Of a stretch of 44,475 bases of DNA, positions 1 through 44,475 are shown piece after piece (positions within the stretch are counted from its first letter, which is position 1; each line of letters starts with the position of its first letter). The notes beneath the pieces were generated by a model, which saw nothing but the letters and a program-made list of their open reading frames with translations, did not search any database and had not been told where the DNA came from. Source of the stretch: a virus. The stretch spans positions 1 to 44,475 of IMG/VR virus record IMGVR_UViG_3300045926_000229. The stretch is one strand, 5' to 3'. The position numbers and the translations under genes were made by a program.

Positions 1-74
1 CCTATTCGCTCGCGCCTCCAAGTAACGAGAAACGCGTCAGGGCACCATCGCACCGGGAAAGGAAGGTCCGGAAC
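1..74. other. Left end of the window, non-coding
   Basis: No supported gene lies here. The last bases carry a clear ribosome-binding site (AAAGGAAGG, about 57-66) for the GTG at 75. If the window ends are the physical ends of the phage genome, this stretch would join the right-hand HNH region after circularisation and hold part of the packaging site. That is inference from gene order only, as no direct terminal repeat between the two ends is visible. Confidence 0.4.
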
Positions 75-275
75 GTGTATCGCGATCCCGTAGGTGCTCT
101 CTACCTCTCCGAGTTCGATCGCCCGATCTCGATCGAGCGCGCTCGTCGGCTGGCGACTCGACCGCTCAACGCTCACGAGGCGTTCCTCGTTCTCGACCTC
201 GGCCGTCGCTCGCTTCCCTGGTCGACGAGCGACGCTCGGCGTCGGACCTTCGGCTTCCGGTCCGACGCGCTCTAG
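75..275 (+). CDS. Small hypothetical protein (66 aa)
   Basis: I do not recognise this protein. It is short, Arg/Leu-rich and soluble-looking, with no Cys motif or membrane segment. The GTG start follows an AAAGGAAGG ribosome-binding site at good spacing, and the TAG stop touches the GTG of the pyruvyltransferase-like gene, so the two are probably co-translated. As the first gene of the rightward operon leading to terminase it could be an early packaging-region protein, but nothing in its sequence shows that. Confidence 0.6.
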   Translation: MYRDPVGALYLSEFDRPISIERARRLATRPLNAHEAFLVLDLGRRSLPWSTSDARRRTFGFRSDAL

Positions 276-974
276 GTGCGCGCGTATTGGGCCCGCGGTT
301 CCGGGAACGGGAACTTCGGCGATCTCCTAACGGCGTTCCTCTTCCGGCGCCTCCTCGGCGTCGAGCTCGAATGGTCCGAGCGTGAAGACGCCGAGCTATT
401 CGCCGTCGGCTCGATCGCCGAGGCGATCCCGTCCGACTTCGAAGGCGTCGTCCTCGGGTCGGGCTGTATGTTCGACCAGCCGGTCGAGTTCCCGAAGGCG
501 CGCGTCCTCGCTCTCCGCGGGATCCTTACGGCTCGCCTCGCCGGCCTTCACCCGCCACTGCTGGCCGATCTCGGCCTCCTCGCGGCGGATATCCTCGACC
601 GTCGACCGAAGCGCGATATCGAGGTCGCGACGCTCCGGACCGGAGGCGACCCGCGACCCGCGATCGGCGAACTCCTCGATCCCGAGAACGGGGATCCGGA
701 GGCGATTATCGAGACGGCCGCGAGGTCGAAGCGGATCGTCAGTAGCAGCCTTCACGGCCTGGTCCTCGCGGACGCGCTCGGGATCGTGAATATGTGGGAT
801 CCGTACCCTCCGGCCGACGCCGGCGCCGGCTTCAAGTTCCGCGATTACGCCTCGGCCTACGGCGAGCGGATCGAGCCGTTTACGTGGCGCGTGGCCGATC
901 AGGTCCTCGTCGGCGCGAAGCAGGAAGCGCTCCGAGCGTCGCTGCGCGACCTCCCGATCGGCGCGCCGGCGTGA
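276..974 (+). CDS. Polysaccharide pyruvyltransferase-like protein
   Basis: Family enzymes move pyruvate from phosphoenolpyruvate onto a sugar of a cell-wall or exopolysaccharide (CsaB/WcaK group, GT-B-like fold). The 232-aa protein shows the N-terminal Asn-Phe-Gly-Asp motif (about residues 13-16), a mid-protein GSG turn, and the C-terminal Ser-Ser-Leu-His-Gly motif near residue 153 followed by an Ala-Leu-Gly segment, the hallmark of the family. It is shorter than the 300-400 aa bacterial enzymes, which is common in phages. It starts with GTG directly after the preceding stop and overlaps the ParB-like gene by 4 nt. The target is unknown; together with the other sugar enzymes of this phage, a virion or envelope glycan is a reasonable guess. 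Confidence 0.75.
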   Translation: MRAYWARGSGNGNFGDLLTAFLFRRLLGVELEWSEREDAELFAVGSIAEAIPSDFEGVVLGSGCMFDQPVEFPKARVLALRGILTARLAGLHPPLLADLGLLAADILDRRPKRDIEVATLRTGGDPRPAIGELLDPENGDPEAIIETAARSKRIVSSSLHGLVLADALGIVNMWDPYPPADAGAGFKFRDYASAYGERIEPFTWRVADQVLVGAKQEALRASLRDLPIGAPA

Positions 975-1741
975 CCGTCGCGTCGGGCCCGTGGCGGAAC
1001 CGGATCGTCGGCGAAGGCGAGGAGGACCCGACCTCGCTCCTCGCCAACCCGAAGAACTGGCGAACGCATCCCGGACGCCAGCGGGACGCGCTCCGCGGGT
1101 CGCTCGGCGTCGTCGGGTGGGTCCAACGGATCATCGTTAATCGGACGACGGGTCACGTCGTCGACGGTCACGCGCGGATCGAGGAGGCGATCTCGGCCGG
1201 AGCTCCGAACGTCCCGGTCCTGTACGTCGAGCTAACGGCCGAGGAGGAGGACCTCGTCCTCGCGTCGCTCGACCCGATCGGAGCGATGGCCGGGACCGAC
1301 CAGGCGAAACTAGTCGAGCTCCTCGGCGACGTCGCCGTCGACGAGGCCGGCCTCTCGCACCTTCTCGACTCGCTCCGGCCTCCGGACGGCGACGCCTATA
1401 CGGCCGCGATCGAGGTCCCGCGCTACGAGCCGACCGGCGCGATGCCGGCGATCGAGACGCTCTTCGACGAGACCAGGACCGAGGCGCTCCGGAACCGGAT
1501 CCTCGACGCGAACGTTCCGAAGGAGATCGAGGACTTCCTCTTCGCCGCGGCTGGTCGACATACCGTCTTCGATTACGGCCGGATCGCGGCGTTCTACGCT
1601 CACGCCGAGCCGGAGGTCCAACGCCTCTTCGAGGACTCGGCGCTCGTTATCGTCGACTTCGAGAACGCGATCCGGGACGGCTACGTTCGCTTCATGGGCG
1701 CGATCGAGGAGCTCGAAGCCGAGGACCGCGATGCCTACTAG
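971..1741 (+). CDS. ParB/sulfiredoxin-fold nuclease-like protein
   Basis: 256 aa. The N-terminal part is a phage-type ParB domain: NPKNWRTHP at residues 26-34, then the VDGHAR signature around 62-67, the loop that binds nucleotide in ParB/Srx-fold proteins. In phages this domain often precedes a DNA methyltransferase or sits next to terminase; here the C-terminal half (from about residue 120) has no methyltransferase motif and is unrecognised. The start is taken as the GTG at 971, which forms a GTGA overlap with the upstream stop. The next gene overlaps its end by 11 nt. A DNA-binding, CTP-dependent or nicking role is possible but unproven. Confidence 0.75.
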   Translation: MTVASGPWRNRIVGEGEEDPTSLLANPKNWRTHPGRQRDALRGSLGVVGWVQRIIVNRTTGHVVDGHARIEEAISAGAPNVPVLYVELTAEEEDLVLASLDPIGAMAGTDQAKLVELLGDVAVDEAGLSHLLDSLRPPDGDAYTAAIEVPRYEPTGAMPAIETLFDETRTEALRNRILDANVPKEIEDFLFAAAGRHTVFDYGRIAAFYAHAEPEVQRLFEDSALVIVDFENAIRDGYVRFMGAIEELEAEDRDAY

Positions 1742-2621
1742 CGCGGATCCGCGGTCCTGGGCCGCGTTTATCCTCACGAACGGCCGGCCGGAGAAGCAGC
1801 TTACGTACCGCTCCCTCCGTCGCCACGGCTATACCGGCCGGATCGTCCTCGTCGTCGACGACGAGGACCCGACCCTCGACGCCTACCGCGAGCGCTTCGG
1901 CGACGAAGTCGAGACCTTCTCGAAGGCGGAGGTCGCGGAGACCTTCGACCCGGCCGACCTCTCGACGGACCGTCGGACCATCGTCTACGCGCGGAACGCG
2001 TCCTACGAGATCGCTCGCCGGCTCGGCCTCGATTACTTCCTCGCGCTCGACGACGACTACACGTCGTTCCTCTATCGCTATACCGGGCGCCAGGGTCCCT
2101 ACTCGCACAAGCGCTCGATGACTGGCGCGACCGAGATCCGGTCCTTCGACCAGGTCGCCGAAGCGATGTTCCGGCTCCTCGACGATACCGGCGCCGTAAC
2201 GGTCGCGATGTCGCAGGGAGGCGACCATATCGGCGGAGGCGGAGCGTGGACGATGGTCCACGGCTATAAGCGAAAGGCGATGAACTCGTTCTTCCTCCGG
2301 ACCGACCGGCCGGTCCGCTTCGTCGGCCGGCTAAACGAGGACGTCAACGCCTACGCGCTCTTCGGCTCCCGCGGCGACCTCTTCCTCTCGGTCTCGGCGT
2401 TACAGCTAAACCAGGCGGCGACGCAGGGAACGCCGGGAGGAATGACCGAGATCTACCTCGCCAGCGGGACCTACGTTAAGTCGTTCTATACGGTGCTAAT
2501 GTGCCCGTCCTTCGTTACGATCGCGCCGATGGGAACGCAGCAGAACCGGCGCCTCCACCATCGGATCGCCTGGGAGAACGCCGTCCCGAAGATCCTCGCG
2601 CCGGAGCTCCGCCGTGGGTAG
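1731..2621 (+). CDS. TET-associated-type glycosyltransferase (TAGT-like)
   Basis: A GT-A-like glycosyltransferase of the phage family first noted beside TET/JBP dioxygenases, where it is proposed to glycosylate hydroxymethylated cytosine in phage DNA. Visible motifs in the 296-aa protein are VVDDEDPT (about 41-48), an acidic metal/nucleotide-sugar site LALDDDY (about 104-110) and NEDVNAY (about 202-208), plus a Gly-rich stretch near 165. The ATG overlaps the ParB-like gene by 11 nt and the stop overlaps the small terminase start by 8 nt. I find no TET/JBP dioxygenase and no cytosine-5 methyltransferase in the window, so the acceptor is open: it might be DNA modified by host enzymes, a different base or a protein. 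Confidence 0.7.
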   Translation: MPTSADPRSWAAFILTNGRPEKQLTYRSLRRHGYTGRIVLVVDDEDPTLDAYRERFGDEVETFSKAEVAETFDPADLSTDRRTIVYARNASYEIARRLGLDYFLALDDDYTSFLYRYTGRQGPYSHKRSMTGATEIRSFDQVAEAMFRLLDDTGAVTVAMSQGGDHIGGGGAWTMVHGYKRKAMNSFFLRTDRPVRFVGRLNEDVNAYALFGSRGDLFLSVSALQLNQAATQGTPGGMTEIYLASGTYVKSFYTVLMCPSFVTIAPMGTQQNRRLHHRIAWENAVPKILAPELRRG

Positions 2622-3087
2622 GCGCGGACCTCCTCCGCTCCCGACGCCGATTAAGCAGCTTCGCGGCGAGACCCGGCCGCAGCGGCTAAACGAGGAGCGG
2701 CCGCGGCCGGTCGCGAAGCTCCCGATCCCGCCGGCCGATATGGACCCTCGCGCGCGGGAGGTATGGGACCGTCAGATCGAGTCGATGGCCGCGACCGGCG
2801 TCCTAACGGTCGTCGACGGCGACGCGCTCCGCGCGTACTGCGAAGCGGTCTCCCGATACGAGCAAGCCGCGCGCCTCCTCGCGAGCTCGGGCCCGCTGGT
2901 TAAGGGAGCGAGGACCGGCGAGCTCGTAAAGAACCCGCTTCACCAGGTAGCGCGCGACAACGCCGTTCTTATCCGGCTCTTCGCGCGCGAACTCGGCTTC
3001 GTCCCGGCTGGTCGCGAAGGGATCCGGCCGGCTGGCCTCGGCGAGAGCGAGGACGACTTCGACCGCTGGCTAACCGGGACCGGCTAG
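2614..3087 (+). CDS. terS: Terminase small subunit, P27 family
   Basis: DNA-recognition subunit of the packaging motor. The N-terminus has the typical P27-family run (Gly-Arg-Arg-Gly-Pro-x-Pro, then LRGETRP around residues 17-23), followed by the helical central part with WDRQIESM and a VDGDALRAYCEA segment. The 157-aa length fits the family. GTG start, overlapping the glycosyltransferase stop by 8 nt. It is separated from the large subunit by one small gene of unknown function. Confidence 0.9.
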   Translation: MGRRGPPPLPTPIKQLRGETRPQRLNEERPRPVAKLPIPPADMDPRAREVWDRQIESMAATGVLTVVDGDALRAYCEAVSRYEQAARLLASSGPLVKGARTGELVKNPLHQVARDNAVLIRLFARELGFVPAGREGIRPAGLGESEDDFDRWLTGTG

Positions 3088-3091
3088 GGTC

Positions 3092-3499
3092 GTGGACAAT
3101 CCCGGAACGTTCCGCCATCGGCGAAGCGCTCGCTCGATCCCTACCGGACGAGGGTCACGCGGCGGACGCAGTCATACGCCGGAATACTGGCGCGAATACC
3201 GGGCCCGCCGGAAAGCCGAGGGCGACTCGCTACCGGGAGGTCACGTTCGCGGTGATCGCTCGCGGGAATACGCTCGTCGACCGAGTCGCGCTATCCCGCC
3301 GATCCCGCTCCTCTATCCCGACCTCGTCCGCGGGTCGTCCGTCTCGTATTGGGAAGACGAGCTCCGGATCGACCTCGCGCAGGAACGAGCGCTCGCGCTG
3401 GTCGAAGGTCGAGATCCGGACGAGGCGACGCGGCGGTATCGAGCGCGCGAAATGGCCTGGTATCGGCTAACGGCTCCGCTCGCCGAACTCGCCGCGTGA
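3092..3499 (+). CDS. Hypothetical basic protein between terminase subunits
   Basis: 135 aa, strongly basic and Arg-rich in its first 70 residues (a TPEYWREYRARRKAEG helix near 29-44), then more acidic. Not recognised. The basic helix would suit DNA binding, and its place between terS and terL suggests a packaging accessory. The GTG start lies 4 nt after terS and the stop forms a GTGA overlap with terL. The reading frame follows the genome's codon preferences less clearly in its first third, so the start is less certain than the end. Confidence 0.6.
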   Translation: MDNPGTFRHRRSARSIPTGRGSRGGRSHTPEYWREYRARRKAEGDSLPGGHVRGDRSREYARRPSRAIPPIPLLYPDLVRGSSVSYWEDELRIDLAQERALALVEGRDPDEATRRYRAREMAWYRLTAPLAELAA

Positions 3500-5259
3500 C
3501 GAACAAGAAGGTCTCCTCCCTCGCTCCGGCGAGGCGCCGTCGCCGAGCACCGGCGGCGCCTCCGCCGGATCCCGTCACGGCCTACGCGCTCGACGTCGTA
3601 GCCGGCCGGGTCGTCGTCGGGAAGTACGTCCGGAAAGCCGCGGAGCGACACCTCGCCGATCTAGCGTCCGGAGCGAAGCGCGGACTCTACTTCGACGTCG
3701 ACGCCGCGCTCCGCGCGATCGCCTTCCCGGAGCTCCTCCGGCACTACAAGGGCGAGTGGGGTCCGCTACCAGGCGTCCGGCGCGAGGGTCTCCCGATCGT
3801 CCTCGAACCGTGGCAACGCTTCGTTATCGGCGCGCTCTTCGGCTGGAAGCGCGCCGACGGGACCCGGCGGTTCCGGAACGCCTACCTCGAAGTCGCGAAG
3901 AAGAACGGGAAGACGCTCCTCGCGGCCGTGATCGGGCTCCTGCTGGCCTTCTTCGACGGCGAACCAGGCGCCGAGGTCTACTCGGTCGCGACGAAACGCG
4001 ACCAGGCGAAACTAGTTTGGCTCGACGCGTCGCAGATGGTTAAGAAGAACTCGCGCCTCGCGAAGCGTCTCCAAACCCTCGCGCTAACGATTACGGACCT
4101 CAATACGGCGTCGTTCTTCCGGCCGCTCGGCCGGGACTCGGGCGAGGGCGAGCAGGGCGTAAACGTTCACGGCGCGATCGTCGACGAGCTCCACGTCCTC
4201 GAAGATCGCGACTCGATCGATAACATCGAGACGGCGACGTCGGCGCGCCGGCAACCGCTGGTCCTAAAGATCACCACGGCCGGCGTTAAGCGCGAGTCGG
4301 TATGGTGGGAGGAGCGCTCCGACGCGATCGCCGTTATCGAGGGTCGCGCCGAGGACGACGCGATGTTCGTCGCGATCTATACGCTCGACGAGGGAGACGA
4401 TCCCTTCGACGAGGCCGTGTGGCCGAAGGCGAACCCGAACCTCGGCGTCTCGGTGAAGGTCGACGGGCTCCGCGAGCAAGCCGCGATCGCGCAGCGATCG
4501 CCCGGTAAGGTCGCGGCGTTCCTCCGCTTCCGGATGAATATCCCGACCGGCGTCTCGACGCGAGCGATCGATATCGACGAGTGGGACGCGTGCGCCGGCC
4601 TGGTCGACGACGAGGATTACTTCGAGTGGGAGGAACGCGTCTTCGGCGAGCCGCGCGCCGGCTACGGCGGTCTAGACCTCGCGTCGGTCCTCGACCTAAC
4701 CGCCTTCGCGTTCCTGGTCCGCGACGAGGAGCGCGAGACGTACCAGGTCCTTATGCGGTTCTACTGTCCGGAGGACGGGATCGAGGAGCGCTCCCGGCGG
4801 GACGGCGTTCCGTACGCCGATTGGGTCCGCGACGGCTACCTAATCGCGACGCCGGGGAACGTGACCGATTACGACTTCGTCGAGGCCGACTTCCTCGAAC
4901 TCGGCGAGCGGCATACGATCGGCGAGACTGGCTTCGATCGGTGGAACGCGACGCAACTCGCGACGGATCTAATGGCCGAGGGCGCCGGGATGATCGCGAT
5001 CGCGCAGACGCATTCCGGCCTCGCGCCAGCGTGGCGCGAGTTGACGAAGGCGATCCTAGAGAGGAAGATCGAGCACGGCGGGCACCCTATCCTTCGCTGG
5101 ATGGCGGGAAACGTCGAGGTCGAAACGGATCCAGCCGGTAACGAGAAGCCGTCGAAGCGGCACTCCGCGGAGAGGATCGACGGGATGATCGCGCTCGATA
5201 TGGCGCTCGGTCGGTGGATGGCGCACGGCGAGGCGCCGGTAATCTGGTCCGCGGCGTGA
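3496..5259 (+). CDS. terL: Terminase large subunit (ATPase and nuclease)
   Basis: Motor that cuts concatemeric DNA and pumps it into the prohead. In the 587-aa protein the adenine-binding region (PWQRFVIGALFGW) precedes a Walker A-like KKNGKT (about 135-140); the Walker B is IVDELH (about 227-232) with the catalytic Glu; the RNase H-like nuclease starts at YGGLDLAS (about 389-396), whose Asp is a likely metal ligand. This is the Terminase_1 (HK97-like) type. The GTG at 3496 is chosen because it gives the usual GTGA overlap and avoids a spurious Arg-rich extension. The length is normal. Confidence 0.93.
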   Translation: MTNKKVSSLAPARRRRRAPAAPPPDPVTAYALDVVAGRVVVGKYVRKAAERHLADLASGAKRGLYFDVDAALRAIAFPELLRHYKGEWGPLPGVRREGLPIVLEPWQRFVIGALFGWKRADGTRRFRNAYLEVAKKNGKTLLAAVIGLLLAFFDGEPGAEVYSVATKRDQAKLVWLDASQMVKKNSRLAKRLQTLALTITDLNTASFFRPLGRDSGEGEQGVNVHGAIVDELHVLEDRDSIDNIETATSARRQPLVLKITTAGVKRESVWWEERSDAIAVIEGRAEDDAMFVAIYTLDEGDDPFDEAVWPKANPNLGVSVKVDGLREQAAIAQRSPGKVAAFLRFRMNIPTGVSTRAIDIDEWDACAGLVDDEDYFEWEERVFGEPRAGYGGLDLASVLDLTAFAFLVRDEERETYQVLMRFYCPEDGIEERSRRDGVPYADWVRDGYLIATPGNVTDYDFVEADFLELGERHTIGETGFDRWNATQLATDLMAEGAGMIAIAQTHSGLAPAWRELTKAILERKIEHGGHPILRWMAGNVEVETDPAGNEKPSKRHSAERIDGMIALDMALGRWMAHGEAPVIWSAA

Positions 5260-5339
5260 CCCGAGCCGGGTTCGCCGGGATCGGCCTCCTCGTCGTCTCC
5301 TTCGTCCTCGGAGTCCTGGTCGGAGGGTGCGTAGCGTGA
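5256..5339 (+). CDS. Possible 27-aa single-membrane-span peptide
   Basis: A tiny frame fits exactly between terL and the portal: its GTG overlaps the terL stop (GTGA) and its TGA overlaps the GTG of the portal gene. The product would be a Thr-Arg start, one strongly hydrophobic stretch and a V-G-G-C end that resembles a lipobox. It may only serve to couple translation of the portal, whose ribosome-binding site (GGAGG, 5322-5326) lies inside it. Function unknown. Confidence 0.4.
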   Translation: MTRAGFAGIGLLVVSFVLGVLVGGCVA

Positions 5340-6700
5340 ACATCGTTTCGACCGTATCGCGTCCGTTCGAGACGGTCGGCGCGGCGGTATTCGGCGGCGT
5401 CTCGATGCTCTTCGGCCGAGCTCGCTCGACGACGCTCTACCTCGGCCGAACCAGGATCGACTACGCGAGCGAGATCGGGGATCCGGCGACGAACTCGATC
5501 GTCGGCGCCGTCGTCGGCTGGATCGCGCGTAACCTCCCGGAGGCGCCGATCCGGATCGTTAAGGAGGGAACGACCGAGGTCGCGTTCGAGGCGTCCGCGA
5601 CCGGACCAGGCGCGATGCTCCGCCTTCTCGCGAACCCGAACCGATACTTCTCCGGCGAGCTCCTTCTTAACGCCGTCGTCGTCGACTATCACATTCGCGG
5701 GAACGCGTACCTCGCTAAGGGTCGGGCTCCCGGCGGGCGCGTTACCTCGCTATGGTGGATCCCGGCCGGGATGCTCGAACCGAAGTGGCCGGAGGACGAC
5801 CCGACCGTCTTTATCGGCTGGTACGAGTACACCGTCGACGGCGTTAAGTACGCGATCCGACCGGAGGACGTCGTCCACTTCCGGTACGGCGTCGACCCGC
5901 GGAATACGAGGAAGGGTCTCGCGCCGATCGCGCCGCTAACCCGCGAGATCTTCACGGACGACGAGGCGGCGAACTTTACGGCCTCGCTCCTAAAGAACCT
6001 CGGCGTTCCCGGCGTCGTCCTCGCGCCGGCGAATACGACGGGCCCGACCGGGCGCCAGGACCCGGAGACCGTGAAGTCGAAGTTTATGGAGAAGTTCGGC
6101 GGCGATAAGAGAGGCGAGCCGCTCGTCCTGACGTCGCCGACCGACGTTAAGGTCCTCTCGTTCGCGCCGAAGGATATGGAGCTCGCCGCGCTCCGGCGGA
6201 TCCCGGAGGAGCGGATCTCGGCGAACCTCGGCGTTCCGGCTGGCGTCGCTCAGCTTGGCGCCGGCCTCGACCGGAATACGTTTACGAACTACGGCGAGGG
6301 GAACGTCGCGGCCTACACGCAGGGCGTCATCCCGAAGCAACGCCTCCTAGCCGGCGACCTCGAACGGCAACTCCTCCCGGAGTTCGCGGACGGCGAGGAG
6401 CTCGCCGGCCTCGACGTATGGTTCGACTGGACTCGCGTCGCGGCTATGTCGGCGCTGGCCGCGGCGGTATGGGCGAGGCACGAAAGCGCGGCGACGAAGG
6501 GTCTCCTAACCCGGCGCGACTTCAAGCGCGCGGTCGGGAAGCCGCACGACGCCTCGGACGACGTTTACGTGATGCCGAATAACTACGTCGTCGTCGAGCC
6601 GAAGGTCGACCCGATCCGGCTCGTCGCGGAGCGTCCGGCTCCGCCGCGGCTCCTTAACCCGCCGGCGCCGGACGAGGAAGCGGCGGTCGCCGCGAACTGA
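5336..6700 (+). CDS. Portal protein, HK97 type
   Basis: Twelve-subunit ring at the capsid vertex through which DNA passes. The 454-aa sequence is typical of the Phage_portal family: an N-terminal [18 protein letters not shown] segment, an early [14 protein letters not shown] region, [18 protein letters not shown] (about 180-190) and the central [15 protein letters not shown] turn (about 295-309) before a long C-terminal helix. The GTG at 5336 is preferred over 5327 because GGAGG at 5322-5326 lies 9 nt upstream. Its TGA overlaps the ATG of the fibre gene by one base. Confidence 0.9.
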
Positions 6701-7701
6701 TGGTCGACCAGCCGGACCCGAACCTCGGACCCGTCGAGCGGCCGAAGCCGAGGCATAAGCACCCGGAATATATCGATCGTTCCGAGCTCGAAGGAGCGGT
6801 TCCCGGCGCGGAGGGACCTCCGGGTCCGGAGGGTCCTCCGGGTCCGGAGGGACCTCCCGGCGAACAGGGGCCGATCGGCGAGCAGGGTCCTCCCGGAGAT
6901 CCGGGACCAGCCGGCGACCCTGGTCCTCCCGGAGATCCCGGAGCGACGGGAGAGCAGGGACCCGACGGAGATCCCGGACCCGACGGGTCGCCGGGACCCG
7001 ACGGAGCTCCGGGAATGGACGGAGCCGACGGTGATAAGGGTCCTCCGGGAGATCCCGGTCCCGTCGGCGACCCTGGTCCGACGGGAGATCCCGGTCCGGC
7101 CGGCGAGGTCGGAGATAAGGGTCCGACCGGCGATCCCGGCGCGGTCGTCTGGCCGATCGGGATTATCGTCGCCTGGTCGGGTCCGGTCGCCGAGATCCCG
7201 TCCGGCTGGTCGCTATGCGACGGCGCGAACGGGACGCCGGACCTCCGGGATCGGATGATCCTCGGCGCCGGCGGCTCCCGATCGCCGGGAGCGACCGGAG
7301 GCGCGGAGACGCACGGTCACTCGTTTAACCAGCCGAACGCGCATCCGGCGCTCTCTCACGCTGGCGCGGCCGTCTCGGCGCACGTCGTTACACAGCCGGA
7401 CGCGCATACTCAGGTCCCGAACCATACGCACCCGCAGATGCGGTTCCCGACGGCGACCGGCGGATCGACCGGGTTTACGGTCGACACGTCGATGTCGGGA
7501 ACGCCAGCCGCGGCGAACGACACCGGGAACCCGAGCGGAGGCGTCGCGTCGGTCCCGCACTCCGGGACGGCGGTCGCCGCTCACTCCGTAACGCAGCCGA
7601 ACGACCATGCGAGCGCGAGTCACGCCGGAGGGTCCGTCGCCGACGGGAGCTCCCTCTCTCCCTGGTACGCGCTGGCGTTGATCATGCGAACGAGCGCGTA
7701 A
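6700..7701 (+). CDS. Collagen-like fibre with tail-collar-type C-terminus
   Basis: 333 aa. A short N-terminal anchor (about 1-35) is followed by about 35 Gly-X-Y triplets (about 36-148), then a collar/receptor-binding type domain: [20 protein letters not shown] (about 167-186) and a His-rich, Gly/Ser-rich segment, ending in [10 protein letters not shown]. Such proteins form trimeric fibres, with Gly-X-Y as a stalk. The position between portal and prohead protease, not among the tail genes, is unusual and suggests a head or neck fibre, although tail attachment is equally possible. The ATG overlaps the portal stop by one base. Confidence 0.85.
6811..7140 (+). repeat. Gly-X-Y coding repeat (collagen-like stalk)
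   Basis: Imperfect 9-nt units inside the fibre gene, encoding Gly-Pro-Glu, Gly-Asp-Pro and Gly-Pro-Ala type triplets without interruption. Neighbouring units are near-identical in places (6814-6860, 7035-7100), so the stalk length could change easily by slippage or recombination. Confidence 0.85.
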
Positions 7702-7705
7702 CCCG

Positions 7706-7735
7706 TTGCACCGAGCGGCGCGAAAGACGTAGCAT
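7706..7735 (+). promoter_or_regulatory. Sigma70-like promoter upstream of the capsid operon
   Basis: TTGCAC (7706-7711), an 18-nt spacer, then TAGCAT (7730-7735) in the only real gap of the head region. The same -10 with an 18-nt spacer and TTGCGT recurs at 28949-28978. It would drive the protease and capsid genes, whose products are needed in large amounts. Predicted from pattern only. Confidence 0.5.
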
Positions 7736-7741
7736 CCGCGA

Positions 7742-7754
7742 GACGGGAACCGTC
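7742..7754 (+). promoter_or_regulatory. Short hairpin at the predicted transcript start
   Basis: GACGG and CCGTC arms around GAA, starting about 7 nt after the TAGCAT -10, so at or next to +1. If the outer four pairs form, the loop is GGAAC. It is weaker than the hairpins at 33202, 33317, 41649, 41676 and 43900 but lies in the same place relative to its promoter. Confidence 0.35.
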
Positions 7755-7774
7755 ACCAGGCGGAGGAGAGGTCC

Positions 7775-9028
7775 GTGAAGTACGCGAACATTATTCGAGC
7801 GGTCCTCGCGCGGCCGTGGGCGATCGACCCGGAGTCGCTAGCGTGGGCGGCGATCCTCGACGTCCTCTCGCTCCGCGCCAGCGGCGAGCGACTCTCGGAC
7901 TCCGAGATCGAGGCGAGGATCGAGGCGGCGCAGAACGGACCGCGAGCCGGCGGAAGGCGCGACCGCGCGGTCGCCGTTATTCCGGTCTACGGCGTTCTCT
8001 CGCCGAAGGCCGACGCGATGACCCGGAGCTCCGGCGGGACGACCGCGGCGTCGATCCGGAACGAGTTCCGGTCCGCGCTGGCCGACTCGGAGATCGACGG
8101 GATCGTCTTCGACGTCGACTCTCCCGGAGGATCCGTCGAAGGGATCGACGAGCTCGCGGAGGAGATCCGCTCGGCGCGCGGCGAGAAGCCGATCGCGGCG
8201 GTCGCTAACCATATGGCCGCGAGCGCGGCGTATTGGCTCGCGGCCGGCGTCGACGAGTTCGTCGCGACCCGCTCGGCGACGGTCGGCTCGATCGGCGTCT
8301 TTACCGCTCACCAGGACGTAAGCGCGGCGATGGAGCAGAAGGGGATCCGGACGACCCTTATCTCCGCCGGGAAGTACAAGGTCGAAGGTAATCAGTTCGA
8401 GGCGCTCGGCGACGAGGCGCGCGCGGCGATCCAAGAGGACGTCGACGCGTTCTACGGGCTAATGACGTCCTCGATCGCGAAGGGTCGCGGCGTCGGCGTC
8501 GAGACCGTCCGCTCCGGGTTCGGAGAAGGCCGGACGGTCCTCGCGAAGAAGGCGCTCGATCTCGGGATGATCGACCGGATCGACTCTCTCGAAAACACCA
8601 TTCGTCGCGTAGCGCGCGGACAGGTCGGGAGCCGACCAGCCGCGGCCGCGCTCGGCGAGTCGGCGGCGTCGGCGTACGTCGTCGGGTTCTCTGACCAGGA
8701 CGGCGCGGGAACCGCTCCGTCGTTCGCGGCTCGGGTCGAGGCGGCATCCGCCGAGGTTCGAGCGATCGGAGTCGAGGCGCGTAGGCGTTTCGAGCTCCGG
8801 ATCGCCGAGGGACGTGTTCCCTCGACGAAGGACCTCGCCGCTCTCTCCGGCCTGGTCGACGCGTTCGCGTCGATCGAGCTCCCGGAGATCGACGAGGAAG
8901 AGGCCGACGGCGCGGAGGTTCCCGCCGAGGCCGAGGTTCCCGCTACGGACGCCGTCGTTCCGCGACGCCGACTCGGGCTCCAACTGCTCGAAGAGGCCGC
9001 GCGAGGCGGCTACGTCCTCCCGTCCTGA
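7775..9028 (+). CDS. Prohead protease, S49 (SppA/protein C) family
   Basis: Capsid maturation protease of the serine-lysine S49 type. Residues about 65-270 hold the fold: AVIPVYGVLSPK, the substrate-binding IDSPGGSV equivalent (VDSPGGSV, about 113-120), the nucleophile Ser in MAASAAYWLA (about 146-155), the VGSIGVF strand and the base Lys in SAGKYKVEG (about 195-203). The C-terminal 130 residues are acidic and helical and could act as an internal scaffold, since no separate scaffold gene is seen. The GTG start follows GGAGGAGAGG closely. Confidence 0.9.
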   Translation: MKYANIIRAVLARPWAIDPESLAWAAILDVLSLRASGERLSDSEIEARIEAAQNGPRAGGRRDRAVAVIPVYGVLSPKADAMTRSSGGTTAASIRNEFRSALADSEIDGIVFDVDSPGGSVEGIDELAEEIRSARGEKPIAAVANHMAASAAYWLAAGVDEFVATRSATVGSIGVFTAHQDVSAAMEQKGIRTTLISAGKYKVEGNQFEALGDEARAAIQEDVDAFYGLMTSSIAKGRGVGVETVRSGFGEGRTVLAKKALDLGMIDRIDSLENTIRRVARGQVGSRPAAAALGESAASAYVVGFSDQDGAGTAPSFAARVEAASAEVRAIGVEARRRFELRIAEGRVPSTKDLAALSGLVDAFASIELPEIDEEEADGAEVPAEAEVPATDAVVPRRRLGLQLLEEAARGGYVLPS

Positions 9029-9042
9029 AAGGAGTTCCTCGG

Positions 9043-10581
9043 GTGCGTGACATTCCCTACCAGCGCTTCGCGGGAAGCGTGGCGGCGTTCGGCGCCTATG
9101 GCGCGCCGTCGTTCGCCGGCTACCGCGTGAGCGGTCGACTCGCGCTCCTCGTCGGCCTTCTCGCCGTCGTCGGAGCGCTCTACTTCCTCGGCGCGATCGG
9201 GCCCGAAGGCGTCGCCTACGCTGGCGTCGCGGCGGTTCCGCTCGGCGCCGGCGCATCGAAGCGCGAAGAGGCGCTCGCGAAGCTCCTCGAAGCGAAGGCG
9301 CTCGTCGGCGAGGACGATACGGTCTCGCCGGAGAACGAGGAGTCCTTCGCCGCGCTTATGACCGAGTTCCGAGATCTCGACCGGGAGGCCGCGAAGATCG
9401 CCGGCCAGGACGAGAACATCGGCACCATGCGCGAGCGGTTGGAGTGGTACACCGGCCAGGCGACCGGAACGCCGCTCCGCTGGCAGCGGACGACGATCGA
9501 CGATACGTCGGCGCTCTCGCCAGGCGAGCAGTTCGTCCGGTCCGACGCCTATAAGGGCCTCGTCTCGTCCGGCGTTATCCAGACGCCGAACGGGAAGTTC
9601 CGGACGGATCCGGTCGTCGTCGGCCGGCCGATCCCGTCGCAGATCCAGGGCGCCGCGAGCGATATCATCCAGACCGAGAGCGGCGGGCCAGCTAACGCGC
9701 TCATCACGCCGTATCGCCTTCCGGGGATCCTCGGCTTGCAGCAGCGGCCGCTCACCGTCCGGGATCTCTTCCCGAACGAGAACATGACCTCGGGCGACAC
9801 GATCGAATACGCGCAGCAGTCCGGGTTCGATAACGCCGCGGCCGCGGTCGCTCAGGCGACGGCGACGAACGGCTCGGACGCGGCCGGCGGGCTTAAGCCT
9901 CAGTCCTCGATCGCATGGACCGAGGCGACGGCTCCCGCGCGCTGGATCGCTACCTACATGGTCGCGACCCGTCAGGCGCTCGCGGACGAGTCGCAGGTTC
10001 GCTCGCTGATCGATAACCAAGGCCGGCTGATGATCCGGCTCGAAGAGGAAGACCAGCTCGTCGCCGGAAACGGGACCGCTCCGAATATCTCGGGCATCCT
10101 CGACCAAAGCGGGCTGCAACTCCTCGACGTCTCGGCGTACTACGACGATAAGAACCTCGACGCGATCCGGACGGCTCGTCGCCTGGTCCGGACCGGGACG
10201 TCGCGGCTTCGCCCGTCGTTCGTCCTCGTCAATCCGATCGACTCGGAAGAGTTCGATCTCATGCAGGACAACGAAGGCCGCTACCGCGCTGGCGACCCGT
10301 TCGCCTCGATCATCGGGAATATCGACGACGCCGCGCCGATCTGGCGCCTCCGCCGAGTCGAGACCGAAGCGCTCGACGCCGGGACGGTTCTCGTCGGCGC
10401 GCGCGAGGGTGCGACCGTTTGGGATCGCCAGCCGTTGACGGTCCTCACGGCCGACCAGCACTCGGACTTCTTCGTCCGGAACCTCGTCGTTATCCTCTTC
10501 GAGGAGCGGCTCGCGTTCCCGATCTACTTCCCGACCGCGTTCGTGAAGATCACCCTCGACGACTGGACGGCCGGCTCCTAA
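9043..10581 (+). CDS. Major capsid protein, HK97 fold, with N-terminal hydrophobic segment
   Basis: 512 aa. Residues about 75-150 form the charged, helical delta/scaffold region (EEALAKLLEAKAL to FRDLDREAAK); the HK97 core follows with typical LRDLFPNE-like, ARWIATYMVATRQALADE (about 301-318) and FEERLAFPIYFPTAFVKI (about 486-503) segments. The odd part is residues about 30-65, a long uncharged hydrophobic run that looks like a membrane helix pair. The GTG start has a clear AAGGAG about 9 nt upstream, so the extension appears genuine. C-ending codons before A are commoner here than elsewhere, as expected for high expression. Confidence 0.9.
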   Translation: MRDIPYQRFAGSVAAFGAYGAPSFAGYRVSGRLALLVGLLAVVGALYFLGAIGPEGVAYAGVAAVPLGAGASKREEALAKLLEAKALVGEDDTVSPENEESFAALMTEFRDLDREAAKIAGQDENIGTMRERLEWYTGQATGTPLRWQRTTIDDTSALSPGEQFVRSDAYKGLVSSGVIQTPNGKFRTDPVVVGRPIPSQIQGAASDIIQTESGGPANALITPYRLPGILGLQQRPLTVRDLFPNENMTSGDTIEYAQQSGFDNAAAAVAQATATNGSDAAGGLKPQSSIAWTEATAPARWIATYMVATRQALADESQVRSLIDNQGRLMIRLEEEDQLVAGNGTAPNISGILDQSGLQLLDVSAYYDDKNLDAIRTARRLVRTGTSRLRPSFVLVNPIDSEEFDLMQDNEGRYRAGDPFASIIGNIDDAAPIWRLRRVETEALDAGTVLVGAREGATVWDRQPLTVLTADQHSDFFVRNLVVILFEERLAFPIYFPTAFVKITLDDWTAGS

Positions 10582-10623
10582 GCCGACCGGCTAGCCTAAC
10601 GAGACGATGGAAGGAGGCGCTCG

Positions 10624-10722
10624 GTGCCCGGTCTGCGGAGCTCCGGGCGCCTCCTGTACTACCGAGGCGTCGAGCGTGGCGTCGCTTCGGTTCCCTCCGA
10701 TCCGCGCGATAGGAGAACCTAG
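10624..10722 (+). CDS. Small ORF of uncertain frame after the capsid gene
   Basis: Two frames compete. A 32-aa ORF starts with GTG at 10624, 6 nt after a perfect AAGGAGG (10611-10617), and ends just before the next gene; its product is basic and unrecognised. In another frame, an ATG at 10607 encodes RCPVCGAPGASC, which resembles the small CxxC proteins often found after phage capsid genes, but that frame then runs through the whole of the next gene. Either could be real, or the CxxC frame could be a remnant joined to the next gene by a lost base. Confidence 0.4.
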   Translation: MPGLRSSGRLLYYRGVERGVASVPSDPRDRRT

Positions 10723-10727
10723 GACCG

Positions 10728-10913
10728 ATGGCCGACACGAAGGAGAAGGTCTACCTCCCGCGGATGCGGGTCCGGCCGGGTTTCCGGCACAGCTACCAGG
10801 GAAAGAACGTCGTCGTCGTCGACGAGAAGGGCAAGACGACGGCCGGCGGCGAGTTCTCGACGATCTCGACCGAGAAGCCGACCTCGCGCCAGTCGACGAC
10901 GAAGGCGAAGTAG
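10728..10913 (+). CDS. Small hypothetical protein of the head-completion region
   Basis: 61 aa, Lys-rich, with a central RPGFRHSYQGKNVVVVDEKGK stretch (about residues 17-37) that suggests a small beta-rich fold, and a Ser/Thr/Lys tail. Not recognised. It sits between the capsid and connector genes, where phages often encode small decoration or head-completion proteins. The high use of AAG and of C-ending codons resembles the capsid gene and hints at good expression. Confidence 0.65.
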   Translation: MADTKEKVYLPRMRVRPGFRHSYQGKNVVVVDEKGKTTAGGEFSTISTEKPTSRQSTTKAK

Positions 10914-10920
10914 GCTTCGT

Positions 10921-11478
10921 TTGACGCTCCTATCCGTCGCCGACCTCCGGACGCTTCCCGTCTTCCGCTCCGAGGAGACGTTTCCGGACGCTTGGCTCCA
11001 AATCCTCCTCGACGCGACCGAGGCCGAGATCGCCGACGAACTCGGCGGTCCGGTCGGGTCCGTAACGGAGGTCGTCGACGGATCGCTCCTCTCGTGGCTG
11101 ACGCTTCGGCGTCGCGCCGACTCGATTACGACGATCGTCGAGACGAGCGACTCGGTCGTAACGACGATCGCGGCCGACGACTATCGGATCGCGCTCGATC
11201 GCCGGTCTCTTCAACGCCTCGGAACCGGGACGAACCCGTCGGCGCGCTGGCCGCGCCTGGTCTCCGTTACCTACGCGGCCGAGGCCGACGAGCCGACGAG
11301 GAAGCGCGTGCAGAAGGCGCTCGTCGAGCTCGACGCCGGCTACGCGCCTGGTCGGACCGACGAGCAGATCGGCGCGTGGCGCGAGTCCTACCAGCAGTCG
11401 AGCGTGTGGAACTACCAGACCGAGCGGAAGGCGATCCTCGCGACGCTCTGGCCGACCTACGAGATCGACTTCGCGTGA
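10921..11478 (+). CDS. Head-tail connector protein (HK97 gp6-like)
   Basis: 185 aa. All-helical N-terminal half with FPDAWLQILLDATEAEIADELGG (about 21-43, first part is the diagnostic helix), then a beta segment and a C-terminal helix bundle, as in the Phage_connect/gp6 adaptor that docks on the portal. The TTG start at 10921 is the first one available after the preceding stop; the ribosome-binding site is weak. The TGA overlaps the next GTG. Position and fold outline support the call more than sequence motifs do. Confidence 0.7.
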   Translation: MTLLSVADLRTLPVFRSEETFPDAWLQILLDATEAEIADELGGPVGSVTEVVDGSLLSWLTLRRRADSITTIVETSDSVVTTIAADDYRIALDRRSLQRLGTGTNPSARWPRLVSVTYAAEADEPTRKRVQKALVELDAGYAPGRTDEQIGAWRESYQQSSVWNYQTERKAILATLWPTYEIDFA

Positions 11479-11870
11479 GTTTCACCGGGCGCCTAATCCA
11501 TCGCCTCGCGATCGTCGTCGACGGCGCCGGGGATCCGGAGGATCCGAACGACCTCGACGCGTACGGTCACGCCGAGGCGAACCCGCCGGTCGAGACGCTC
11601 GTATGGGGTCTCGTCCAACCGAGGACGGTCGAGGAGCTCCGGACGGTCTCTCAGGCGGGACCCGAGATCGGAGATCACGTCGTCTTCCTCGAACCGCGGA
11701 ACCTCCCGGCTAGCGCGTACCTCGTCGACGCCGACGAAGACGGCGCGCTCCCGACCGGCCGACGCTTCGATATCGTCGGCGTCCGCGACTTCGCCTTCGG
11801 CCGGACGCCTCACCTAGAGGTCGACGTCCGGCTAATCGGGCGCTCGGAGGCTCCCTCGACGGGATCGTGA
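11475..11870 (+). CDS. Head closure / head-tail adaptor protein
   Basis: 131 aa, mostly beta-stranded: LIHRLAIVVDG at the N-terminus, EIGDHVVFLEPRNLPASAYLVD in the middle and a final HLEVDVRLIG strand, the outline of SPP1 gp16/HK97 gp7-type closure proteins. The GTG start overlaps the connector stop and its TGA overlaps the GTG of the tagD-like gene, so the glycan island begins without any gap. The function is assigned mainly from order in the head-tail block. Confidence 0.6.
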   Translation: MSFTGRLIHRLAIVVDGAGDPEDPNDLDAYGHAEANPPVETLVWGLVQPRTVEELRTVSQAGPEIGDHVVFLEPRNLPASAYLVDADEDGALPTGRRFDIVGVRDFAFGRTPHLEVDVRLIGRSEAPSTGS

Positions 11871-12319
11871 ACGGTCGCCGGGTCGTCTATACCGGCGGGA
11901 CCTTCGACCTCCTCCACGTCGGACATATCGAGCTCCTCCGCGGCTGTCGAGCGCTGGCCGGCTTCGGCGGGCTCGTCGTCGCCTCGGCGAATACCGACGA
12001 GTTCGTCGAGCGCTACAAGGGTCGGCGTCCGACGTACCCTCTCGCCGAACGGCTAGAGATCCTCCGGTCGATCCGCTACGTCGACGTCGTCGTCGTTAAC
12101 GTCGGCGACGAGGACTCGCGGCCGGCGATCGAGGCGAGCGGCGCGACGCTCCTCGCGATCGGCGACGACTGGCTCGATCGGGAGGCCGCGGATCCGGAAG
12201 CGCGCTACCGCGCGCAACTCGGCGTCTCGCGCGACTGGCTCCTAGAACGGCGCCTCCGGATCGAGTACATTCCTCGTACTCGCGGAAGGGCGAGTTCGGA
12301 GATACGGAAGGAGCTCTAG
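11867..12319 (+). CDS. tagD: Glycerol-3-phosphate cytidylyltransferase (TagD-like)
   Basis: Would make CDP-glycerol from CTP and glycerol 3-phosphate, the activated precursor of teichoic acids. The 150-aa protein matches the family from end to end: GTFDLLHVGH (about 10-19) with the HxGH nucleotide site, TDEFVERYKGRRPTYPLAER (about 44-63), IGDDW (about 98-102) and the closing RTRGRASSEI (about 137-146), equal to the RTxGxSTTxI signature. All expected catalytic residues are present. GTG start, GTGA overlap upstream; the following GT starts right after its stop. Another CDP-alcohol cannot be excluded. Confidence 0.88.
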   Translation: MNGRRVVYTGGTFDLLHVGHIELLRGCRALAGFGGLVVASANTDEFVERYKGRRPTYPLAERLEILRSIRYVDVVVVNVGDEDSRPAIEASGATLLAIGDDWLDREAADPEARYRAQLGVSRDWLLERRLRIEYIPRTRGRASSEIRKEL

Positions 12320-13021
12320 GTGTTCTCGATCCTGGTCCCGTCGCGCGGCCGTCCGGAGCGCGCCGCGGCGATGGTCCGAAGCGTCTTCGCGACCCGAAGG
12401 CGCGTTCCCGTCGAGGTCGTCGTCATCGTCGACGACGACGACCCGAAAGCGGAGGAGTACCTCCGCCTCCTCCCTGGTCGAGTCCGGCTCTTAACCGAGC
12501 GGATCGGCTACTCGGCTTCGCTAAACCTCGTCGCGCGGGAGCTCCTCGGCGACCCGCGGAACCTCGTCTTCGGCGCGTTCGGCGACGACGTTCTCTTCCG
12601 CACGGAGGGATGGGATCGCCTGGTCGCGCGGGCACTTGCGCGACCAGGCATCGCCTACGGTAACGATCTCGTCCACGCCGCGGGCCATCCGACGGCGGTA
12701 TGGATGAGCCGCGAGATCGTCGAGGCGCTCGGCTGGCTGGCGCTCCCTACGTCGTGGCATCTGTGGGTAGACGACGCGTGGAAGAGGCTAGGGCAGGAGA
12801 CCGGGACCCTTCGCTACCTCCCGAACGTCGTCGTCGAGCATATGCACCCGGCGGTCGGGAAGGCCGATATGGACGAGACCTACCGCGAGGTGTACGACGC
12901 CGATCGCGGGCACCGCGATCATCTAGCCTTCCTCGCGTGGGAAGAGAGCGGTCTCGCCGGCGACGCCGCGAAGGTCCGGATGGCGCTCTCGAAGTTCTCG
13001 CGGGAGTTCCGCCGTGCATGA
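12320..13021 (+). CDS. Glycosyltransferase family 2-like (GT-A)
   Basis: 233 aa. It begins with the GT2 beta-alpha unit FSILVPSRGRP (about 2-12), then VVIVDDDDP (about 34-42), a metal-binding GDD (about 89-91) and a second acidic WHLWVDDAW (about 150-158), with VVVEHMHP near 175 as in phage GT2 proteins. It should transfer a sugar from a nucleotide-sugar, acting in the cytoplasm. The GTG directly follows the tagD-like stop, and AAGGAG (12308-12313) within tagD serves as ribosome-binding site. Donor and acceptor are unknown. Confidence 0.78.
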   Translation: MFSILVPSRGRPERAAAMVRSVFATRRRVPVEVVVIVDDDDPKAEEYLRLLPGRVRLLTERIGYSASLNLVARELLGDPRNLVFGAFGDDVLFRTEGWDRLVARALARPGIAYGNDLVHAAGHPTAVWMSREIVEALGWLALPTSWHLWVDDAWKRLGQETGTLRYLPNVVVEHMHPAVGKADMDETYREVYDADRGHRDHLAFLAWEESGLAGDAAKVRMALSKFSREFRRA

Positions 13022-13490
13022 CTCCGTAATGGCGTGGATCGCCGACCAGGTCGAGCGCTTCGAGCTCGCTGGCCGACCCGCTCTCGAAGTCGGGTCGCTC
13101 GACGTTAACGGCTCGGTCCGGTCGCTCTTCGCCGGCGACTATATCGGGATCGATATGCGCGACGGACCAGGCGTCGATATCGTCGGCCTTGCGTCCGACC
13201 TTCCGTTCCGCGACGCGGCGTTCGAGGTCGTCGTTACGACCGAGACCTTCGAGCATGACCCGTCCTTCTGGCGGTCGCTCGACGAGATCCGTCGCGTCCT
13301 CGTCCGCGGCGGGCACCTTCTCATTACGACGCGCGGGAACGGCTTCGGCGAGCATTTCGAGCCGAACGACTACTTCCGGTTCATGCCGAACGCGCGCGGC
13401 CTTCTCCTCGATCTCGCCGGCTGCGACCTCGTCGAGGAGGCGCTCGACCCGGAGGTTCCGGGGATCTTCGTTCACGGCGTCCGACGGTGA
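13014..13490 (+). CDS. SAM-dependent methyltransferase (class I, small-molecule type)
   Basis: 158 aa with the order of a Methyltransf_11-type fold: PALEVGSLDVNG (about 22-33, glycine motif I, somewhat degenerate), YIGIDMRDGPGVD (motif II acidic residue), ASDLPFRDAAFEVVVTTETFEH (motif IV/V region) and RRVLVRGGHLLITT (about 92-105). It lacks the NPPY/DPPY or PCQ motifs of DNA methyltransferases, so a sugar or other small acceptor is more likely. O-methylation of a glycan would suit its neighbours. The GTG start overlaps the upstream gene by 8 nt. Confidence 0.75.
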   Translation: MHDSVMAWIADQVERFELAGRPALEVGSLDVNGSVRSLFAGDYIGIDMRDGPGVDIVGLASDLPFRDAAFEVVVTTETFEHDPSFWRSLDEIRRVLVRGGHLLITTRGNGFGEHFEPNDYFRFMPNARGLLLDLAGCDLVEEALDPEVPGIFVHGVRR

Positions 13491-14158
13491 GGACCCTCGT
13501 CGCGATCCCGACCCGGTACGAGCCGGAGCGGGTCCTCTCGCTGGTCTACGCCGTCCTCGCCGAACCGAGAACCTCCGTCCTCCTCCTCGATAACGGGCAT
13601 TCGCCGGCGCTCGTCGAGCGGATCGACCTCTCGTACGTCGAGGTCCGCTCGACGCCGGAGCTCGGGATCTACGAAATGTGGAACGAGGCGGTCCGCGTCG
13701 CCGAGGACCGCGCCGTCGACGTCCTGGTCCTCTTAAACGACGACGTTCGGATCCGGACGGGAACGATCGGGATCCTCGCCGACGTCCTCCGGAACCATCC
13801 GGAGGTCGGCGTCGCCTGTCCGGACTGGCCTACGCCGCTCGACCGCGGGATCCCGGACCGGATCGCGCTCCGCCGGGTCGGAGGCGCCGGCGCTCACGAA
13901 GGGATGACCGGGTTCTGCTTCGCGATGCGCGTCGGGCTCCCGGTCCGCTTCGATACCCGCTTCGGATGGTGGTACGGCGACGATATGTTCGCTCGCCTGG
14001 TCCTCGCGGCCGGCTACCGGATCGTCCGGGTCGAGGGTCTCCCGATCGAGCATGACTCGGACGCCGAGCGTAACGGATGGGCCCGCCGGCCGGAGCTCGA
14101 AGCGATCGCCGCGAAGGACGGGATCCTATGGAACCAGCTAACGGACGAGAACCGATGA
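13487..14158 (+). CDS. Glycosyltransferase family 2-like (GT-A)
   Basis: 223 aa. LVAIPTRYEPERV at the N-terminus, the SVLLLDNGHS strand (about 28-37), ELGIYEMWNEA (about 54-64), the DxD-like LLNDDVRI (about 83-90), GMTGFCFAMR (about 142-151) and FGWWYGDDMFARL (about 161-173), which is the typical acceptor-side WxGDD motif of phage and capsule GT2 enzymes. GTGA overlap with the methyltransferase and ATGA overlap with the next gene, so strictly co-translated. Substrates unknown. Confidence 0.8.
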   Translation: MRTLVAIPTRYEPERVLSLVYAVLAEPRTSVLLLDNGHSPALVERIDLSYVEVRSTPELGIYEMWNEAVRVAEDRAVDVLVLLNDDVRIRTGTIGILADVLRNHPEVGVACPDWPTPLDRGIPDRIALRRVGGAGAHEGMTGFCFAMRVGLPVRFDTRFGWWYGDDMFARLVLAAGYRIVRVEGLPIEHDSDAERNGWARRPELEAIAAKDGILWNQLTDENR

Positions 14159-15723
14159 GAGTCGTCTTCCTGGTCCCGCGACGTGAGGACGGAGGTCCGC
14201 GAGATCGCCTATGGACCTACGCTCGCGCGCGCTGGTCCGCGCTCTTCCCGGACTGGCCGATCTACGAAGGGCACCATACCGAGGGCCTCTTTAACCGATC
14301 GGCGGCGATGAACCTCGCGTCGGACCTAGCCGACGAGGACGGACCGTGGGATATCGCGCTCGCGATCGACGCCGACGTCTTCCTCCGGAAGTCGTTCGTC
14401 GAGAAGGCGGTCGAGCGAGCCGCCGAGACCGGCCTCGTCGTATGGCCGCACCGGCGATGGCGCGGTCTCGACGAGGTCTCGACGCGCCGCGTCGTCGACG
14501 ATCGGCGGGACTTCGGGCCCGAGATCGATCGCGAGGATATGGACCTCCTCGTCGAGCGGACGAACCCGCTCTCCTGGTCCTGCTGCATCGCGATCCCGCG
14601 CGCGGCGTGGGACCGGCTCGGCGGCTTCGACGAGCGGTTCCGCGGGTGGGGTTGGGAGGATATGGCCTTTCAATGTGCGGTCGTCGGCCTGGTCGGCTAC
14701 GAACGCCTCGACTCGGACGTTTACCACCTCTGGCACCCGCGGAGCGAGGAGCGGATCGAGAAGGGTAAGCCGGCCGAGACGGCGAACGCCGCTTACCTCG
14801 ATAACGGGCGCCTCGGCCGGCGCTATATGGTCGCGCTCCGGCGAGACCATAACCAGCACGATCGACCGACGGATCCCGACGAGGCCGAGCGAGAGCGAGA
14901 TATCGCGAACCTCCGGAAGGACGAGCAGCGCTTCGAGACGCTCGCGCGCCGCGCTGGCCTCCCGGCGTGGCGCGATTGGTGGCCGACCCTCGACGAGCTC
15001 GTCGAGGGAGCGAAGGCCGCGCGCGGAGGCGACGAGGCGTCCTCGATCGCCGTTATCGTCCGGACCGGAGGCGAGCCGGACGTATGGGAGGACCGGCGGG
15101 AATATCTCCGTCGCTCGCTCGCGTCGTTGACGGAGAGGGTCTCCGGACCGATTACGCGCCGGGTCGTCTATTCGGACTGGTCCGACGAGTTCCGACCGGA
15201 GGTCGAGACGATCGCGAAGGAGTTCGGGTTCTACGTCGCCGGCGAAGGGCACCACGGCTATACGAAGGCGGTCTCGCGCCTGTGGAGCTATATCGACCGG
15301 CGCGTTACCGAGCCGTTCGTCTTCCTGGTCGAGGACGACTTCCTCTACCTCCGCGACGTCGACCTCGCGCCGATGATCGAGACCGTCCGGCGCTCGGCGA
15401 GGACGAAGCAAGTCGCGCTCCTCCGAGGACCCGTCTTCGACCGAGAGTTCGACCTCGGCCTCCTCGGCTGGCCGGAGGACGACTTCGAGCTCGTCGACGA
15501 GGGAACCGACCGCGAGCGGCTCGAACATCGCCTCTTCTGGACGATGAACCCGAGCGTCTTCCGGCGGGAGCTCGTCCGTACGCCGTGGCCGCTCGTCCAT
15601 TCCTCGGAACGTCGGTTCGGCGACCTCCTCCTCCGGGACCAGGACGCGCGGTTCGCGCTCCGGGGATCCGGCGAGGCGTGGATCGAGCATATCGGCGAGG
15701 TCCGCTCGACGAGTGCCTACTAG
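14155..15723 (+). CDS. Two-domain glycosyltransferase
   Basis: 522 aa, twice the size of its neighbours. Domain 1 (about 1-250) has LVPRREDGGPR, the DxD in AIDADVFLRKSF (about 74-85), and GGFDERFRGWGWEDMAFQ (about 157-174), as in the galactosyltransferase-type C-terminal motif. A charged linker (about 240-300) leads to domain 2, with SSIAVIVRTGGEP (about 302-314), RRSLASLTERV, a DxD-like FLVEDDFLYL (about 389-398) and WTMNPSVFRRELV (about 462-474). Two active sites suggest two consecutive sugar transfers or a repeating disaccharide. The ATG at 14155 gives the ATGA overlap; a longer upstream frame is spurious. Confidence 0.78.
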   Translation: MRVVFLVPRREDGGPRDRLWTYARARWSALFPDWPIYEGHHTEGLFNRSAAMNLASDLADEDGPWDIALAIDADVFLRKSFVEKAVERAAETGLVVWPHRRWRGLDEVSTRRVVDDRRDFGPEIDREDMDLLVERTNPLSWSCCIAIPRAAWDRLGGFDERFRGWGWEDMAFQCAVVGLVGYERLDSDVYHLWHPRSEERIEKGKPAETANAAYLDNGRLGRRYMVALRRDHNQHDRPTDPDEAERERDIANLRKDEQRFETLARRAGLPAWRDWWPTLDELVEGAKAARGGDEASSIAVIVRTGGEPDVWEDRREYLRRSLASLTERVSGPITRRVVYSDWSDEFRPEVETIAKEFGFYVAGEGHHGYTKAVSRLWSYIDRRVTEPFVFLVEDDFLYLRDVDLAPMIETVRRSARTKQVALLRGPVFDREFDLGLLGWPEDDFELVDEGTDRERLEHRLFWTMNPSVFRRELVRTPWPLVHSSERRFGDLLLRDQDARFALRGSGEAWIEHIGEVRSTSAY

Positions 15724-16738
15724 CCTCGACGCGCTCTCCTTCGAGTCGCACTTCCTCGACCATATTCGGCCGGTATGGCGCGAGCTCCGGAAGCGGAACC
15801 TCGCCGGCCGGCTGGTCGTCGAGCGGACCCTCGTCGATCGCGCGGAGGGATACGGCTTCGGCGATCTCGACGTATACGACGCCGTCGAGGTCCGACGGAG
15901 GGAGCGCTATCCGGAACCTCGACCAGGCGACGGACCGACGGCGCTCGTCGCCTCCTACGGCGATATCAAGCTCGGTCGGCGACTCGGCTATCGGAACTTC
16001 GTCTTCCTCGAACATGGCGCCGGCCAGTCGTACGAAGGCGACCGTCGACAGACGCGGCACCCGTCCTACGCCGGCGGGATCGATCGCGAGGACGTCGCGC
16101 TCTTCCTGGTCCCGAACGAATACTCGGCGAAGCGCTGGCGCGCGGCGTATCCCGCGGTCCGGACGGAGATCGTCGGGTCGCCGAAGCTCGACGACCTACC
16201 GGCGCGCGGGCCGGGGCCTCGGCCTACGGTCGCGGTCTCGTTTCATTGGGACTCGTCGATCATCCCGGAGATCCGCTCCGCGCTCGGGCACTACCGAGCG
16301 GTCCTCCCGGCGCTGGCCGAGCGGTTCGCCGTGATCGGTCACGGGCACCCGCGCGCGTACGAGCTCGCGCGGGTCTATCGCCGGCTCGGGATCGAATACG
16401 TCCCGGAGTTCGAGGAGGTCTGCCGGCGCGCCGACGTCTACGCGTGCGATAACTCGTCGACCCTCTTCGAGTTCGCGGCGCTCGATCGGCCGGTCGTCGT
16501 CCTGAATGCTCCCTGGTATCGACGGAACGTCGAGCACGGCCTCCGGTTCTGGGAGGCGCGGAGTATCGGCGTGAACGTCGACGAACCGGCCTACCTCGCC
16601 GACGGCGTCGCCTACGCGCTCGAAGACGACGCTATCGCGCGACGAGCGAGGGAGAAGGCGCTCCGGCTGGTGTATACCTATCGGAGCGGCGGAGCCGTCC
16701 GAGCCGCGGACGCGATCGCCGAGTTCCTCGGAGGGTAG
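15713..16738 (+). CDS. CDP-glycerol glycerophosphotransferase-like (TagB/TagF family)
   Basis: 341 aa, GT-B fold. Recognised by FLEHGAGQSY (about 98-107), holding the catalytic-type His-Gly, the inter-domain VGSPKLDDL (about 154-162), IGHGHPR (about 206-212), and the nucleotide-binding DNSSTLFEFAALDRPVVVLN (about 246-265). Family enzymes transfer glycerol phosphate from CDP-glycerol, which the TagD-like enzyme 3.5 kb upstream could supply. It is shorter than cellular TagB (about 380 aa) and lacks an obvious membrane anchor. It overlaps the glycosyltransferase by 11 nt and closes the island, 4 nt before a tail gene. Confidence 0.82.
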   Translation: MPTSLDALSFESHFLDHIRPVWRELRKRNLAGRLVVERTLVDRAEGYGFGDLDVYDAVEVRRRERYPEPRPGDGPTALVASYGDIKLGRRLGYRNFVFLEHGAGQSYEGDRRQTRHPSYAGGIDREDVALFLVPNEYSAKRWRAAYPAVRTEIVGSPKLDDLPARGPGPRPTVAVSFHWDSSIIPEIRSALGHYRAVLPALAERFAVIGHGHPRAYELARVYRRLGIEYVPEFEEVCRRADVYACDNSSTLFEFAALDRPVVVLNAPWYRRNVEHGLRFWEARSIGVNVDEPAYLADGVAYALEDDAIARRAREKALRLVYTYRSGGAVRAADAIAEFLGG

Positions 16739-16742
16739 AGCC

Positions 16743-17198
16743 GTGGCGAAGTTCCGCGGACCGTCGGCGAAGGTCCGGCTCCGGAAGGAGCGGCTAACGG
16801 AGGCGACGTTTATCGTCGCCGACGGCCTCTTCGAGGCCGGCCGGATTATCGTCGAGTCGGCCTCCGCCTCGGCGCCGGACTCGCCGTTCGATCCCTATCC
16901 GACGGGCGAAGGTCTCCCGAAGCAGGGCGGCGTCCTCGCCTACGTCGGGAACGATAAGGTCGACGGCTGGTCGATCCGCGGTCCGCAGCCGAGGAAGCCG
17001 CGCTCGATCCGGATCCTCACCGGCCGTCACTCGGTAACGGTCGCCGTCGGCTTCGGCTTCCCTGGTCGGCTGGCCGAGACCGGGACCGTCGATACGGCTC
17101 CTCAGCCGTTCCTCGCGCCGAGCCGGGACCGTCACGCCGGGGCGATCCCGCGGATCGTCGCGGCGACGACCCGGCCGAGACTGGCCGGGAACCGATGA
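16743..17198 (+). CDS. HK97 gp10-like head-tail/tail component
   Basis: 151 aa. An N-terminal amphipathic helix (EATFIVADGLFEAGRIIVESA, first 18 shown by residues about 19-36) precedes PYPTGEGLPKQGG and a C-terminal beta part with VGFGFPGRLAETGTVDTAPQ (about 100-119) and LAPSRD, the usual pattern of the HK97_gp10_like/minor capsid family that completes the neck. It would normally follow the head-closure gene directly, so the glycan island is inserted between these two. GTG start, with GGAGGGTAGAGCC just upstream. Confidence 0.75.
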   Translation: MAKFRGPSAKVRLRKERLTEATFIVADGLFEAGRIIVESASASAPDSPFDPYPTGEGLPKQGGVLAYVGNDKVDGWSIRGPQPRKPRSIRILTGRHSVTVAVGFGFPGRLAETGTVDTAPQPFLAPSRDRHAGAIPRIVAATTRPRLAGNR

Positions 17199-17446
17199 AT
17201 ACCTTCGACGTACCCTGCGCTCGGCCGGGATGCCGGGAGACCCGCGGCGAGCATCCTCGCGGCGGTCGCTGCGTACGCTCGGCGTGCGAGTGCGAGAAGT
17301 ACGTCGCCGGAGCCGCGGCGCCGGTCGAGCGAACCGATAGCGGCGAGGGAGACCTCGTCTCCGTCGTCGTTCCGAAGGGGTTCGGAGTCCGCTTCGAGCT
17401 CTATCCGCTCGGACCCGAAGTAACGATCGAGGAGGAGAAGTCGTGA
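17195..17446 (+). CDS. Small Cys-rich protein
   Basis: 83 aa, not recognised by name. The N-terminal half has six Cys (CARPGC, then CVRSACEC at about 26-33), spaced as in small zinc-binding phage proteins with a GEHP motif between; the C-terminal half is beta-like with VVPKGFGVRFELYP. The ATG forms an ATGA overlap with the gp10-like gene and its TGA overlaps the tail terminator GTG. A structural zinc site is likely; the role is unknown. Confidence 0.65.
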   Translation: MNTFDVPCARPGCRETRGEHPRGGRCVRSACECEKYVAGAAAPVERTDSGEGDLVSVVVPKGFGVRFELYPLGPEVTIEEEKS

Positions 17447-17892
17447 CCGAACCGCTCGTCGATCCGATCGGTCCGCTGATCATCGAAGCGCGCGCGGTCT
17501 CGGAGATCGCCGCGATCGTCGGAGCTCGCGTCCGCGGGTTCGAGCCGCACGGCGCGACGGACTCCTACGAAGGCGACGCGCTCGGACCAGGGAAGTACAA
17601 GGCGTTCCTGGTCCTCTTCGCGCTCTCGATCCCGCCGGACTTCCGGGTCCCGATTATCCGCGCCGAGATTGGCTTTCGCGCCTACGGCCGGACCCTAGAG
17701 GAGGCGATGGCGCTCTACGGCGCCGTCGTGGCCGGCTTCCACCGCCGGAAGCACCGTATTGCGTCCGACGGTCTCGGCATCTATCGTACGAGCGTCACCG
17801 GCGGCGAGCAGTCGAAGGACCCGAGCACGGACCAGCCGCTCGTCACCGGGACGATCGAGCTACTCGCGACCTCTCAGGCGGTCGCGGTCTAG
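17443..17892 (+). CDS. Tail terminator / tail completion protein
   Basis: 149 aa. Alpha-beta protein with PLIIEARAVSEIAAIVGARV, an FLVLFALSIPPDFRVPIIRAEIGFRAYG beta core (residues about 62-89) and TLEEAMALYGAVVAGFHRRKHR (about 90-111). This outline and the place directly before the tail tube gene fit terminators that cap the tail and join it to the neck. GTG start in a GTGA overlap. Assigned mostly from order and fold outline. Confidence 0.65.
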   Translation: MTEPLVDPIGPLIIEARAVSEIAAIVGARVRGFEPHGATDSYEGDALGPGKYKAFLVLFALSIPPDFRVPIIRAEIGFRAYGRTLEEAMALYGAVVAGFHRRKHRIASDGLGIYRTSVTGGEQSKDPSTDQPLVTGTIELLATSQAVAV

Positions 17893-17935
17893 CCGGAGGT
17901 CGGGACGCTCGACCTCCGAGCGAGGAGGTCGAGAC

Positions 17936-18379
17936 TTGGCGGTATCGCCGCGCGTCATTACGCTCGACGGACGAGCCGTCATCGTCGTCGACCGGAAGCC
18001 GCCTCTTCCCTCGACCCTCGAAGTCCTCCTCTCCGGAGGCCGCGACGAGACCGGCCGACTCTGGCCGAAACTCCGCGTCGCGTTCCGGGACCCGCTTCGG
18101 ATTACCGGCGCCTCCCGCGCCTGTACGGACTCCTCGAACGGCGACGCCGAGGCGAACCATCGCCTCCGGCGCTGGCTCGAAGGGTTCTACGTTGGCTCGG
18201 ACGGGATCGCCCGCTTCCTCTCTCTTCATGCGTGTGCGGACTGTGGCGCCGTATGCGTTCGCGACCGCTCGATCGACGAGCTCGATCGGCTGCCTACCGG
18301 AGGCCGGCCGCTCCGGCGACGAGACGAAGTCCTCGGCTGGTATAGCGGCGCTCGTCCGCTCGGCCGAACCTATACCTAG
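17936..18379 (+). CDS. Hypothetical protein with CxxC motif
   Basis: 147 aa, unrecognised. The TTG start is chosen because a full AGGAGGT (17923-17929) lies 6 nt upstream, while the longer frame begins inside the tail terminator gene. A beta-rich first half (VITLDGRAVIVVDRKPP) is followed by LHACADCGAVCVRD (about 97-110), probably half of a zinc site, and a basic tail. The gene stands between tail terminator and tail tube, with 43 nt and 16 nt gaps. Confidence 0.65.
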   Translation: MAVSPRVITLDGRAVIVVDRKPPLPSTLEVLLSGGRDETGRLWPKLRVAFRDPLRITGASRACTDSSNGDAEANHRLRRWLEGFYVGSDGIARFLSLHACADCGAVCVRDRSIDELDRLPTGGRPLRRRDEVLGWYSGARPLGRTYT

Positions 18380-18395
18380 GAGAGGAGACCAGGAC

Positions 18396-18923
18396 GTGGG
18401 TATCACGGCAGATACGCCTACGAACCTCGTTATCGGCGCCGGCGAGATCCTCCGGGATCACGCGAACGTCGGCGCGACGACCGAGGACAACGCGTTCCGG
18501 ATCGAGCGCGAGATCTTCACGCCGGACCTTAACGGGACGAAGGGTGCCCTTAAGGGCACCGACTACATCACGAGCTCGATGGGCGTCCTCGAAGCGTCGA
18601 TCCCGGAGTTCAACGCGACGATCATCCTCTCGGCGCTTCCCGGCTTCCAGACGACCGGCGCGGGCGCGATGGAGGTTATCGACGAGGACGAGACTCGGCG
18701 GATCCCGGACGCCGATTACGTCGATTGGGAGCTCCAGGTCGAGCGGCTTAACGGCGGCGAGTTTCAGTTCGAGGTCGACGACGCGATCGCGACGTCGAAC
18801 TTCGAGGCCGAGCTCGGCGACGACTCGCTCGCCGCTCCTCGTCTGACGTTGCAGTCCCGATGGGACCCGGCCGCGATGACGGCTTCGCCGCACCGGATCC
18901 GGATCCTCGCGACGGCGTCGTGA
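18396..18923 (+). CDS. Major tail (tube) protein
   Basis: 175 aa, forming the stacked rings of the tail tube. The sequence is beta-rich with the typical features of siphovirus tube proteins: an N-terminal VIGAGEILRDHANVGAT, ATIILSALPGFQTTGA and a C-terminal LTLQSRWDP ... HRIRILA strand. The GTG at 18396 follows AGGAGAGGAG. It uses C-ending codons before A (for example in the 18560-18620 stretch) more often than most genes here, in line with high expression, and lies just before the frameshifted chaperone genes, which is diagnostic. Confidence 0.8.
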   Translation: MGITADTPTNLVIGAGEILRDHANVGATTEDNAFRIEREIFTPDLNGTKGALKGTDYITSSMGVLEASIPEFNATIILSALPGFQTTGAGAMEVIDEDETRRIPDADYVDWELQVERLNGGEFQFEVDDAIATSNFEAELGDDSLAAPRLTLQSRWDPAAMTASPHRIRILATAS

Positions 18924-19573
18924 CCGAGATCCTTCTCGTCGCTTCGGGCGCGATCGCCGGCTTCGTCGTCGGCGTCGCGTTCGGAGCGATCCGAGCGTTC
19001 CGAGTCGCCGCAGCGCGACGGGCTGCCGCCGGCGCCGCTGCTGGTCTCGCGAGTCTCGGACTCGAAACGCTTCCGACCAGGACGGCCGCGGATATCCTCC
19101 GCGGCCGGATCCGGGTCGTCCTTGGCGGATCGGCGTACGAGCTCCGGGTCCTTCCTCGACGGGCATCGAGGGAATGGCTCGGGAAGCTCGACGCCGACTT
19201 CGCCGGGCTCGCGGGTGCGCTCGACGCGGCCGCGGACGATAAGCCGAAGATCCTCGAACTCCTCGCGTCTCGGTCAGATCGCCTTCTCGCGATCCTCCGC
19301 GAATACGACGTCGACGGCGTCCTTCCGGCGCCGGAGTACCTCGACGAGTTCGCGACGGATCCCGAGATCGTTATCGCCGTCGTGGAGGTGTGGCGAGCCG
19401 CTAACCCTTTAGCCGCCATGCTCGCCGAGGCCGCGAGCGAAGAGACGAATGGGACCTCCTCCGAGCAGCCGACGCCGTCGCTCTCGCCTACGGATGGGGG
19501 CCCGATTACCTCGACGAGCGAGTCTCCGACGAGCAACTCGTCGCCTATCTCGACGCTGCGTCCGATCGTCTAG
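18920..19573 (+). CDS. Tail assembly chaperone, short form (gpG-like)
   Basis: 217 aa in the zero frame. A hydrophobic N-terminus (ILLVASGAIAGFVVGVAFGAI, residues about 4-24) is followed by a helical body (EWLGKLDADFAGLAGALDAA; KPKILELLASRSDRLLAIL) and then a Ser/Thr/Pro-rich tail from about residue 175 that looks like a shadow of the other frame. The GTG overlaps the tube gene stop. Such chaperones coat the tape measure during tail assembly; the hydrophobic start is not usual for the family. Confidence 0.7.
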   Translation: MTEILLVASGAIAGFVVGVAFGAIRAFRVAAARRAAAGAAAGLASLGLETLPTRTAADILRGRIRVVLGGSAYELRVLPRRASREWLGKLDADFAGLAGALDAAADDKPKILELLASRSDRLLAILREYDVDGVLPAPEYLDEFATDPEIVIAVVEVWRAANPLAAMLAEAASEETNGTSSEQPTPSLSPTDGGPITSTSESPTSNSSPISTLRPIV

Positions 19574-19791
19574 AGGACGACTCGTCGGCGGAGTTCGATC
19601 GCCTGGTCGAAGCGTTCCGAGCGGGAGCGATCTTCGCGAGGGATAACAAGCAGTACAAGCGCTGGCGCCATCGGACCAGGCGCCGAGCCGGAAGGATCGA
19701 GGGAGGCGGTCTAACGGGCGAGAAGCTCGAACGAGCGGTCCTCGGCCTCGCTGCCAGGCATCCGGAATACGTCGTAGTGGGAGCCGGCTAG
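18920..19791 (+). CDS. Tail assembly chaperone, frameshifted long form (gpGT-like)
   Basis: Produced from the same start by a -1 slip at 19405-19411; about 290 aa if the slip is there. The -1 frame adds WDLLRAADAVALAYGWGPDY (19450 onward), YLDAASDRLEDDSSAEFDRL and a basic C-terminus with KQYKRWRHRTRRRAG, then stops 3 nt before the tape measure gene. It has no own start codon with a ribosome-binding site, which fits expression only by frameshifting. Location between tube and tape measure is the conserved place for this G/GT pair. Confidence 0.75.
19405..19411 (+). other. Slippery heptamer for -1 frameshift (C CCT TTA)
   Basis: CCCTTTA read as C CCT TTA in the zero frame is a canonical X XXY YYZ site. 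The -1 frame is closed by TAA at 19402-19404 immediately upstream and open from 19405 to 19791, so the slip must occur at or after this site. TTA is a rare codon in this genome, which strengthens the case. A second, weaker candidate is the G run at 19496-19500. Confidence 0.75.
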
Positions 19792-19794
19792 ACC

Positions 19795-22680
19795 GTGAAT
19801 ATCGGCGACCTAATCTTTAACCTCCTCGCCGACGGCTCGAAGCTCGAAGCCGACGTAACGCGCCAGGCGCAAGCGGCCGGAGATAAGGCCGGCGCGAAGG
19901 CCGGAACGACGCTCGGGAACCGCATGTCGCAGACCGCCTCGCGCGGCCTAACCGCGCTCGGCGCGGCTTCCGGCGTCGTCTTCGCCGGCGCGGTCGAGTC
20001 CGGCGCGGCGTTCGAGGACCAGCTTCGGACGATTAACACGGTCGCCGGCCTCTCGGACGAGCAGCTATCGAAGGTCGGCGACGATATCCAAGCGCTCTCT
20101 CGCGAGACCGGGAAGACGACCGACGACCTAACGGCCGGGTTCTACGATCTCGTCTCCGCTGGCGTCGACGCCGACGACGCGATCGGAGTCCTCCGCGACT
20201 CGGCGATCTTCGCGACTGGCGCGCTCGGCTCGACCGCACAGACGGTCGACCTCGTTACGTCCGTGATGAACGCGTACGGACTCGAAGCGAGCGAGTCGAC
20301 CAGGATTACGGACGTATTCGCGAAGGCGGTCGCCGACGGTAAGGTGACGGCCGCGCAGCTTGGCGACTCGATCGCTCAGATCGCGCCGATCGCGAGCTCG
20401 GCCGGGATCTCGATCGAGGAGGTCTCCTCCGGCTTCGCGGTCCTTACGGCGAAGGGCGTGCCCGCGTCCGAGGCGGCGACGCAGATGCAAGCCGCGATCC
20501 GGGCGCTGATTAAGCCGAACGAGGATCTAAACCGGATCCAGGAGCAGACCGGGATTAACTTCGCCGAGCTCGCTCGGGAGAAGGGTCTCGCCGTCGCGCT
20601 AGAGGAGCTCCGGCGCGTTACCGGCGGATCCGCCGAGGCGATGACGAACGCTCTCGGACGGACCGAGGCGTATCAGTTCGCGCTCGCGTCGACGGGCGAC
20701 CAGGCGGAGACGTTCGCTCAGCAGATCGTCGATACGGCGAACGAGTCCGGCCTCGCGCTAGAGCAATACGACGAGAAGTCGAAGTCGTCGGTCGAGCAGG
20801 GGAAGCGGTTCGCCGCGGTCCTAAACACGCTGGCGCAGGACTTCGGCGGAGCGTTCTCCGGGGCGGCGCCGTTCCTGGTCACGCTTAACCAACTCGGACC
20901 GGCGTTCCGTGGCCTTATCTCGCCGGCGAAGATCTTCGGCGGCGCGCTCGGCGGGATCGCCTCGAAGGGACTCCAACTCCTCGGAGGTCCGTTCGCGAAG
21001 CTCGGGCGAGGTCTCGCGCTAAAGCTCGCGGCCGGCCTCGGCTCGACGGCCGCTCAGGCGGCGATTACGAACGCCGTCGGCGAGACCGTCGGGAACTCGC
21101 TCTCGGCGCCTGGTCTAAAGGCGAAGCTCGGCGGGAAGCTCGGTCCGCTCGGGAAGTTCCTCGGCTCGGGTCTCGGGAAGGCGTTCTCGGTCGGGTTCGC
21201 GGCCGCGGCGGTCGTCGGCGTCGTCGAGACGTATAACCAGATCAAGGAGCAGACGGCCGCGCAGAACGCGCAGATCTCGGCCGACGTCGGGAACCAGATC
21301 AAGACCGGGACGGACGAGCAACTCGCGCAGACGAAGGCCGCGCTCGAAACGGGTCTCACTCAGCTAAACGGCGTCTGGGACGCCGGCCTCTTTACGAACG
21401 AGACGCGGGCGAAGCTGACGGCCGACCTCGACGCCGTTAACGCCGAGATGAGTAAGCGCGCCTCGACCGGCGCGACCGACGTCTCCGAGGCGTACCGGGA
21501 CGGCGCCGGCGTCGTGACGGCTGGCGCCGAAGATATGGTCGAAGGCGTTCCGGGAGCCGTCGAGGGAGTCGGTCCGGAGGCCGAGGCCGCTGCCGCCGGC
21601 CTCCCGGCCGACGTCGCGTCCGGGATCCGGTCCGCGCGTCAGGCTCCGATCGACGCGTTCGACCAGCTAAAGACCGACCTAGAGAACGCGATGACGCCGG
21701 CCGCGGAGCGGGCGCGCCTGGTCGGGCAGCTAACGTCGAAGGAGCTCGCGAAGGGTCTAAAGTCGGGCGACCCGGTCGTCCGCGCTCAGGCGCAAGCCGT
21801 TAAGGACTCGATCCTCCAACGGCTAAACGAGATCCCGGCGAAGGGGAACCAGGGAGGAAAGGCGACCTCCGAGGCGATCGCGAAGGGTCTCCGCTCGAAG
21901 AACCCGGCCATCCGCGCGGCCGCGCAGGAGGCGAAGGCGCTGATCGACGGTCAGATAAAGAAGATCCCGCCGGCCGCGAAGGACGCCGGCGAGAAGGGCG
22001 GTCGAGCGCTGGCGACCGGGATCAATAACACGCGGACGCAGTCCCGTGAGGCGGCGAACCGGACGAAGAACTCGATCCGCGACGGCTGGAATATCTCCGC
22101 CTCGGCGCGCGGATGGGGCGTCGCGACCGGCCGCGCGTACGGAAGCGGGATCCGGTCGACGGCGGGATGGATCCGTCAGGCCGCGGCGAACGCGCTCGCG
22201 GCCGCGAAGTCGATTATGGCGACGCACTCTCCGCCTGGTCCCGACTCGCCGCTTCACGATATCGTCGATTGGGCCCGCGAGACGATGCAGTTCTACGCCG
22301 GCGGGATCGAAGGCGAGGCGCCGACGGTCGCCGGCGCGGCGAAGGCCGCGCTCTCCGACGCCGCGGGAGTCCTCGCGGACGCGACCTTCGGGACGGCGGG
22401 GATCCGGACGCCGGCGATGCGCGCGATCGCGCCGGCGATCCCTGGTCTCCCGACGACCGTCTCGCCGGCGGCGCTGGCCGCGACCGCGGCCGCGGCTCCT
22501 CCCGGCCTAACGGGCGAGGCCGGCGCGAAGCATTATCACCTTCACGCGAAGGGAGCTCTCCCGGTCCGGACGATCCGGGACGTTCAGACGGAGCTCCGGC
22601 GGATCTCGGACTTCGACGAGATGCCGCCTCGGACCCTCGCGTCGAAGTACCGAAGGCGCGAAGCGGAGGAACCGGCCTAG
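19795..22680 (+). CDS. Tape measure protein
   Basis: 961 aa; sets tail length and enters the host envelope with the DNA. Residues about 40-290 are the TP901-type core (TTDDLTAGFYDLVSAGVDADDA, about 105-126; AQTVDLVTSVMNAYGLEASES; KGVPASEAATQMQAAIRAL). Hydrophobic Gly/Ala-rich segments around 375-475, including FSVGFAAAAVVGVV, may span a membrane. A repeat-like helical region (about 610-730) and a C-terminal part with ATHSPPGPDSPLHD (about 808-821) follow. GTG start 3 nt after the chaperone. The length would predict a tail of roughly 140 nm by the usual 0.15 nm per residue rule. Confidence 0.92.
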   Translation: MNIGDLIFNLLADGSKLEADVTRQAQAAGDKAGAKAGTTLGNRMSQTASRGLTALGAASGVVFAGAVESGAAFEDQLRTINTVAGLSDEQLSKVGDDIQALSRETGKTTDDLTAGFYDLVSAGVDADDAIGVLRDSAIFATGALGSTAQTVDLVTSVMNAYGLEASESTRITDVFAKAVADGKVTAAQLGDSIAQIAPIASSAGISIEEVSSGFAVLTAKGVPASEAATQMQAAIRALIKPNEDLNRIQEQTGINFAELAREKGLAVALEELRRVTGGSAEAMTNALGRTEAYQFALASTGDQAETFAQQIVDTANESGLALEQYDEKSKSSVEQGKRFAAVLNTLAQDFGGAFSGAAPFLVTLNQLGPAFRGLISPAKIFGGALGGIASKGLQLLGGPFAKLGRGLALKLAAGLGSTAAQAAITNAVGETVGNSLSAPGLKAKLGGKLGPLGKFLGSGLGKAFSVGFAAAAVVGVVETYNQIKEQTAAQNAQISADVGNQIKTGTDEQLAQTKAALETGLTQLNGVWDAGLFTNETRAKLTADLDAVNAEMSKRASTGATDVSEAYRDGAGVVTAGAEDMVEGVPGAVEGVGPEAEAAAAGLPADVASGIRSARQAPIDAFDQLKTDLENAMTPAAERARLVGQLTSKELAKGLKSGDPVVRAQAQAVKDSILQRLNEIPAKGNQGGKATSEAIAKGLRSKNPAIRAAAQEAKALIDGQIKKIPPAAKDAGEKGGRALATGINNTRTQSREAANRTKNSIRDGWNISASARGWGVATGRAYGSGIRSTAGWIRQAAANALAAAKSIMATHSPPGPDSPLHDIVDWARETMQFYAGGIEGEAPTVAGAAKAALSDAAGVLADATFGTAGIRTPAMRAIAPAIPGLPTTVSPAALAATAAAAPPGLTGEAGAKHYHLHAKGALPVRTIRDVQTELRRISDFDEMPPRTLASKYRRREAEEPA

Positions 22681-23136
22681 ATGCTCCCGGCGGCGATCAT
22701 CGGCCTCCGTTACGACGGGACCGACCTACAGACCGACGATATCCGGCTAGAGATCCGGAGCGGCCTTCACGACGGACTCGACGTCCGCGGGAAGGACATA
22801 ACGGTCCCGTACCTCGAAGGGCAACTCTCCCGGCCGCGGCGCGCTCACGATCGGCGGATCGTCCTCGGAGGTCCGGTACAGGGGAACGGGCTCGACGAAG
22901 AGAACACCTCGCGAATGGCCTCGTTCCGCTCCTCGCTCTTCCTCCTCGACCAGCTATTCGACCCGGCTCGGGACGAGGCGGAGCTCGAAGCGACGCTCGA
23001 AACGGGTCAGATCGCGACCATCAACGCGCGACCGCTTCCCGGCCTGGTCATCGAGGAGCGGATCGCGTCTCACTACGCCGACGTTTCGATAACCCTCCTC
23101 GCCGTCTCGCCGTACTGGCTGGTCTCGTCGTCGTGA
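22681..23136 (+). CDS. Distal tail (Dit-like) protein
   Basis: 151 aa. N-terminal beta strand and the LEIRSGLHDGLDVRGKD-VPYLEGQLSRPR segment (about 25-55) that lines the Dit ring, then RIVLGGPVQGNG and a C-terminal ISITLLAVSPYW-like strand. Short compared with two-domain Dit proteins, so it probably has only the ring domain. The ATG directly follows the tape measure stop. Dit joins the tube to the hub encoded downstream. Confidence 0.75.
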   Translation: MLPAAIIGLRYDGTDLQTDDIRLEIRSGLHDGLDVRGKDITVPYLEGQLSRPRRAHDRRIVLGGPVQGNGLDEENTSRMASFRSSLFLLDQLFDPARDEAELEATLETGQIATINARPLPGLVIEERIASHYADVSITLLAVSPYWLVSSS

Positions 23137-23330
23137 CGATCGAGATCGCTGGCGTCAAGGTCCGGATCGAAGGGACGATCGACGAGGCCGAGATCGGCGT
23201 AATCGCGACCATGCTCGCCGAGGCGGTCGAGGCGCACGGTCCGTGTATCCTCACGACCCGCTGTAACCCGTCCGGCGAGATCGCGATCGGCGGGGATGGC
23301 GTCGTCCGGATCCTCCTCGCCGAGGCGTAG
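23133..23330 (+). CDS. Small hypothetical protein
   Basis: 65 aa: two beta strands (TIEIAGVKVRIEG), an acidic helix (TIDEAEIGVIATMLAEAVEAHG), then CILTTRC and a final strand. Not recognised. The GTG is in a GTGA overlap with the Dit-like gene and the stop is 2 nt before the hub gene. The longer frame that begins far upstream inside the tape measure is spurious. Could be a small baseplate spacer; no direct evidence. Confidence 0.55.
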   Translation: MTIEIAGVKVRIEGTIDEAEIGVIATMLAEAVEAHGPCILTTRCNPSGEIAIGGDGVVRILLAEA

Positions 23331-23332
23331 GC

Positions 23333-25555
23333 GTGGCGGTTATCGAGTTCGACTCGGCGATCGACGACCCGCGCGGGTTCGGCGCAGCTGGCTTTACGAC
23401 GCCGGAGGGAGCGATCGACGGGAGCGGCTCGACGTTCGCGAACTCGGCCTCGGGCGCGTCGTGGGGAGATCACTTCCGCGCGCTTCGCCTTCACCTTCCG
23501 ACGACGTCGGATATCTACTCGATTACGACGAACATGAACTACTGCGGCGGCGGCGCCGACCCGCCGATGATCCAGGTCTCGGCCGACGGTTCGTCCTGGA
23601 CGACGGTCGCGGTTACGAGCGCTCCGGGTCCTAGCGGCTACCGCGTTCATACGCTCTCGACGCCGGCGATCGGCGTTAACTACGTCGCGCTCGCGGACCA
23701 GGGGTTCGGCCTCCACTTCTGGTGCTGGTTTCAAGTCTTCGACGTCTACGCCGACGGCGACGCGACGCCGACGCCTCCTCCTCCGCCTCCGTATACGGTC
23801 GTGATTAACGGCGTCGAGTTCGAGCGGCTTACCGAGAAGAAGCTCCGCGCCGAGCTAAACGGGATCGGCTCGTTTAACTTCGCGATCCCGAAGGACGATC
23901 CACAGGCGACGGCCGAGAATATCGCCTTCGGGAACCTGGTACAGGTCACGATCCCGCAGATCCATTCGGAGGTCCTTTGGGAGGGTCTCCTCGAACAGGG
24001 CGACTTCGATCTCCTCTCGTCGGACGAGGAGGGAGGCGAGTTCCTCTCGTTCTCGGGACCGGGGATCCTCGCCTATCTCCGGCGCGCGGTCCTCGACTTC
24101 GAGCAGTACTTCGGCGCGCGGCAAGAGGCGTTCCCGGAGAAGGGGATTTGGGACTTCGAGAACTCGGCCGGGAACCGGACGGAAGGCGACATTATCCGGC
24201 GGATTATCGACGAGGCTCAGGCCGCGGCGCGACCGTCCGACCCGATCCCTCTCGTAACCAGGACGTTTACCGACGACGACGACTCGGCCGGCGTTCCGTG
24301 GGGCGACGAAGCGCTCGAAGGGAACTGGACGGAGACGATCGGCGCGAACCTCCTCGACTCGGTCCTCCGCTTCGCGCGCGCTGGCCTCCTTAACGTCGAG
24401 ATGCGACCCGGCTTCATTCTCGACGCCTTCCGAGATATGGGCGTCGACCGTACCGGCTCCTTCGGTCCCGGTATCGTCCGGTTCGAGAAGGGCGTAAACA
24501 TCGTCGACGAGGTCGGCAAATCGATGGCCGGTTCGTCCTGGGCGACGAACGCGATCGTTAAGAAGGGCAACGGCGATTACGTCCGCGCGGCGATCTCCGG
24601 GACGTTCCCGTACGAACAGGAGGTCTATATCGAGGCGAAGTCCTCGAATACGACCCTCGCTCGCCGAGAGGCTCAGGGGAAGATGCGGCTCCGCGAGGAC
24701 GCGCAGGAAGCGCTGATCTTCGCGATTACGTGCCCGGCTCCCGGCGAGGCGACCGACGAGAGCGCCGGTCTCTACCTACCAGGGAACCCGGCCTGGACGG
24801 ATAACGGCCTCTTCTGGCTCGGCGATCTCGTCACGCTCCACACCGGGACCGGCGAGCTCGACTATAACGAGGAGACGTTCCGGGTCTACGCGATCACGCT
24901 CTACGAGGACGAGGTCGGGAACCTCGCTCCGCCGATCGTCGAGCTAAACGCTCCGTACGTCCAACCAGGCGAGAGCGACCTCTCGCCGACGGCGCCGACC
25001 AGCTATAACCCGCCGGCGTCGGGCGGGTCCGGAGGGACCTCGTCGAGTCACTCGCACGCCGGCCTACAAACCGTCGCGCTCGTAACGATCTCGCCGGACC
25101 AGCTCGTCGCGAATACGAATAACTGGAACCCGGACGGCCTCTCGACGGCCGACGTAATCCGGATCTCGACGGATGCGACGCGGAACCTTACCGGGATCGT
25201 GGCCGCGGAGGTCTCGCGGCGCCTGGTCCTAGAGAACGTCGGGACCGAGAACCTCGTCCTCGTTCACGACGCGACCTCGACCGCGGCGAACCGCTTCCTC
25301 GCGCCGAACTCGGAGAACCTTACTCTCGGACCGAACGCCTCGGTCGAACTCGTTTACGACCTAACGTCCGAGCGCTGGCGGATCCTCGACCCGAGCGCGG
25401 GATCCGCGACGTCGATCTCCGGCGGGATGGTTCCCTACTACATCGGTCCCGGCGAGACGTTCTCGGTCCCGGAGTTCCGACAGGCGCTATATGCGATGCT
25501 GATCGACGTCGAGGGAACGCTCGACGTCGAGGGTTATCTCTTGGAGGTCGACTAG
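23333..25555 (+). CDS. Tail hub / minor tail protein (gp37-like) with N-terminal sugar-binding-like domain
   Basis: 740 aa. Residues about 1-145 look like a discoidin/F5-8C-type beta sandwich (SDIYSITTNMNYCGGGADPP, SADGSSWTTVAV, VNYVALADQG), a common carbohydrate-binding fold; a Pro run (about 146-153) links it to the siphovirus gp37-like hub with VVINGVEFERL, ELNGIGSFNFAIP (about 176-188) and a VLWEGLLEQGDF strand. From about 560 a His/Ser/Gly-rich linker leads to a C-terminal beta domain. The hub seals the tail tip; the fused N-terminal domain may contact host glycans. GTG start. Confidence 0.78.
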   Translation: MAVIEFDSAIDDPRGFGAAGFTTPEGAIDGSGSTFANSASGASWGDHFRALRLHLPTTSDIYSITTNMNYCGGGADPPMIQVSADGSSWTTVAVTSAPGPSGYRVHTLSTPAIGVNYVALADQGFGLHFWCWFQVFDVYADGDATPTPPPPPPYTVVINGVEFERLTEKKLRAELNGIGSFNFAIPKDDPQATAENIAFGNLVQVTIPQIHSEVLWEGLLEQGDFDLLSSDEEGGEFLSFSGPGILAYLRRAVLDFEQYFGARQEAFPEKGIWDFENSAGNRTEGDIIRRIIDEAQAAARPSDPIPLVTRTFTDDDDSAGVPWGDEALEGNWTETIGANLLDSVLRFARAGLLNVEMRPGFILDAFRDMGVDRTGSFGPGIVRFEKGVNIVDEVGKSMAGSSWATNAIVKKGNGDYVRAAISGTFPYEQEVYIEAKSSNTTLARREAQGKMRLREDAQEALIFAITCPAPGEATDESAGLYLPGNPAWTDNGLFWLGDLVTLHTGTGELDYNEETFRVYAITLYEDEVGNLAPPIVELNAPYVQPGESDLSPTAPTSYNPPASGGSGGTSSSHSHAGLQTVALVTISPDQLVANTNNWNPDGLSTADVIRISTDATRNLTGIVAAEVSRRLVLENVGTENLVLVHDATSTAANRFLAPNSENLTLGPNASVELVYDLTSERWRILDPSAGSATSISGGMVPYYIGPGETFSVPEFRQALYAMLIDVEGTLDVEGYLLEVD

Positions 25556-25557
25556 CC

Positions 25558-26664
25558 GTGAGCGGGATCCGTCTAACCGAGGTCGACGACGCGACGATCG
25601 CGACGCCTCCGGCCGGGAAACTCACCCTCTTCGCCGACGATACGTCGCACGAACCCTCGTATAAGGACGACGCCGGCGCCGTTCATTCCCTGGTTGGCGA
25701 GACGGGCGATCCCGCTCCCGCGCTGACGTACCTCGATAAAGGGAACGTCGGCTCGACGGAAACGGTCGACGTCACGGACGCCGATATCCAACGTCTCGTC
25801 GCCGATGCCGCGACCGTAACGCTAACGCTTACCGGCTGGCCGGCCTCCGGGACGCCGGCGATAGTCCGGCTATGGCTCGAACAGGACGGGACCGGGGGTC
25901 GCGATTGGGCGTTCCCGGCCGAGGTCGACTTCGGGGATCCGGGAGAACCGGACTGGACGACCAGGGCCGGCGGAGCGGTCGATCTCGTCGACCTTACGAC
26001 CGTCGACGGCGGGACGACGGTTATCGCGACCGTGGCCGGCCGCGAAGGACCGCAGGGTCCTCCCGGCGAGGACGGCGCGGACGGCGCGGGTTCGGGAACG
26101 GTCCATACGGTCGAGGAGATCGACGGGTCGCCGACCGACTCGGTAACGGAGGAGATCCACTTCCCGAACGGGACCCTCGATATCACGGCGCACGTCGCGA
26201 CCTTTAATCCGGTCGATCTCTGGCTCCCGTGGAACTTCCACATCGACCCGGCGCAGGATCCCGACGCCACGGTCGGCGAGTGGGAGCTCGTCGCTCACGC
26301 TCAGCCTGGTGCGGCGCCGTTCTTTCCGAACGGCGGCGTCGGGATTACGAACGGACTAACGTCGCCGGCTCAGAACGACGAGATCGCGTGGGACGTAATC
26401 CTCGCGGCCGGGACGTGGACTATCGCGCTATGGCTCCGGAAGAGTACGAACGTCGGGATCTATACCGTCGAGATCGACGGCTCCTCGGTTGGCACCCTCG
26501 ACGGCTATAACGCGTCGGCGCTAGCGGCGCGAATGGCGCTAACCGGAGTCTCGGTCGCCGCGACCGGGAAGAAGCGGTTTAGCCTCGCGATGCTGACGAA
26601 GAACGCTTCGAGCTCGGGATACGTCGGCGACGTGAAGCTGATTACGTTCCGGAGGACCGCGTGA
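25558..26664 (+). CDS. Minor tail / fibre protein with short collagen-like stalk
   Basis: 368 aa. The N-terminus (SGIRLTEVDDATIATPPAGKLTLFADD) is the typical attachment segment of actinophage fibres; about 60-160 is a beta domain, then a short Gly-X-Y stretch GPQGPPGEDGADGAG (about 164-178), and a C-terminal jelly-roll-like part (about 200-365) with AGTWTIALWLRKSTNVGIY and a VGDVKLITFRR end. GTG start 2 nt after the hub gene; ATGA-type overlap is replaced by GTGA with the next gene. Likely a side or tip fibre. Confidence 0.75.
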   Translation: MSGIRLTEVDDATIATPPAGKLTLFADDTSHEPSYKDDAGAVHSLVGETGDPAPALTYLDKGNVGSTETVDVTDADIQRLVADAATVTLTLTGWPASGTPAIVRLWLEQDGTGGRDWAFPAEVDFGDPGEPDWTTRAGGAVDLVDLTTVDGGTTVIATVAGREGPQGPPGEDGADGAGSGTVHTVEEIDGSPTDSVTEEIHFPNGTLDITAHVATFNPVDLWLPWNFHIDPAQDPDATVGEWELVAHAQPGAAPFFPNGGVGITNGLTSPAQNDEIAWDVILAAGTWTIALWLRKSTNVGIYTVEIDGSSVGTLDGYNASALAARMALTGVSVAATGKKRFSLAMLTKNASSSGYVGDVKLITFRRTA

Positions 26665-27914
26665 CCTACGCGCGGATGCTGCTCGGCCATTCGGCCGGTC
26701 CGCTCGCTGGCGAGGCCGGCGTCCTGGTCTACTTCAACGGTCAGAACGGCGGCGCTTACGGGATCGGCGAGGCGGAGATCGTCGGCGGCGTCGTTACGGA
26801 GAACCCGAATAACCCTCTCGTCGTCGCGGCCGGCTCGGGATGGGTGGCCGATCACGTTAAGGATCCGTGGGTCCTTCCGGGTGGCCTGGTTCTCTTCGTC
26901 GCCGGGAACGGTGACGGGACCTCCGACGATTATCAGATCGGCCGGCTGACGCGCGCGACAGTAAACGACGCCTGGGCGTACGACTCGACCTCGACGCCGC
27001 TCCTCGCGTTCGGCTCGGCCGGCCAGCCGGACGAGGCCGGCGCTCTCTTCCCGACGGTCCTTCCGACGCCGGAGGACGCCTCGTTCCCGCTAAAGATGTG
27101 GTATGCCGGACTCGACGTCGACGGCGTTACGCACCGGGTCTGCTACGCGAAGTCGTCGAGCGCGGTCGGAGCTCCGGGAACGTGGACGAAGGTCGGCGCG
27201 GTCCTCGACGTCGGCGCCGGCGGCGCCTTCGACGATATCGGCGTCCTCCCGCTCGGGATCGTCCGGACGGGAGGGGTCTACCACCTGTTCTACGGAGGCC
27301 GACAGGACGTCTCCCTTCCGCGCTGGCAGACCGGCCTCGCTACCTTCACGGATCCGGAGGGGGTCTATACGAAGTCTCCCTCGAACCCGATCCTCTCGAA
27401 CCTGGTCGCCGTCTCGTCGATCTCGAAGACCCTAACCGCGGACGCGAGCGCGGGTTCGACGACGGCACAGGTCGCGTCGACGGCGGAGTGGGCCGATTAC
27501 GTCGGCGAGCCGTTCGTGCTGGCGGATAACAACTCCGAGACCGAGACGCGCGAGCTCGTCTCGATCGACTCGGGAACCGTCGTCACCCTCTCCGGGACCG
27601 CGCAGTCGGCGTTTACGACGGCCTCGGGAGCGACGCTCCGGCCGATGCGGTTTAACTCGATCGTCCCGCGGACGGTGCGGGTTCTCCGTAACGGGACGTG
27701 GGAACTCTGGGCGACGCCGTTTCAGCCGGTCGCCGACCTTACGGTCGGCGGGCAGCCGCTCCGCGAGGGCGCGATGCGGTTTACCGCCGACGCTCCCGAA
27801 GGACCGTGGACGTCGGACCGCGACCTCGGCCTCCTCTTCCCGCTCTTCCCGATCTCGACGGGCTGGCATAAGTTCTCGGCGGAGAACCCGAACGTTATCT
27901 CGCTCCCGGCGTAA
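26661..27914 (+). CDS. Tail fibre with glycosidase-like five-bladed beta-propeller
   Basis: 417 aa. Repeated blades with acidic or aromatic signatures recall GH32/43/130-type propellers: HVKDPWVLPGGLVLFVAGNG (about 69-88), FPLKMWYAGLDVDGVTHRVCYAKS (about 141-164), FDDIGVLPLGIVRTGGVYHLFYGG (about 191-214) and, near the end, GWHKFSAENPNVI (about 400-412). The Asp and Glu in these turns are candidates for catalysis, but I cannot align them to a specific family, and a purely binding role is possible. It is the last tail gene and overlaps the preceding fibre gene by 4 nt. Confidence 0.7.
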   Translation: MTYARMLLGHSAGPLAGEAGVLVYFNGQNGGAYGIGEAEIVGGVVTENPNNPLVVAAGSGWVADHVKDPWVLPGGLVLFVAGNGDGTSDDYQIGRLTRATVNDAWAYDSTSTPLLAFGSAGQPDEAGALFPTVLPTPEDASFPLKMWYAGLDVDGVTHRVCYAKSSSAVGAPGTWTKVGAVLDVGAGGAFDDIGVLPLGIVRTGGVYHLFYGGRQDVSLPRWQTGLATFTDPEGVYTKSPSNPILSNLVAVSSISKTLTADASAGSTTAQVASTAEWADYVGEPFVLADNNSETETRELVSIDSGTVVTLSGTAQSAFTTASGATLRPMRFNSIVPRTVRVLRNGTWELWATPFQPVADLTVGGQPLREGAMRFTADAPEGPWTSDRDLGLLFPLFPISTGWHKFSAENPNVISLPA

Positions 27915-27921
27915 AGCCGGG
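27905..27921 (+). terminator. Hairpin at the end of the tail operon
   Basis: CCCGGC and GCCGGG arms around GTAAA; the loop holds the TAA stop of the propeller gene. There is no T-run after it, so it is at best a weak terminator, or an mRNA 3' end stabiliser. It abuts the extended -10 element that follows. Confidence 0.35.
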
Positions 27922-27930
27922 TGATAGCAT
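27922..27930 (+). promoter_or_regulatory. Extended -10 promoter before the lysis region
   Basis: TGATAGCAT: a TGn extension followed by TAGCAT, the same -10 hexamer as at 7730 and 28973. No -35 is seen, as expected for the extended type. It would start a transcript near 27937, upstream of the membrane-protein and lysin genes. Confidence 0.45.
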
Positions 27931-27971
27931 CGGGTCGAGCGCGCGGAATAACCAGGAAGGAGAGTTTCGGG

Positions 27972-28007
27972 GTGAGCGAATGCCGAGCCGATCGGACCAG
28001 GCGTTAG
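27972..28007 (+). CDS. Possible 11-residue leader peptide
   Basis: The best ribosome-binding site in this gap (GGAAGGAG, about 27956-27963) is placed for a GTG at 27972, which opens a frame of only 11 codons rich in Arg before TAG. The next gene starts with GTG one base after this stop, so re-initiation could couple them. It may be a translational control leader for the holin-like gene, or the site may simply be a remnant. Confidence 0.25.
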   Translation: MSECRADRTRR

Positions 28008-28008
28008 C

Positions 28009-28314
28009 GTGCTCGCGGTCCTCCTACTCGCGGTCGCCGTTACGGCGCCGATCGCGGTTATCGAGCCGCCGGTCGATCCGGGATACGTCGACTCGCTCGT
28101 CGACCTCGGCCTCCTCGGCTGGCTGGTTATCTCGATCCTCGCGCTCGTCCTCGGCTACGTTCCGACGAAGGGACGTCTCGAAGACGAGAAGGCGAATAAC
28201 GCTCGGTACGTCGCCGCGATCGAGAAGGACCGCGACGAGTGGAAGGCGATCGCGAAAGACGCCGTTAGCGGACTCGATCGGATCGGCGATATCCTCGCCG
28301 AGCGGAAGTCGTGA
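28009..28314 (+). CDS. Holin-like membrane protein with coiled tail
   Basis: 101 aa. Two hydrophobic segments (LAVLLLAVAVTAPIAVI, about 2-18; LGWLVISILALVLGYV, about 36-51) are followed by a charged helix (DEKANNARYVAAIEKDRDEWKAIAKDA) likely in the cytoplasm. Such two-span small proteins beside a lysin are common holins, but the order here (three genes before the lysin) leaves it open. GTG start; stop in GTGA overlap with the next gene. Confidence 0.6.
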   Translation: MLAVLLLAVAVTAPIAVIEPPVDPGYVDSLVDLGLLGWLVISILALVLGYVPTKGRLEDEKANNARYVAAIEKDRDEWKAIAKDAVSGLDRIGDILAERKS

Positions 28315-28493
28315 AGTGGCTACGTAGAATGCTCGGGCTCGATCGCCGGGAACCGCCGGCGCCGGTTCGACCCGTCCCGGTTCGCGACGCCGAGGAGAAG
28401 GCCGAGTCGCGGGAGAAGATCCGTCGGTTCGAGCGGCTCGCCGACGACTATTACCGAGCCGACCAGGTCCTACGGGGGAGGATCTCGCGATGA
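28311..28493 (+). CDS. Small basic hypothetical protein
   Basis: 60 aa: a basic amphipathic start (KWLRRMLGLDRR), a Pro-rich stretch (about 15-24) and a charged helix rich in Arg and Glu. Not recognised. The GTG overlaps the preceding stop and its TGA overlaps the ATG of the four-span membrane protein. The start could act as a membrane-surface helix. It is strictly co-translated with its membrane-protein neighbours, which suggests a shared role. Confidence 0.55.
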   Translation: MKWLRRMLGLDRREPPAPVRPVPVRDAEEKAESREKIRRFERLADDYYRADQVLRGRISR

Positions 28494-28975
28494 CGATCCG
28501 GAAGCCTCTCTCGGTCGTTCGGGTCCTCGTCGGCGTCGTCGCGGTCGTCGCCGCGCTCTCGGCGCTATGGGTCGTCTCGGAGAGCGCGTTCTACTTCGTC
28601 GTCGGCGGGCTCCTAATCGTCCTTCCCGTCTTCGGCTGGTACGCGGCGTCGGAGCTCCGCGGTGCGGCGCGGGAGGCGCCGAGGGTCGCGTCGCTTCAAT
28701 CCCGAGCGACGGACCAGGTCGTGCTAGCGAGCTCGACGACGATCGGCGGTCTCCTCGGCCTGGTCGTCTTCCTCCGAGCAGTCGAGTTAATCGAGGTCGT
28801 TCCGCGGGAGGTCGTCCTCGTCGGGATCGCGGCCGCGCTCCTCTTACAGAACGTTCCCGGCGTCGACTGGCTTCGGACCTTCCGGCCGTATCGGAGAGGA
28901 TCGCCCGTCGAGCGCCTCGTCGAGCGCGCGGAGGAGCGGATCCGCGGCTTGCGTTCGGACGCCGATAGCGAGTAG
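28490..28975 (+). CDS. Membrane protein, four predicted spans
   Basis: 161 aa with hydrophobic segments at about 10-28 (VRVLVGVVAVVAALSALWV), 31-50, 82-98 (STTIGGLLGLVVFLRAVEL) and 105-122, then a basic, helical cytoplasmic tail (about 125-161). No family recognised; candidates are a holin partner or a superinfection-exclusion protein. ATG start in ATGA overlap. The last 27 nt contain the promoter elements for the next gene. Confidence 0.6.
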   Translation: MTIRKPLSVVRVLVGVVAVVAALSALWVVSESAFYFVVGGLLIVLPVFGWYAASELRGAAREAPRVASLQSRATDQVVLASSTTIGGLLGLVVFLRAVELIEVVPREVVLVGIAAALLLQNVPGVDWLRTFRPYRRGSPVERLVERAEERIRGLRSDADSE

Positions 28976-28978
28976 CAT
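28949..28978 (+). promoter_or_regulatory. Sigma70-like promoter, possibly giving a leaderless mRNA
   Basis: TTGCGT (28949-28954), 18 nt, TAGCAT (28973-28978): same -10 and spacer as at 7706-7735. The ATG of the next gene is at 28986, 8 nt after the -10, so transcription would start at or one base before the start codon. No ribosome-binding site precedes that ATG, which fits a leaderless transcript. Confidence 0.45.
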
Positions 28979-28985
28979 CGCCGCG

Positions 28986-29264
28986 ATGGTGGGTCGGACC
29001 GAAGCGGAGGCACCCTTTAGCGTGGCGATGATCGAGGCGAGTCTCGTCCTCCTACGGACGAAGGCCGGGAAGGTCCATCGAGCCGTCCGGTTCGAGGGGA
29101 ACTCGGAACTAATGACGTACGAGGCCGATAACCTCGACCTCGCCGACGTCGAGGAGCTCCCGGATATCTCCGACGTCGACGACCCTAGCGCGTTCTGCGA
29201 GCGCTGCTTCGGTCCGCTCGATCGCGGCGAGTTCGACTCGCCGATCGGGTCGACGCCGGTATGA
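28986..29264 (+). CDS. Hypothetical protein, CxxC
   Basis: 92 aa. An N-terminal beta part (MIEASLVLLRTKAGKVHRAVRFEG) is followed by a very acidic middle (ADNLDLADVEELPDISDVDD) and FCERCFGPLD near 70-79. Not recognised. It lacks a ribosome-binding site but sits right at a promoter-like element, so it may be translated from a leaderless mRNA. The stop forms an ATGA overlap with the lysin gene, so both would be on one transcript. Confidence 0.6.
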   Translation: MVGRTEAEAPFSVAMIEASLVLLRTKAGKVHRAVRFEGNSELMTYEADNLDLADVEELPDISDVDDPSAFCERCFGPLDRGEFDSPIGSTPV

Positions 29265-30154
29265 CCATCATCTACGCCAGCCGGACCGGGATTAAGGGTC
29301 GTCGGCGAGACGGGACGATGGTCTACGGGATCGTTCCGCAGTTCGACGGCTCGACGCACGGCTCCGCGAACTGCGGCGCGTGCGCGGAGGCGACCCGCGA
29401 TATCTCGCAGCAGAAGAACGTCCGGCCGTCCGAGGGGTCGCCGTGGCCTCCGACCGGCGCATCGATCCGGCGCGAGACCGGCGATACGTCCGGAGGTCTC
29501 ACGCCAGCGCAGACGACGGCCGCGACCAGGCGCGAATACGGGATCGCGACCGGGACGCCTCAGATCGGACCGAAGCAGCGCGTCCTAGACCTCCTCGGCC
29601 GCGGCTATATGGTCGATCTCCTCCTCGCCTACGGGCCCGTCGACGACTTCCTCTCCGGGTCTCCCGGCTTCCGCGGGAACCATCGGATCGCGCTCGGCGG
29701 GAGGAATACCGATACGAGGAAGCTCCTCTCGCTCGACTCGCTCTACGATGGCCGGCGGTCGGGGATCCCGCTCGGTCCTCGGTGGATCCCTCAGTCCGTC
29801 CTCTTCGAGGGAGCGTCGAAGCTCGACCTCGGCGGCGGCGTCCGGCTGGCCTCCCGGTACGGATACGACGACTGCTTCTTCGTTCCGTCGCTAACCAGGC
29901 TCGACCCGAAGAAGTACCGGGCGGTCGTCCCGCCGGATACGCGCTTCGGCGTCTATCGGATCTCCGGCGGGATGATCGTCGACCGCGATATCTACCGGAC
30001 CGGCGGGTTCTCGGCCGACTGCACCGCGCCGGCGAAGTACACGACCGCGAAGAGCGCGACGGACGTCCCGCAGGGAACCTACAGCCTGGTCCGGCTAACG
30101 AGCGGAAGCCGCGCCGGGAAGTACATCAACGCGAAGTTCGCTCACGAAGTCTAG
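29261..30154 (+). CDS. Putative endolysin, C39-like cysteine peptidase
   Basis: 297 aa. The N-terminal domain has a cysteine-peptidase layout: ANCGACAEATRD (about 36-47) with the candidate nucleophile Cys, a G-x-G loop and hydrophobic strand VDLLLAYGPV (about 118-127), GNHRIALGG (about 138-146) with the candidate His, and LLSLDSLYDG (about 153-162) with the candidate Asp. From about 225 a second domain with GTYSLVRLTSGSRAGKYINA (about 272-291) resembles an SH3-like wall-binding unit. No signal peptide, so export needs a holin. It would cut peptide bonds in peptidoglycan. The neighbouring small membrane proteins support a lysis role. Confidence 0.7.
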   Translation: MTIIYASRTGIKGRRRDGTMVYGIVPQFDGSTHGSANCGACAEATRDISQQKNVRPSEGSPWPPTGASIRRETGDTSGGLTPAQTTAATRREYGIATGTPQIGPKQRVLDLLGRGYMVDLLLAYGPVDDFLSGSPGFRGNHRIALGGRNTDTRKLLSLDSLYDGRRSGIPLGPRWIPQSVLFEGASKLDLGGGVRLASRYGYDDCFFVPSLTRLDPKKYRAVVPPDTRFGVYRISGGMIVDRDIYRTGGFSADCTAPAKYTTAKSATDVPQGTYSLVRLTSGSRAGKYINAKFAHEV

Positions 30155-30164
30155 GGAGGAAAGG

Positions 30165-30290
30165 ATGACAATCGACCAAGAGCGCGACGACCGGATCGAC
30201 CCGGACCGCGAGATCGCGGACGAGCCGCCGGCCGAGCCGCCGGTCCCGATGCCGGACGAAGACCCGAAGACAGACGAGGTGCCCGAATGA
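30165..30290 (+). CDS. Small acidic Pro-rich protein (41 aa)
   Basis: ATG start behind GGGAGGAAAGG, so certainly well translated. The product is almost entirely Asp/Glu/Pro/Arg and likely disordered. The stop forms an ATGA overlap with the holin-like gene. No known family. In this place it might be a soluble lysis regulator or only a coupler for the following gene. Confidence 0.6.
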   Translation: MTIDQERDDRIDPDREIADEPPAEPPVPMPDEDPKTDEVPE

Positions 30291-30565
30291 TCGGAGGAAG
30301 AGAGCCGGCCTTCTGGATCGGCCTTATCGTGACGCTGATTATCGGCGTCCTTACGACCCTCACCGGCGAAGGCGTTATCTCGGACGCGCTGGCCGGCCGG
30401 ATCACCGAGTTCACGAACGCGATCGCCGAGCTCGCCGTCCTGCTGGCGCCGCTGATCGCGGGTCTCTGGATCCGGCAGAACGTTACGCCGGTCGCCGCGC
30501 CGGTCCTCCCGGTCGGGACGGCCGTTACGACGCCGACCGGCGGCGAGGCGACCGTTAAGCCGTAA
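30287..30565 (+). CDS. Holin-like protein, two spans
   Basis: 92 aa. Hydrophobic segments at about 9-25 (FWIGLIVTLIIGVLTTL) and 47-62 (IAELAVLLAPLIAGLWI), with a short loop and a Pro/Thr-rich tail, as in actinophage class II-type holins that follow the lysin. It would form membrane holes that release the peptidase to the wall. ATG start; the last gene before a strong terminator. Of the membrane proteins in this region it is the best holin candidate. Confidence 0.72.
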   Translation: MIGGREPAFWIGLIVTLIIGVLTTLTGEGVISDALAGRITEFTNAIAELAVLLAPLIAGLWIRQNVTPVAAPVLPVGTAVTTPTGGEATVKP

Positions 30566-30573
30566 CCAGGACA

Positions 30574-30617
30574 ACGAAGAACCCGGCTCCGAGGCCGACG
30601 GAGCCGGGTTCCTTCGT
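30574..30617. terminator. Strong bidirectional terminator between convergent operons
   Basis: Perfect 12-bp arms AACCCGGCTCCG (30580-30591) and CGGAGCCGGGTT (30599-30610) around a 7-nt loop, extended by ACGAAG and CTTCGT on the outside. It lies 8 nt after the holin-like stop and just past the end of the reverse operon, so it can end transcription from both sides. Confidence 0.85.
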
Positions 30618-30619
30618 CT

Positions 30620-30832
30620 CTAGCGCTCGATCGCTCGGACGACGCCGTAGGCGAGGAGCGCGGTAACGACCAGGACGAGATACGAGGCGAGCGGCGCGGT
30701 CTGCGAGATCGCGACGTGGACGCCGTAGAAGACGATCCCGAAGACGAAGACGTATTCGAGCGCGGTCCGGACCTTCGAGTCGATCCGGTCGAGGAGCTCG
30801 TCGATCTCCTCGTCGGTCTGCGGGAGTCTCAT
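30620..30832 (-). CDS. Small membrane protein, two spans
   Basis: 70 aa. An acidic N-terminal helix (TDEEIDELLDRIDSKVRTAL) precedes two hydrophobic segments (YVFVFGIVFYGVHVAI; LASYLVLVVTALLAYGVV). Last gene of the leftward operon, ATG in ATGA overlap with the gene before. Not recognised. A membrane-located host-takeover or exclusion protein would suit an early operon, but that is a guess. Confidence 0.65.
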   Translation of the reverse strand: MRLPQTDEEIDELLDRIDSKVRTALEYVFVFGIVFYGVHVAISQTAPLASYLVLVVTALLAYGVVRAIER

Positions 30833-31215
30833 CGGTCGCCGTCGAGCGCGCGGCGCTCGGTCTCCGGGATATCGGCCTCGTCGATCTCGCGGACCAGCGC
30901 TCGGAGGATCCGGTCGAGCGCGGCGCGGTCCTCGAAGTACCGAGTCTCGACGTCGGACCGGACGGCCGCGGAGCTCGGGACGAGCGACTCGACGAGCGTT
31001 TCGTACGGCCGCGAGAAGAGGCCGCTCCTACGGCTTAGGACGAGCGCATAGAAGGCGCCGTTCGGCGACGATCCCTCGACGAACTCGATCTTCCATTCGG
31101 ACCCGGCGATCTTCTCGGCGATCTTCCGGAGCCGCTCTTCGCCTCCGGCGCGAGCGACCGCGGCCGCGCTGGCGCGATCGGTATACGACGCGACGGGATA
31201 GGGATACTCGGACAT
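30829..31215 (-). CDS. Hypothetical protein
   Basis: 128 aa with the start at the ATG 31215, behind GAGGAAGGAA. An in-frame ATG at 31299 would add 28 basic residues and form an ATGA overlap with the upstream gene, so it is a serious alternative. The sequence mixes helix (RASAAAVARAGGEERLRKIAEKI) and a beta core (WKIEFVEGSSPNGAFYALVLSRRS), then a helical C-terminus. Unrecognised. Confidence 0.6.
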   Translation of the reverse strand: MSEYPYPVASYTDRASAAAVARAGGEERLRKIAEKIAGSEWKIEFVEGSSPNGAFYALVLSRRSGLFSRPYETLVESLVPSSAAVRSDVETRYFEDRAALDRILRALVREIDEADIPETERRALDGDR

Positions 31216-31295
31216 GGTTCGTTCCTTCCTCGCGTCCTCCCGAACGCGATGTTCCTGCGGCGAGAAGCGGCGCCGGCGCGCCGCGGCGTTCCTGG

Positions 31296-31736
31296 TCATC
31301 CGACGTCGACCGGCCGGCCGGCCTGGTCTCGGAGGATCGTCGGATAGCGGTCCGGTCCCGTCCCGCGCTCGTCGAAGTCGTCCGGGTCTCCCGCGCGTCC
31401 GTCGACGCCGTCGCCGAGGAAGCCGTAGCCGTCGTTTCCGGGATAGGTCGGGACCTCGCGGCTAAGGAACGGCTGGTAGGCGTTGATCGGCTCGCGTACC
31501 GGAACCTCCGACGAGCGGAGGGTCGCTCGGGCGATGTGCTTTGCGTAGGTCGAGACGGCGCGCCAGTAAGCCGCCATCGGACCCTTCTTCCGGGACCATG
31601 CGTCCTCGGCCTGGTCGTTCGCCTCGTCGGCGAGGTCGAGGAGGACCGCGCGGAGCGCGATCCTCGCCTCGATCGGGAGCTCTTCGAGTCGCTTCGCGGA
31701 CGGGAGGTCGAGGACCGGGTTCCGTCGAGCGTTCAC
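31296..31736 (-). CDS. Hypothetical protein
   Basis: 146 aa. N-terminal helical half (PSAKRLEELPIEARIALRAV; LADEANDQAEDAWSRKKG) that looks like a short helical bundle, with a Trp/Tyr-containing turn, then a Gly/Asp/Pro-rich, probably disordered C-terminal third. The GTG at 31736 is chosen for the GTGA overlap with the gene upstream; the longer frame is Arg-rich and spurious. No family recognised. Confidence 0.6.
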   Translation of the reverse strand: MNARRNPVLDLPSAKRLEELPIEARIALRAVLLDLADEANDQAEDAWSRKKGPMAAYWRAVSTYAKHIARATLRSSEVPVREPINAYQPFLSREVPTYPGNDGYGFLGDGVDGRAGDPDDFDERGTGPDRYPTILRDQAGRPVDVG

Positions 31737-32098
31737 AGTTCGCCTCCGTCGATCTTCTCGACGACCAGGGCGAGACGCTCGACGGTCGGCTCGACGACGT
31801 CGACGAGCGTCGGGTCGCGGATCTCTTCGAGGAGCGAGAGCGCGCGACGGATCCGATCGACGTCGGTCGGCTGGCGCGCCTCGATAAGCGTTCCGGCCGG
31901 GTCGGCTCGGCGCCGGTTCTGTACGGCGTAGATAAGCTGCGACGCGAGGCCGAGCGCCTCGAACTCGGTTATCGGAGCGTCGGCGACCGGCCGGGATTGG
32001 AGATAGTCGAGCGAGATCCGTACGACGAGCGACGGGCGCTCCTTCGGGTGCGCGACTGGCGTACCGGCCCACAGGACCCGGACCCTCTTCGTCGTCAT
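31733..32098 (-). CDS. Hypothetical protein
   Basis: 121 aa, starting at the ATG 32098 with GGAAGGAG closely upstream. A beta start (KRVRVLWAGTPV; SLVVRISLDYLQSRP) is followed by helices (FEALGLASQLIYAVQNRRRA; VDRIRRALSLLEEIRD; VEPTVERLALVVEKI). Not recognised. ATGA/GTGA overlaps on both sides place it firmly in the leftward operon. Confidence 0.65.
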   Translation of the reverse strand: MTTKRVRVLWAGTPVAHPKERPSLVVRISLDYLQSRPVADAPITEFEALGLASQLIYAVQNRRRADPAGTLIEARQPTDVDRIRRALSLLEEIRDPTLVDVVEPTVERLALVVEKIDGGEL

Positions 32099-32811
32099 CG
32101 GTTCTCCTTCCTCTTCCCGATCGGCGCGGCTACGGCCGGATGGCCGTCCGAGCACTCCGGCTTCCTGGTCCGGCGATGGCATTCCGGACAGGTCCATTGG
32201 ACATTGCGCGCCATTTCGCGCTCTCGGTTCTTCCGTCGGCGCTCGGCCTCGTCCTCTCCGAGTTCCGCGCGCTGGCGCTCGGCGAGGTCGATCTCGCGAG
32301 CTCGGCCGATAACCTCGGACGGCGAGGCGTCCGGATGGCTCGACCGGAGCGCGGACCGGAGACTCTCGACGGCGACTCCCTCGGACCGGGCGATCTCGTC
32401 GGTCGAGGGATACTCCGGCTCGGGATCGGCCTCGATCGCTCGCCGGCGCGTCAGTTCGTCGTGGACCTTCGCGGCGACCGAGTCCGGGTCCGTATCGCCT
32501 TCGGCGACGAACTCCTCGACGAGTCGGTCGCTCTCGCGCTGGCGCGCGAGCTCCTCGGCGAGGGTCTCCTCGGCCTCGACGCCGGAGCCGTATAGTCCGG
32601 CGATCGAGGACGGGCGAACCCGCGTCTCGACCGAGCCGGATCCGACCCGCGTCTCGAAGACGAGGTCGCCGTTCTTCTCGCGCCGGAGGAGCCGGCCGTC
32701 CTCGATCATCCGAGGCGCCTTCGCGGGCCCGAAGAGGACCCGGAAGCGGTCTCCGAAGACGAGGGTCGTCTTCTCGCCGTGGATCCCGACGGTCGTCGTT
32801 TCGCTGGTCAC
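32095..32811 (-). CDS. Hypothetical protein with C-terminal zinc ribbon
   Basis: 238 aa. The first 70 residues form beta strands (TTTVGIHGEKTTLVFGDRFR), the middle is a long charged helical region including STDEIARSEGVAVESLRSAL (about 135-154), which could be a helix-turn-helix, and the end has CPECHRRTRKPEC (about 209-221), a likely zinc site. A DNA- or RNA-binding role is possible. The GTG start follows GGAAGGAAGG and forms a GTGA overlap with the small Cys protein upstream. Confidence 0.65.
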   Translation of the reverse strand: MTSETTTVGIHGEKTTLVFGDRFRVLFGPAKAPRMIEDGRLLRREKNGDLVFETRVGSGSVETRVRPSSIAGLYGSGVEAEETLAEELARQRESDRLVEEFVAEGDTDPDSVAAKVHDELTRRRAIEADPEPEYPSTDEIARSEGVAVESLRSALRSSHPDASPSEVIGRAREIDLAERQRAELGEDEAERRRKNREREMARNVQWTCPECHRRTRKPECSDGHPAVAAPIGKRKENR

Positions 32812-32957
32812 TTCGTACCTTCCTTCCTGGTCCGATCCGCTGGCTTCGGTCGATCCGGGAGCGGGAACCCTCGGAACGACGAGAGGACGCGCCGGCCGCA
32901 GCTAACGCAGTAGCCGAACGCGTCGAGGTCCGTACAGACGTGGCGATCGTTCGTCAT
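32808..32957 (-). CDS. Small zinc-binding-like protein (49 aa)
   Basis: ATG start overlapping the preceding stop by ATGA, TGA overlapping the following GTG. The core HVCTDLDAFGYCVSCGR (residues about 6-22) has three Cys and one His suitable for one zinc ion; the C-terminus is basic and Pro-rich. Too small for a secure family call. Its tight coupling on both sides shows that it is a genuine gene. Confidence 0.65.
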   Translation of the reverse strand: MTNDRHVCTDLDAFGYCVSCGRRVLSSFRGFPLPDRPKPADRTRKEGTK

Positions 32958-33178
32958 CCGGCGACGACGGCGCCGGCCTCGGCGACGAGCGCGAGACCTT
33001 CGGAGCCGGGATCGTAGTCGCCGAGCCTTCCGACGCGGGTCTCCGGCGACGAGGTCGGCTCGATCCCGACCTCCTTCGCGACGTGATCCTCGGCGATACG
33101 TAGCGCTTCGTCCGCGCCGGACGCGACGATCGCGAGCCTCCGGCCGAGGCGGAACTTAACGAGATAGATACCGGCCAT
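32954..33178 (-). CDS. Hypothetical protein, first gene of the leftward operon
   Basis: 74 aa: IYLVKFRLGRRLAIVASGADEA at the start suggests a small alpha-beta fold (a beta-beta-alpha unit as in phage inhibitors and KTSC-like proteins), then a polar tail. Preceded by a very strong AAGGAAGGAG ribosome-binding site, a hairpin leader and a sigma70-like promoter, so probably expressed early and well. Function unknown. Confidence 0.65.
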   Translation of the reverse strand: MAGIYLVKFRLGRRLAIVASGADEALRIAEDHVAKEVGIEPTSSPETRVGRLGDYDPGSEGLALVAEAGAVVAG

Positions 33179-33201
33179 TCGTGGCGCTCCTTCCTTCTTC
33201 C

Positions 33202-33219
33202 GGCCCGTCCGACGGGGCC
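33202..33219 (-). promoter_or_regulatory. 5'-terminal hairpin of the leftward operon leader
   Basis: Read on the minus strand: arms GGCCCCG and CGGGCC (one bulged C) around loop TCGGA. It starts about 10 nt after the -10 box, so at the very 5' end of the mRNA, and 13-20 nt before the AAGGAAGGAG ribosome-binding site. One of a set of similar hairpins with an [A/T]CGGA loop. Confidence 0.55.
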
Positions 33220-33228
33220 GCTCCGTCT

Positions 33229-33257
33229 AGCCTAGGGTGCGCGACTGCACCTGTCTA
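33229..33257 (-). promoter_or_regulatory. Sigma70-like promoter for the leftward operon
   Basis: Minus strand: TAGACA (33252-33257), 17-nt spacer, TAGGCT (33229-33234). The -35 matches TTGACA in five of six positions. The -10 and flanking bases are almost identical to those of the second leftward promoter at 43927. The -35 lies inside the dyad CACCTGTCTAGGTG, so a regulator could block it. Confidence 0.6.
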
Positions 33258-33275
33258 GGTGTTTCCGGCGGAAAC
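33248..33275. promoter_or_regulatory. Two adjoining dyads, operator candidates
   Basis: CACCTGTCTAGGTG (33248-33261; 5-bp arms, 4-nt centre) and GTTTCCGGCGGAAAC (33261-33275; 7-bp arms, one central G) share one base. They lie between the divergent promoters and cover the leftward -35. Perfect symmetry in a stretch otherwise free of genes suggests binding sites for dimeric regulators; no repressor gene is recognised nearby. Confidence 0.5.
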
Positions 33276-33278
33276 TGC

Positions 33279-33307
33279 TAGAAAGTACGCGCGGGACGTA
33301 GTACCCT
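33279..33307 (+). promoter_or_regulatory. Possible rightward promoter
   Basis: TAGAAA (33279-33284), 17 nt, TACCCT (33302-33307). Both boxes are weaker than those of the leftward promoter. The main support is position: the predicted +1 falls just before the hairpin at 33317, as at the other leaders. Confidence 0.35.
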
Positions 33308-33316
33308 CTCCGACCT

Positions 33317-33335
33317 AGGCCGGACGGACCGGCCT
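33317..33335 (+). promoter_or_regulatory. Hairpin of the rightward operon leader
   Basis: AGGCCGG and CCGGCCT arms, perfect 7 bp, around loop ACGGA. It is followed by the AGGAAGGAGGG ribosome-binding site of the gene at 33361. Same loop as the hairpin at 41649. Confidence 0.55.
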
Positions 33336-33360
33336 CGGAACCAGGAAGGAGGGTCCCGCG

Positions 33361-33618
33361 ATGGACCAGCGTACGGACCAGGTCGTCGACCTCGCTCCCG
33401 CGCGCGCGCTCGCGAGAGCGGTTAACGGCGACGAGCTCGTCGTCTTCGTCGAGGAGTCGGATCTCGTCGTCGGGTGGAATGGGTCGGCGACGTTTAACGT
33501 CTACGCGCTCGACGGGACGACCGTCGATATGTGGATGACCGAGACGCCGCTCGGGTCGGCTCACGAGGCGTTCGAGTCGATCCTCGACCATACGAGGAAG
33601 GGAGACGAGGAAGGGTGA
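33361..33618 (+). CDS. Hypothetical protein, first gene of the rightward early operon
   Basis: 85 aa, acidic. ELVVFVEESDLVVGWNGSATFNVYAL (residues about 25-50) suggests two or three beta strands, and DMWMTETPLGSAHEAFESIL a C-terminal helix. Not recognised. ATG start behind a very strong AGGAAGGAGGG; the TGA overlaps the next GTG. First gene after the leader hairpin, so probably one of the first rightward early proteins. Confidence 0.65.
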   Translation: MDQRTDQVVDLAPARALARAVNGDELVVFVEESDLVVGWNGSATFNVYALDGTTVDMWMTETPLGSAHEAFESILDHTRKGDEEG

Positions 33619-33797
33619 CGGTCGTTAAGTGCCCGCGCTGCGGGCGAGGTCTCTCGGCGAAGTATCGCCTCGCCGACTTTCACTTCCGGCGTGTTCGCCG
33701 GACCGGACCGCGGAAGGTCCGTCGCCGGAGCGCGACGTCGGCGCTCCTCTCCCGGCTGATCTGCGACTTCTCGCCGACTGGCGCGGTCCGGCCGTGA
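33615..33797 (+). CDS. Small CxxC protein
   Basis: 60 aa: KCPRCGRGL at the start (a zinc knuckle half-site), then a very basic stretch (about 20-47, many Arg) and LICDF near the end that could add a further Cys. GTG start in GTGA overlap, stop in GTGA overlap with the exonuclease gene. Possibly a nucleic acid binder; not recognised. Confidence 0.55.
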   Translation: MTVVKCPRCGRGLSAKYRLADFHFRRVRRTGPRKVRRRSATSALLSRLICDFSPTGAVRP

Positions 33798-34807
33798 TCG
33801 ACCGCGGAGCGTGGCTCGAAGCTCGACGGAAGGGTCTCGGCGGATCGGACGCCGCGGCGATCCTCGGCCTCTCCCGATACCGCTCGGCCGTCGACGTATG
33901 GGAGGACAAGCTCGGCCTGGTCGCCGAGCGGCCGCAGACGCCGGCTATGGCGTGGGGTCTCCGGCTCGAAGACGCGATCTCGACGGCCTTCGTCGAGACG
34001 ACCGGGATCCGGGTCCGAAAGGTTCCGGGGATCCGGCGAGCGAAGCACGTCCGCTCGTTCCCGATGATCGGCTCCCTCGACCGGCTGGCCGAGGACGGGA
34101 CGGTCGTCGAGCTAAAGAAGAAGCGGACCGATACCGACCTCTCCGAGTCGGGTCCTCCCGAGAAGCGGGTCCCGCCGGACTGGTACGTACAGGGCCAGCA
34201 CTACGCCGAGATCGTCGACGCTCCGACGATCCGCTACGCCGTCCTCGTCGGAGGGACGGACTTCCGGGTTATCGAGGTCCCGCGAGACCGCGACTTCGGA
34301 GCCGACCTCGTCGAGGAGGAGCGGAAGTTCTGGACGGAGTACGTCGAGACCGGCCAGCAACCGCCGGTCGGGCCCGACGACCTCGCCTACCTCTCGCGGA
34401 AGTATCCCGTCTCGCTCGACGAGGAGATCGTCGCGACGTCCGAGGTCCGGACGCTCGTCGACGCCTACCTCGCGGCCGTCGACGAGGTCGAGCGGTGGGA
34501 GGGTCTCCGGGACGGCTACCGCGCCTCGATCGAGGACTTCATGGGTACGGCGGCGAAGCTCGTCTCCGGCGTCGCCTCGGTCTCGTGGAAGGCGTACGAG
34601 CGGACGGATACGAAGTGGAAGGCGGTCGCCGAGGCGTATCGAGACGCGCTCGAAGCGATCGCTCGCGCCGAGGCGCGCGAGCTCGAACTCGGCGGGAAGA
34701 CGTTTATCTCGGACGAGATCGCGCCGGACCTTGACGCGATCCTCGAAGCGAACCGGACCGTCTCGACGGTTCGGCCGTTCCGGGTCGATCGGAAGAAGGA
34801 GGACTAG
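33794..34807 (+). CDS. YqaJ-family viral recombinase exonuclease
   Basis: 337 aa. Lambda-exonuclease-like 5'-3' nuclease that resects double-stranded ends for the RecT annealer. Visible: RRKGLGGSDAAAILGLSRY (about 11-29), WGLRLEDAI (about 54-62, catalytic Glu), GSLDRLAEDGTVVELKKKR (about 93-111) with the D...ExK metal site, and WYVQGQHYAEI (about 131-141). All core residues are present. A charged C-terminal part from about 220 may bind RecT. GTG in GTGA overlap. Confidence 0.9.
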   Translation: MIDRGAWLEARRKGLGGSDAAAILGLSRYRSAVDVWEDKLGLVAERPQTPAMAWGLRLEDAISTAFVETTGIRVRKVPGIRRAKHVRSFPMIGSLDRLAEDGTVVELKKKRTDTDLSESGPPEKRVPPDWYVQGQHYAEIVDAPTIRYAVLVGGTDFRVIEVPRDRDFGADLVEEERKFWTEYVETGQQPPVGPDDLAYLSRKYPVSLDEEIVATSEVRTLVDAYLAAVDEVERWEGLRDGYRASIEDFMGTAAKLVSGVASVSWKAYERTDTKWKAVAEAYRDALEAIARAEARELELGGKTFISDEIAPDLDAILEANRTVSTVRPFRVDRKKED

Positions 34808-34812
34808 GAAGG

Positions 34813-35250
34813 GTGGGATCTATCGAGACGGCGCTCGATCGCGCGATCGAGTCGCTCGTATACGAATACGTCGCCGAGCCGCCGGATCGCGTTCGCTTCG
34901 ACCAGCGGATCCGCGGGATCCTCGCCGCGATCGTCCGCGAGCGTTCGCGTCAGGAGGCAATCGGGATTATGAAGCGCGCGAGCGGGATCGACTGGCGCTC
35001 CTGCGCGGATCCCGCGATGGACGGCGGCGACTTCGCTCGGATAACCGTCCTCGGCGAGGAGTTCGGCGAGGCGTCGCGCGCGGTCCTCGAAACGACTTAC
35101 GCCGCGACGTGGAACCTCCGGGTCGCGTTCGAGGCCGACCTCCGGAAGGAGCTAATCGAGGTCGCGGCCGTGGCGGTCGCGTTCGTCGAGGCGATCGACG
35201 CTCGGAACGAAAGGAAGGAAGGAACCGATGCCAGCACGAACCCGGCCTAA
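34813..35250 (+). CDS. MazG-like nucleotide pyrophosphohydrolase domain protein
   Basis: 145 aa. The C-terminal half has the phage MazG-like pattern: VLGEEFGEASRAVLE (about 77-91), with the EExxE metal ligands partly as GEEFGE, and LRKELIEVAAVAVAFVEAID (about 109-128). Such enzymes hydrolyse (d)NTPs to monophosphates or act on alarmones; the helical repeat would make a dimer. The N-terminal half is helical and unassigned. The GTG start follows AGGAAGGG and the end overlaps recT by 23 nt. Confidence 0.75.
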   Translation: MGSIETALDRAIESLVYEYVAEPPDRVRFDQRIRGILAAIVRERSRQEAIGIMKRASGIDWRSCADPAMDGGDFARITVLGEEFGEASRAVLETTYAATWNLRVAFEADLRKELIEVAAVAVAFVEAIDARNERKEGTDASTNPA

Positions 35251-36361
35251 GCCGGACCAGGAACCGAAGTCGACGGCCGTCGCGGTCGTCGACCCGGCGA
35301 GGGAGCTCGTCTCCGCGGTCGAGTCGCGGCGACCGCAACTCGCGGCGCTCCTCTCGGTCGATCCGTCGACGGAGAAGGGGAAGGCGCTCCTCGATCGGTT
35401 CGTAACCGTGGCGCTTCACGCTGCGACCAGCCGTCCCGATATCCTCCGCGCGACGAAGGAGTCGATCGTCGAGGCGATCCGCGACTCGGCGATGCTCGGC
35501 CTCGAACCCGTCGGCGCGACCGGCGACGGGGCGATCATCGTTTACGACGAGAAGGTGAAGGCCGAGCGACCCGGCCGTCACGGCGGGACGATCGTCGTCG
35601 AGGAGCGGGTCCCGACCGCGCGCTTCGCGCCGATGTACCGCGGCCTCCTAAAGCTCGCTCGTCGGTCGGAGCAGATCGCGCATATCGACGCTCACGTCGT
35701 CTACCAGGGCGACGAGATCGAGCTCGACCTCGGCTCGAACCCGTTCGTTAAGCACTATCCCGTCCTCGACGGGTCGAAGCGCGGGAAGTACGTCGGCGCC
35801 TACGCCGTCGCGGAGCTCGTAAACGGGCGCCGCTACGTCGAGTGGATGACCGAGGCCGATATCGAGGTCGTCCGGAAGACGAGCCGCGCGAAGGACGCGA
35901 TGGCCTGGTCGGACTTCTGGCCGGAAATGGCGCGGAAGACGGTCCTTCGGCGGCTGATGAAGCGGCTCCCGCTCGAAACGCTGGCCGAACATGCGCTCCG
36001 GATCGAGAACGAAGCCGAGGAGCGCGCGATCGCGCCAGCGCTGGCGCCTCCGGAGGGATCGGACGCTCGTCGACGCCTCCGCTCGCGGTTCGAGCCGGAA
36101 CCCGCGAACGGCTCGCCTCCCGGCGAGGACGGGCCCGCCGAGCCGCCGGCCGTCGACGAGGCGAAGAAGGAGGCGGAACCGCCTACCGAGGCCGCTACGG
36201 GCGATCCTAGCGCGGCCGCGGCCGCGAACCAGCCGGAGGACGGCGAGGCGCGCGAGATCTGCGGCGCTCCGTCGCCGTATTCGGAAGGCGAGGTCTGCCG
36301 GCTCGAACCTCACGCGAAGGGTACGCCGCACCAGGCGGGCGAGAAGGAGTCTTGGCTATGA
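35228..36361 (+). CDS. recT: RecT-family single-strand annealing protein
   Basis: 377 aa. The annealing core spans about 20-265, with SMAVA-like DSAMLGLEPVGATGDGAIIVYDEK (the family DNA-binding turn, residues about 92-110), RFAPMYRGLLKLARRS (about 128-143), AHVVYQGDEIEL, and WSDFWPEMARKTVLRRLMKRLP (about 218-238), all typical. The C-terminal third is acidic, Pro/Ala-rich and ends with CGAPSPYSEGEVCRLEPHAKG, an extra Cys/His motif. It pairs with the YqaJ nuclease. ATG start behind AAGGAAGGAA. Confidence 0.92.
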   Translation: MPARTRPKPDQEPKSTAVAVVDPARELVSAVESRRPQLAALLSVDPSTEKGKALLDRFVTVALHAATSRPDILRATKESIVEAIRDSAMLGLEPVGATGDGAIIVYDEKVKAERPGRHGGTIVVEERVPTARFAPMYRGLLKLARRSEQIAHIDAHVVYQGDEIELDLGSNPFVKHYPVLDGSKRGKYVGAYAVAELVNGRRYVEWMTEADIEVVRKTSRAKDAMAWSDFWPEMARKTVLRRLMKRLPLETLAEHALRIENEAEERAIAPALAPPEGSDARRRLRSRFEPEPANGSPPGEDGPAEPPAVDEAKKEAEPPTEAATGDPSAAAAANQPEDGEAREICGAPSPYSEGEVCRLEPHAKGTPHQAGEKESWL

Positions 36362-36804
36362 AGCGCTACGCCGAAGGGACGACGGTCTCCGTCGAGTCCT
36401 CGCGCGGCGAGATAACCGGGATCCTCGCGAAGCATGGCGTCGAGACGATGGCGTGGGGGTCGGCGCCGAGCGGCGACCAACTAACCTTCGAGCTCGCCGG
36501 CTATCGCTTCCTCTTCCGGATCCCGAAGCCGACGGCCGACGAGCTCCGCTCGGAGCGCTCCGGCGAGTTCGTGTATCCGCATAACGTCGATTGGGAGGCG
36601 AAGGCGCGCGAGGAATGGCGTCGACGCTGGCGCGCGAACGTTCTCCTCCTGAAAGCGAAGTTAGAGTTCGCGGACGGCGAGGCGTCGAGCGCGCTCCGGG
36701 AGCTCCTCCCGTACGCGCAGCTAAAGGACGGTCGGACCCTCGAAGAGGCGGTCCTCGCCGGCGGGACGGTCCCGCTGCTGGTCGCCGGAGGTAACTCGCG
36801 ATGA
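36358..36804 (+). CDS. Conserved phage protein of the recombination cluster
   Basis: 148 aa. YAEGTTVSVESSRGEITGILAKHG at the start, then FELAGYRFLFRIPKP (about 46-60), AREEWRRRWRANVLLLKAKLEFADG (about 82-106) and LKDGRTLEEAV: I recognise this as a protein of unknown function that is widespread in phages near recombinase or replication genes. ATGA overlap with recT, with GAAGGAG placed for the ATG at 36358 rather than the TTG at 36352. Role unknown, probably in DNA metabolism. Confidence 0.75.
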   Translation: MKRYAEGTTVSVESSRGEITGILAKHGVETMAWGSAPSGDQLTFELAGYRFLFRIPKPTADELRSERSGEFVYPHNVDWEAKAREEWRRRWRANVLLLKAKLEFADGEASSALRELLPYAQLKDGRTLEEAVLAGGTVPLLVAGGNSR

Positions 36805-36998
36805 CGATCGAGTCAGTTCGGCCGGAGGAACGGCCGCTCCGCGCTCGGGAGGTCGGGGAGCTCCTCGGCCTCCACCGGGATACCGTGAAGGCGATCCCGG
36901 AGACCGAACTTCCCTTCGTCCGGGTTAACGCTCGCGGCGATCGACGCTATTCCCGGAGCGACGTCGAGACGTATATCGCCCGTCGTCGCGTCGGGTGA
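36801..36998 (+). CDS. Excisionase/MerR-type helix-turn-helix protein
   Basis: 65 aa. RAREVGELLGLHRDTVKAIPE (about 14-34) is the helix-turn-helix, FVRVNARGDRRYSRSDVETYI (about 39-59) the wing and third helix of the small winged MerR/Xis class. No integrase is present, so it is more likely a transcription or replication accessory factor than an excisionase. ATGA overlap with the preceding gene, GTGA overlap with the HNH-like gene. Confidence 0.8.
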   Translation: MTIESVRPEERPLRAREVGELLGLHRDTVKAIPETELPFVRVNARGDRRYSRSDVETYIARRRVG

Positions 36999-37447
36999 GG
37001 CGGAAGCCGCGCGCTCCCGACGATCGAGTCTCGCCGGAACTCCGGCGCTACGTCTTCGGACGGGATGGCGCGTGCGTCGTCTATAAGCTCGCGAAGGTCG
37101 CGGCTATTCCCTCGCCTGGTCCCTGCCGGTCGCACCGCGGGAAGGTCGTCCTCCCGACCGAAGAGTCGGAATGGACGCTCGCTCACGTACGCGACCGGAA
37201 AGGCGGTCGGATGGGGAAGCGGCCTCCGTCGACGCCTCGCCGGCTGGCGACCGTCTGCGCCGGCCATCACCTACTCGATCCCGTTATCGACCGAGGCGAC
37301 GTCCGCGACGCCGCGGACTCGTACCTCGAAGCGCTCGAAGGACCGGAGCTCGAAGAGGTCCGATGGTGGGAGGTCGTCCAACGCGTCCGCGGTCCTGGTC
37401 GAGGCGCCGACCTCGTCGTTCCGAGGGTTAAAGATGGGCCGCGATGA
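36995..37447 (+). CDS. HNH-like endonuclease
   Basis: 150 aa. RVSPELRRYVFGRDGACVVYKL (about 11-32) resembles the start of phage HNH nucleases; WTLAHVRDRKGGRMGKRPPS (about 60-79) carries the first catalytic His, and LATVCAGHHLLDP (about 84-96) the metal-binding His pair region. The zinc-binding Cys pattern is incomplete. GTG start in GTGA overlap. It may process replication intermediates or act as a homing-type nuclease. Confidence 0.7.
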   Translation: MRRKPRAPDDRVSPELRRYVFGRDGACVVYKLAKVAAIPSPGPCRSHRGKVVLPTEESEWTLAHVRDRKGGRMGKRPPSTPRRLATVCAGHHLLDPVIDRGDVRDAADSYLEALEGPELEEVRWWEVVQRVRGPGRGADLVVPRVKDGPR

Positions 37448-38003
37448 CGGGTTCTCGATCGCCGATATCTCGACCGGCTATTACGACGACGAGAAGGTCC
37501 GTCGACTCTGGCGTGAGGTCGGTAACGACGTCGCGGCGATGTGCGAGGCGCTTACGCTTCACCAGGCGACGGTGCTCGCGTCGTGGCGCGAAGGGAAGCG
37601 CGTAACGGTCGACGAGGCCGCTCCGCTATGGCTCCCGACGAGGCCGGAGATCGTCGCCGCGCTGGCCGCGGTCGGGATGCTCGATCGGACGTCGAAGGTC
37701 CCGTCGCGGTCCTGGTCCGGCTGGTTCCTCCCGGCGTTTACGCGTCGGGAAGCGAGGCGCGAGGCCGGACGTAGCGGAGGTCTAGCGAAGGCGAAGCATC
37801 GCTCTAGCAACGCTACAACGGACGGCTACCCGTCCGTTCCTACCGTTCCGACCGTACCGACCGGCCGACCGGCCGGTCCGAGGAGCGCAGCCGCGCGCGA
37901 GCCTAAGAACGGCCGCGCGGCTGCTGGTCCGTCCTCGCTCGGCGAGGCGTTAAGCGGGACTCCGTTCGGAGCGGAGCTCGAAGGAAGGAAGGTATCCCGA
38001 TGA
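37434..38003 (+). CDS. DNA replication/regulatory-type protein (helical)
   Basis: 189 aa, start at the ATG 37434, 14 nt inside the HNH-like gene. Residues about 1-105 (DGFSIADISTGYYDDEKVRRLWREVG; REGKRVTVDEAAPLWLP; EIVAALAAVGMLD) resemble the winged-helix N-terminal part of phage replication initiators that recognise an origin; RREARREAGRSGGLAKAKHR (about 103-122) is basic and may bind DNA; the rest is Pro/Ala-rich linker. No helicase-binding motif is visible, and no helicase gene follows. Confidence 0.6.
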   Translation: MGRDDGFSIADISTGYYDDEKVRRLWREVGNDVAAMCEALTLHQATVLASWREGKRVTVDEAAPLWLPTRPEIVAALAAVGMLDRTSKVPSRSWSGWFLPAFTRREARREAGRSGGLAKAKHRSSNATTDGYPSVPTVPTVPTGRPAGPRSAAAREPKNGRAAAGPSSLGEALSGTPFGAELEGRKVSR

Positions 38004-38332
38004 CGTATCCTCGCGGAGACGGTCGATCGCCGATCTCCTCGACTTCGCGCGGTTGTCGCGCCGGTCCCGCTTCGCCGGGATCGAGCTCGACGGGAAAGGA
38101 GAGGAGCGCGACCTTCCTCGCGTCCGACTCGGACCGCGCCGACCGTCCTTCGATCCCCCTGTCGCCGTCAGCCGGCGGCGGGGGGACCTTCGACCAGGCG
38201 GTCCGCGTCGGGTGCGATCGCGTCTTCGACGGGCGCTTCGAGGGAGTCGTCGAGACCGATACGGGCGCCGAGGGTTCGGAGCCGTGGGCGATCTGCGAGA
38301 CGTGCGCGAACCTTCCGGGATCGCTGGTATGA
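38000..38332 (+). CDS. Hypothetical protein with CxxC, frame uncertain in first half
   Basis: 110 aa. The ATG has a strong GAAGGAAGG and the stop is in ATGA overlap with the next gene, so the gene is real at both ends. The second half (FDQAVRVGCDRVFDGRFEG; WAICETCANLPG) looks coding. The first half (to about 38175) is Ser/Pro-rich, and another frame there (encoding SIADLLDFARLSRRSRFAGI and following residues) looks at least as coding. A base gain or loss near the G run at 38179-38184 may have occurred, in nature or in sequencing. Confidence 0.5.
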   Translation: MTYPRGDGRSPISSTSRGCRAGPASPGSSSTGKERSATFLASDSDRADRPSIPLSPSAGGGGTFDQAVRVGCDRVFDGRFEGVVETDTGAEGSEPWAICETCANLPGSLV

Positions 38333-38895
38333 CGACCTACCGCGCCACGCGCTGTAAGACGTGTCGGACCGTCTCGAAGGGATACGCCGAGGCGACGCTC
38401 TCGCCGTCGGTCGTCCTCGCCTACTGCCTCGAATGCCGAAAGAAGACGCCGGCCGAGGACCTCGGCGCCGTCGAGGTCGAGACCAGGCCGACGAAGATCG
38501 TCGCGGAGGCGGGCCTCTCGGCTAACGAAGCCGCGGACGCGTTCGCGGCCGTCGCTAGCTCTGGCCTACCTGGGCCAGACGAAGAGACGGAGGACCGGAT
38601 CCAGGCGGCGTACCGGGAGTGGCGCGGGACGCCGGACGGTCTAGCCGTCGTCGCGGCGATCCGTCGACGAGCGCTCGAACTCCGGCGTCGAGGCTGGCGC
38701 CGCTACGGTATCCAAGCGCTCGCCGAGGTCGTTCGCTTCGACCAGGCCGTCGCCGCGGGCCCGGACCAGGAAGGCTACAAGGTGAATAACTCGCACCTAT
38801 CGCGGCTCGCTCGCGACCTTATGGTCGAGGACGACGAGCTCCGAGGGTTCTTCGAGATCCGCGAACTTCGGAGTAGGGAAGGAGAACGATCGTGA
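38329..38895 (+). CDS. Zinc-ribbon protein with conserved phage C-terminal domain
   Basis: 188 aa, start at the ATG 38329 (ATGA overlap). CKTCRTVSKG (about 9-18) and YCLECRKKT (about 33-41) form a four-Cys zinc ribbon. The C-terminal half (ELRRRGWRRYGIQALAEVVRF, about 121-141; NNSHLSRLARDLMVEDDELRGFF) is a domain I recognise as widespread in phages and prophages but of unknown function. Possibly a DNA-binding regulator. Confidence 0.65.
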   Translation: MTTYRATRCKTCRTVSKGYAEATLSPSVVLAYCLECRKKTPAEDLGAVEVETRPTKIVAEAGLSANEAADAFAAVASSGLPGPDEETEDRIQAAYREWRGTPDGLAVVAAIRRRALELRRRGWRRYGIQALAEVVRFDQAVAAGPDQEGYKVNNSHLSRLARDLMVEDDELRGFFEIRELRSREGERS

Positions 38896-39062
38896 CCGCC
38901 CAACCAGCAGCACCGGAGACGGAGCGACTGCGGGAGGCGCTGATGGCCGCGTCTCTGCCGCTTTCGCGGGCGCTTTCTAGCAATCCCGATGTTGCCAAGA
39001 CAGCGATGGATGAGGCCGTAGCGGCGTTCCGCGCCGCCATCGAAACCGGAGACGGGTCGTGA
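38892..39062 (+). CDS. Small protein with foreign base composition
   Basis: 56 aa, mainly one or two Ala-rich helices (ERLREALMAASLPLSRAL; AKTAMDEAVAAFRAAIE), unrecognised. GTG start in GTGA overlap and TGA overlapping the next GTG, so it is part of the operon. It uses CTG, GTT, TCT, ACA and GCA codons and holds 18 CpA+TpG dinucleotides in 171 nt, far above its neighbours, which marks it as recently acquired. Confidence 0.7.
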   Translation: MTAQPAAPETERLREALMAASLPLSRALSSNPDVAKTAMDEAVAAFRAAIETGDGS

Positions 39063-39325
39063 TCTCCGGCGAGACGCGCTTCGCTCTCGCCGACCATCCG
39101 AACCGGACGAAGGCGGACGGGTGGGCGGCGCGCCGCCTCCTCGCCGGCTGGTCGCCGCGCGCGATCGCGGTCGGCACCGGCGTCTCGCTTCGGACCGCGC
39201 AGCGCTGGCGTTCCGAGATCGTCCGAGTCGAGGACGTCGAGGTCGGCGGATACGTCGCGTCGTTCGCGATCCGTCGGACGAAGCCGCCTCTTAGGCTCGA
39301 ACCGTGGAGGAAGCTCGAACCATGA
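39059..39325 (+). CDS. Helix-turn-helix protein
   Basis: 88 aa. AARRLLAGWSPRAIAVGTGVSLRTAQRWRSE (residues about 23-53) is a clear helix-turn-helix of the transposase/sigma-like HTH group, followed by a short beta-like C-terminus. GTG in GTGA overlap, stop in ATGA overlap. Likely a small transcription regulator of the phage; no operator can be assigned. Confidence 0.72.
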   Translation: MISGETRFALADHPNRTKADGWAARRLLAGWSPRAIAVGTGVSLRTAQRWRSEIVRVEDVEVGGYVASFAIRRTKPPLRLEPWRKLEP

Positions 39326-39627
39326 GCGACCGACCCGTCTTCGGCGTCGACCGAGATCCCGGCGTCGTATCGTCGCTCGCGTCGCCGAGCCGAGGCTATC
39401 CGAAGGTCCCGCTCTCGAAGCGGCCTAACCCGATGGTCCTCGTCCACGGTCTAGCCGACCCGGCGAGGACGTGCGGGGAGTGTCGGTTCCTGGTCTGGAA
39501 GGGAGGCCACGCGCACCGCTACTTTGGCTGTACGCAGCGAGGGAAGTTAACGAACGGGTCGGCGACGGATCACCTTTCCGGCTGGCCGGCATGTCGACTC
39601 TTCGAGGAGCGGAAGGAGGAAGGGTGA
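39322..39627 (+). CDS. Conserved four-Cys phage protein
   Basis: 101 aa. The C-terminal half has CGECRFLVWKGG, then FGCTQRGKLTNG and WPACRLFEE (Cys at about 51, 54, 69 and 93 region), a pattern I know from many actinophage proteins (C..C, GC, T.G..D, WPAC). It should bind zinc or an iron-sulphur cluster; the function is unknown. The ATG at 39322 is taken for the ATGA overlap. Confidence 0.72.
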   Translation: MSDRPVFGVDRDPGVVSSLASPSRGYPKVPLSKRPNPMVLVHGLADPARTCGECRFLVWKGGHAHRYFGCTQRGKLTNGSATDHLSGWPACRLFEERKEEG

Positions 39628-39743
39628 AGAACGTCGTCCTAACGATCGAAGGCGCGATCGTCCTACTCGCGACCTATGTCGGCGGGTTCTGGGTCCTGGT
39701 CGGCTTAACGATCGCCGAGCGGATCGCTCGGCTCGTCCGATGA
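39624..39743 (+). CDS. Small single-span membrane protein (39 aa)
   Basis: GTG start behind GGAGGAAGG in GTGA overlap. The product has one long hydrophobic stretch (IVLLATYVGGFWVLVGLTI) and a short basic C-terminus. No family. The ATG of rusA overlaps its stop, so it may partly serve to couple rusA translation. Confidence 0.55.
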   Translation: MKNVVLTIEGAIVLLATYVGGFWVLVGLTIAERIARLVR

Positions 39744-40150
39744 TCCCGACTCGGCTCGAAGTCTCGCTCGTCGTCGACGGGATCCCTCCGTCGCCGAACG
39801 AGATGCGCCGGCGCCATTGGGGCGCGCGGGCGAAAGAGGCGCCAGTCTGGCGCCGAGCGGCCTATCTCGCGGCGTACGACGCGCTCCGATCGAGCGGCCT
39901 CGGCGATGCCTTCCCGCTCCGGAAGGCCGCGGTCGACCTCGTCTTCGTCTCGCCGGCGGCGCGCGGAGACCTCGATAACCTCGTCTCGTCGGCGAAGCCG
40001 ATCCTCGACGGGATCTCGCGCGGCCTCGGCGGACCAGGCGAGCGCGGACCGCTCCTTTACGACGACGGCGTCGGTTGCCTAGAAGTCCTTCGAGCTCGCT
40101 GGCGCCGCGGTCCGCGCGCCGCGGTCGAAGTTACCGTTCGGGAGGTCTAG
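39740..40150 (+). CDS. rusA: RusA-family Holliday junction resolvase
   Basis: 136 aa. Cuts four-way DNA junctions. Signature parts: PPSPNEMRRRHWG (about 13-25), then RGDLDNLVSSAKPILDGI (about 74-91) with the catalytic Asp residues, followed by the LYDDG (about 103-107) acidic site. All three conserved Asp positions seem present. ATGA overlap upstream. Fits the recombination set with YqaJ and RecT. Confidence 0.9.
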   Translation: MIPTRLEVSLVVDGIPPSPNEMRRRHWGARAKEAPVWRRAAYLAAYDALRSSGLGDAFPLRKAAVDLVFVSPAARGDLDNLVSSAKPILDGISRGLGGPGERGPLLYDDGVGCLEVLRARWRRGPRAAVEVTVREV

Positions 40151-40151
40151 C

Positions 40152-40250
40152 GTGGACGGAAAGCTCGCCGAGAAGGGTCTCGTCGTCGTCCTCTTCCTAA
40201 TGGCGCTCGCGACGCTGGTTATCGTCGCGCTCGACGGTCGGCTTCCGTGA
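40152..40250 (+). CDS. Small single-span membrane peptide (32 aa)
   Basis: GTG start 6 nt behind GGAGG (40141-40145). A short charged start (DGKLAEKG) is followed by VVVLFLMALATLVIVAL, one membrane span, and a basic end. TGA in GTGA overlap with the next membrane protein gene. It may be a partner of the membrane proteins that follow, two genes before the VUT transporter. Confidence 0.5.
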   Translation: MDGKLAEKGLVVVLFLMALATLVIVALDGRLP

Positions 40251-40534
40251 AAGCGATCCTCGTCGCGCACGGCGCGGACCTCGCGACGTTCCTCGTCGCG
40301 GTCGGCCTGGTCCGGGTTCCGATAGAGCTCGAAGTCAACCCGGCCGCGGTCCTCGCCTACTCGATCGCCGGCCTCGCCGGCGTCGCGGCCTATAAGGTCG
40401 GCCTGGTCGCCGTCCTCGCGGTCGCCTTCCGGCGGATCCGGACGAAGCCGAAGGCGCCGGCGATCGTCGTCGGAGCGGCCGTCGGAGCGGTAGGCGCGGC
40501 CGCTAATATCCTCGCGATCGCCTCGATCGGATAA
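40247..40534 (+). CDS. Membrane protein, three predicted spans
   Basis: 95 aa with hydrophobic segments at about 8-24, 34-63 (AVLAYSIAGLAGVAAYKVGL and following) and 72-94. I do not recognise it. Similar small membrane proteins stand before VUT-family genes in other phages, so it might assist transport, but this is inference from position. GTG start in GTGA overlap; 16-nt gap with AAGGAAGGAG to the VUT gene. Confidence 0.55.
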   Translation: MKAILVAHGADLATFLVAVGLVRVPIELEVNPAAVLAYSIAGLAGVAAYKVGLVAVLAVAFRRIRTKPKAPAIVVGAAVGAVGAAANILAIASIG

Positions 40535-40550
40535 GGAAGGAGTCTCTTCG

Positions 40551-41054
40551 GTGGGATCGGTTTACGTCGTCCTCTACCTCGCGGCGATCGTCGTCGCGAA
40601 CCTCCTCGTCGCGACCTACGGACCCGTCGCGGCGATCCCGGTCGCGTTCGTCTTCGTCGGGTTCGACCTCGTCTCGCGAGACGCGCTACACGATCTCTGG
40701 CGCGGCCGGACGCTATGGCCGCGGATGCTGGCGCTCGTCGCCGTCGGAGGCGCGCTCTCGTACGTCGTGAACGCCGACGCCGGCCGGATCGCGATCGCCT
40801 CGACGATCGCCTTCGCCGCTAGCGCTCTCGCCGACGCCGCGACGTATCACGTCCTCCGCCGCCGCCGCTTCCTCGAACGGGCGAACGGCTCGAACGTCGT
40901 CGGTGCGGCCGTCGACTCGCTCCTCTTCCCGACGATCGCCTTCGGCGCGATCCTCCCGGCGATCGTCCTCGGTCAGTTCGTCGCGAAGGTCGCCGGCGGC
41001 GCGCTTTGGGCCTACCTACTCCGGCCTCGACTCGTCCTCCGGCCGGCCGAATGA
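40551..41054 (+). CDS. VUT-family (YhhQ-type) queuosine precursor transporter
   Basis: 167 aa, about five hydrophobic spans. Recognised by the family stretches FVGFDLVSRDALHDLWRG (about 37-54), RIAIASTIAFAASALADAATY (about 84-104) and FLERANGSNVVGAAVDSLLFPTIAF (residues about 110-134). Family members import queuosine precursors such as preQ0 or preQ1. The gene is translationally coupled (ATGA) to the DpdA-like gene, which uses just such bases. GTG start behind AAGGAAGGAG. Shorter than YhhQ of Escherichia (about 220 aa) as usual in phages. Confidence 0.82.
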   Translation: MGSVYVVLYLAAIVVANLLVATYGPVAAIPVAFVFVGFDLVSRDALHDLWRGRTLWPRMLALVAVGGALSYVVNADAGRIAIASTIAFAASALADAATYHVLRRRRFLERANGSNVVGAAVDSLLFPTIAFGAILPAIVLGQFVAKVAGGALWAYLLRPRLVLRPAE

Positions 41055-41638
41055 TCTACCTCTCCGGGAAGGTCGTCGACGGCGTCCCGGCCATGATTAC
41101 GCCGGCGATGGGACACCAGCCGCGCGGGACGTGGGCCGCGGATACCGGATGCTTCGCGAACCCGGAGGCTCACGACGACGAGGTCTACCTCCGCTTCCTC
41201 GACGCTCGTCCGCGAGAGACCTGCCTCTTCGCGACCGCTCCCGACCGCTTCGGAGACGGGATCGCGACGCTCGCCGTCGCGAGGCCGATGCTTCCGCGGA
41301 TCCGCGAACTCGGCTTCCCGGCGGCGCTGGTCGCTCAGGCCGGGATGACGCCGGAGCTCGTACCGTGGGAAGACGTCGACGTCCTCTTCGTCGGAGGTCC
41401 GGACGCGTGGCAGCACTCGGAGGCGCTCCTCGTCCTGGTACGCGAGGCGAAGCGGCTCGGGAAGCGGATCCACGTCGGGCGCGTTAACGGCTTCCGGCGC
41501 TATCGGTGGGCGAAGGCGATCGGCGCCGAGTCGGCCGACGGGACGTTCCTCGCGTTCGGACCCGACGAGAACCTCCGCCGGCTGGCGCGCTGGCAGCAAC
41601 GCCTCGATAGCGAGCCGATCCTCCCGATCGGCGCCTAA
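41051..41638 (+). CDS. dpdA: DpdA-like DNA guanine transglycosylase
   Basis: 195 aa TIM-barrel protein related to tRNA-guanine transglycosylase; DpdA enzymes exchange guanine in DNA for a 7-deazaguanine such as preQ0. Visible: WAADTGCF (about 28-35), FATAPDRFGDG (about 59-69) with an invariant-type Asp, FPAALVAQAGM, VLFVGGPDAW (about 112-121), and HVGRVNGFRRYRWAKAIGAE (about 140-159) before SADGTFL. It is of the compact actinophage type and lacks the zinc site of bacterial TGT. ATGA overlap with the VUT gene. No FolE, QueD, QueE or QueC is found in the window, so the base must come from the host or from import. Confidence 0.83.
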   Translation: MIYLSGKVVDGVPAMITPAMGHQPRGTWAADTGCFANPEAHDDEVYLRFLDARPRETCLFATAPDRFGDGIATLAVARPMLPRIRELGFPAALVAQAGMTPELVPWEDVDVLFVGGPDAWQHSEALLVLVREAKRLGKRIHVGRVNGFRRYRWAKAIGAESADGTFLAFGPDENLRRLARWQQRLDSEPILPIGA

Positions 41639-41693
41639 ACTAGACGGACCCGGACGGACCGGGCGAGAAGGAAGGACCGGGATCGGACCCGGT
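41636..41693 (+). promoter_or_regulatory. Promoter-like -10 and two leader hairpins
   Basis: TAAACT (41636-41641) overlaps the dpdA stop and may be a -10; no good -35 is seen. The predicted start is followed at once by hairpin 1 (CCCGG, loop ACGGA, CCGGG; 41649-41663) and then hairpin 2 (ACCGGG, loop ATCGGA, CCCGGT; 41676-41693), before AAGGAG (41698-41703) and the GTG at 41708. The loops equal those of the leaders at 33317 and 43900. Confidence 0.5.
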
Positions 41694-41707
41694 CGGGAAG
41701 GAGATCC

Positions 41708-42433
41708 GTGGATACGACCCTCGTCGATCGCGTCGAGACGTTCCGAGGCTACCGAGAGATCCTCCGGAGACGGTTCGACCAGGCGGCGCACGCTGCGCTA
41801 GAGAAGGTCCCGGAAGGCGGAGAGTGGGACGGGATACAGGTCCTTCGCCGAGCCGAGCTCGAACGCGTCGTTCACGACTTCGCGAAGGCCGACCCGGACC
41901 CGCTGGCGACCGTGGCCGAGGTTATGACGCCGGCGCGCGTCTTCGTCGACGCGATCTGCCCGCGGTGCGGGATCCCGGCTCGGATCCTGGTCGAGATCCA
42001 TACGGAGCTGGTCGTCTCGGACGAAGGGTCCGAGATCCGGGCGAAGACGAAGTCGAAAGCGTCCTCTCACGTCTGCGGCCAGCTCCCGCTAGAACCAGGC
42101 GCCGACTCGGACCAGCTCTCCTTCTCGGACGTCCGGACGAGGCCGGAACTCCGTCTCCGTTACGACGTACCGAAGCCGGACGACGTCTCGCTCGAAACGC
42201 CGGAGGCCGACCGCTGCGGGGCGACGATCCAGATCGCCGTCCCGACTGAGGGAGCCGAGCCGGCCGGCGAGGAGACGATCGTCTGCGAGCGTCCGATCGA
42301 CCATGACCAGCTAGCCGCCGAGGACGCTCGCGACCATTGGGCCGAAGGCGGCTTCGCGTGGCACTACGAGGAGGTCCCGGATCTCTCGATCGTCGAGGGC
42401 GAGACCGAGGACCAGGAAGGCGGCGAGGAGTGA
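41708..42433 (+). CDS. Hypothetical protein with zinc-binding motif
   Basis: 241 aa. A helical N-terminal region (about 1-85) precedes CPRCGIPARILVEIH (about 85-99) and SHVCGQ (about 117-122), together a probable zinc site; the C-terminal half is acidic with another Cys pair (RCGATIQIAV, VCERPIDH). Not recognised by name. The GTG start has a good AAGGAG. First gene of the last rightward block; the next gene overlaps by GTGA. Confidence 0.65.
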   Translation: MDTTLVDRVETFRGYREILRRRFDQAAHAALEKVPEGGEWDGIQVLRRAELERVVHDFAKADPDPLATVAEVMTPARVFVDAICPRCGIPARILVEIHTELVVSDEGSEIRAKTKSKASSHVCGQLPLEPGADSDQLSFSDVRTRPELRLRYDVPKPDDVSLETPEADRCGATIQIAVPTEGAEPAGEETIVCERPIDHDQLAAEDARDHWAEGGFAWHYEEVPDLSIVEGETEDQEGGEE

Positions 42434-42723
42434 AGCGGACCGCGGAACAGGCGCTTCGGGACGAACTCGAAGCGGCGTCGACGGCGCTTAACGTCGCTCG
42501 GTCGAAGGAAGCCGCGGCGGTCGAGCGCGAGTTCCTCGCCGGCGAGACGGTCCGAGCGCGAGCGAAGGACGCGGAACTAGCCGGTCGGCGTTATGAGCGC
42601 GCGAAAGCTGCTCTCGCGGCGCTGGTAGGGTCGTCGGCCGACGAGGCTGCCGGTCCGCCGGCCGACGGCGATACAGTAGCGGGCGAGGAGGTCGACCGTG
42701 CCGACGAACCCGTTCGCGCGTAA
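42430..42723 (+). CDS. Coiled-coil hypothetical protein
   Basis: 97 aa: residues about 4-68 form one long charged helix with heptad-like spacing (AEQALRDELEAASTALNVAR; EREFLAGETVRARAKDAE), then an acidic Ala/Gly-rich tail. The GTG start overlaps the preceding stop; its 3' end overlaps the next gene by 26 nt. No family known. Confidence 0.6.
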   Translation: MKRTAEQALRDELEAASTALNVARSKEAAAVEREFLAGETVRARAKDAELAGRRYERAKAALAALVGSSADEAAGPPADGDTVAGEEVDRADEPVRA

Positions 42724-42928
42724 CCGAGCCGAGAGGCGGAAGAAGGTGACCAGGAAGGACGCCGAGGGTCTACTCCGGAACGCCTTCGCCGACCGGATCG
42801 CGTTCGTCGCCGCTCGACACCTTCTCGTCGAGGTCGCGAACGACCAGGCGGCGAGCGGTCTCGCTGGCGACCTTCCGACCCGGATCGAACTCTTCCTCGC
42901 CCGCCATCCCGTAAAGGAGCGTCCGTAG
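42698..42928 (+). CDS. Small basic hypothetical protein
   Basis: 76 aa. Basic start (RNRAERRKKVTRKDAEGLL) followed by a helix rich in Ala and Leu (AFVAARHLLVEVANDQAA) and a short C-terminal helix. The GTG follows GAGGAGGT at good spacing even though it lies inside the previous gene, so the start is convincing. Stop and next start share one base (42928). Not recognised. Confidence 0.6.
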   Translation: MPTNPFARNRAERRKKVTRKDAEGLLRNAFADRIAFVAARHLLVEVANDQAASGLAGDLPTRIELFLARHPVKERP

Positions 42929-43419
42929 TGAAGAAGAAGAGACTCCGCGAGGCGCTCCGGACCGCTCGGCTCGAAGCGATCCTCGCGAAGGCTATCCCGA
43001 AGGTCGTAACGGTCGAGATCGAGCTCGGGGCGACCGGAGGAGGTCCGAGCGTCCTCTCCGTCCCGTTCCGTGTAGACCAGCCGATGCGGGTCTCGCTCCC
43101 GGCGCTCGGCTTCGAGGTTTCGCTCGTGAAGCCTCCTCCGGACCCGTCCGCCTACTGGCGACCGTCGACGGCGGAGGCGCCGCGCAAGGCGTCGTTCTCG
43201 GGCGAGGTCTGCCGACCAGGCGAAGCGGTTACGCACGACCTCGTCCGGGAGTACTGGACGCCAGCGCTAAAGGTCGAAGGCGAGGCCGGCTCGCTTCGCT
43301 ACCTCCGCTCGGTCCGCTGCGCTCGATGCGAGTGGGAGCCGGTAATCGACTTCGCGGATCCCGAGTCGGTCCGGCGCCTGGTCCTCTCGGCGCGAGATCC
43401 GGAGGATCCGAAGCCGTGA
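42928..43419 (+). CDS. Hypothetical protein, CxxC
   Basis: 163 aa. A basic helix (KKKRLREALRTARLEAILAK) leads into a beta-rich middle (VVTVEIELGATGGGPSVLSV; FRVDQPMRVSLPALGFEVSL) and CRPGEAV / VRCARCEWEPVI (about 90 and 132-143). Unrecognised. GTG start; the upstream stop TAG overlaps it by one base. GTGA overlap with the next gene. Confidence 0.6.
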   Translation: MKKKRLREALRTARLEAILAKAIPKVVTVEIELGATGGGPSVLSVPFRVDQPMRVSLPALGFEVSLVKPPPDPSAYWRPSTAEAPRKASFSGEVCRPGEAVTHDLVREYWTPALKVEGEAGSLRYLRSVRCARCEWEPVIDFADPESVRRLVLSARDPEDPKP

Positions 43420-43631
43420 ACCTCGGCGATATCGCTCCGAGCGACCTCGAAGCGATGCTCGACCTCGAACGTCGTCGAGACGAAGCGCTCGAACGCGACC
43501 CGGAGGTCGCGGAGCTCCTCCCGGCCTACGTTCTCGCCGCTGACGAGTACGAAGCGGCTCGGATCCGCTTCGAGCGCGCGAGCTATCTCTATCGGACCGC
43601 GTCGGCGCGCGTTCTCCGAAACGTCGTCTAG
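43416..43631 (+). CDS. Small helical hypothetical protein
   Basis: 71 aa, nearly all helix: LEAMLDLERRRDEALERDPE and VLAADEYEAARIRFERASYL. Acidic in the first half. Last gene of the rightward operon, ended 3 nt before a strong terminator. GTG in GTGA overlap; the longer frame is spurious. Confidence 0.6.
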   Translation: MNLGDIAPSDLEAMLDLERRRDEALERDPEVAELLPAYVLAADEYEAARIRFERASYLYRTASARVLRNVV

Positions 43632-43634
43632 ACA

Positions 43635-43677
43635 CCCGAAGGCCGGCTCCGTGGGGGGAACGGAACCGGCCTTCGGG
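43635..43677. terminator. Strong terminator hairpin
   Basis: 12-bp arms CCCGAAGGCCGG (43635-43646) and CCGGCCTTCGGG (43666-43677), with an inner pairing TCCGT/ACGGA and a G-rich loop. No T-run on the plus strand. It sits between the rightward operon and the end of the leftward small gene, so it probably ends both. Confidence 0.8.
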
Positions 43678-43703
43678 CTGCCCATGCTTAGAGCGGAACT
43701 AGC

Positions 43704-43877
43704 CTAGACGATCTCCTTCGTCGCGACCAGCCGTCCGGCCGGAATACCGGCCTCGCGCCGCTTCTCCTCCTGGTAGCGGCGCCAGCGTGGGACGAAAGCC
43801 TCGGTCGACTCGTCGCGCGGGGGGTCGGCGCGCGGTCGAGGAGGCGTAGGGAGTCCGAGTCGCTCTCGGAGGGTCAT
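43704..43877 (-). CDS. Small basic protein (57 aa) on the reverse strand
   Basis: Starts with ATG at 43877, behind a strong AAGGAAGGAA, and has its own promoter and leader hairpin, so it is a real single-gene unit. The product: TLRERLGLPTPPRPR at the start, then FVPRWRRYQEEKRREAGIPA (about 28-47), a basic amphipathic helix. Unrecognised. It is transcribed towards the terminator at 43635-43677. Confidence 0.65.
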   Translation of the reverse strand: MTLRERLGLPTPPRPRADPPRDESTEAFVPRWRRYQEEKRREAGIPAGRLVATKEIV

Positions 43878-43899
43878 TCGAGGTTCCTTCCTTCGTTAG

Positions 43900-43921
43900 G
43901 CGTCCCGTCCGATCGGGACGC
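43900..43921 (-). promoter_or_regulatory. 5'-terminal hairpin of the small reverse gene
   Basis: Minus strand: perfect 8-bp arms GCGTCCCG and CGGGACGC around loop ATCGGA. It begins about 6 nt after the -10 box, so at +1 of the transcript, and precedes the AAGGAAGGAA ribosome-binding site. Same loop as hairpin 2 at 41676. Confidence 0.6.
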
Positions 43922-43926
43922 GTTCT

Positions 43927-43955
43927 ACCCTAGGGTGCGCGAGGTAGGCTGTAAA
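43927..43955 (-). promoter_or_regulatory. Sigma70-like promoter for the small reverse gene
   Basis: Minus strand: TTTACA (43950-43955), 17-nt spacer, TAGGGT (43927-43932). The -10 region lies in a 19-nt block (43924-43942) that matches the leftward promoter region 33226-33244 in 18 of 19 positions. Confidence 0.6.
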
Positions 43956-43956
43956 G

Positions 43957-43971
43957 GGTACGGAGGTACGG
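43957..43971. repeat. Direct repeat GGTACGG next to the promoter
   Basis: Two copies of GGTACGG (43957-43963 and 43965-43971), one base apart, just upstream of the leftward -35. An 8-nt period puts them on nearly the same DNA face; they may bind a regulator. No further copy was noticed. Confidence 0.3.
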
Positions 43972-44061
43972 TGTCGGCTAGTTCACACCCTAGGCGTAGG
44001 CTGGCCTGGTCGGGTCGAGGGTCGAGGCTCGGGCGTCTCCCTTCGATCCGACGTCGATCCC

Positions 44062-44385
44062 TTGCCTAGGTCCGCGCCGAGGGCGTGCCTCGAACCAGCG
44101 TGCCCGAACCAGGCGGTAGAGCGAGGCCGCTGCGAGGCACATCGGCTATCGGCCTCGGCGAGGGGGGTCGGGAGGGTGCACAGGGGGGAGCGGGCTAGCG
44201 CGCTACCAGGCGCGCGGTGCGAGGCGTGCGGCTGTACGCGCCAGCTCCAACGCGATCACCGTATACCCGTATCCCTAGGGGGGCCCGACCATCCCTCGAA
44301 TAAACGTTGGCTATGCGATTGCGAAGACCATCGCTGCCATTCGCGCTTAGGACTTCGTCGATCGTCTTCGCGAGGCCGCTCGTAG
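44062..44385 (+). CDS. HNH endonuclease at the genome end
   Basis: 107 aa. An N-terminal zinc knuckle (CLEPACPNQAVERGRCEAH, about 9-27) and the HNH core: CEACGCTRQLQRDHRIPVSL (about 53-72) with the catalytic DH, GGPDHPSNKRWLC (Asn) and CEDHRCHSRLG (final His). HNH nucleases beside the terminase and the packaging site assist cos cleavage in many cos phages. TTG start at 44062; no nearby ATG or GTG fits the frame. More CpA/TpG than the phage average and several GGGGGG runs set it apart. Confidence 0.82.
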   Translation: MPRSAPRACLEPACPNQAVERGRCEAHRLSASARGVGRVHRGERASALPGARCEACGCTRQLQRDHRIPVSLGGPDHPSNKRWLCDCEDHRCHSRLGLRRSSSRGRS

Positions 44386-44475
44386 CGCGATCGAGAGCGC
44401 GATCGCGAACTCGAACTAGACGAACGACCTACCCGGCGCGCAAAATCTCAGCCGGGGCGTACCCCCCTCCGGCAC
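44386..44475. other. Right end, non-coding, possible packaging-site region
   Basis: No gene. It contains an AT-rich patch (CAAAATCTCA, 44441-44450) amid GC-rich sequence and a short inverted repeat GGGG-CGTA-CCCC (44454-44465) 10 nt before the end. Such features near the HNH gene would suit a cos region, but the exact ends cannot be judged from one window. Confidence 0.35.

What the first reader, a model, noticed from the sequence alone, without database searches (positions are those of the whole stretch)
11867..16738. Teichoic-acid-like glycan island embedded in the head-tail genes
Seen: six overlapping genes encode a TagD-like cytidylyltransferase, two GT2 enzymes, a SAM methyltransferase, a two-domain glycosyltransferase and a TagB/TagF-like glycerophosphotransferase, placed between head closure and the gp10-like neck gene. 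Known: TagD makes CDP-glycerol and TagB/F-type enzymes use it. Inference: supplier and user of CDP-glycerol in one phage operon, plus capping enzymes, suggest that the phage builds a glycerol-phosphate-bearing glycan. Its place among structural genes favours decoration of the virion (capsid or tail) over host wall change, but masking of the host receptor or DNA decoration remain possible. The CpA/TpG depletion is kept across the island, so it is an old resident.
Basis: partly seen in the sequence, partly recalled or inferred. Interest (0 to 1): 0.85.

Follow-up and report, generated by a model that had tools for sequence, protein, structure and literature searches.

The report
Phage sugar-coating genes among virion genes
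Six genes for building an unusual sugar decoration, one of them related to the enzymes that build teichoic acids in bacterial walls, sit inside the block of genes that build this phage's head and neck; relatives in many other phages sit in the same kind of place, so the phage probably sugar-coats its own particle.

Summary
Six + strand ORFs at 11867-16738 are coupled without gaps to the flanking head-neck genes, and at least five match nucleotidyl-, glycosyl-, methyl- or phosphotransferase families. The reading is partly right. Relatives of the last gene (PF04464, TagB/TagF superfamily) turned up in over 120 viral stretches. In 80 of them the nearest non-glycan neighbours are mostly head-tail adaptors, portals, head proteases, major head proteins and methyltransferases. 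Domain 1 of the two-domain glycosyltransferase is homologous to Che8 gp109, in a cluster linked to mycobacteriophage capsid glycosylation. The tailoring slot varies: methyltransferase + GT, pyruvyltransferase, or GDP-mannose dehydratase + two methyltransferases. These points favour virion decoration. The specific claim 'TagD makes CDP-glycerol and TagB uses it' is weak: the TagD-like protein fails the TagD equivalog cut-off, occurs in only 8 of 80 TagB loci, always beside GT2a, and pairs with GT2a in phages that lack TagB. TagB keeps both catalytic histidines but has [E/Q]HGxG where TagF has WHGTP, so its donor is open. Verdict: a new variant of phage virion glycosylation; acceptor and chemistry are not shown.

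The parts
11867..12319 (+). TagD-like nucleotidyltransferase (CTP_transf_like; phage clade, phrog_7878)
   Evidence: Pfam 2.5e-14; PDB relatives ethanolamine-P CT and TagD 1coz; TagD equivalog cut-off not met; HxGH and GDDW kept, extra YxxQMGFTxxWL segment in relatives
12320..13021 (+). GT2a: GT-A type glycosyltransferase (phrog_14945/Pas34-like), the usual partner of TagD
   Evidence: Pfam GT2 1.2e-5; phrog_14945 9.6e-47; adjacent to TagD in 8/8 TagB loci with TagD and in Streptomyces/Arthrobacter phages
13014..13490 (+). SAM-dependent methyltransferase (tailoring slot)
   Evidence: Methyltransf_11 2.2e-9; slot replaced by a pyruvyltransferase in L005
13487..14158 (+). GT2b: second small GT2-type glycosyltransferase (tailoring slot)
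   Evidence: Pfam GT2 0.0024, below cut-off; 40% identical homologue beside TagB and GT2x in L088
14128..15723 (+). GT2x: tandem two-domain GT-A glycosyltransferase
   Evidence: GT2 + Glyco_transf_7C; model pLDDT 80, top PDB matches are the tandem GTs K4CP, PmHS2 and LH3; domain 1 homologous to Che8 gp109
15713..16738 (+). TagB/TagF-superfamily (PF04464) GT-B phosphotransferase
   Evidence: PF04464 36.6 bits over a 22.1 cut-off; model pLDDT 92, GT-B fold, TagF 3l7j E 3.3e-9; H101, H212 and S248 invariant in 19 homologues
276..974 (+). Polysaccharide pyruvyl transferase homologue, probably same pathway though displaced
   Evidence: PF04230 4.4e-5, just under cut-off; ~66% identical to the one inside the island of L005
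1731..2621 (+). TAGT (TET-associated glycosyltransferase), role in this pathway unknown
   Evidence: PF20691 4.1e-29; present in 2 of 24 records, beside ParB and terminase genes
6700..7701 (+). Collagen-like fibre with collar-type C-terminus, candidate acceptor
   Evidence: PF01391 6e-17; homologue adjacent to the glycan genes in L085, L088 and L102
10921..11870 (+). Two genes between MCP and island, called head closure/adaptor by position
   Evidence: Position; only weak family hits; homologues precede the island in L085, L086 and L087
16743..17198 (+). Neck/tail completion protein (HK97 gp10 type)
   Evidence: phrog_5 1.7e-3; 56% identical homologue follows the island in L005

Best explanation
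This is a virion glycosylation cassette expressed with the late structural operon. GT2x (two tandem GT-A domains), GT2a and GT2b build a short oligosaccharide on a virion protein (major capsid protein, neck/tail protein or the collagen-like fibre). The methyltransferase, and probably the pyruvyltransferase at 276-974, cap it. The TagB-like GT-B enzyme adds a polyol-phosphate or sugar-phosphate through a phosphodiester bond. The TagD-like enzyme makes a CDP-activated building block, more likely for GT2a than for TagB. Shown: gene content, catalytic motifs, conserved placement among head-neck genes, exchange of tailoring genes, homology to a capsid-glycosylation cluster. Inferred: that the acceptor is a virion protein, all donors and linkages, and the order of steps.
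For: Tight coupling to head-neck genes, no gap above 7 bp in 10921-17892. The nearest non-glycan neighbours of TagB in 80 loci include head-tail adaptor (8), portal (7), major head protein (7), head protease (8), Neck1 (4) and methyltransferases, 141 proteins scanned; 132 of 155 are on the same strand. The island core is kept in L005 between the same genes at 52-55% identity, similar to the neck gene at 56%. Tailoring genes swap: MT+GT2b, PS_pyruv_trans, GDP-mannose dehydratase + two methyltransferases. GT2x domain 1 matches Che8 gp109 at 64 bits; Che8, Corndog and Myrna virions are reported glycosylated (PMC12363180, citing Freeman 2023), and Corndog has an O-methyltransferase plus three GTs between portal and protease (PMC4351075). 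No membrane segment in any island protein.
Against: No direct chemistry. Gene position only shows co-expression. TagD+GT2a pairs in Streptomyces and Arthrobacter phages are not among structural genes. GT2x model pLDDT is only 80. The window also carries TAGT, a family tied to DNA hypermodification. TagB occurs without any recognised GT2 in near-complete Rctr41k, so the pathway is not one fixed unit.
Confidence: 0.65

Rival explanations
1. Host surface modification: the enzymes alter the host wall glycan or teichoic acid late in infection to mask the receptor, stop superinfection, or prevent progeny binding debris.
For: PF04464 and TagD-like families act in wall and capsule polymer synthesis in bacteria (PMC11666461, PMC5974469). 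Pyruvylation and methylation also occur on wall polymers (general knowledge).
Against: No membrane segments, no priming or flippase genes in the island, and conserved embedding in head-neck genes in many viruses. Serotype-conversion modules known to me usually have membrane proteins and lie elsewhere.
Confidence: 0.15
2. DNA decoration: the glycosyltransferases glycosylate modified bases in the phage genome to resist restriction.
For: TAGT at 1731-2621 beside a ParB-like gene; phrog_2675 is annotated DNA methyltransferase.
Against: No TET/JBP domain over the cut-off in the window or in 23 related records (one sub-threshold hit). TAGT is in only 2 of 24 records. The phrog_2675 protein of phiAsp2 (Pas34) is noted in its record as a putative O-methyltransferase fused to GT2a, close behind tail genes.
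Confidence: 0.1
3. A literal CDP-glycerol pathway: TagD makes CDP-glycerol and TagB transfers glycerol-phosphate to the glycan.
For: Both superfamilies present; TagD motifs HxGH and GDDW kept; TagF is among the best structural matches.
Against: TagD equivalog cut-off failed. Only 8 of 80 TagB loci have TagD, always beside GT2a. Gly replaces the Pro that flanks glycerol in TagF, Glu/Gln replaces the Trp of WHG, and Glu replaces the Asp after Ser-Ser (PMC10299916, PMC11666461). UDP-GlcNAc 2-epimerase fits the fold at least as well (TM 0.67 against 0.59-0.64).
Confidence: 0.25

Closest known systems
Virion glycosylation in mycobacteriophages Che8, Corndog and Myrna (Freeman et al. 2023, known here through PMC12363180 and PMC4351075)
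   Same: Phage-encoded GTs and, in Corndog, an O-methyltransferase inside the head gene block; GT2x domain 1 homologous to Che8 gp109
   Different: No PF04464 phosphotransferase, TagD-like or pyruvyltransferase is described in those clusters in the texts read
TagF-like capsule polymerases and transition transferases (Cps7A, Cps3D, Bcs3)
   Same: PF04464-type GT-B enzyme with two catalytic histidines working with GT-A or GT-B partners
   Different: Those make capsule polymers in bacteria; the phage enzyme has [E/Q]HGxG instead of WHGTP and stands alone, without TPR or fused GT domains
Wall teichoic acid genes tagD, tagB and tagF
   Same: Same superfamilies
   Different: TagD equivalog threshold failed; no lipid-linked pathway genes; not linked to each other in most phages
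Actinoplanes phage phiAsp2 Pas33-Pas35
   Same: GT2a fused to an O-methyltransferase, with further GTs, close behind tail genes
   Different: No TagB or TagD annotated there; order and fusion differ
Virus Rctr41k gene 32 (KX853513)
   Same: 43% identical TagB-like gene between an SU10-type adaptor and head genes
   Different: No TagD or GT2 match in the whole record

Membership tests
CDP-glycerol glycerophosphotransferase family PF04464 (TagB/TagF) | Profile score over the curated cut-off | tested here: met
   36.6 bits against 22.1 for the whole protein; C-terminal half only; 4 of 5 records over cut-off
CDP-glycerol glycerophosphotransferase family PF04464 (TagB/TagF) | GT-B fold like TagF | tested here: met
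   Model pLDDT 92; TagF 3l7j E 3.3e-9, TM 0.59-0.64; other GT-B enzymes match equally well
CDP-glycerol glycerophosphotransferase family PF04464 (TagB/TagF) | Two catalytic histidines (TagF H444, H584) and Ser-Ser | tested here: met
   H101, H212 and S248 invariant, S249 nearly so, in 19 homologues, mapped by motif and spacing, not by superposition
CDP-glycerol-specific transferases (TagF subgroup) | WHGTP motif with Pro flanking glycerol | tested here: not met
   Motif is [E/Q]HGxG with Gly invariant; Gly and QHG are linked to ribitol- and hexose-phosphate transfer (PMC10299916, PMC11666461)
TagD glycerol-3-phosphate cytidylyltransferase | NCBIfam TIGR01518 equivalog cut-off | tested here: not met
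   64.3 bits against 165.4
TagD glycerol-3-phosphate cytidylyltransferase | Use of CTP and glycerol-3-phosphate | not testable with these tools
   Needs an enzyme assay
Phage virion glycosylation systems | Glycosyltransferases encoded in or near structural genes | tested here: met
Phage virion glycosylation systems | Homology to a GT of a characterised capsid-glycosylation cluster | tested here: met
   GT2x domain 1 to Che8 gp109, 64 bits; gp109's own role was not read in the primary paper
Phage virion glycosylation systems | Glycans on virion proteins | not testable with these tools
   Needs mass spectrometry
TET/TAGT DNA hypermodification | TET/JBP dioxygenase making hydroxymethyl bases | tested here: not met
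   None over the cut-off in the window or 23 related records; the window is a possibly incomplete record
TET/TAGT DNA hypermodification | TAGT glycosyltransferase | tested here: met
   PF20691 4.1e-29 at 1731-2621

The most novel reading that the evidence does not exclude
Phages of this group attach a phosphodiester-linked, teichoic-acid-like group (polyol-phosphate or sugar-phosphate) to their own virion proteins with a dedicated TagB-like enzyme. In phages where TagB stands alone among head genes, it would do so directly on the protein.
Probability: 0.3. Interest if true: 0.8.

Novelty: new variant of a known kind. Interest (0 to 1): 0.6.

Why it matters
To my knowledge virion glycosylation is documented in few phages, mainly mycobacteriophages. 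A TagB-like phosphotransferase kept next to portal, capsid and adaptor genes in many diverged phages, with exchangeable methyl, pyruvyl and deoxysugar genes, suggests that chemically elaborate and variable particle coats may be common in phages. That would affect phage adsorption, immune recognition and stability, and it can be tested by mass spectrometry of particles.

Tried and rejected
Single-protein viral scan with TagB found nothing; profile scans were needed. Genome scan for TagB found no cellular or prophage relative. Host by terminase: relatives in Chloroflexi, Proteobacteria, Bacteroidota and Planctomycetota, the full-length ones at 28-49% identity, so host unresolved. Direct residue alignment with TagF failed: PDB profile search gave no relative, and distant cellular PF04464 proteins from Chloroflexota were not usable as anchors. 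The published motif list and spacing were used instead. Anti-phage defence models: no hit in island genes. Methyltransferase versus the Pas34 methyltransferase part: no similarity. Idea that phrog_2675 makes this a DNA-methylation system: rejected, because Pas34 is a GT2a fused to a putative O-methyltransferase. LH3 (collagen glycosyltransferase) as a GT2x match: not used as evidence for collagen as acceptor, since tandem GT-A enzymes in general match. A promoter/terminator scan of 10500-18000 found no promoter-like site and four terminator-like sites, only one of them on the + strand. Corndog records and the Freeman 2023 paper were not held.
Full report
Observation. Six + strand ORFs fill 11867-16738 and are coupled to each other and to the flanking genes, with no gap above 7 bp between 10921 and 17892. 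Pfam assigns them as a CTP-transferase-like protein, a GT2, a SAM methyltransferase, a weak second GT2, a two-part GT2/GT7C protein and a PF04464 phosphotransferase at 36.6 bits over a 22.1 cut-off. Upstream lie terminase, portal, a collagen-like fibre, S49 protease and capsid. Downstream lie Neck1 and a tail terminator. Composition and codon use of the island equal the rest of the window. The record is an IMG/VR virus contig, linear, perhaps incomplete.

More glycan genes exist outside the interval. A pyruvyltransferase homologue lies at 276-974 and is about 66% identical to one that sits inside the island of relative L005. A TAGT glycosyltransferase lies at 1731-2621 next to a ParB-like gene and the terminase.

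Conservation. L005 (IMGVR_UViG_3300048080_000094) keeps TagD, GT2a, GT2x and TagB between the same flanking genes, at 52-55% identity against 56% for the neck gene. The methyltransferase and GT2b are replaced by a polysaccharide pyruvyltransferase. L085 (G001) also keeps TagD, GT2a, GT2x and TagB, with a collagen-like fibre gene between the last two. G021 has GDP-mannose 4,6-dehydratase and two methyltransferases between GT2x and TagB. So a core with an exchangeable tailoring slot is real, as expected for a variable glycan.

Placement. A profile scan found 122 viral stretches encoding TagB relatives. For the 80 kept loci the nearest non-glycan genes were taken: 132 of 155 are on the same strand. 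Of 141 such proteins scanned, the most frequent named families are head-tail adaptor, head protease, portal, major head protein, Neck1 and methyltransferases; phrog_807, the single most frequent family (10 members), is annotated major tail protein but is also the weak hit of the window's own 10921-11478 gene. Counts per family are small (2 to 10) and only the first 25 families are reported, so this is a strong trend and not a rate; no matched control set was scanned. The same trend appears in the gene maps, including TagB alone between capsid/adaptor and neck genes in G005 and Rctr41k.

Link to known virion glycosylation. A profile of GT2x matches Che8 gp109 over domain 1 with 64 bits; BLAST agrees at 23% identity, E 2.6e-7 in a small set. 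Che8, Corndog and Myrna have glycosylated virion proteins, and Che8 gp110 and Corndog gp38 are called essential for it (PMC12363180, citing Freeman et al. 2023, which I could not read). Corndog carries an O-methyltransferase and three GTs between portal and protease (PMC4351075). This is the nearest known system.

What TagB is. The AlphaFold model (pLDDT 92) is a GT-B fold. Best PDB matches include TagF (E 3.3e-9, TM 0.59-0.64), UDP-GlcNAc 2-epimerase (TM 0.67) and vancosaminyltransferases, so the fold alone does not name the donor. Across 19 homologues H101, G102, G104, H210, H212, P213, S248 and E253 are invariant. In TagF, H444 of the WHG motif is the likely base and H584 binds the pyrophosphate (PMC11666461). 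Pro447 flanks the glycerol and is Gly in ribitol-phosphate transferases (PMC10299916). Hexose-phosphate transferases have QHG (PMC11666461). The phage motif [E/Q]HGxG therefore keeps the catalytic residue but not the glycerol signature. This mapping rests on motif order and spacing; direct alignment failed.

What TagD is. It is closest to ethanolamine-phosphate and glycerol-3-phosphate cytidylyltransferases but scores 64 against the equivalog cut-off of 165, and belongs to a phage clade with an extra segment. Eight of 80 TagB loci have it and in all eight it abuts GT2a. It pairs with GT2a in Streptomyces and Arthrobacter phages without TagB. One of 80 TagD loci has TagB. GT2a is therefore its more likely partner.

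Alternatives. DNA decoration: TAGT is present, but TET/JBP is absent from all 24 records except one sub-threshold hit, and TAGT is in 2 of 24. Host surface change: cannot be excluded, but there are no membrane segments and the structural placement is persistent. Probabilities are my judgement: virion decoration 0.65, host surface 0.15, DNA 0.10, remainder other. The literal CDP-glycerol chemistry (0.25) is a question inside these and does not add to them.

Verdict. It is a new variant of phage virion glycosylation, with an added PF04464 phosphotransferase whose donor and acceptor remain to be found.

Noticed in passing
window 1-44475: Extreme CpA/TpG avoidance (rho 0.28-0.36 in every 5-kb bin, 0.17-0.28 at codon positions 2-3 and 3-1; TCA 1 of 593 Ser codons, ACA 3 of 621 Thr codons) with GpA/TpC excess 1.75. 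Relatives that share island genes have rho CA about 0.8-1.4, so this is peculiar to this virus or its host.
   Followed up: partly
window 971-2621; record G020 22829-24485 (L128): ParB-like plus TAGT cassette next to the terminase, also in G020 and, as TAGT beside a ParB-like nuclease, in Lactobacillus phage c5; function without TET unknown.
   Followed up: partly
window 6700-7701; L085, L088, L102: Collagen-like fibre gene that lies directly beside the glycan genes in three relatives; possible glycan acceptor.
   Followed up: partly
L136 5992-7782 (phiAsp2 Pas34), phrog_2675: Annotated DNA methyltransferase is a GT2a domain fused to a putative O-methyltransferase, close behind tail genes; the family name looks wrong.
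   Followed up: partly
window 41051-41638: ORF starting MIYLSGKVVDGVPAMITPAMGH with no Pfam or PADLOC hit; not identified.
   Followed up: no

Follow-up and report, generated by a model that had tools for sequence, protein, structure and literature searches.

The VUT and DpdA-like genes

We analysed a virus record of IMG/VR, hereafter the window, that comprises 44,475 bases (66–69% G+C, class "linear," perhaps incomplete) and whose matches to PHROG profiles mark it as a tailed phage (Table 1). Two of its genes are considered here: one for a membrane protein of the VUT family (Vut_1/COG1738/YhhQ-QPTR type), a predicted importer of 7-deazaguanine bases, and the next for a small DpdA-like protein of the TGT superfamily, predicted to be a base-exchange enzyme. 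The stop codon of the former and the start codon of the latter share an ATGA, an overlap that the earlier note had taken as coupling and that we read directly in the sequence; translational coupling of the second gene to the first is likely. The stretch AAGGAAGG precedes the VUT start codon, while for the DpdA-like gene the ATG was preferred over a longer TTG start at 41006, since the relatives begin near that ATG. Upstream in the same gene string lies a 95-aa membrane protein that had no match in Pfam or PHROG, and which we do not claim as part of the pair. The codon-position G+C of the VUT and DpdA-like genes follows the pattern of the terminase and head genes. An Rfam scan of the 38–42 kb stretch of the window found no preQ1 riboswitch and no other RNA, and at the gathering level no RNA was found in the window or in 12 related loci; a promoter scan was empty, and terminator-like matches were slightly more numerous than in shuffled sequence.

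Table 1. Features of the window, with the basis of each assignment
Feature	Position	Strand	Basis
TET-associated glycosyltransferase (TAGT)	1731-2621		PF20691, E 4e-29
Terminase	3349-5259		PHROG
Portal	5327-6700		PHROG
Protease	7775-9028		PHROG
Major head protein	9043-10581		PHROG
Run of sugar- and polymer-related genes (see text)	11867-16738		
Tape measure	19795-22680		PHROG
RecE-like gene	33629-34807		PHROG
RecT-like gene	35228-36361		PHROG
RusA-like gene	39740-40150		PHROG
95-aa membrane protein	40247..40534	+	hydropathy
VUT membrane protein, 167 aa, GTG start (predicted 7-deazaguanine base importer)	40551..41054	+	Pfam, PHROG
Small DpdA-like protein, 195 aa, ATG start, phrog_15826 (predicted base-exchange enzyme)	41051..41638	+	relatives, PHROG, profile, AF2
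ATGA start/stop overlap of the two genes	41051..41054	+	read directly
HNH endonuclease-like ORF	44062-44385		PF01844, at its cut-off

The VUT assignment made in the earlier note held when the protein was compared with Pfam Vut_1 (PF02592; E 3.2e-15, 57.2 bits against a cut-off of 27.2, with the profile covered almost fully) and with PHROG 4899 (phrog_4899; 1.2e-40), and a six-frame search of the window with Vut_1 gave 1.2e-16. Against the NCBIfam equivalog for the queuosine precursor transporter (TIGR00697) the protein reached 32.1 bits, below the cut-off of 50.95, so that we consider it a member of the wide family and not of the named equivalog. It aligns with the YhhQ of Escherichia coli, annotated as a "queuosine precursor transporter," with which it has the residues N, D, AS and D..F in common, and a simple hydropathy calculation indicated several strong membrane segments, where about six would be expected, the count being uncertain. 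According to the literature, the salvage of preQ0 and preQ1 in E. coli requires YhhQ and the usual role of COG1738 proteins concerns the queuosine of tRNA (PMC5372724), while other members of the family, as in Chlamydia, prefer queuine (PMC11130926). Since YhhQ and the Chlamydia members thus differ in the preferred base, preQ0, preQ1 and queuine are all candidate substrates of the window VUT.

Sequence and predicted structure of the DpdA-like protein

The second protein matched phrog_15826 (2e-52), and its relatives in named phages were those of Arthrobacter phages Aoka (52%) and Sonali (50%), Mycobacterium phage GreaseLightnin and its kin (49%) and Rhodococcus phage ReqiPine5 (47%), of which the Arthrobacter and Mycobacterium relatives (49–52%) carry the annotation "DpdA-like tRNA-guanine transglycosylase." No match was found in Pfam, NCBIfam, PADLOC or the PDB sequences, the last of which yielded nothing useful to either phmmer or profile searches. 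The bacterial DpdA models NF041059 of NCBIfam and DpdA of PADLOC were likewise unmatched, models that cover the phage DpdAs poorly, since the DpdA of phage CAjan itself falls far below the NCBIfam cut-off. A search of viral contigs with the single protein returned no relatives, and an alignment used as the query succeeded.

The ADTGCF, APDRFGD and GRVN motifs named in the earlier note were present in the ORF, and in an alignment of the window protein with 48 viral members D31, D65, Q96, GG115-116, H141, R144, N146 and D163 were invariant in all 49 rows; the catalytic Asp residues, whose absence the earlier note had proposed to look for by alignment, are thus in place (D31, D65 and D163). In a wider alignment 177 of 184 rows kept all five of D31, D65, Q96, H141 and D163, residues that align with the catalytic and base-binding positions of DpdA and TGT. 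The Asp residues of the D31 and D163 type we take to be the general acid/base and the nucleophile of TGT, and Q96 presumably matches its recognition Gln. Next to that Gln, at family position 97, 44 of the 49 rows have D and 4 have N, the window alone having A (A97, positions 41339-41341).

When compared by hhalign with a profile of the canonical phage DpdAs (CAjan, 9g, RHEph05, Brownie5, Typha, Sonali gp87; Rosebush-type), the small family aligned over 91 columns (E 7.5e-6, probability 84%), with its DTGCF, PDVVGD and GG paired to the DSGAF, LDVIGD and GG of the canonical enzymes, and phrog_15826 was also matched by two proteins of phrog_887, from the loci L163 and L140. A comparison with the PEAT2-type DpdA was weaker (E 9e-4) and placed D163 opposite the Asp of ADSTN, while that with tRNA-TGT was not significant (E 0.46), D163 there lying opposite the Asp of FDCVLPTR. 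The canonical counterparts of D31, D65, H141 and D163 are D63, D105, H187 and D206 of CAjan, the mapping of H141 and D163 being based on motif order and weak profile alignments. Since CAjan H187 corresponds to 9g H196, in a column that is invariant among the canonical DpdAs, H141 is, by motif order, the likely counterpart of the 9g His196, a residue described as conserved in DpdA and absent from DpdA2 (Hutinet 2019).

The AF2 model of the protein was a TIM barrel (pLDDT 96.0, pTM 0.91). Its best structural match by VIA was a TGT (Z 14.2, rmsd 2.8, 187 aligned), a rank that other TIM barrels tie, ribulose-phosphate epimerase (epimerase Z 13.7) and pyruvate kinase being nearly equal; hence the fold match of the predicted model does not set TGT apart from the other barrels. 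By Foldseek the solved DpdA 7ui4 appeared at rank 9 (E 2e-4).

Pairing of VUT and DpdA genes among the relatives

Among the best 80 of 565 viral relatives of the small DpdA, and with a VUT profile built from the window and seven named phages (a later profile added VUTs from the loci themselves), 61 loci had a VUT gene beside dpdA in the same orientation, either directly or at a distance of about one small gene; the addition of one truncated VUT brought the pairs to 62, of which 45 began with VUT and 17 with DpdA. By Pfam alone Vut_1 was found in 38 of 50 of these DpdA-first records, in 31 of them above the cut-off. Starting from VUT, in sets of the best 80 of 243 and the best 80 of 249 relatives, whose queries were built mainly from VUTs beside DpdA and which have some contigs in common with each other or with the first set, a gene of a DpdA family lay within 502 bp on the same strand in 77 and 67 of the 80, respectively. 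The partner was a small DpdA in 18 and 20 loci and the canonical type in 59 and 47, and all ten of the canonical partners sampled corresponded to the PHROG "queuine tRNA-ribosyltransferase." The same-strand pairs of the three sets were joined by NTGA junctions in 26/62, 53/77 and 42/67 cases.

As a control, 49 loci anchored on relatives of the window terminase (519,842 bases) contained a VUT, any DpdA or a que gene in none, and compared with the 61 in the best 80 of 565 this result indicates that the pairing exceeds chance; in the records of these terminase relatives, most of which are fragments, a small DpdA was likewise found in 0/49, a negative that carries little weight. Named phages exemplify both combinations: VUT with the canonical DpdA in PEAT2, Flyfo Tbat1_6, Opt-719 and Pam5, and with the small one in Aoka, GreaseLightnin and ReqiPine5. 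The pairing of VUT with DpdA is therefore systematic, occurring in many unrelated phages and with two DpdA families.

Genes for preQ0 synthesis and the supply of the base

The earlier note had seen no FolE, QueD, QueE or QueC gene in the window, and our searches bear this out: Pfam QueC, QueD, FolE and QueF found no match there under conditions in which the positive controls gave matches, nor did home-made profiles of QueC, QueD, QueE and FolE, the absence of QueE resting on the home-made profile. The whole records of PEAT2, Flyfo Tbat1_6, Pam5, Opt-719, Aoka, GreaseLightnin and ReqiPine5 had no QueC or QueD, whereas those of Sonali and CAjan score. In 58 viral records searched whole, QueC was above the cut-off in 10, QueD in 7 and FolE in 4, and the que-positive ones lacked VUT except for the near-identical L030, L031 and L033. 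In L071 and L088 queC-queE-queD directly precede dpdA, and in L090 queC directly follows it.

To tabulate this distribution we used 48 non-redundant viral loci flanked by 2 kb at both ends, rows with a shorter flank being dropped. VUT alone was present in 34, VUT with que genes in 1, que genes alone in 8 and neither in 5 (Fisher p 2.7e-5, kinship ignored), so that que genes stood beside the small dpdA in 8 of the 13 loci without VUT versus 1 of the 35 with it. With the isolate phages and bacterial contigs added (97 rows) the counts in the same order became 49, 1, 8 and 39, a weaker association (p 0.014). In a tree from which rows below 150 bits were left out, the 8 que-only rows occupied 8 separate places, although the well-supported branches force just 2 changes, for which reason the number of swaps is uncertain; an independent-pairs test had too few pairs. 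Beside the small DpdA family, then, genes for preQ0 synthesis often replace VUT in viral contigs. A general exclusion between VUT and synthesis genes we reject, since exclusion appears with the small DpdA only, the two occurring together with the canonical DpdA in CAjan and RHEph05; and a strict exclusion is also broken with the small DpdA, both in the lineage of L030, L031 and L033 and in L216, a locus of the VUT-first sets that unites VUT, a small DpdA and queD/queE/folE. In Seuratvirus, Vibrio and Rhizobium phages VUT coexists with synthesis genes or occurs in relatives of phages that have them, CAjan and RHEph05 being the examples demonstrated.

Several of these loci deserve separate mention. 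In L030, L031 and L033 the order at 5632-6659 is dpdA, a QueC-like gene and VUT, with QueD absent, an arrangement that suggests either the import of another precursor or a step that alters the base; a QueC-like gene also lies beside VUT in L138 and L172. The records L084 and L046 (the latter Arthrobacter phage Sonali) combine a small and a canonical DpdA beside preQ0 genes, perhaps reflecting two sequence specificities or two bases. In a well-supported actinomycete clade of 12 rows the small DpdA is accompanied by neither VUT nor que genes; the actinomycete contigs L265, L267, L271-L273, L276-L284, L286, L288 and L293, a bacterial branch of the family, are of this kind, and several of them carry a long DNA-methylase-like ORF near the small DpdA.

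With respect to the bacteria, 15 of 17 genomes bearing the pair were counted, L290 and L291 being left out because of a broken DpdA. Of these, 6 had a full-length QueC and 4 a TGT above the cut-off; 8 had neither one (Nonomuraea turkmeniaca, Microbacterium trichothecenolyticum, two Micromonospora, Planomonospora, Actinocrispum, Paractinoplanes and Longispora), absences that are provisional because the completeness of the genomes is unreported. Weak QueC matches, below 35 bits, were not scored as QueC. Those 8 would depend on an external source of the base, and a supply by the host cannot be assumed.

A proposed import-and-exchange pathway and its alternatives

We consider it probable that the VUT and DpdA-like genes form a minimal salvage-type cassette for the 7-deazaguanine modification of DNA, comprising import plus base exchange. 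As judged from its family, VUT would enter the host membrane during infection and import a base of the 7-deazaguanine kind (preQ0 or preQ1 being the likeliest), made by other organisms or by the host; the coupled DpdA-like enzyme would then exchange guanine in the phage DNA for the imported base by the TGT mechanism, in which conservation suggests D163 as the nucleophile, D31 as the general acid/base and D65 together with Q96 as the residues for base recognition. The modified DNA would finally resist host nucleases, as may be expected from DpdA phages studied elsewhere. This mechanism is the likely one for the two families to which the proteins belong. Against the reading stand the missing matches of the DpdA-like protein in Pfam, NCBIfam, PADLOC and the PDB sequences, its non-significant comparison with tRNA-TGT, a fold match shared with other TIM barrels, the weaker association in the 97 rows, the actinomycete clade that lacks both VUT and que genes, the phages that combine VUT with synthesis genes, and the unmodified DNA of phage Orion (Hutinet 2019). 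Where the earlier note had left the base to be either host-made or imported, the recurrent pairing and the replacement of VUT by synthesis genes strengthen the salvage idea, host-made and imported base both being candidate sources for this phage.

The pair could alternatively serve RNA, with VUT raising the precursor and the enzyme modifying tRNA or other RNA of the host or the phage and so tuning translation. That tRNA is the substrate of TGT-superfamily enzymes, that the family is annotated as a tRNA-guanine transglycosylase and that COG1738 proteins usually serve tRNA queuosine (PMC5372724) all speak for such a role; nevertheless, we regard it as improbable, because the residue pattern includes the His of the 9g H196 column, the profile is closer to the canonical phage DpdA than to tRNA-TGT, 8 of the 15 pair-bearing hosts lack TGT as well as full-length QueC, and a CAjan dpdA deletion lost its DNA modification (Hutinet 2019). 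Those same 8 hosts weigh against a different proposal, namely that DpdA uses a base made by the host, VUT being a bystander or a booster and not the main supply, and a bystander role would not explain why VUT is retained next to DpdA in 61 viral loci out of the best 80 of 565. Host-made preQ0 is nonetheless listed as an option for DpdA-only phages by Hutinet 2019, dADG amounts to about 0.13% of G in phage MED16, which has dpdA alone (PMC8306585), and full-length QueC is present in 6 of the 15 hosts; we hold this proposal, too, to be improbable. Finally, the protein would be another TIM barrel or a degenerate DpdA, placed beside VUT for historical reasons, only by a very slim chance: epimerase and pyruvate kinase do stand among the top VIA matches at nearly the same Z, and the window alone has A at position 97, but the five catalytic-type residues are invariant in 49/49 rows and VUT pairs with two DpdA families.

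Relation to known systems

The salvage cassette here favoured would add to the known DpdA system a variant of two genes that relies on import. Phages CAjan, Enterobacteria 9g and Mycobacterium Rosebush, which combine DpdA with full preQ0 synthesis, resemble the window in possessing a TGT-superfamily enzyme with motifs of the DSGAF, D, H and D types, and Escherichia phage CAjan furthermore has a VUT ("putative preQ0 transporter"); the window differs in lacking folE, queD and queC (by Pfam) and queE (by our own profile), and in that its enzyme has 195 instead of 306 aa and belongs to phrog_15826 instead of phrog_887. The DpdA-only phages (group 3 of Hutinet 2019, with Salmonella 7-11 and Mycobacterium Orion, and Pantoea MED16) likewise have no synthesis genes and must obtain the precursor from the host or the surroundings; in the accounts of these phages dpdA appears without a paired importer, whereas in the window the importer is coupled to it. 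Pantoea phage Vid5 and Enterobacter phage EC151 also encode Vut_1 proteins, proposed as salvage transporters (PMC6266253, PMC8310023), but these sit among synthesis genes, three of the four in Vid5 and all four in EC151, and the haloviruses HCTV-1 and HCTV-16 have YhhQ together with the pathway (PMC8651126). In the bacterial dpd islands (dpdA-K) DpdA inserts preQ0 in DNA, and about 9% of the islands contain YhhQ (PMC11888242); the window pair had no PADLOC match.

The salvage idea is itself long-standing: a phage transporter of preQ0 or preQ1 was proposed for Vid5 in 2018 (PMC6266253), Hutinet 2019 likewise proposed salvage, finding YhhQ uncorrelated with any phage group and the source of the precursor unclear for 76 DpdA-only phages, and a 2025 paper names import by YhhQ followed by exchange by DpdA as an option of the pathway (PMC11945000). 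Among the DpdA-only phages, Orion was unmodified in a host that lacks preQ0, and phage 7-11 had little dADG (Hutinet 2019). The available parts of PMC8265664 and PMC9837993 do not describe the VUT-DpdA pair, and in a literature search with many journals outside its reach we found no report of a systematic VUT-DpdA pairing or of a VUT/que swap. What is new here is thus the systematic linkage of VUT and DpdA across many viral lineages and the finding that que genes take the place of VUT next to the small DpdA, which together make the precursor source of the DpdA phages, and hence the salvage idea, directly testable. We tentatively suggest, as a possibility somewhat short of an even chance, a widespread and modular, import-only hypermodification of DNA, in which one small DpdA family would be supplied by either of two exchangeable neighbouring modules, VUT or the genes for preQ0 synthesis. 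If so, the DNA modification would depend on a micronutrient base from the surroundings, and the same phage would be modified or naked according to the microbial community around its host. Cultured phages that bear the pair include Arthrobacter phage Aoka, grown on A. globiformis, and Mycobacterium phage GreaseLightnin, grown on M. smegmatis mc2 155; as M. smegmatis has no preQ0 genes (Hutinet 2019), any modification of GreaseLightnin there would depend on added base.

Other features of the window

Between the head and tail genes of the window lies a run of genes resembling those of a cytidylyltransferase, three glycosyltransferases of the GT2/galactosyltransferase type, a methyltransferase and a CDP-glycerol glycerophosphotransferase, as if the phage built or decorated a glycopolymer. 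A search of the window with Tet_JBP gave no match, but neither did the positive control of that search, so that the negative does not establish absence; the TAGT gene listed in Table 1 makes a second modification possible, either of DNA or of virion proteins. The HNH endonuclease-like ORF is situated at the right end of the window.
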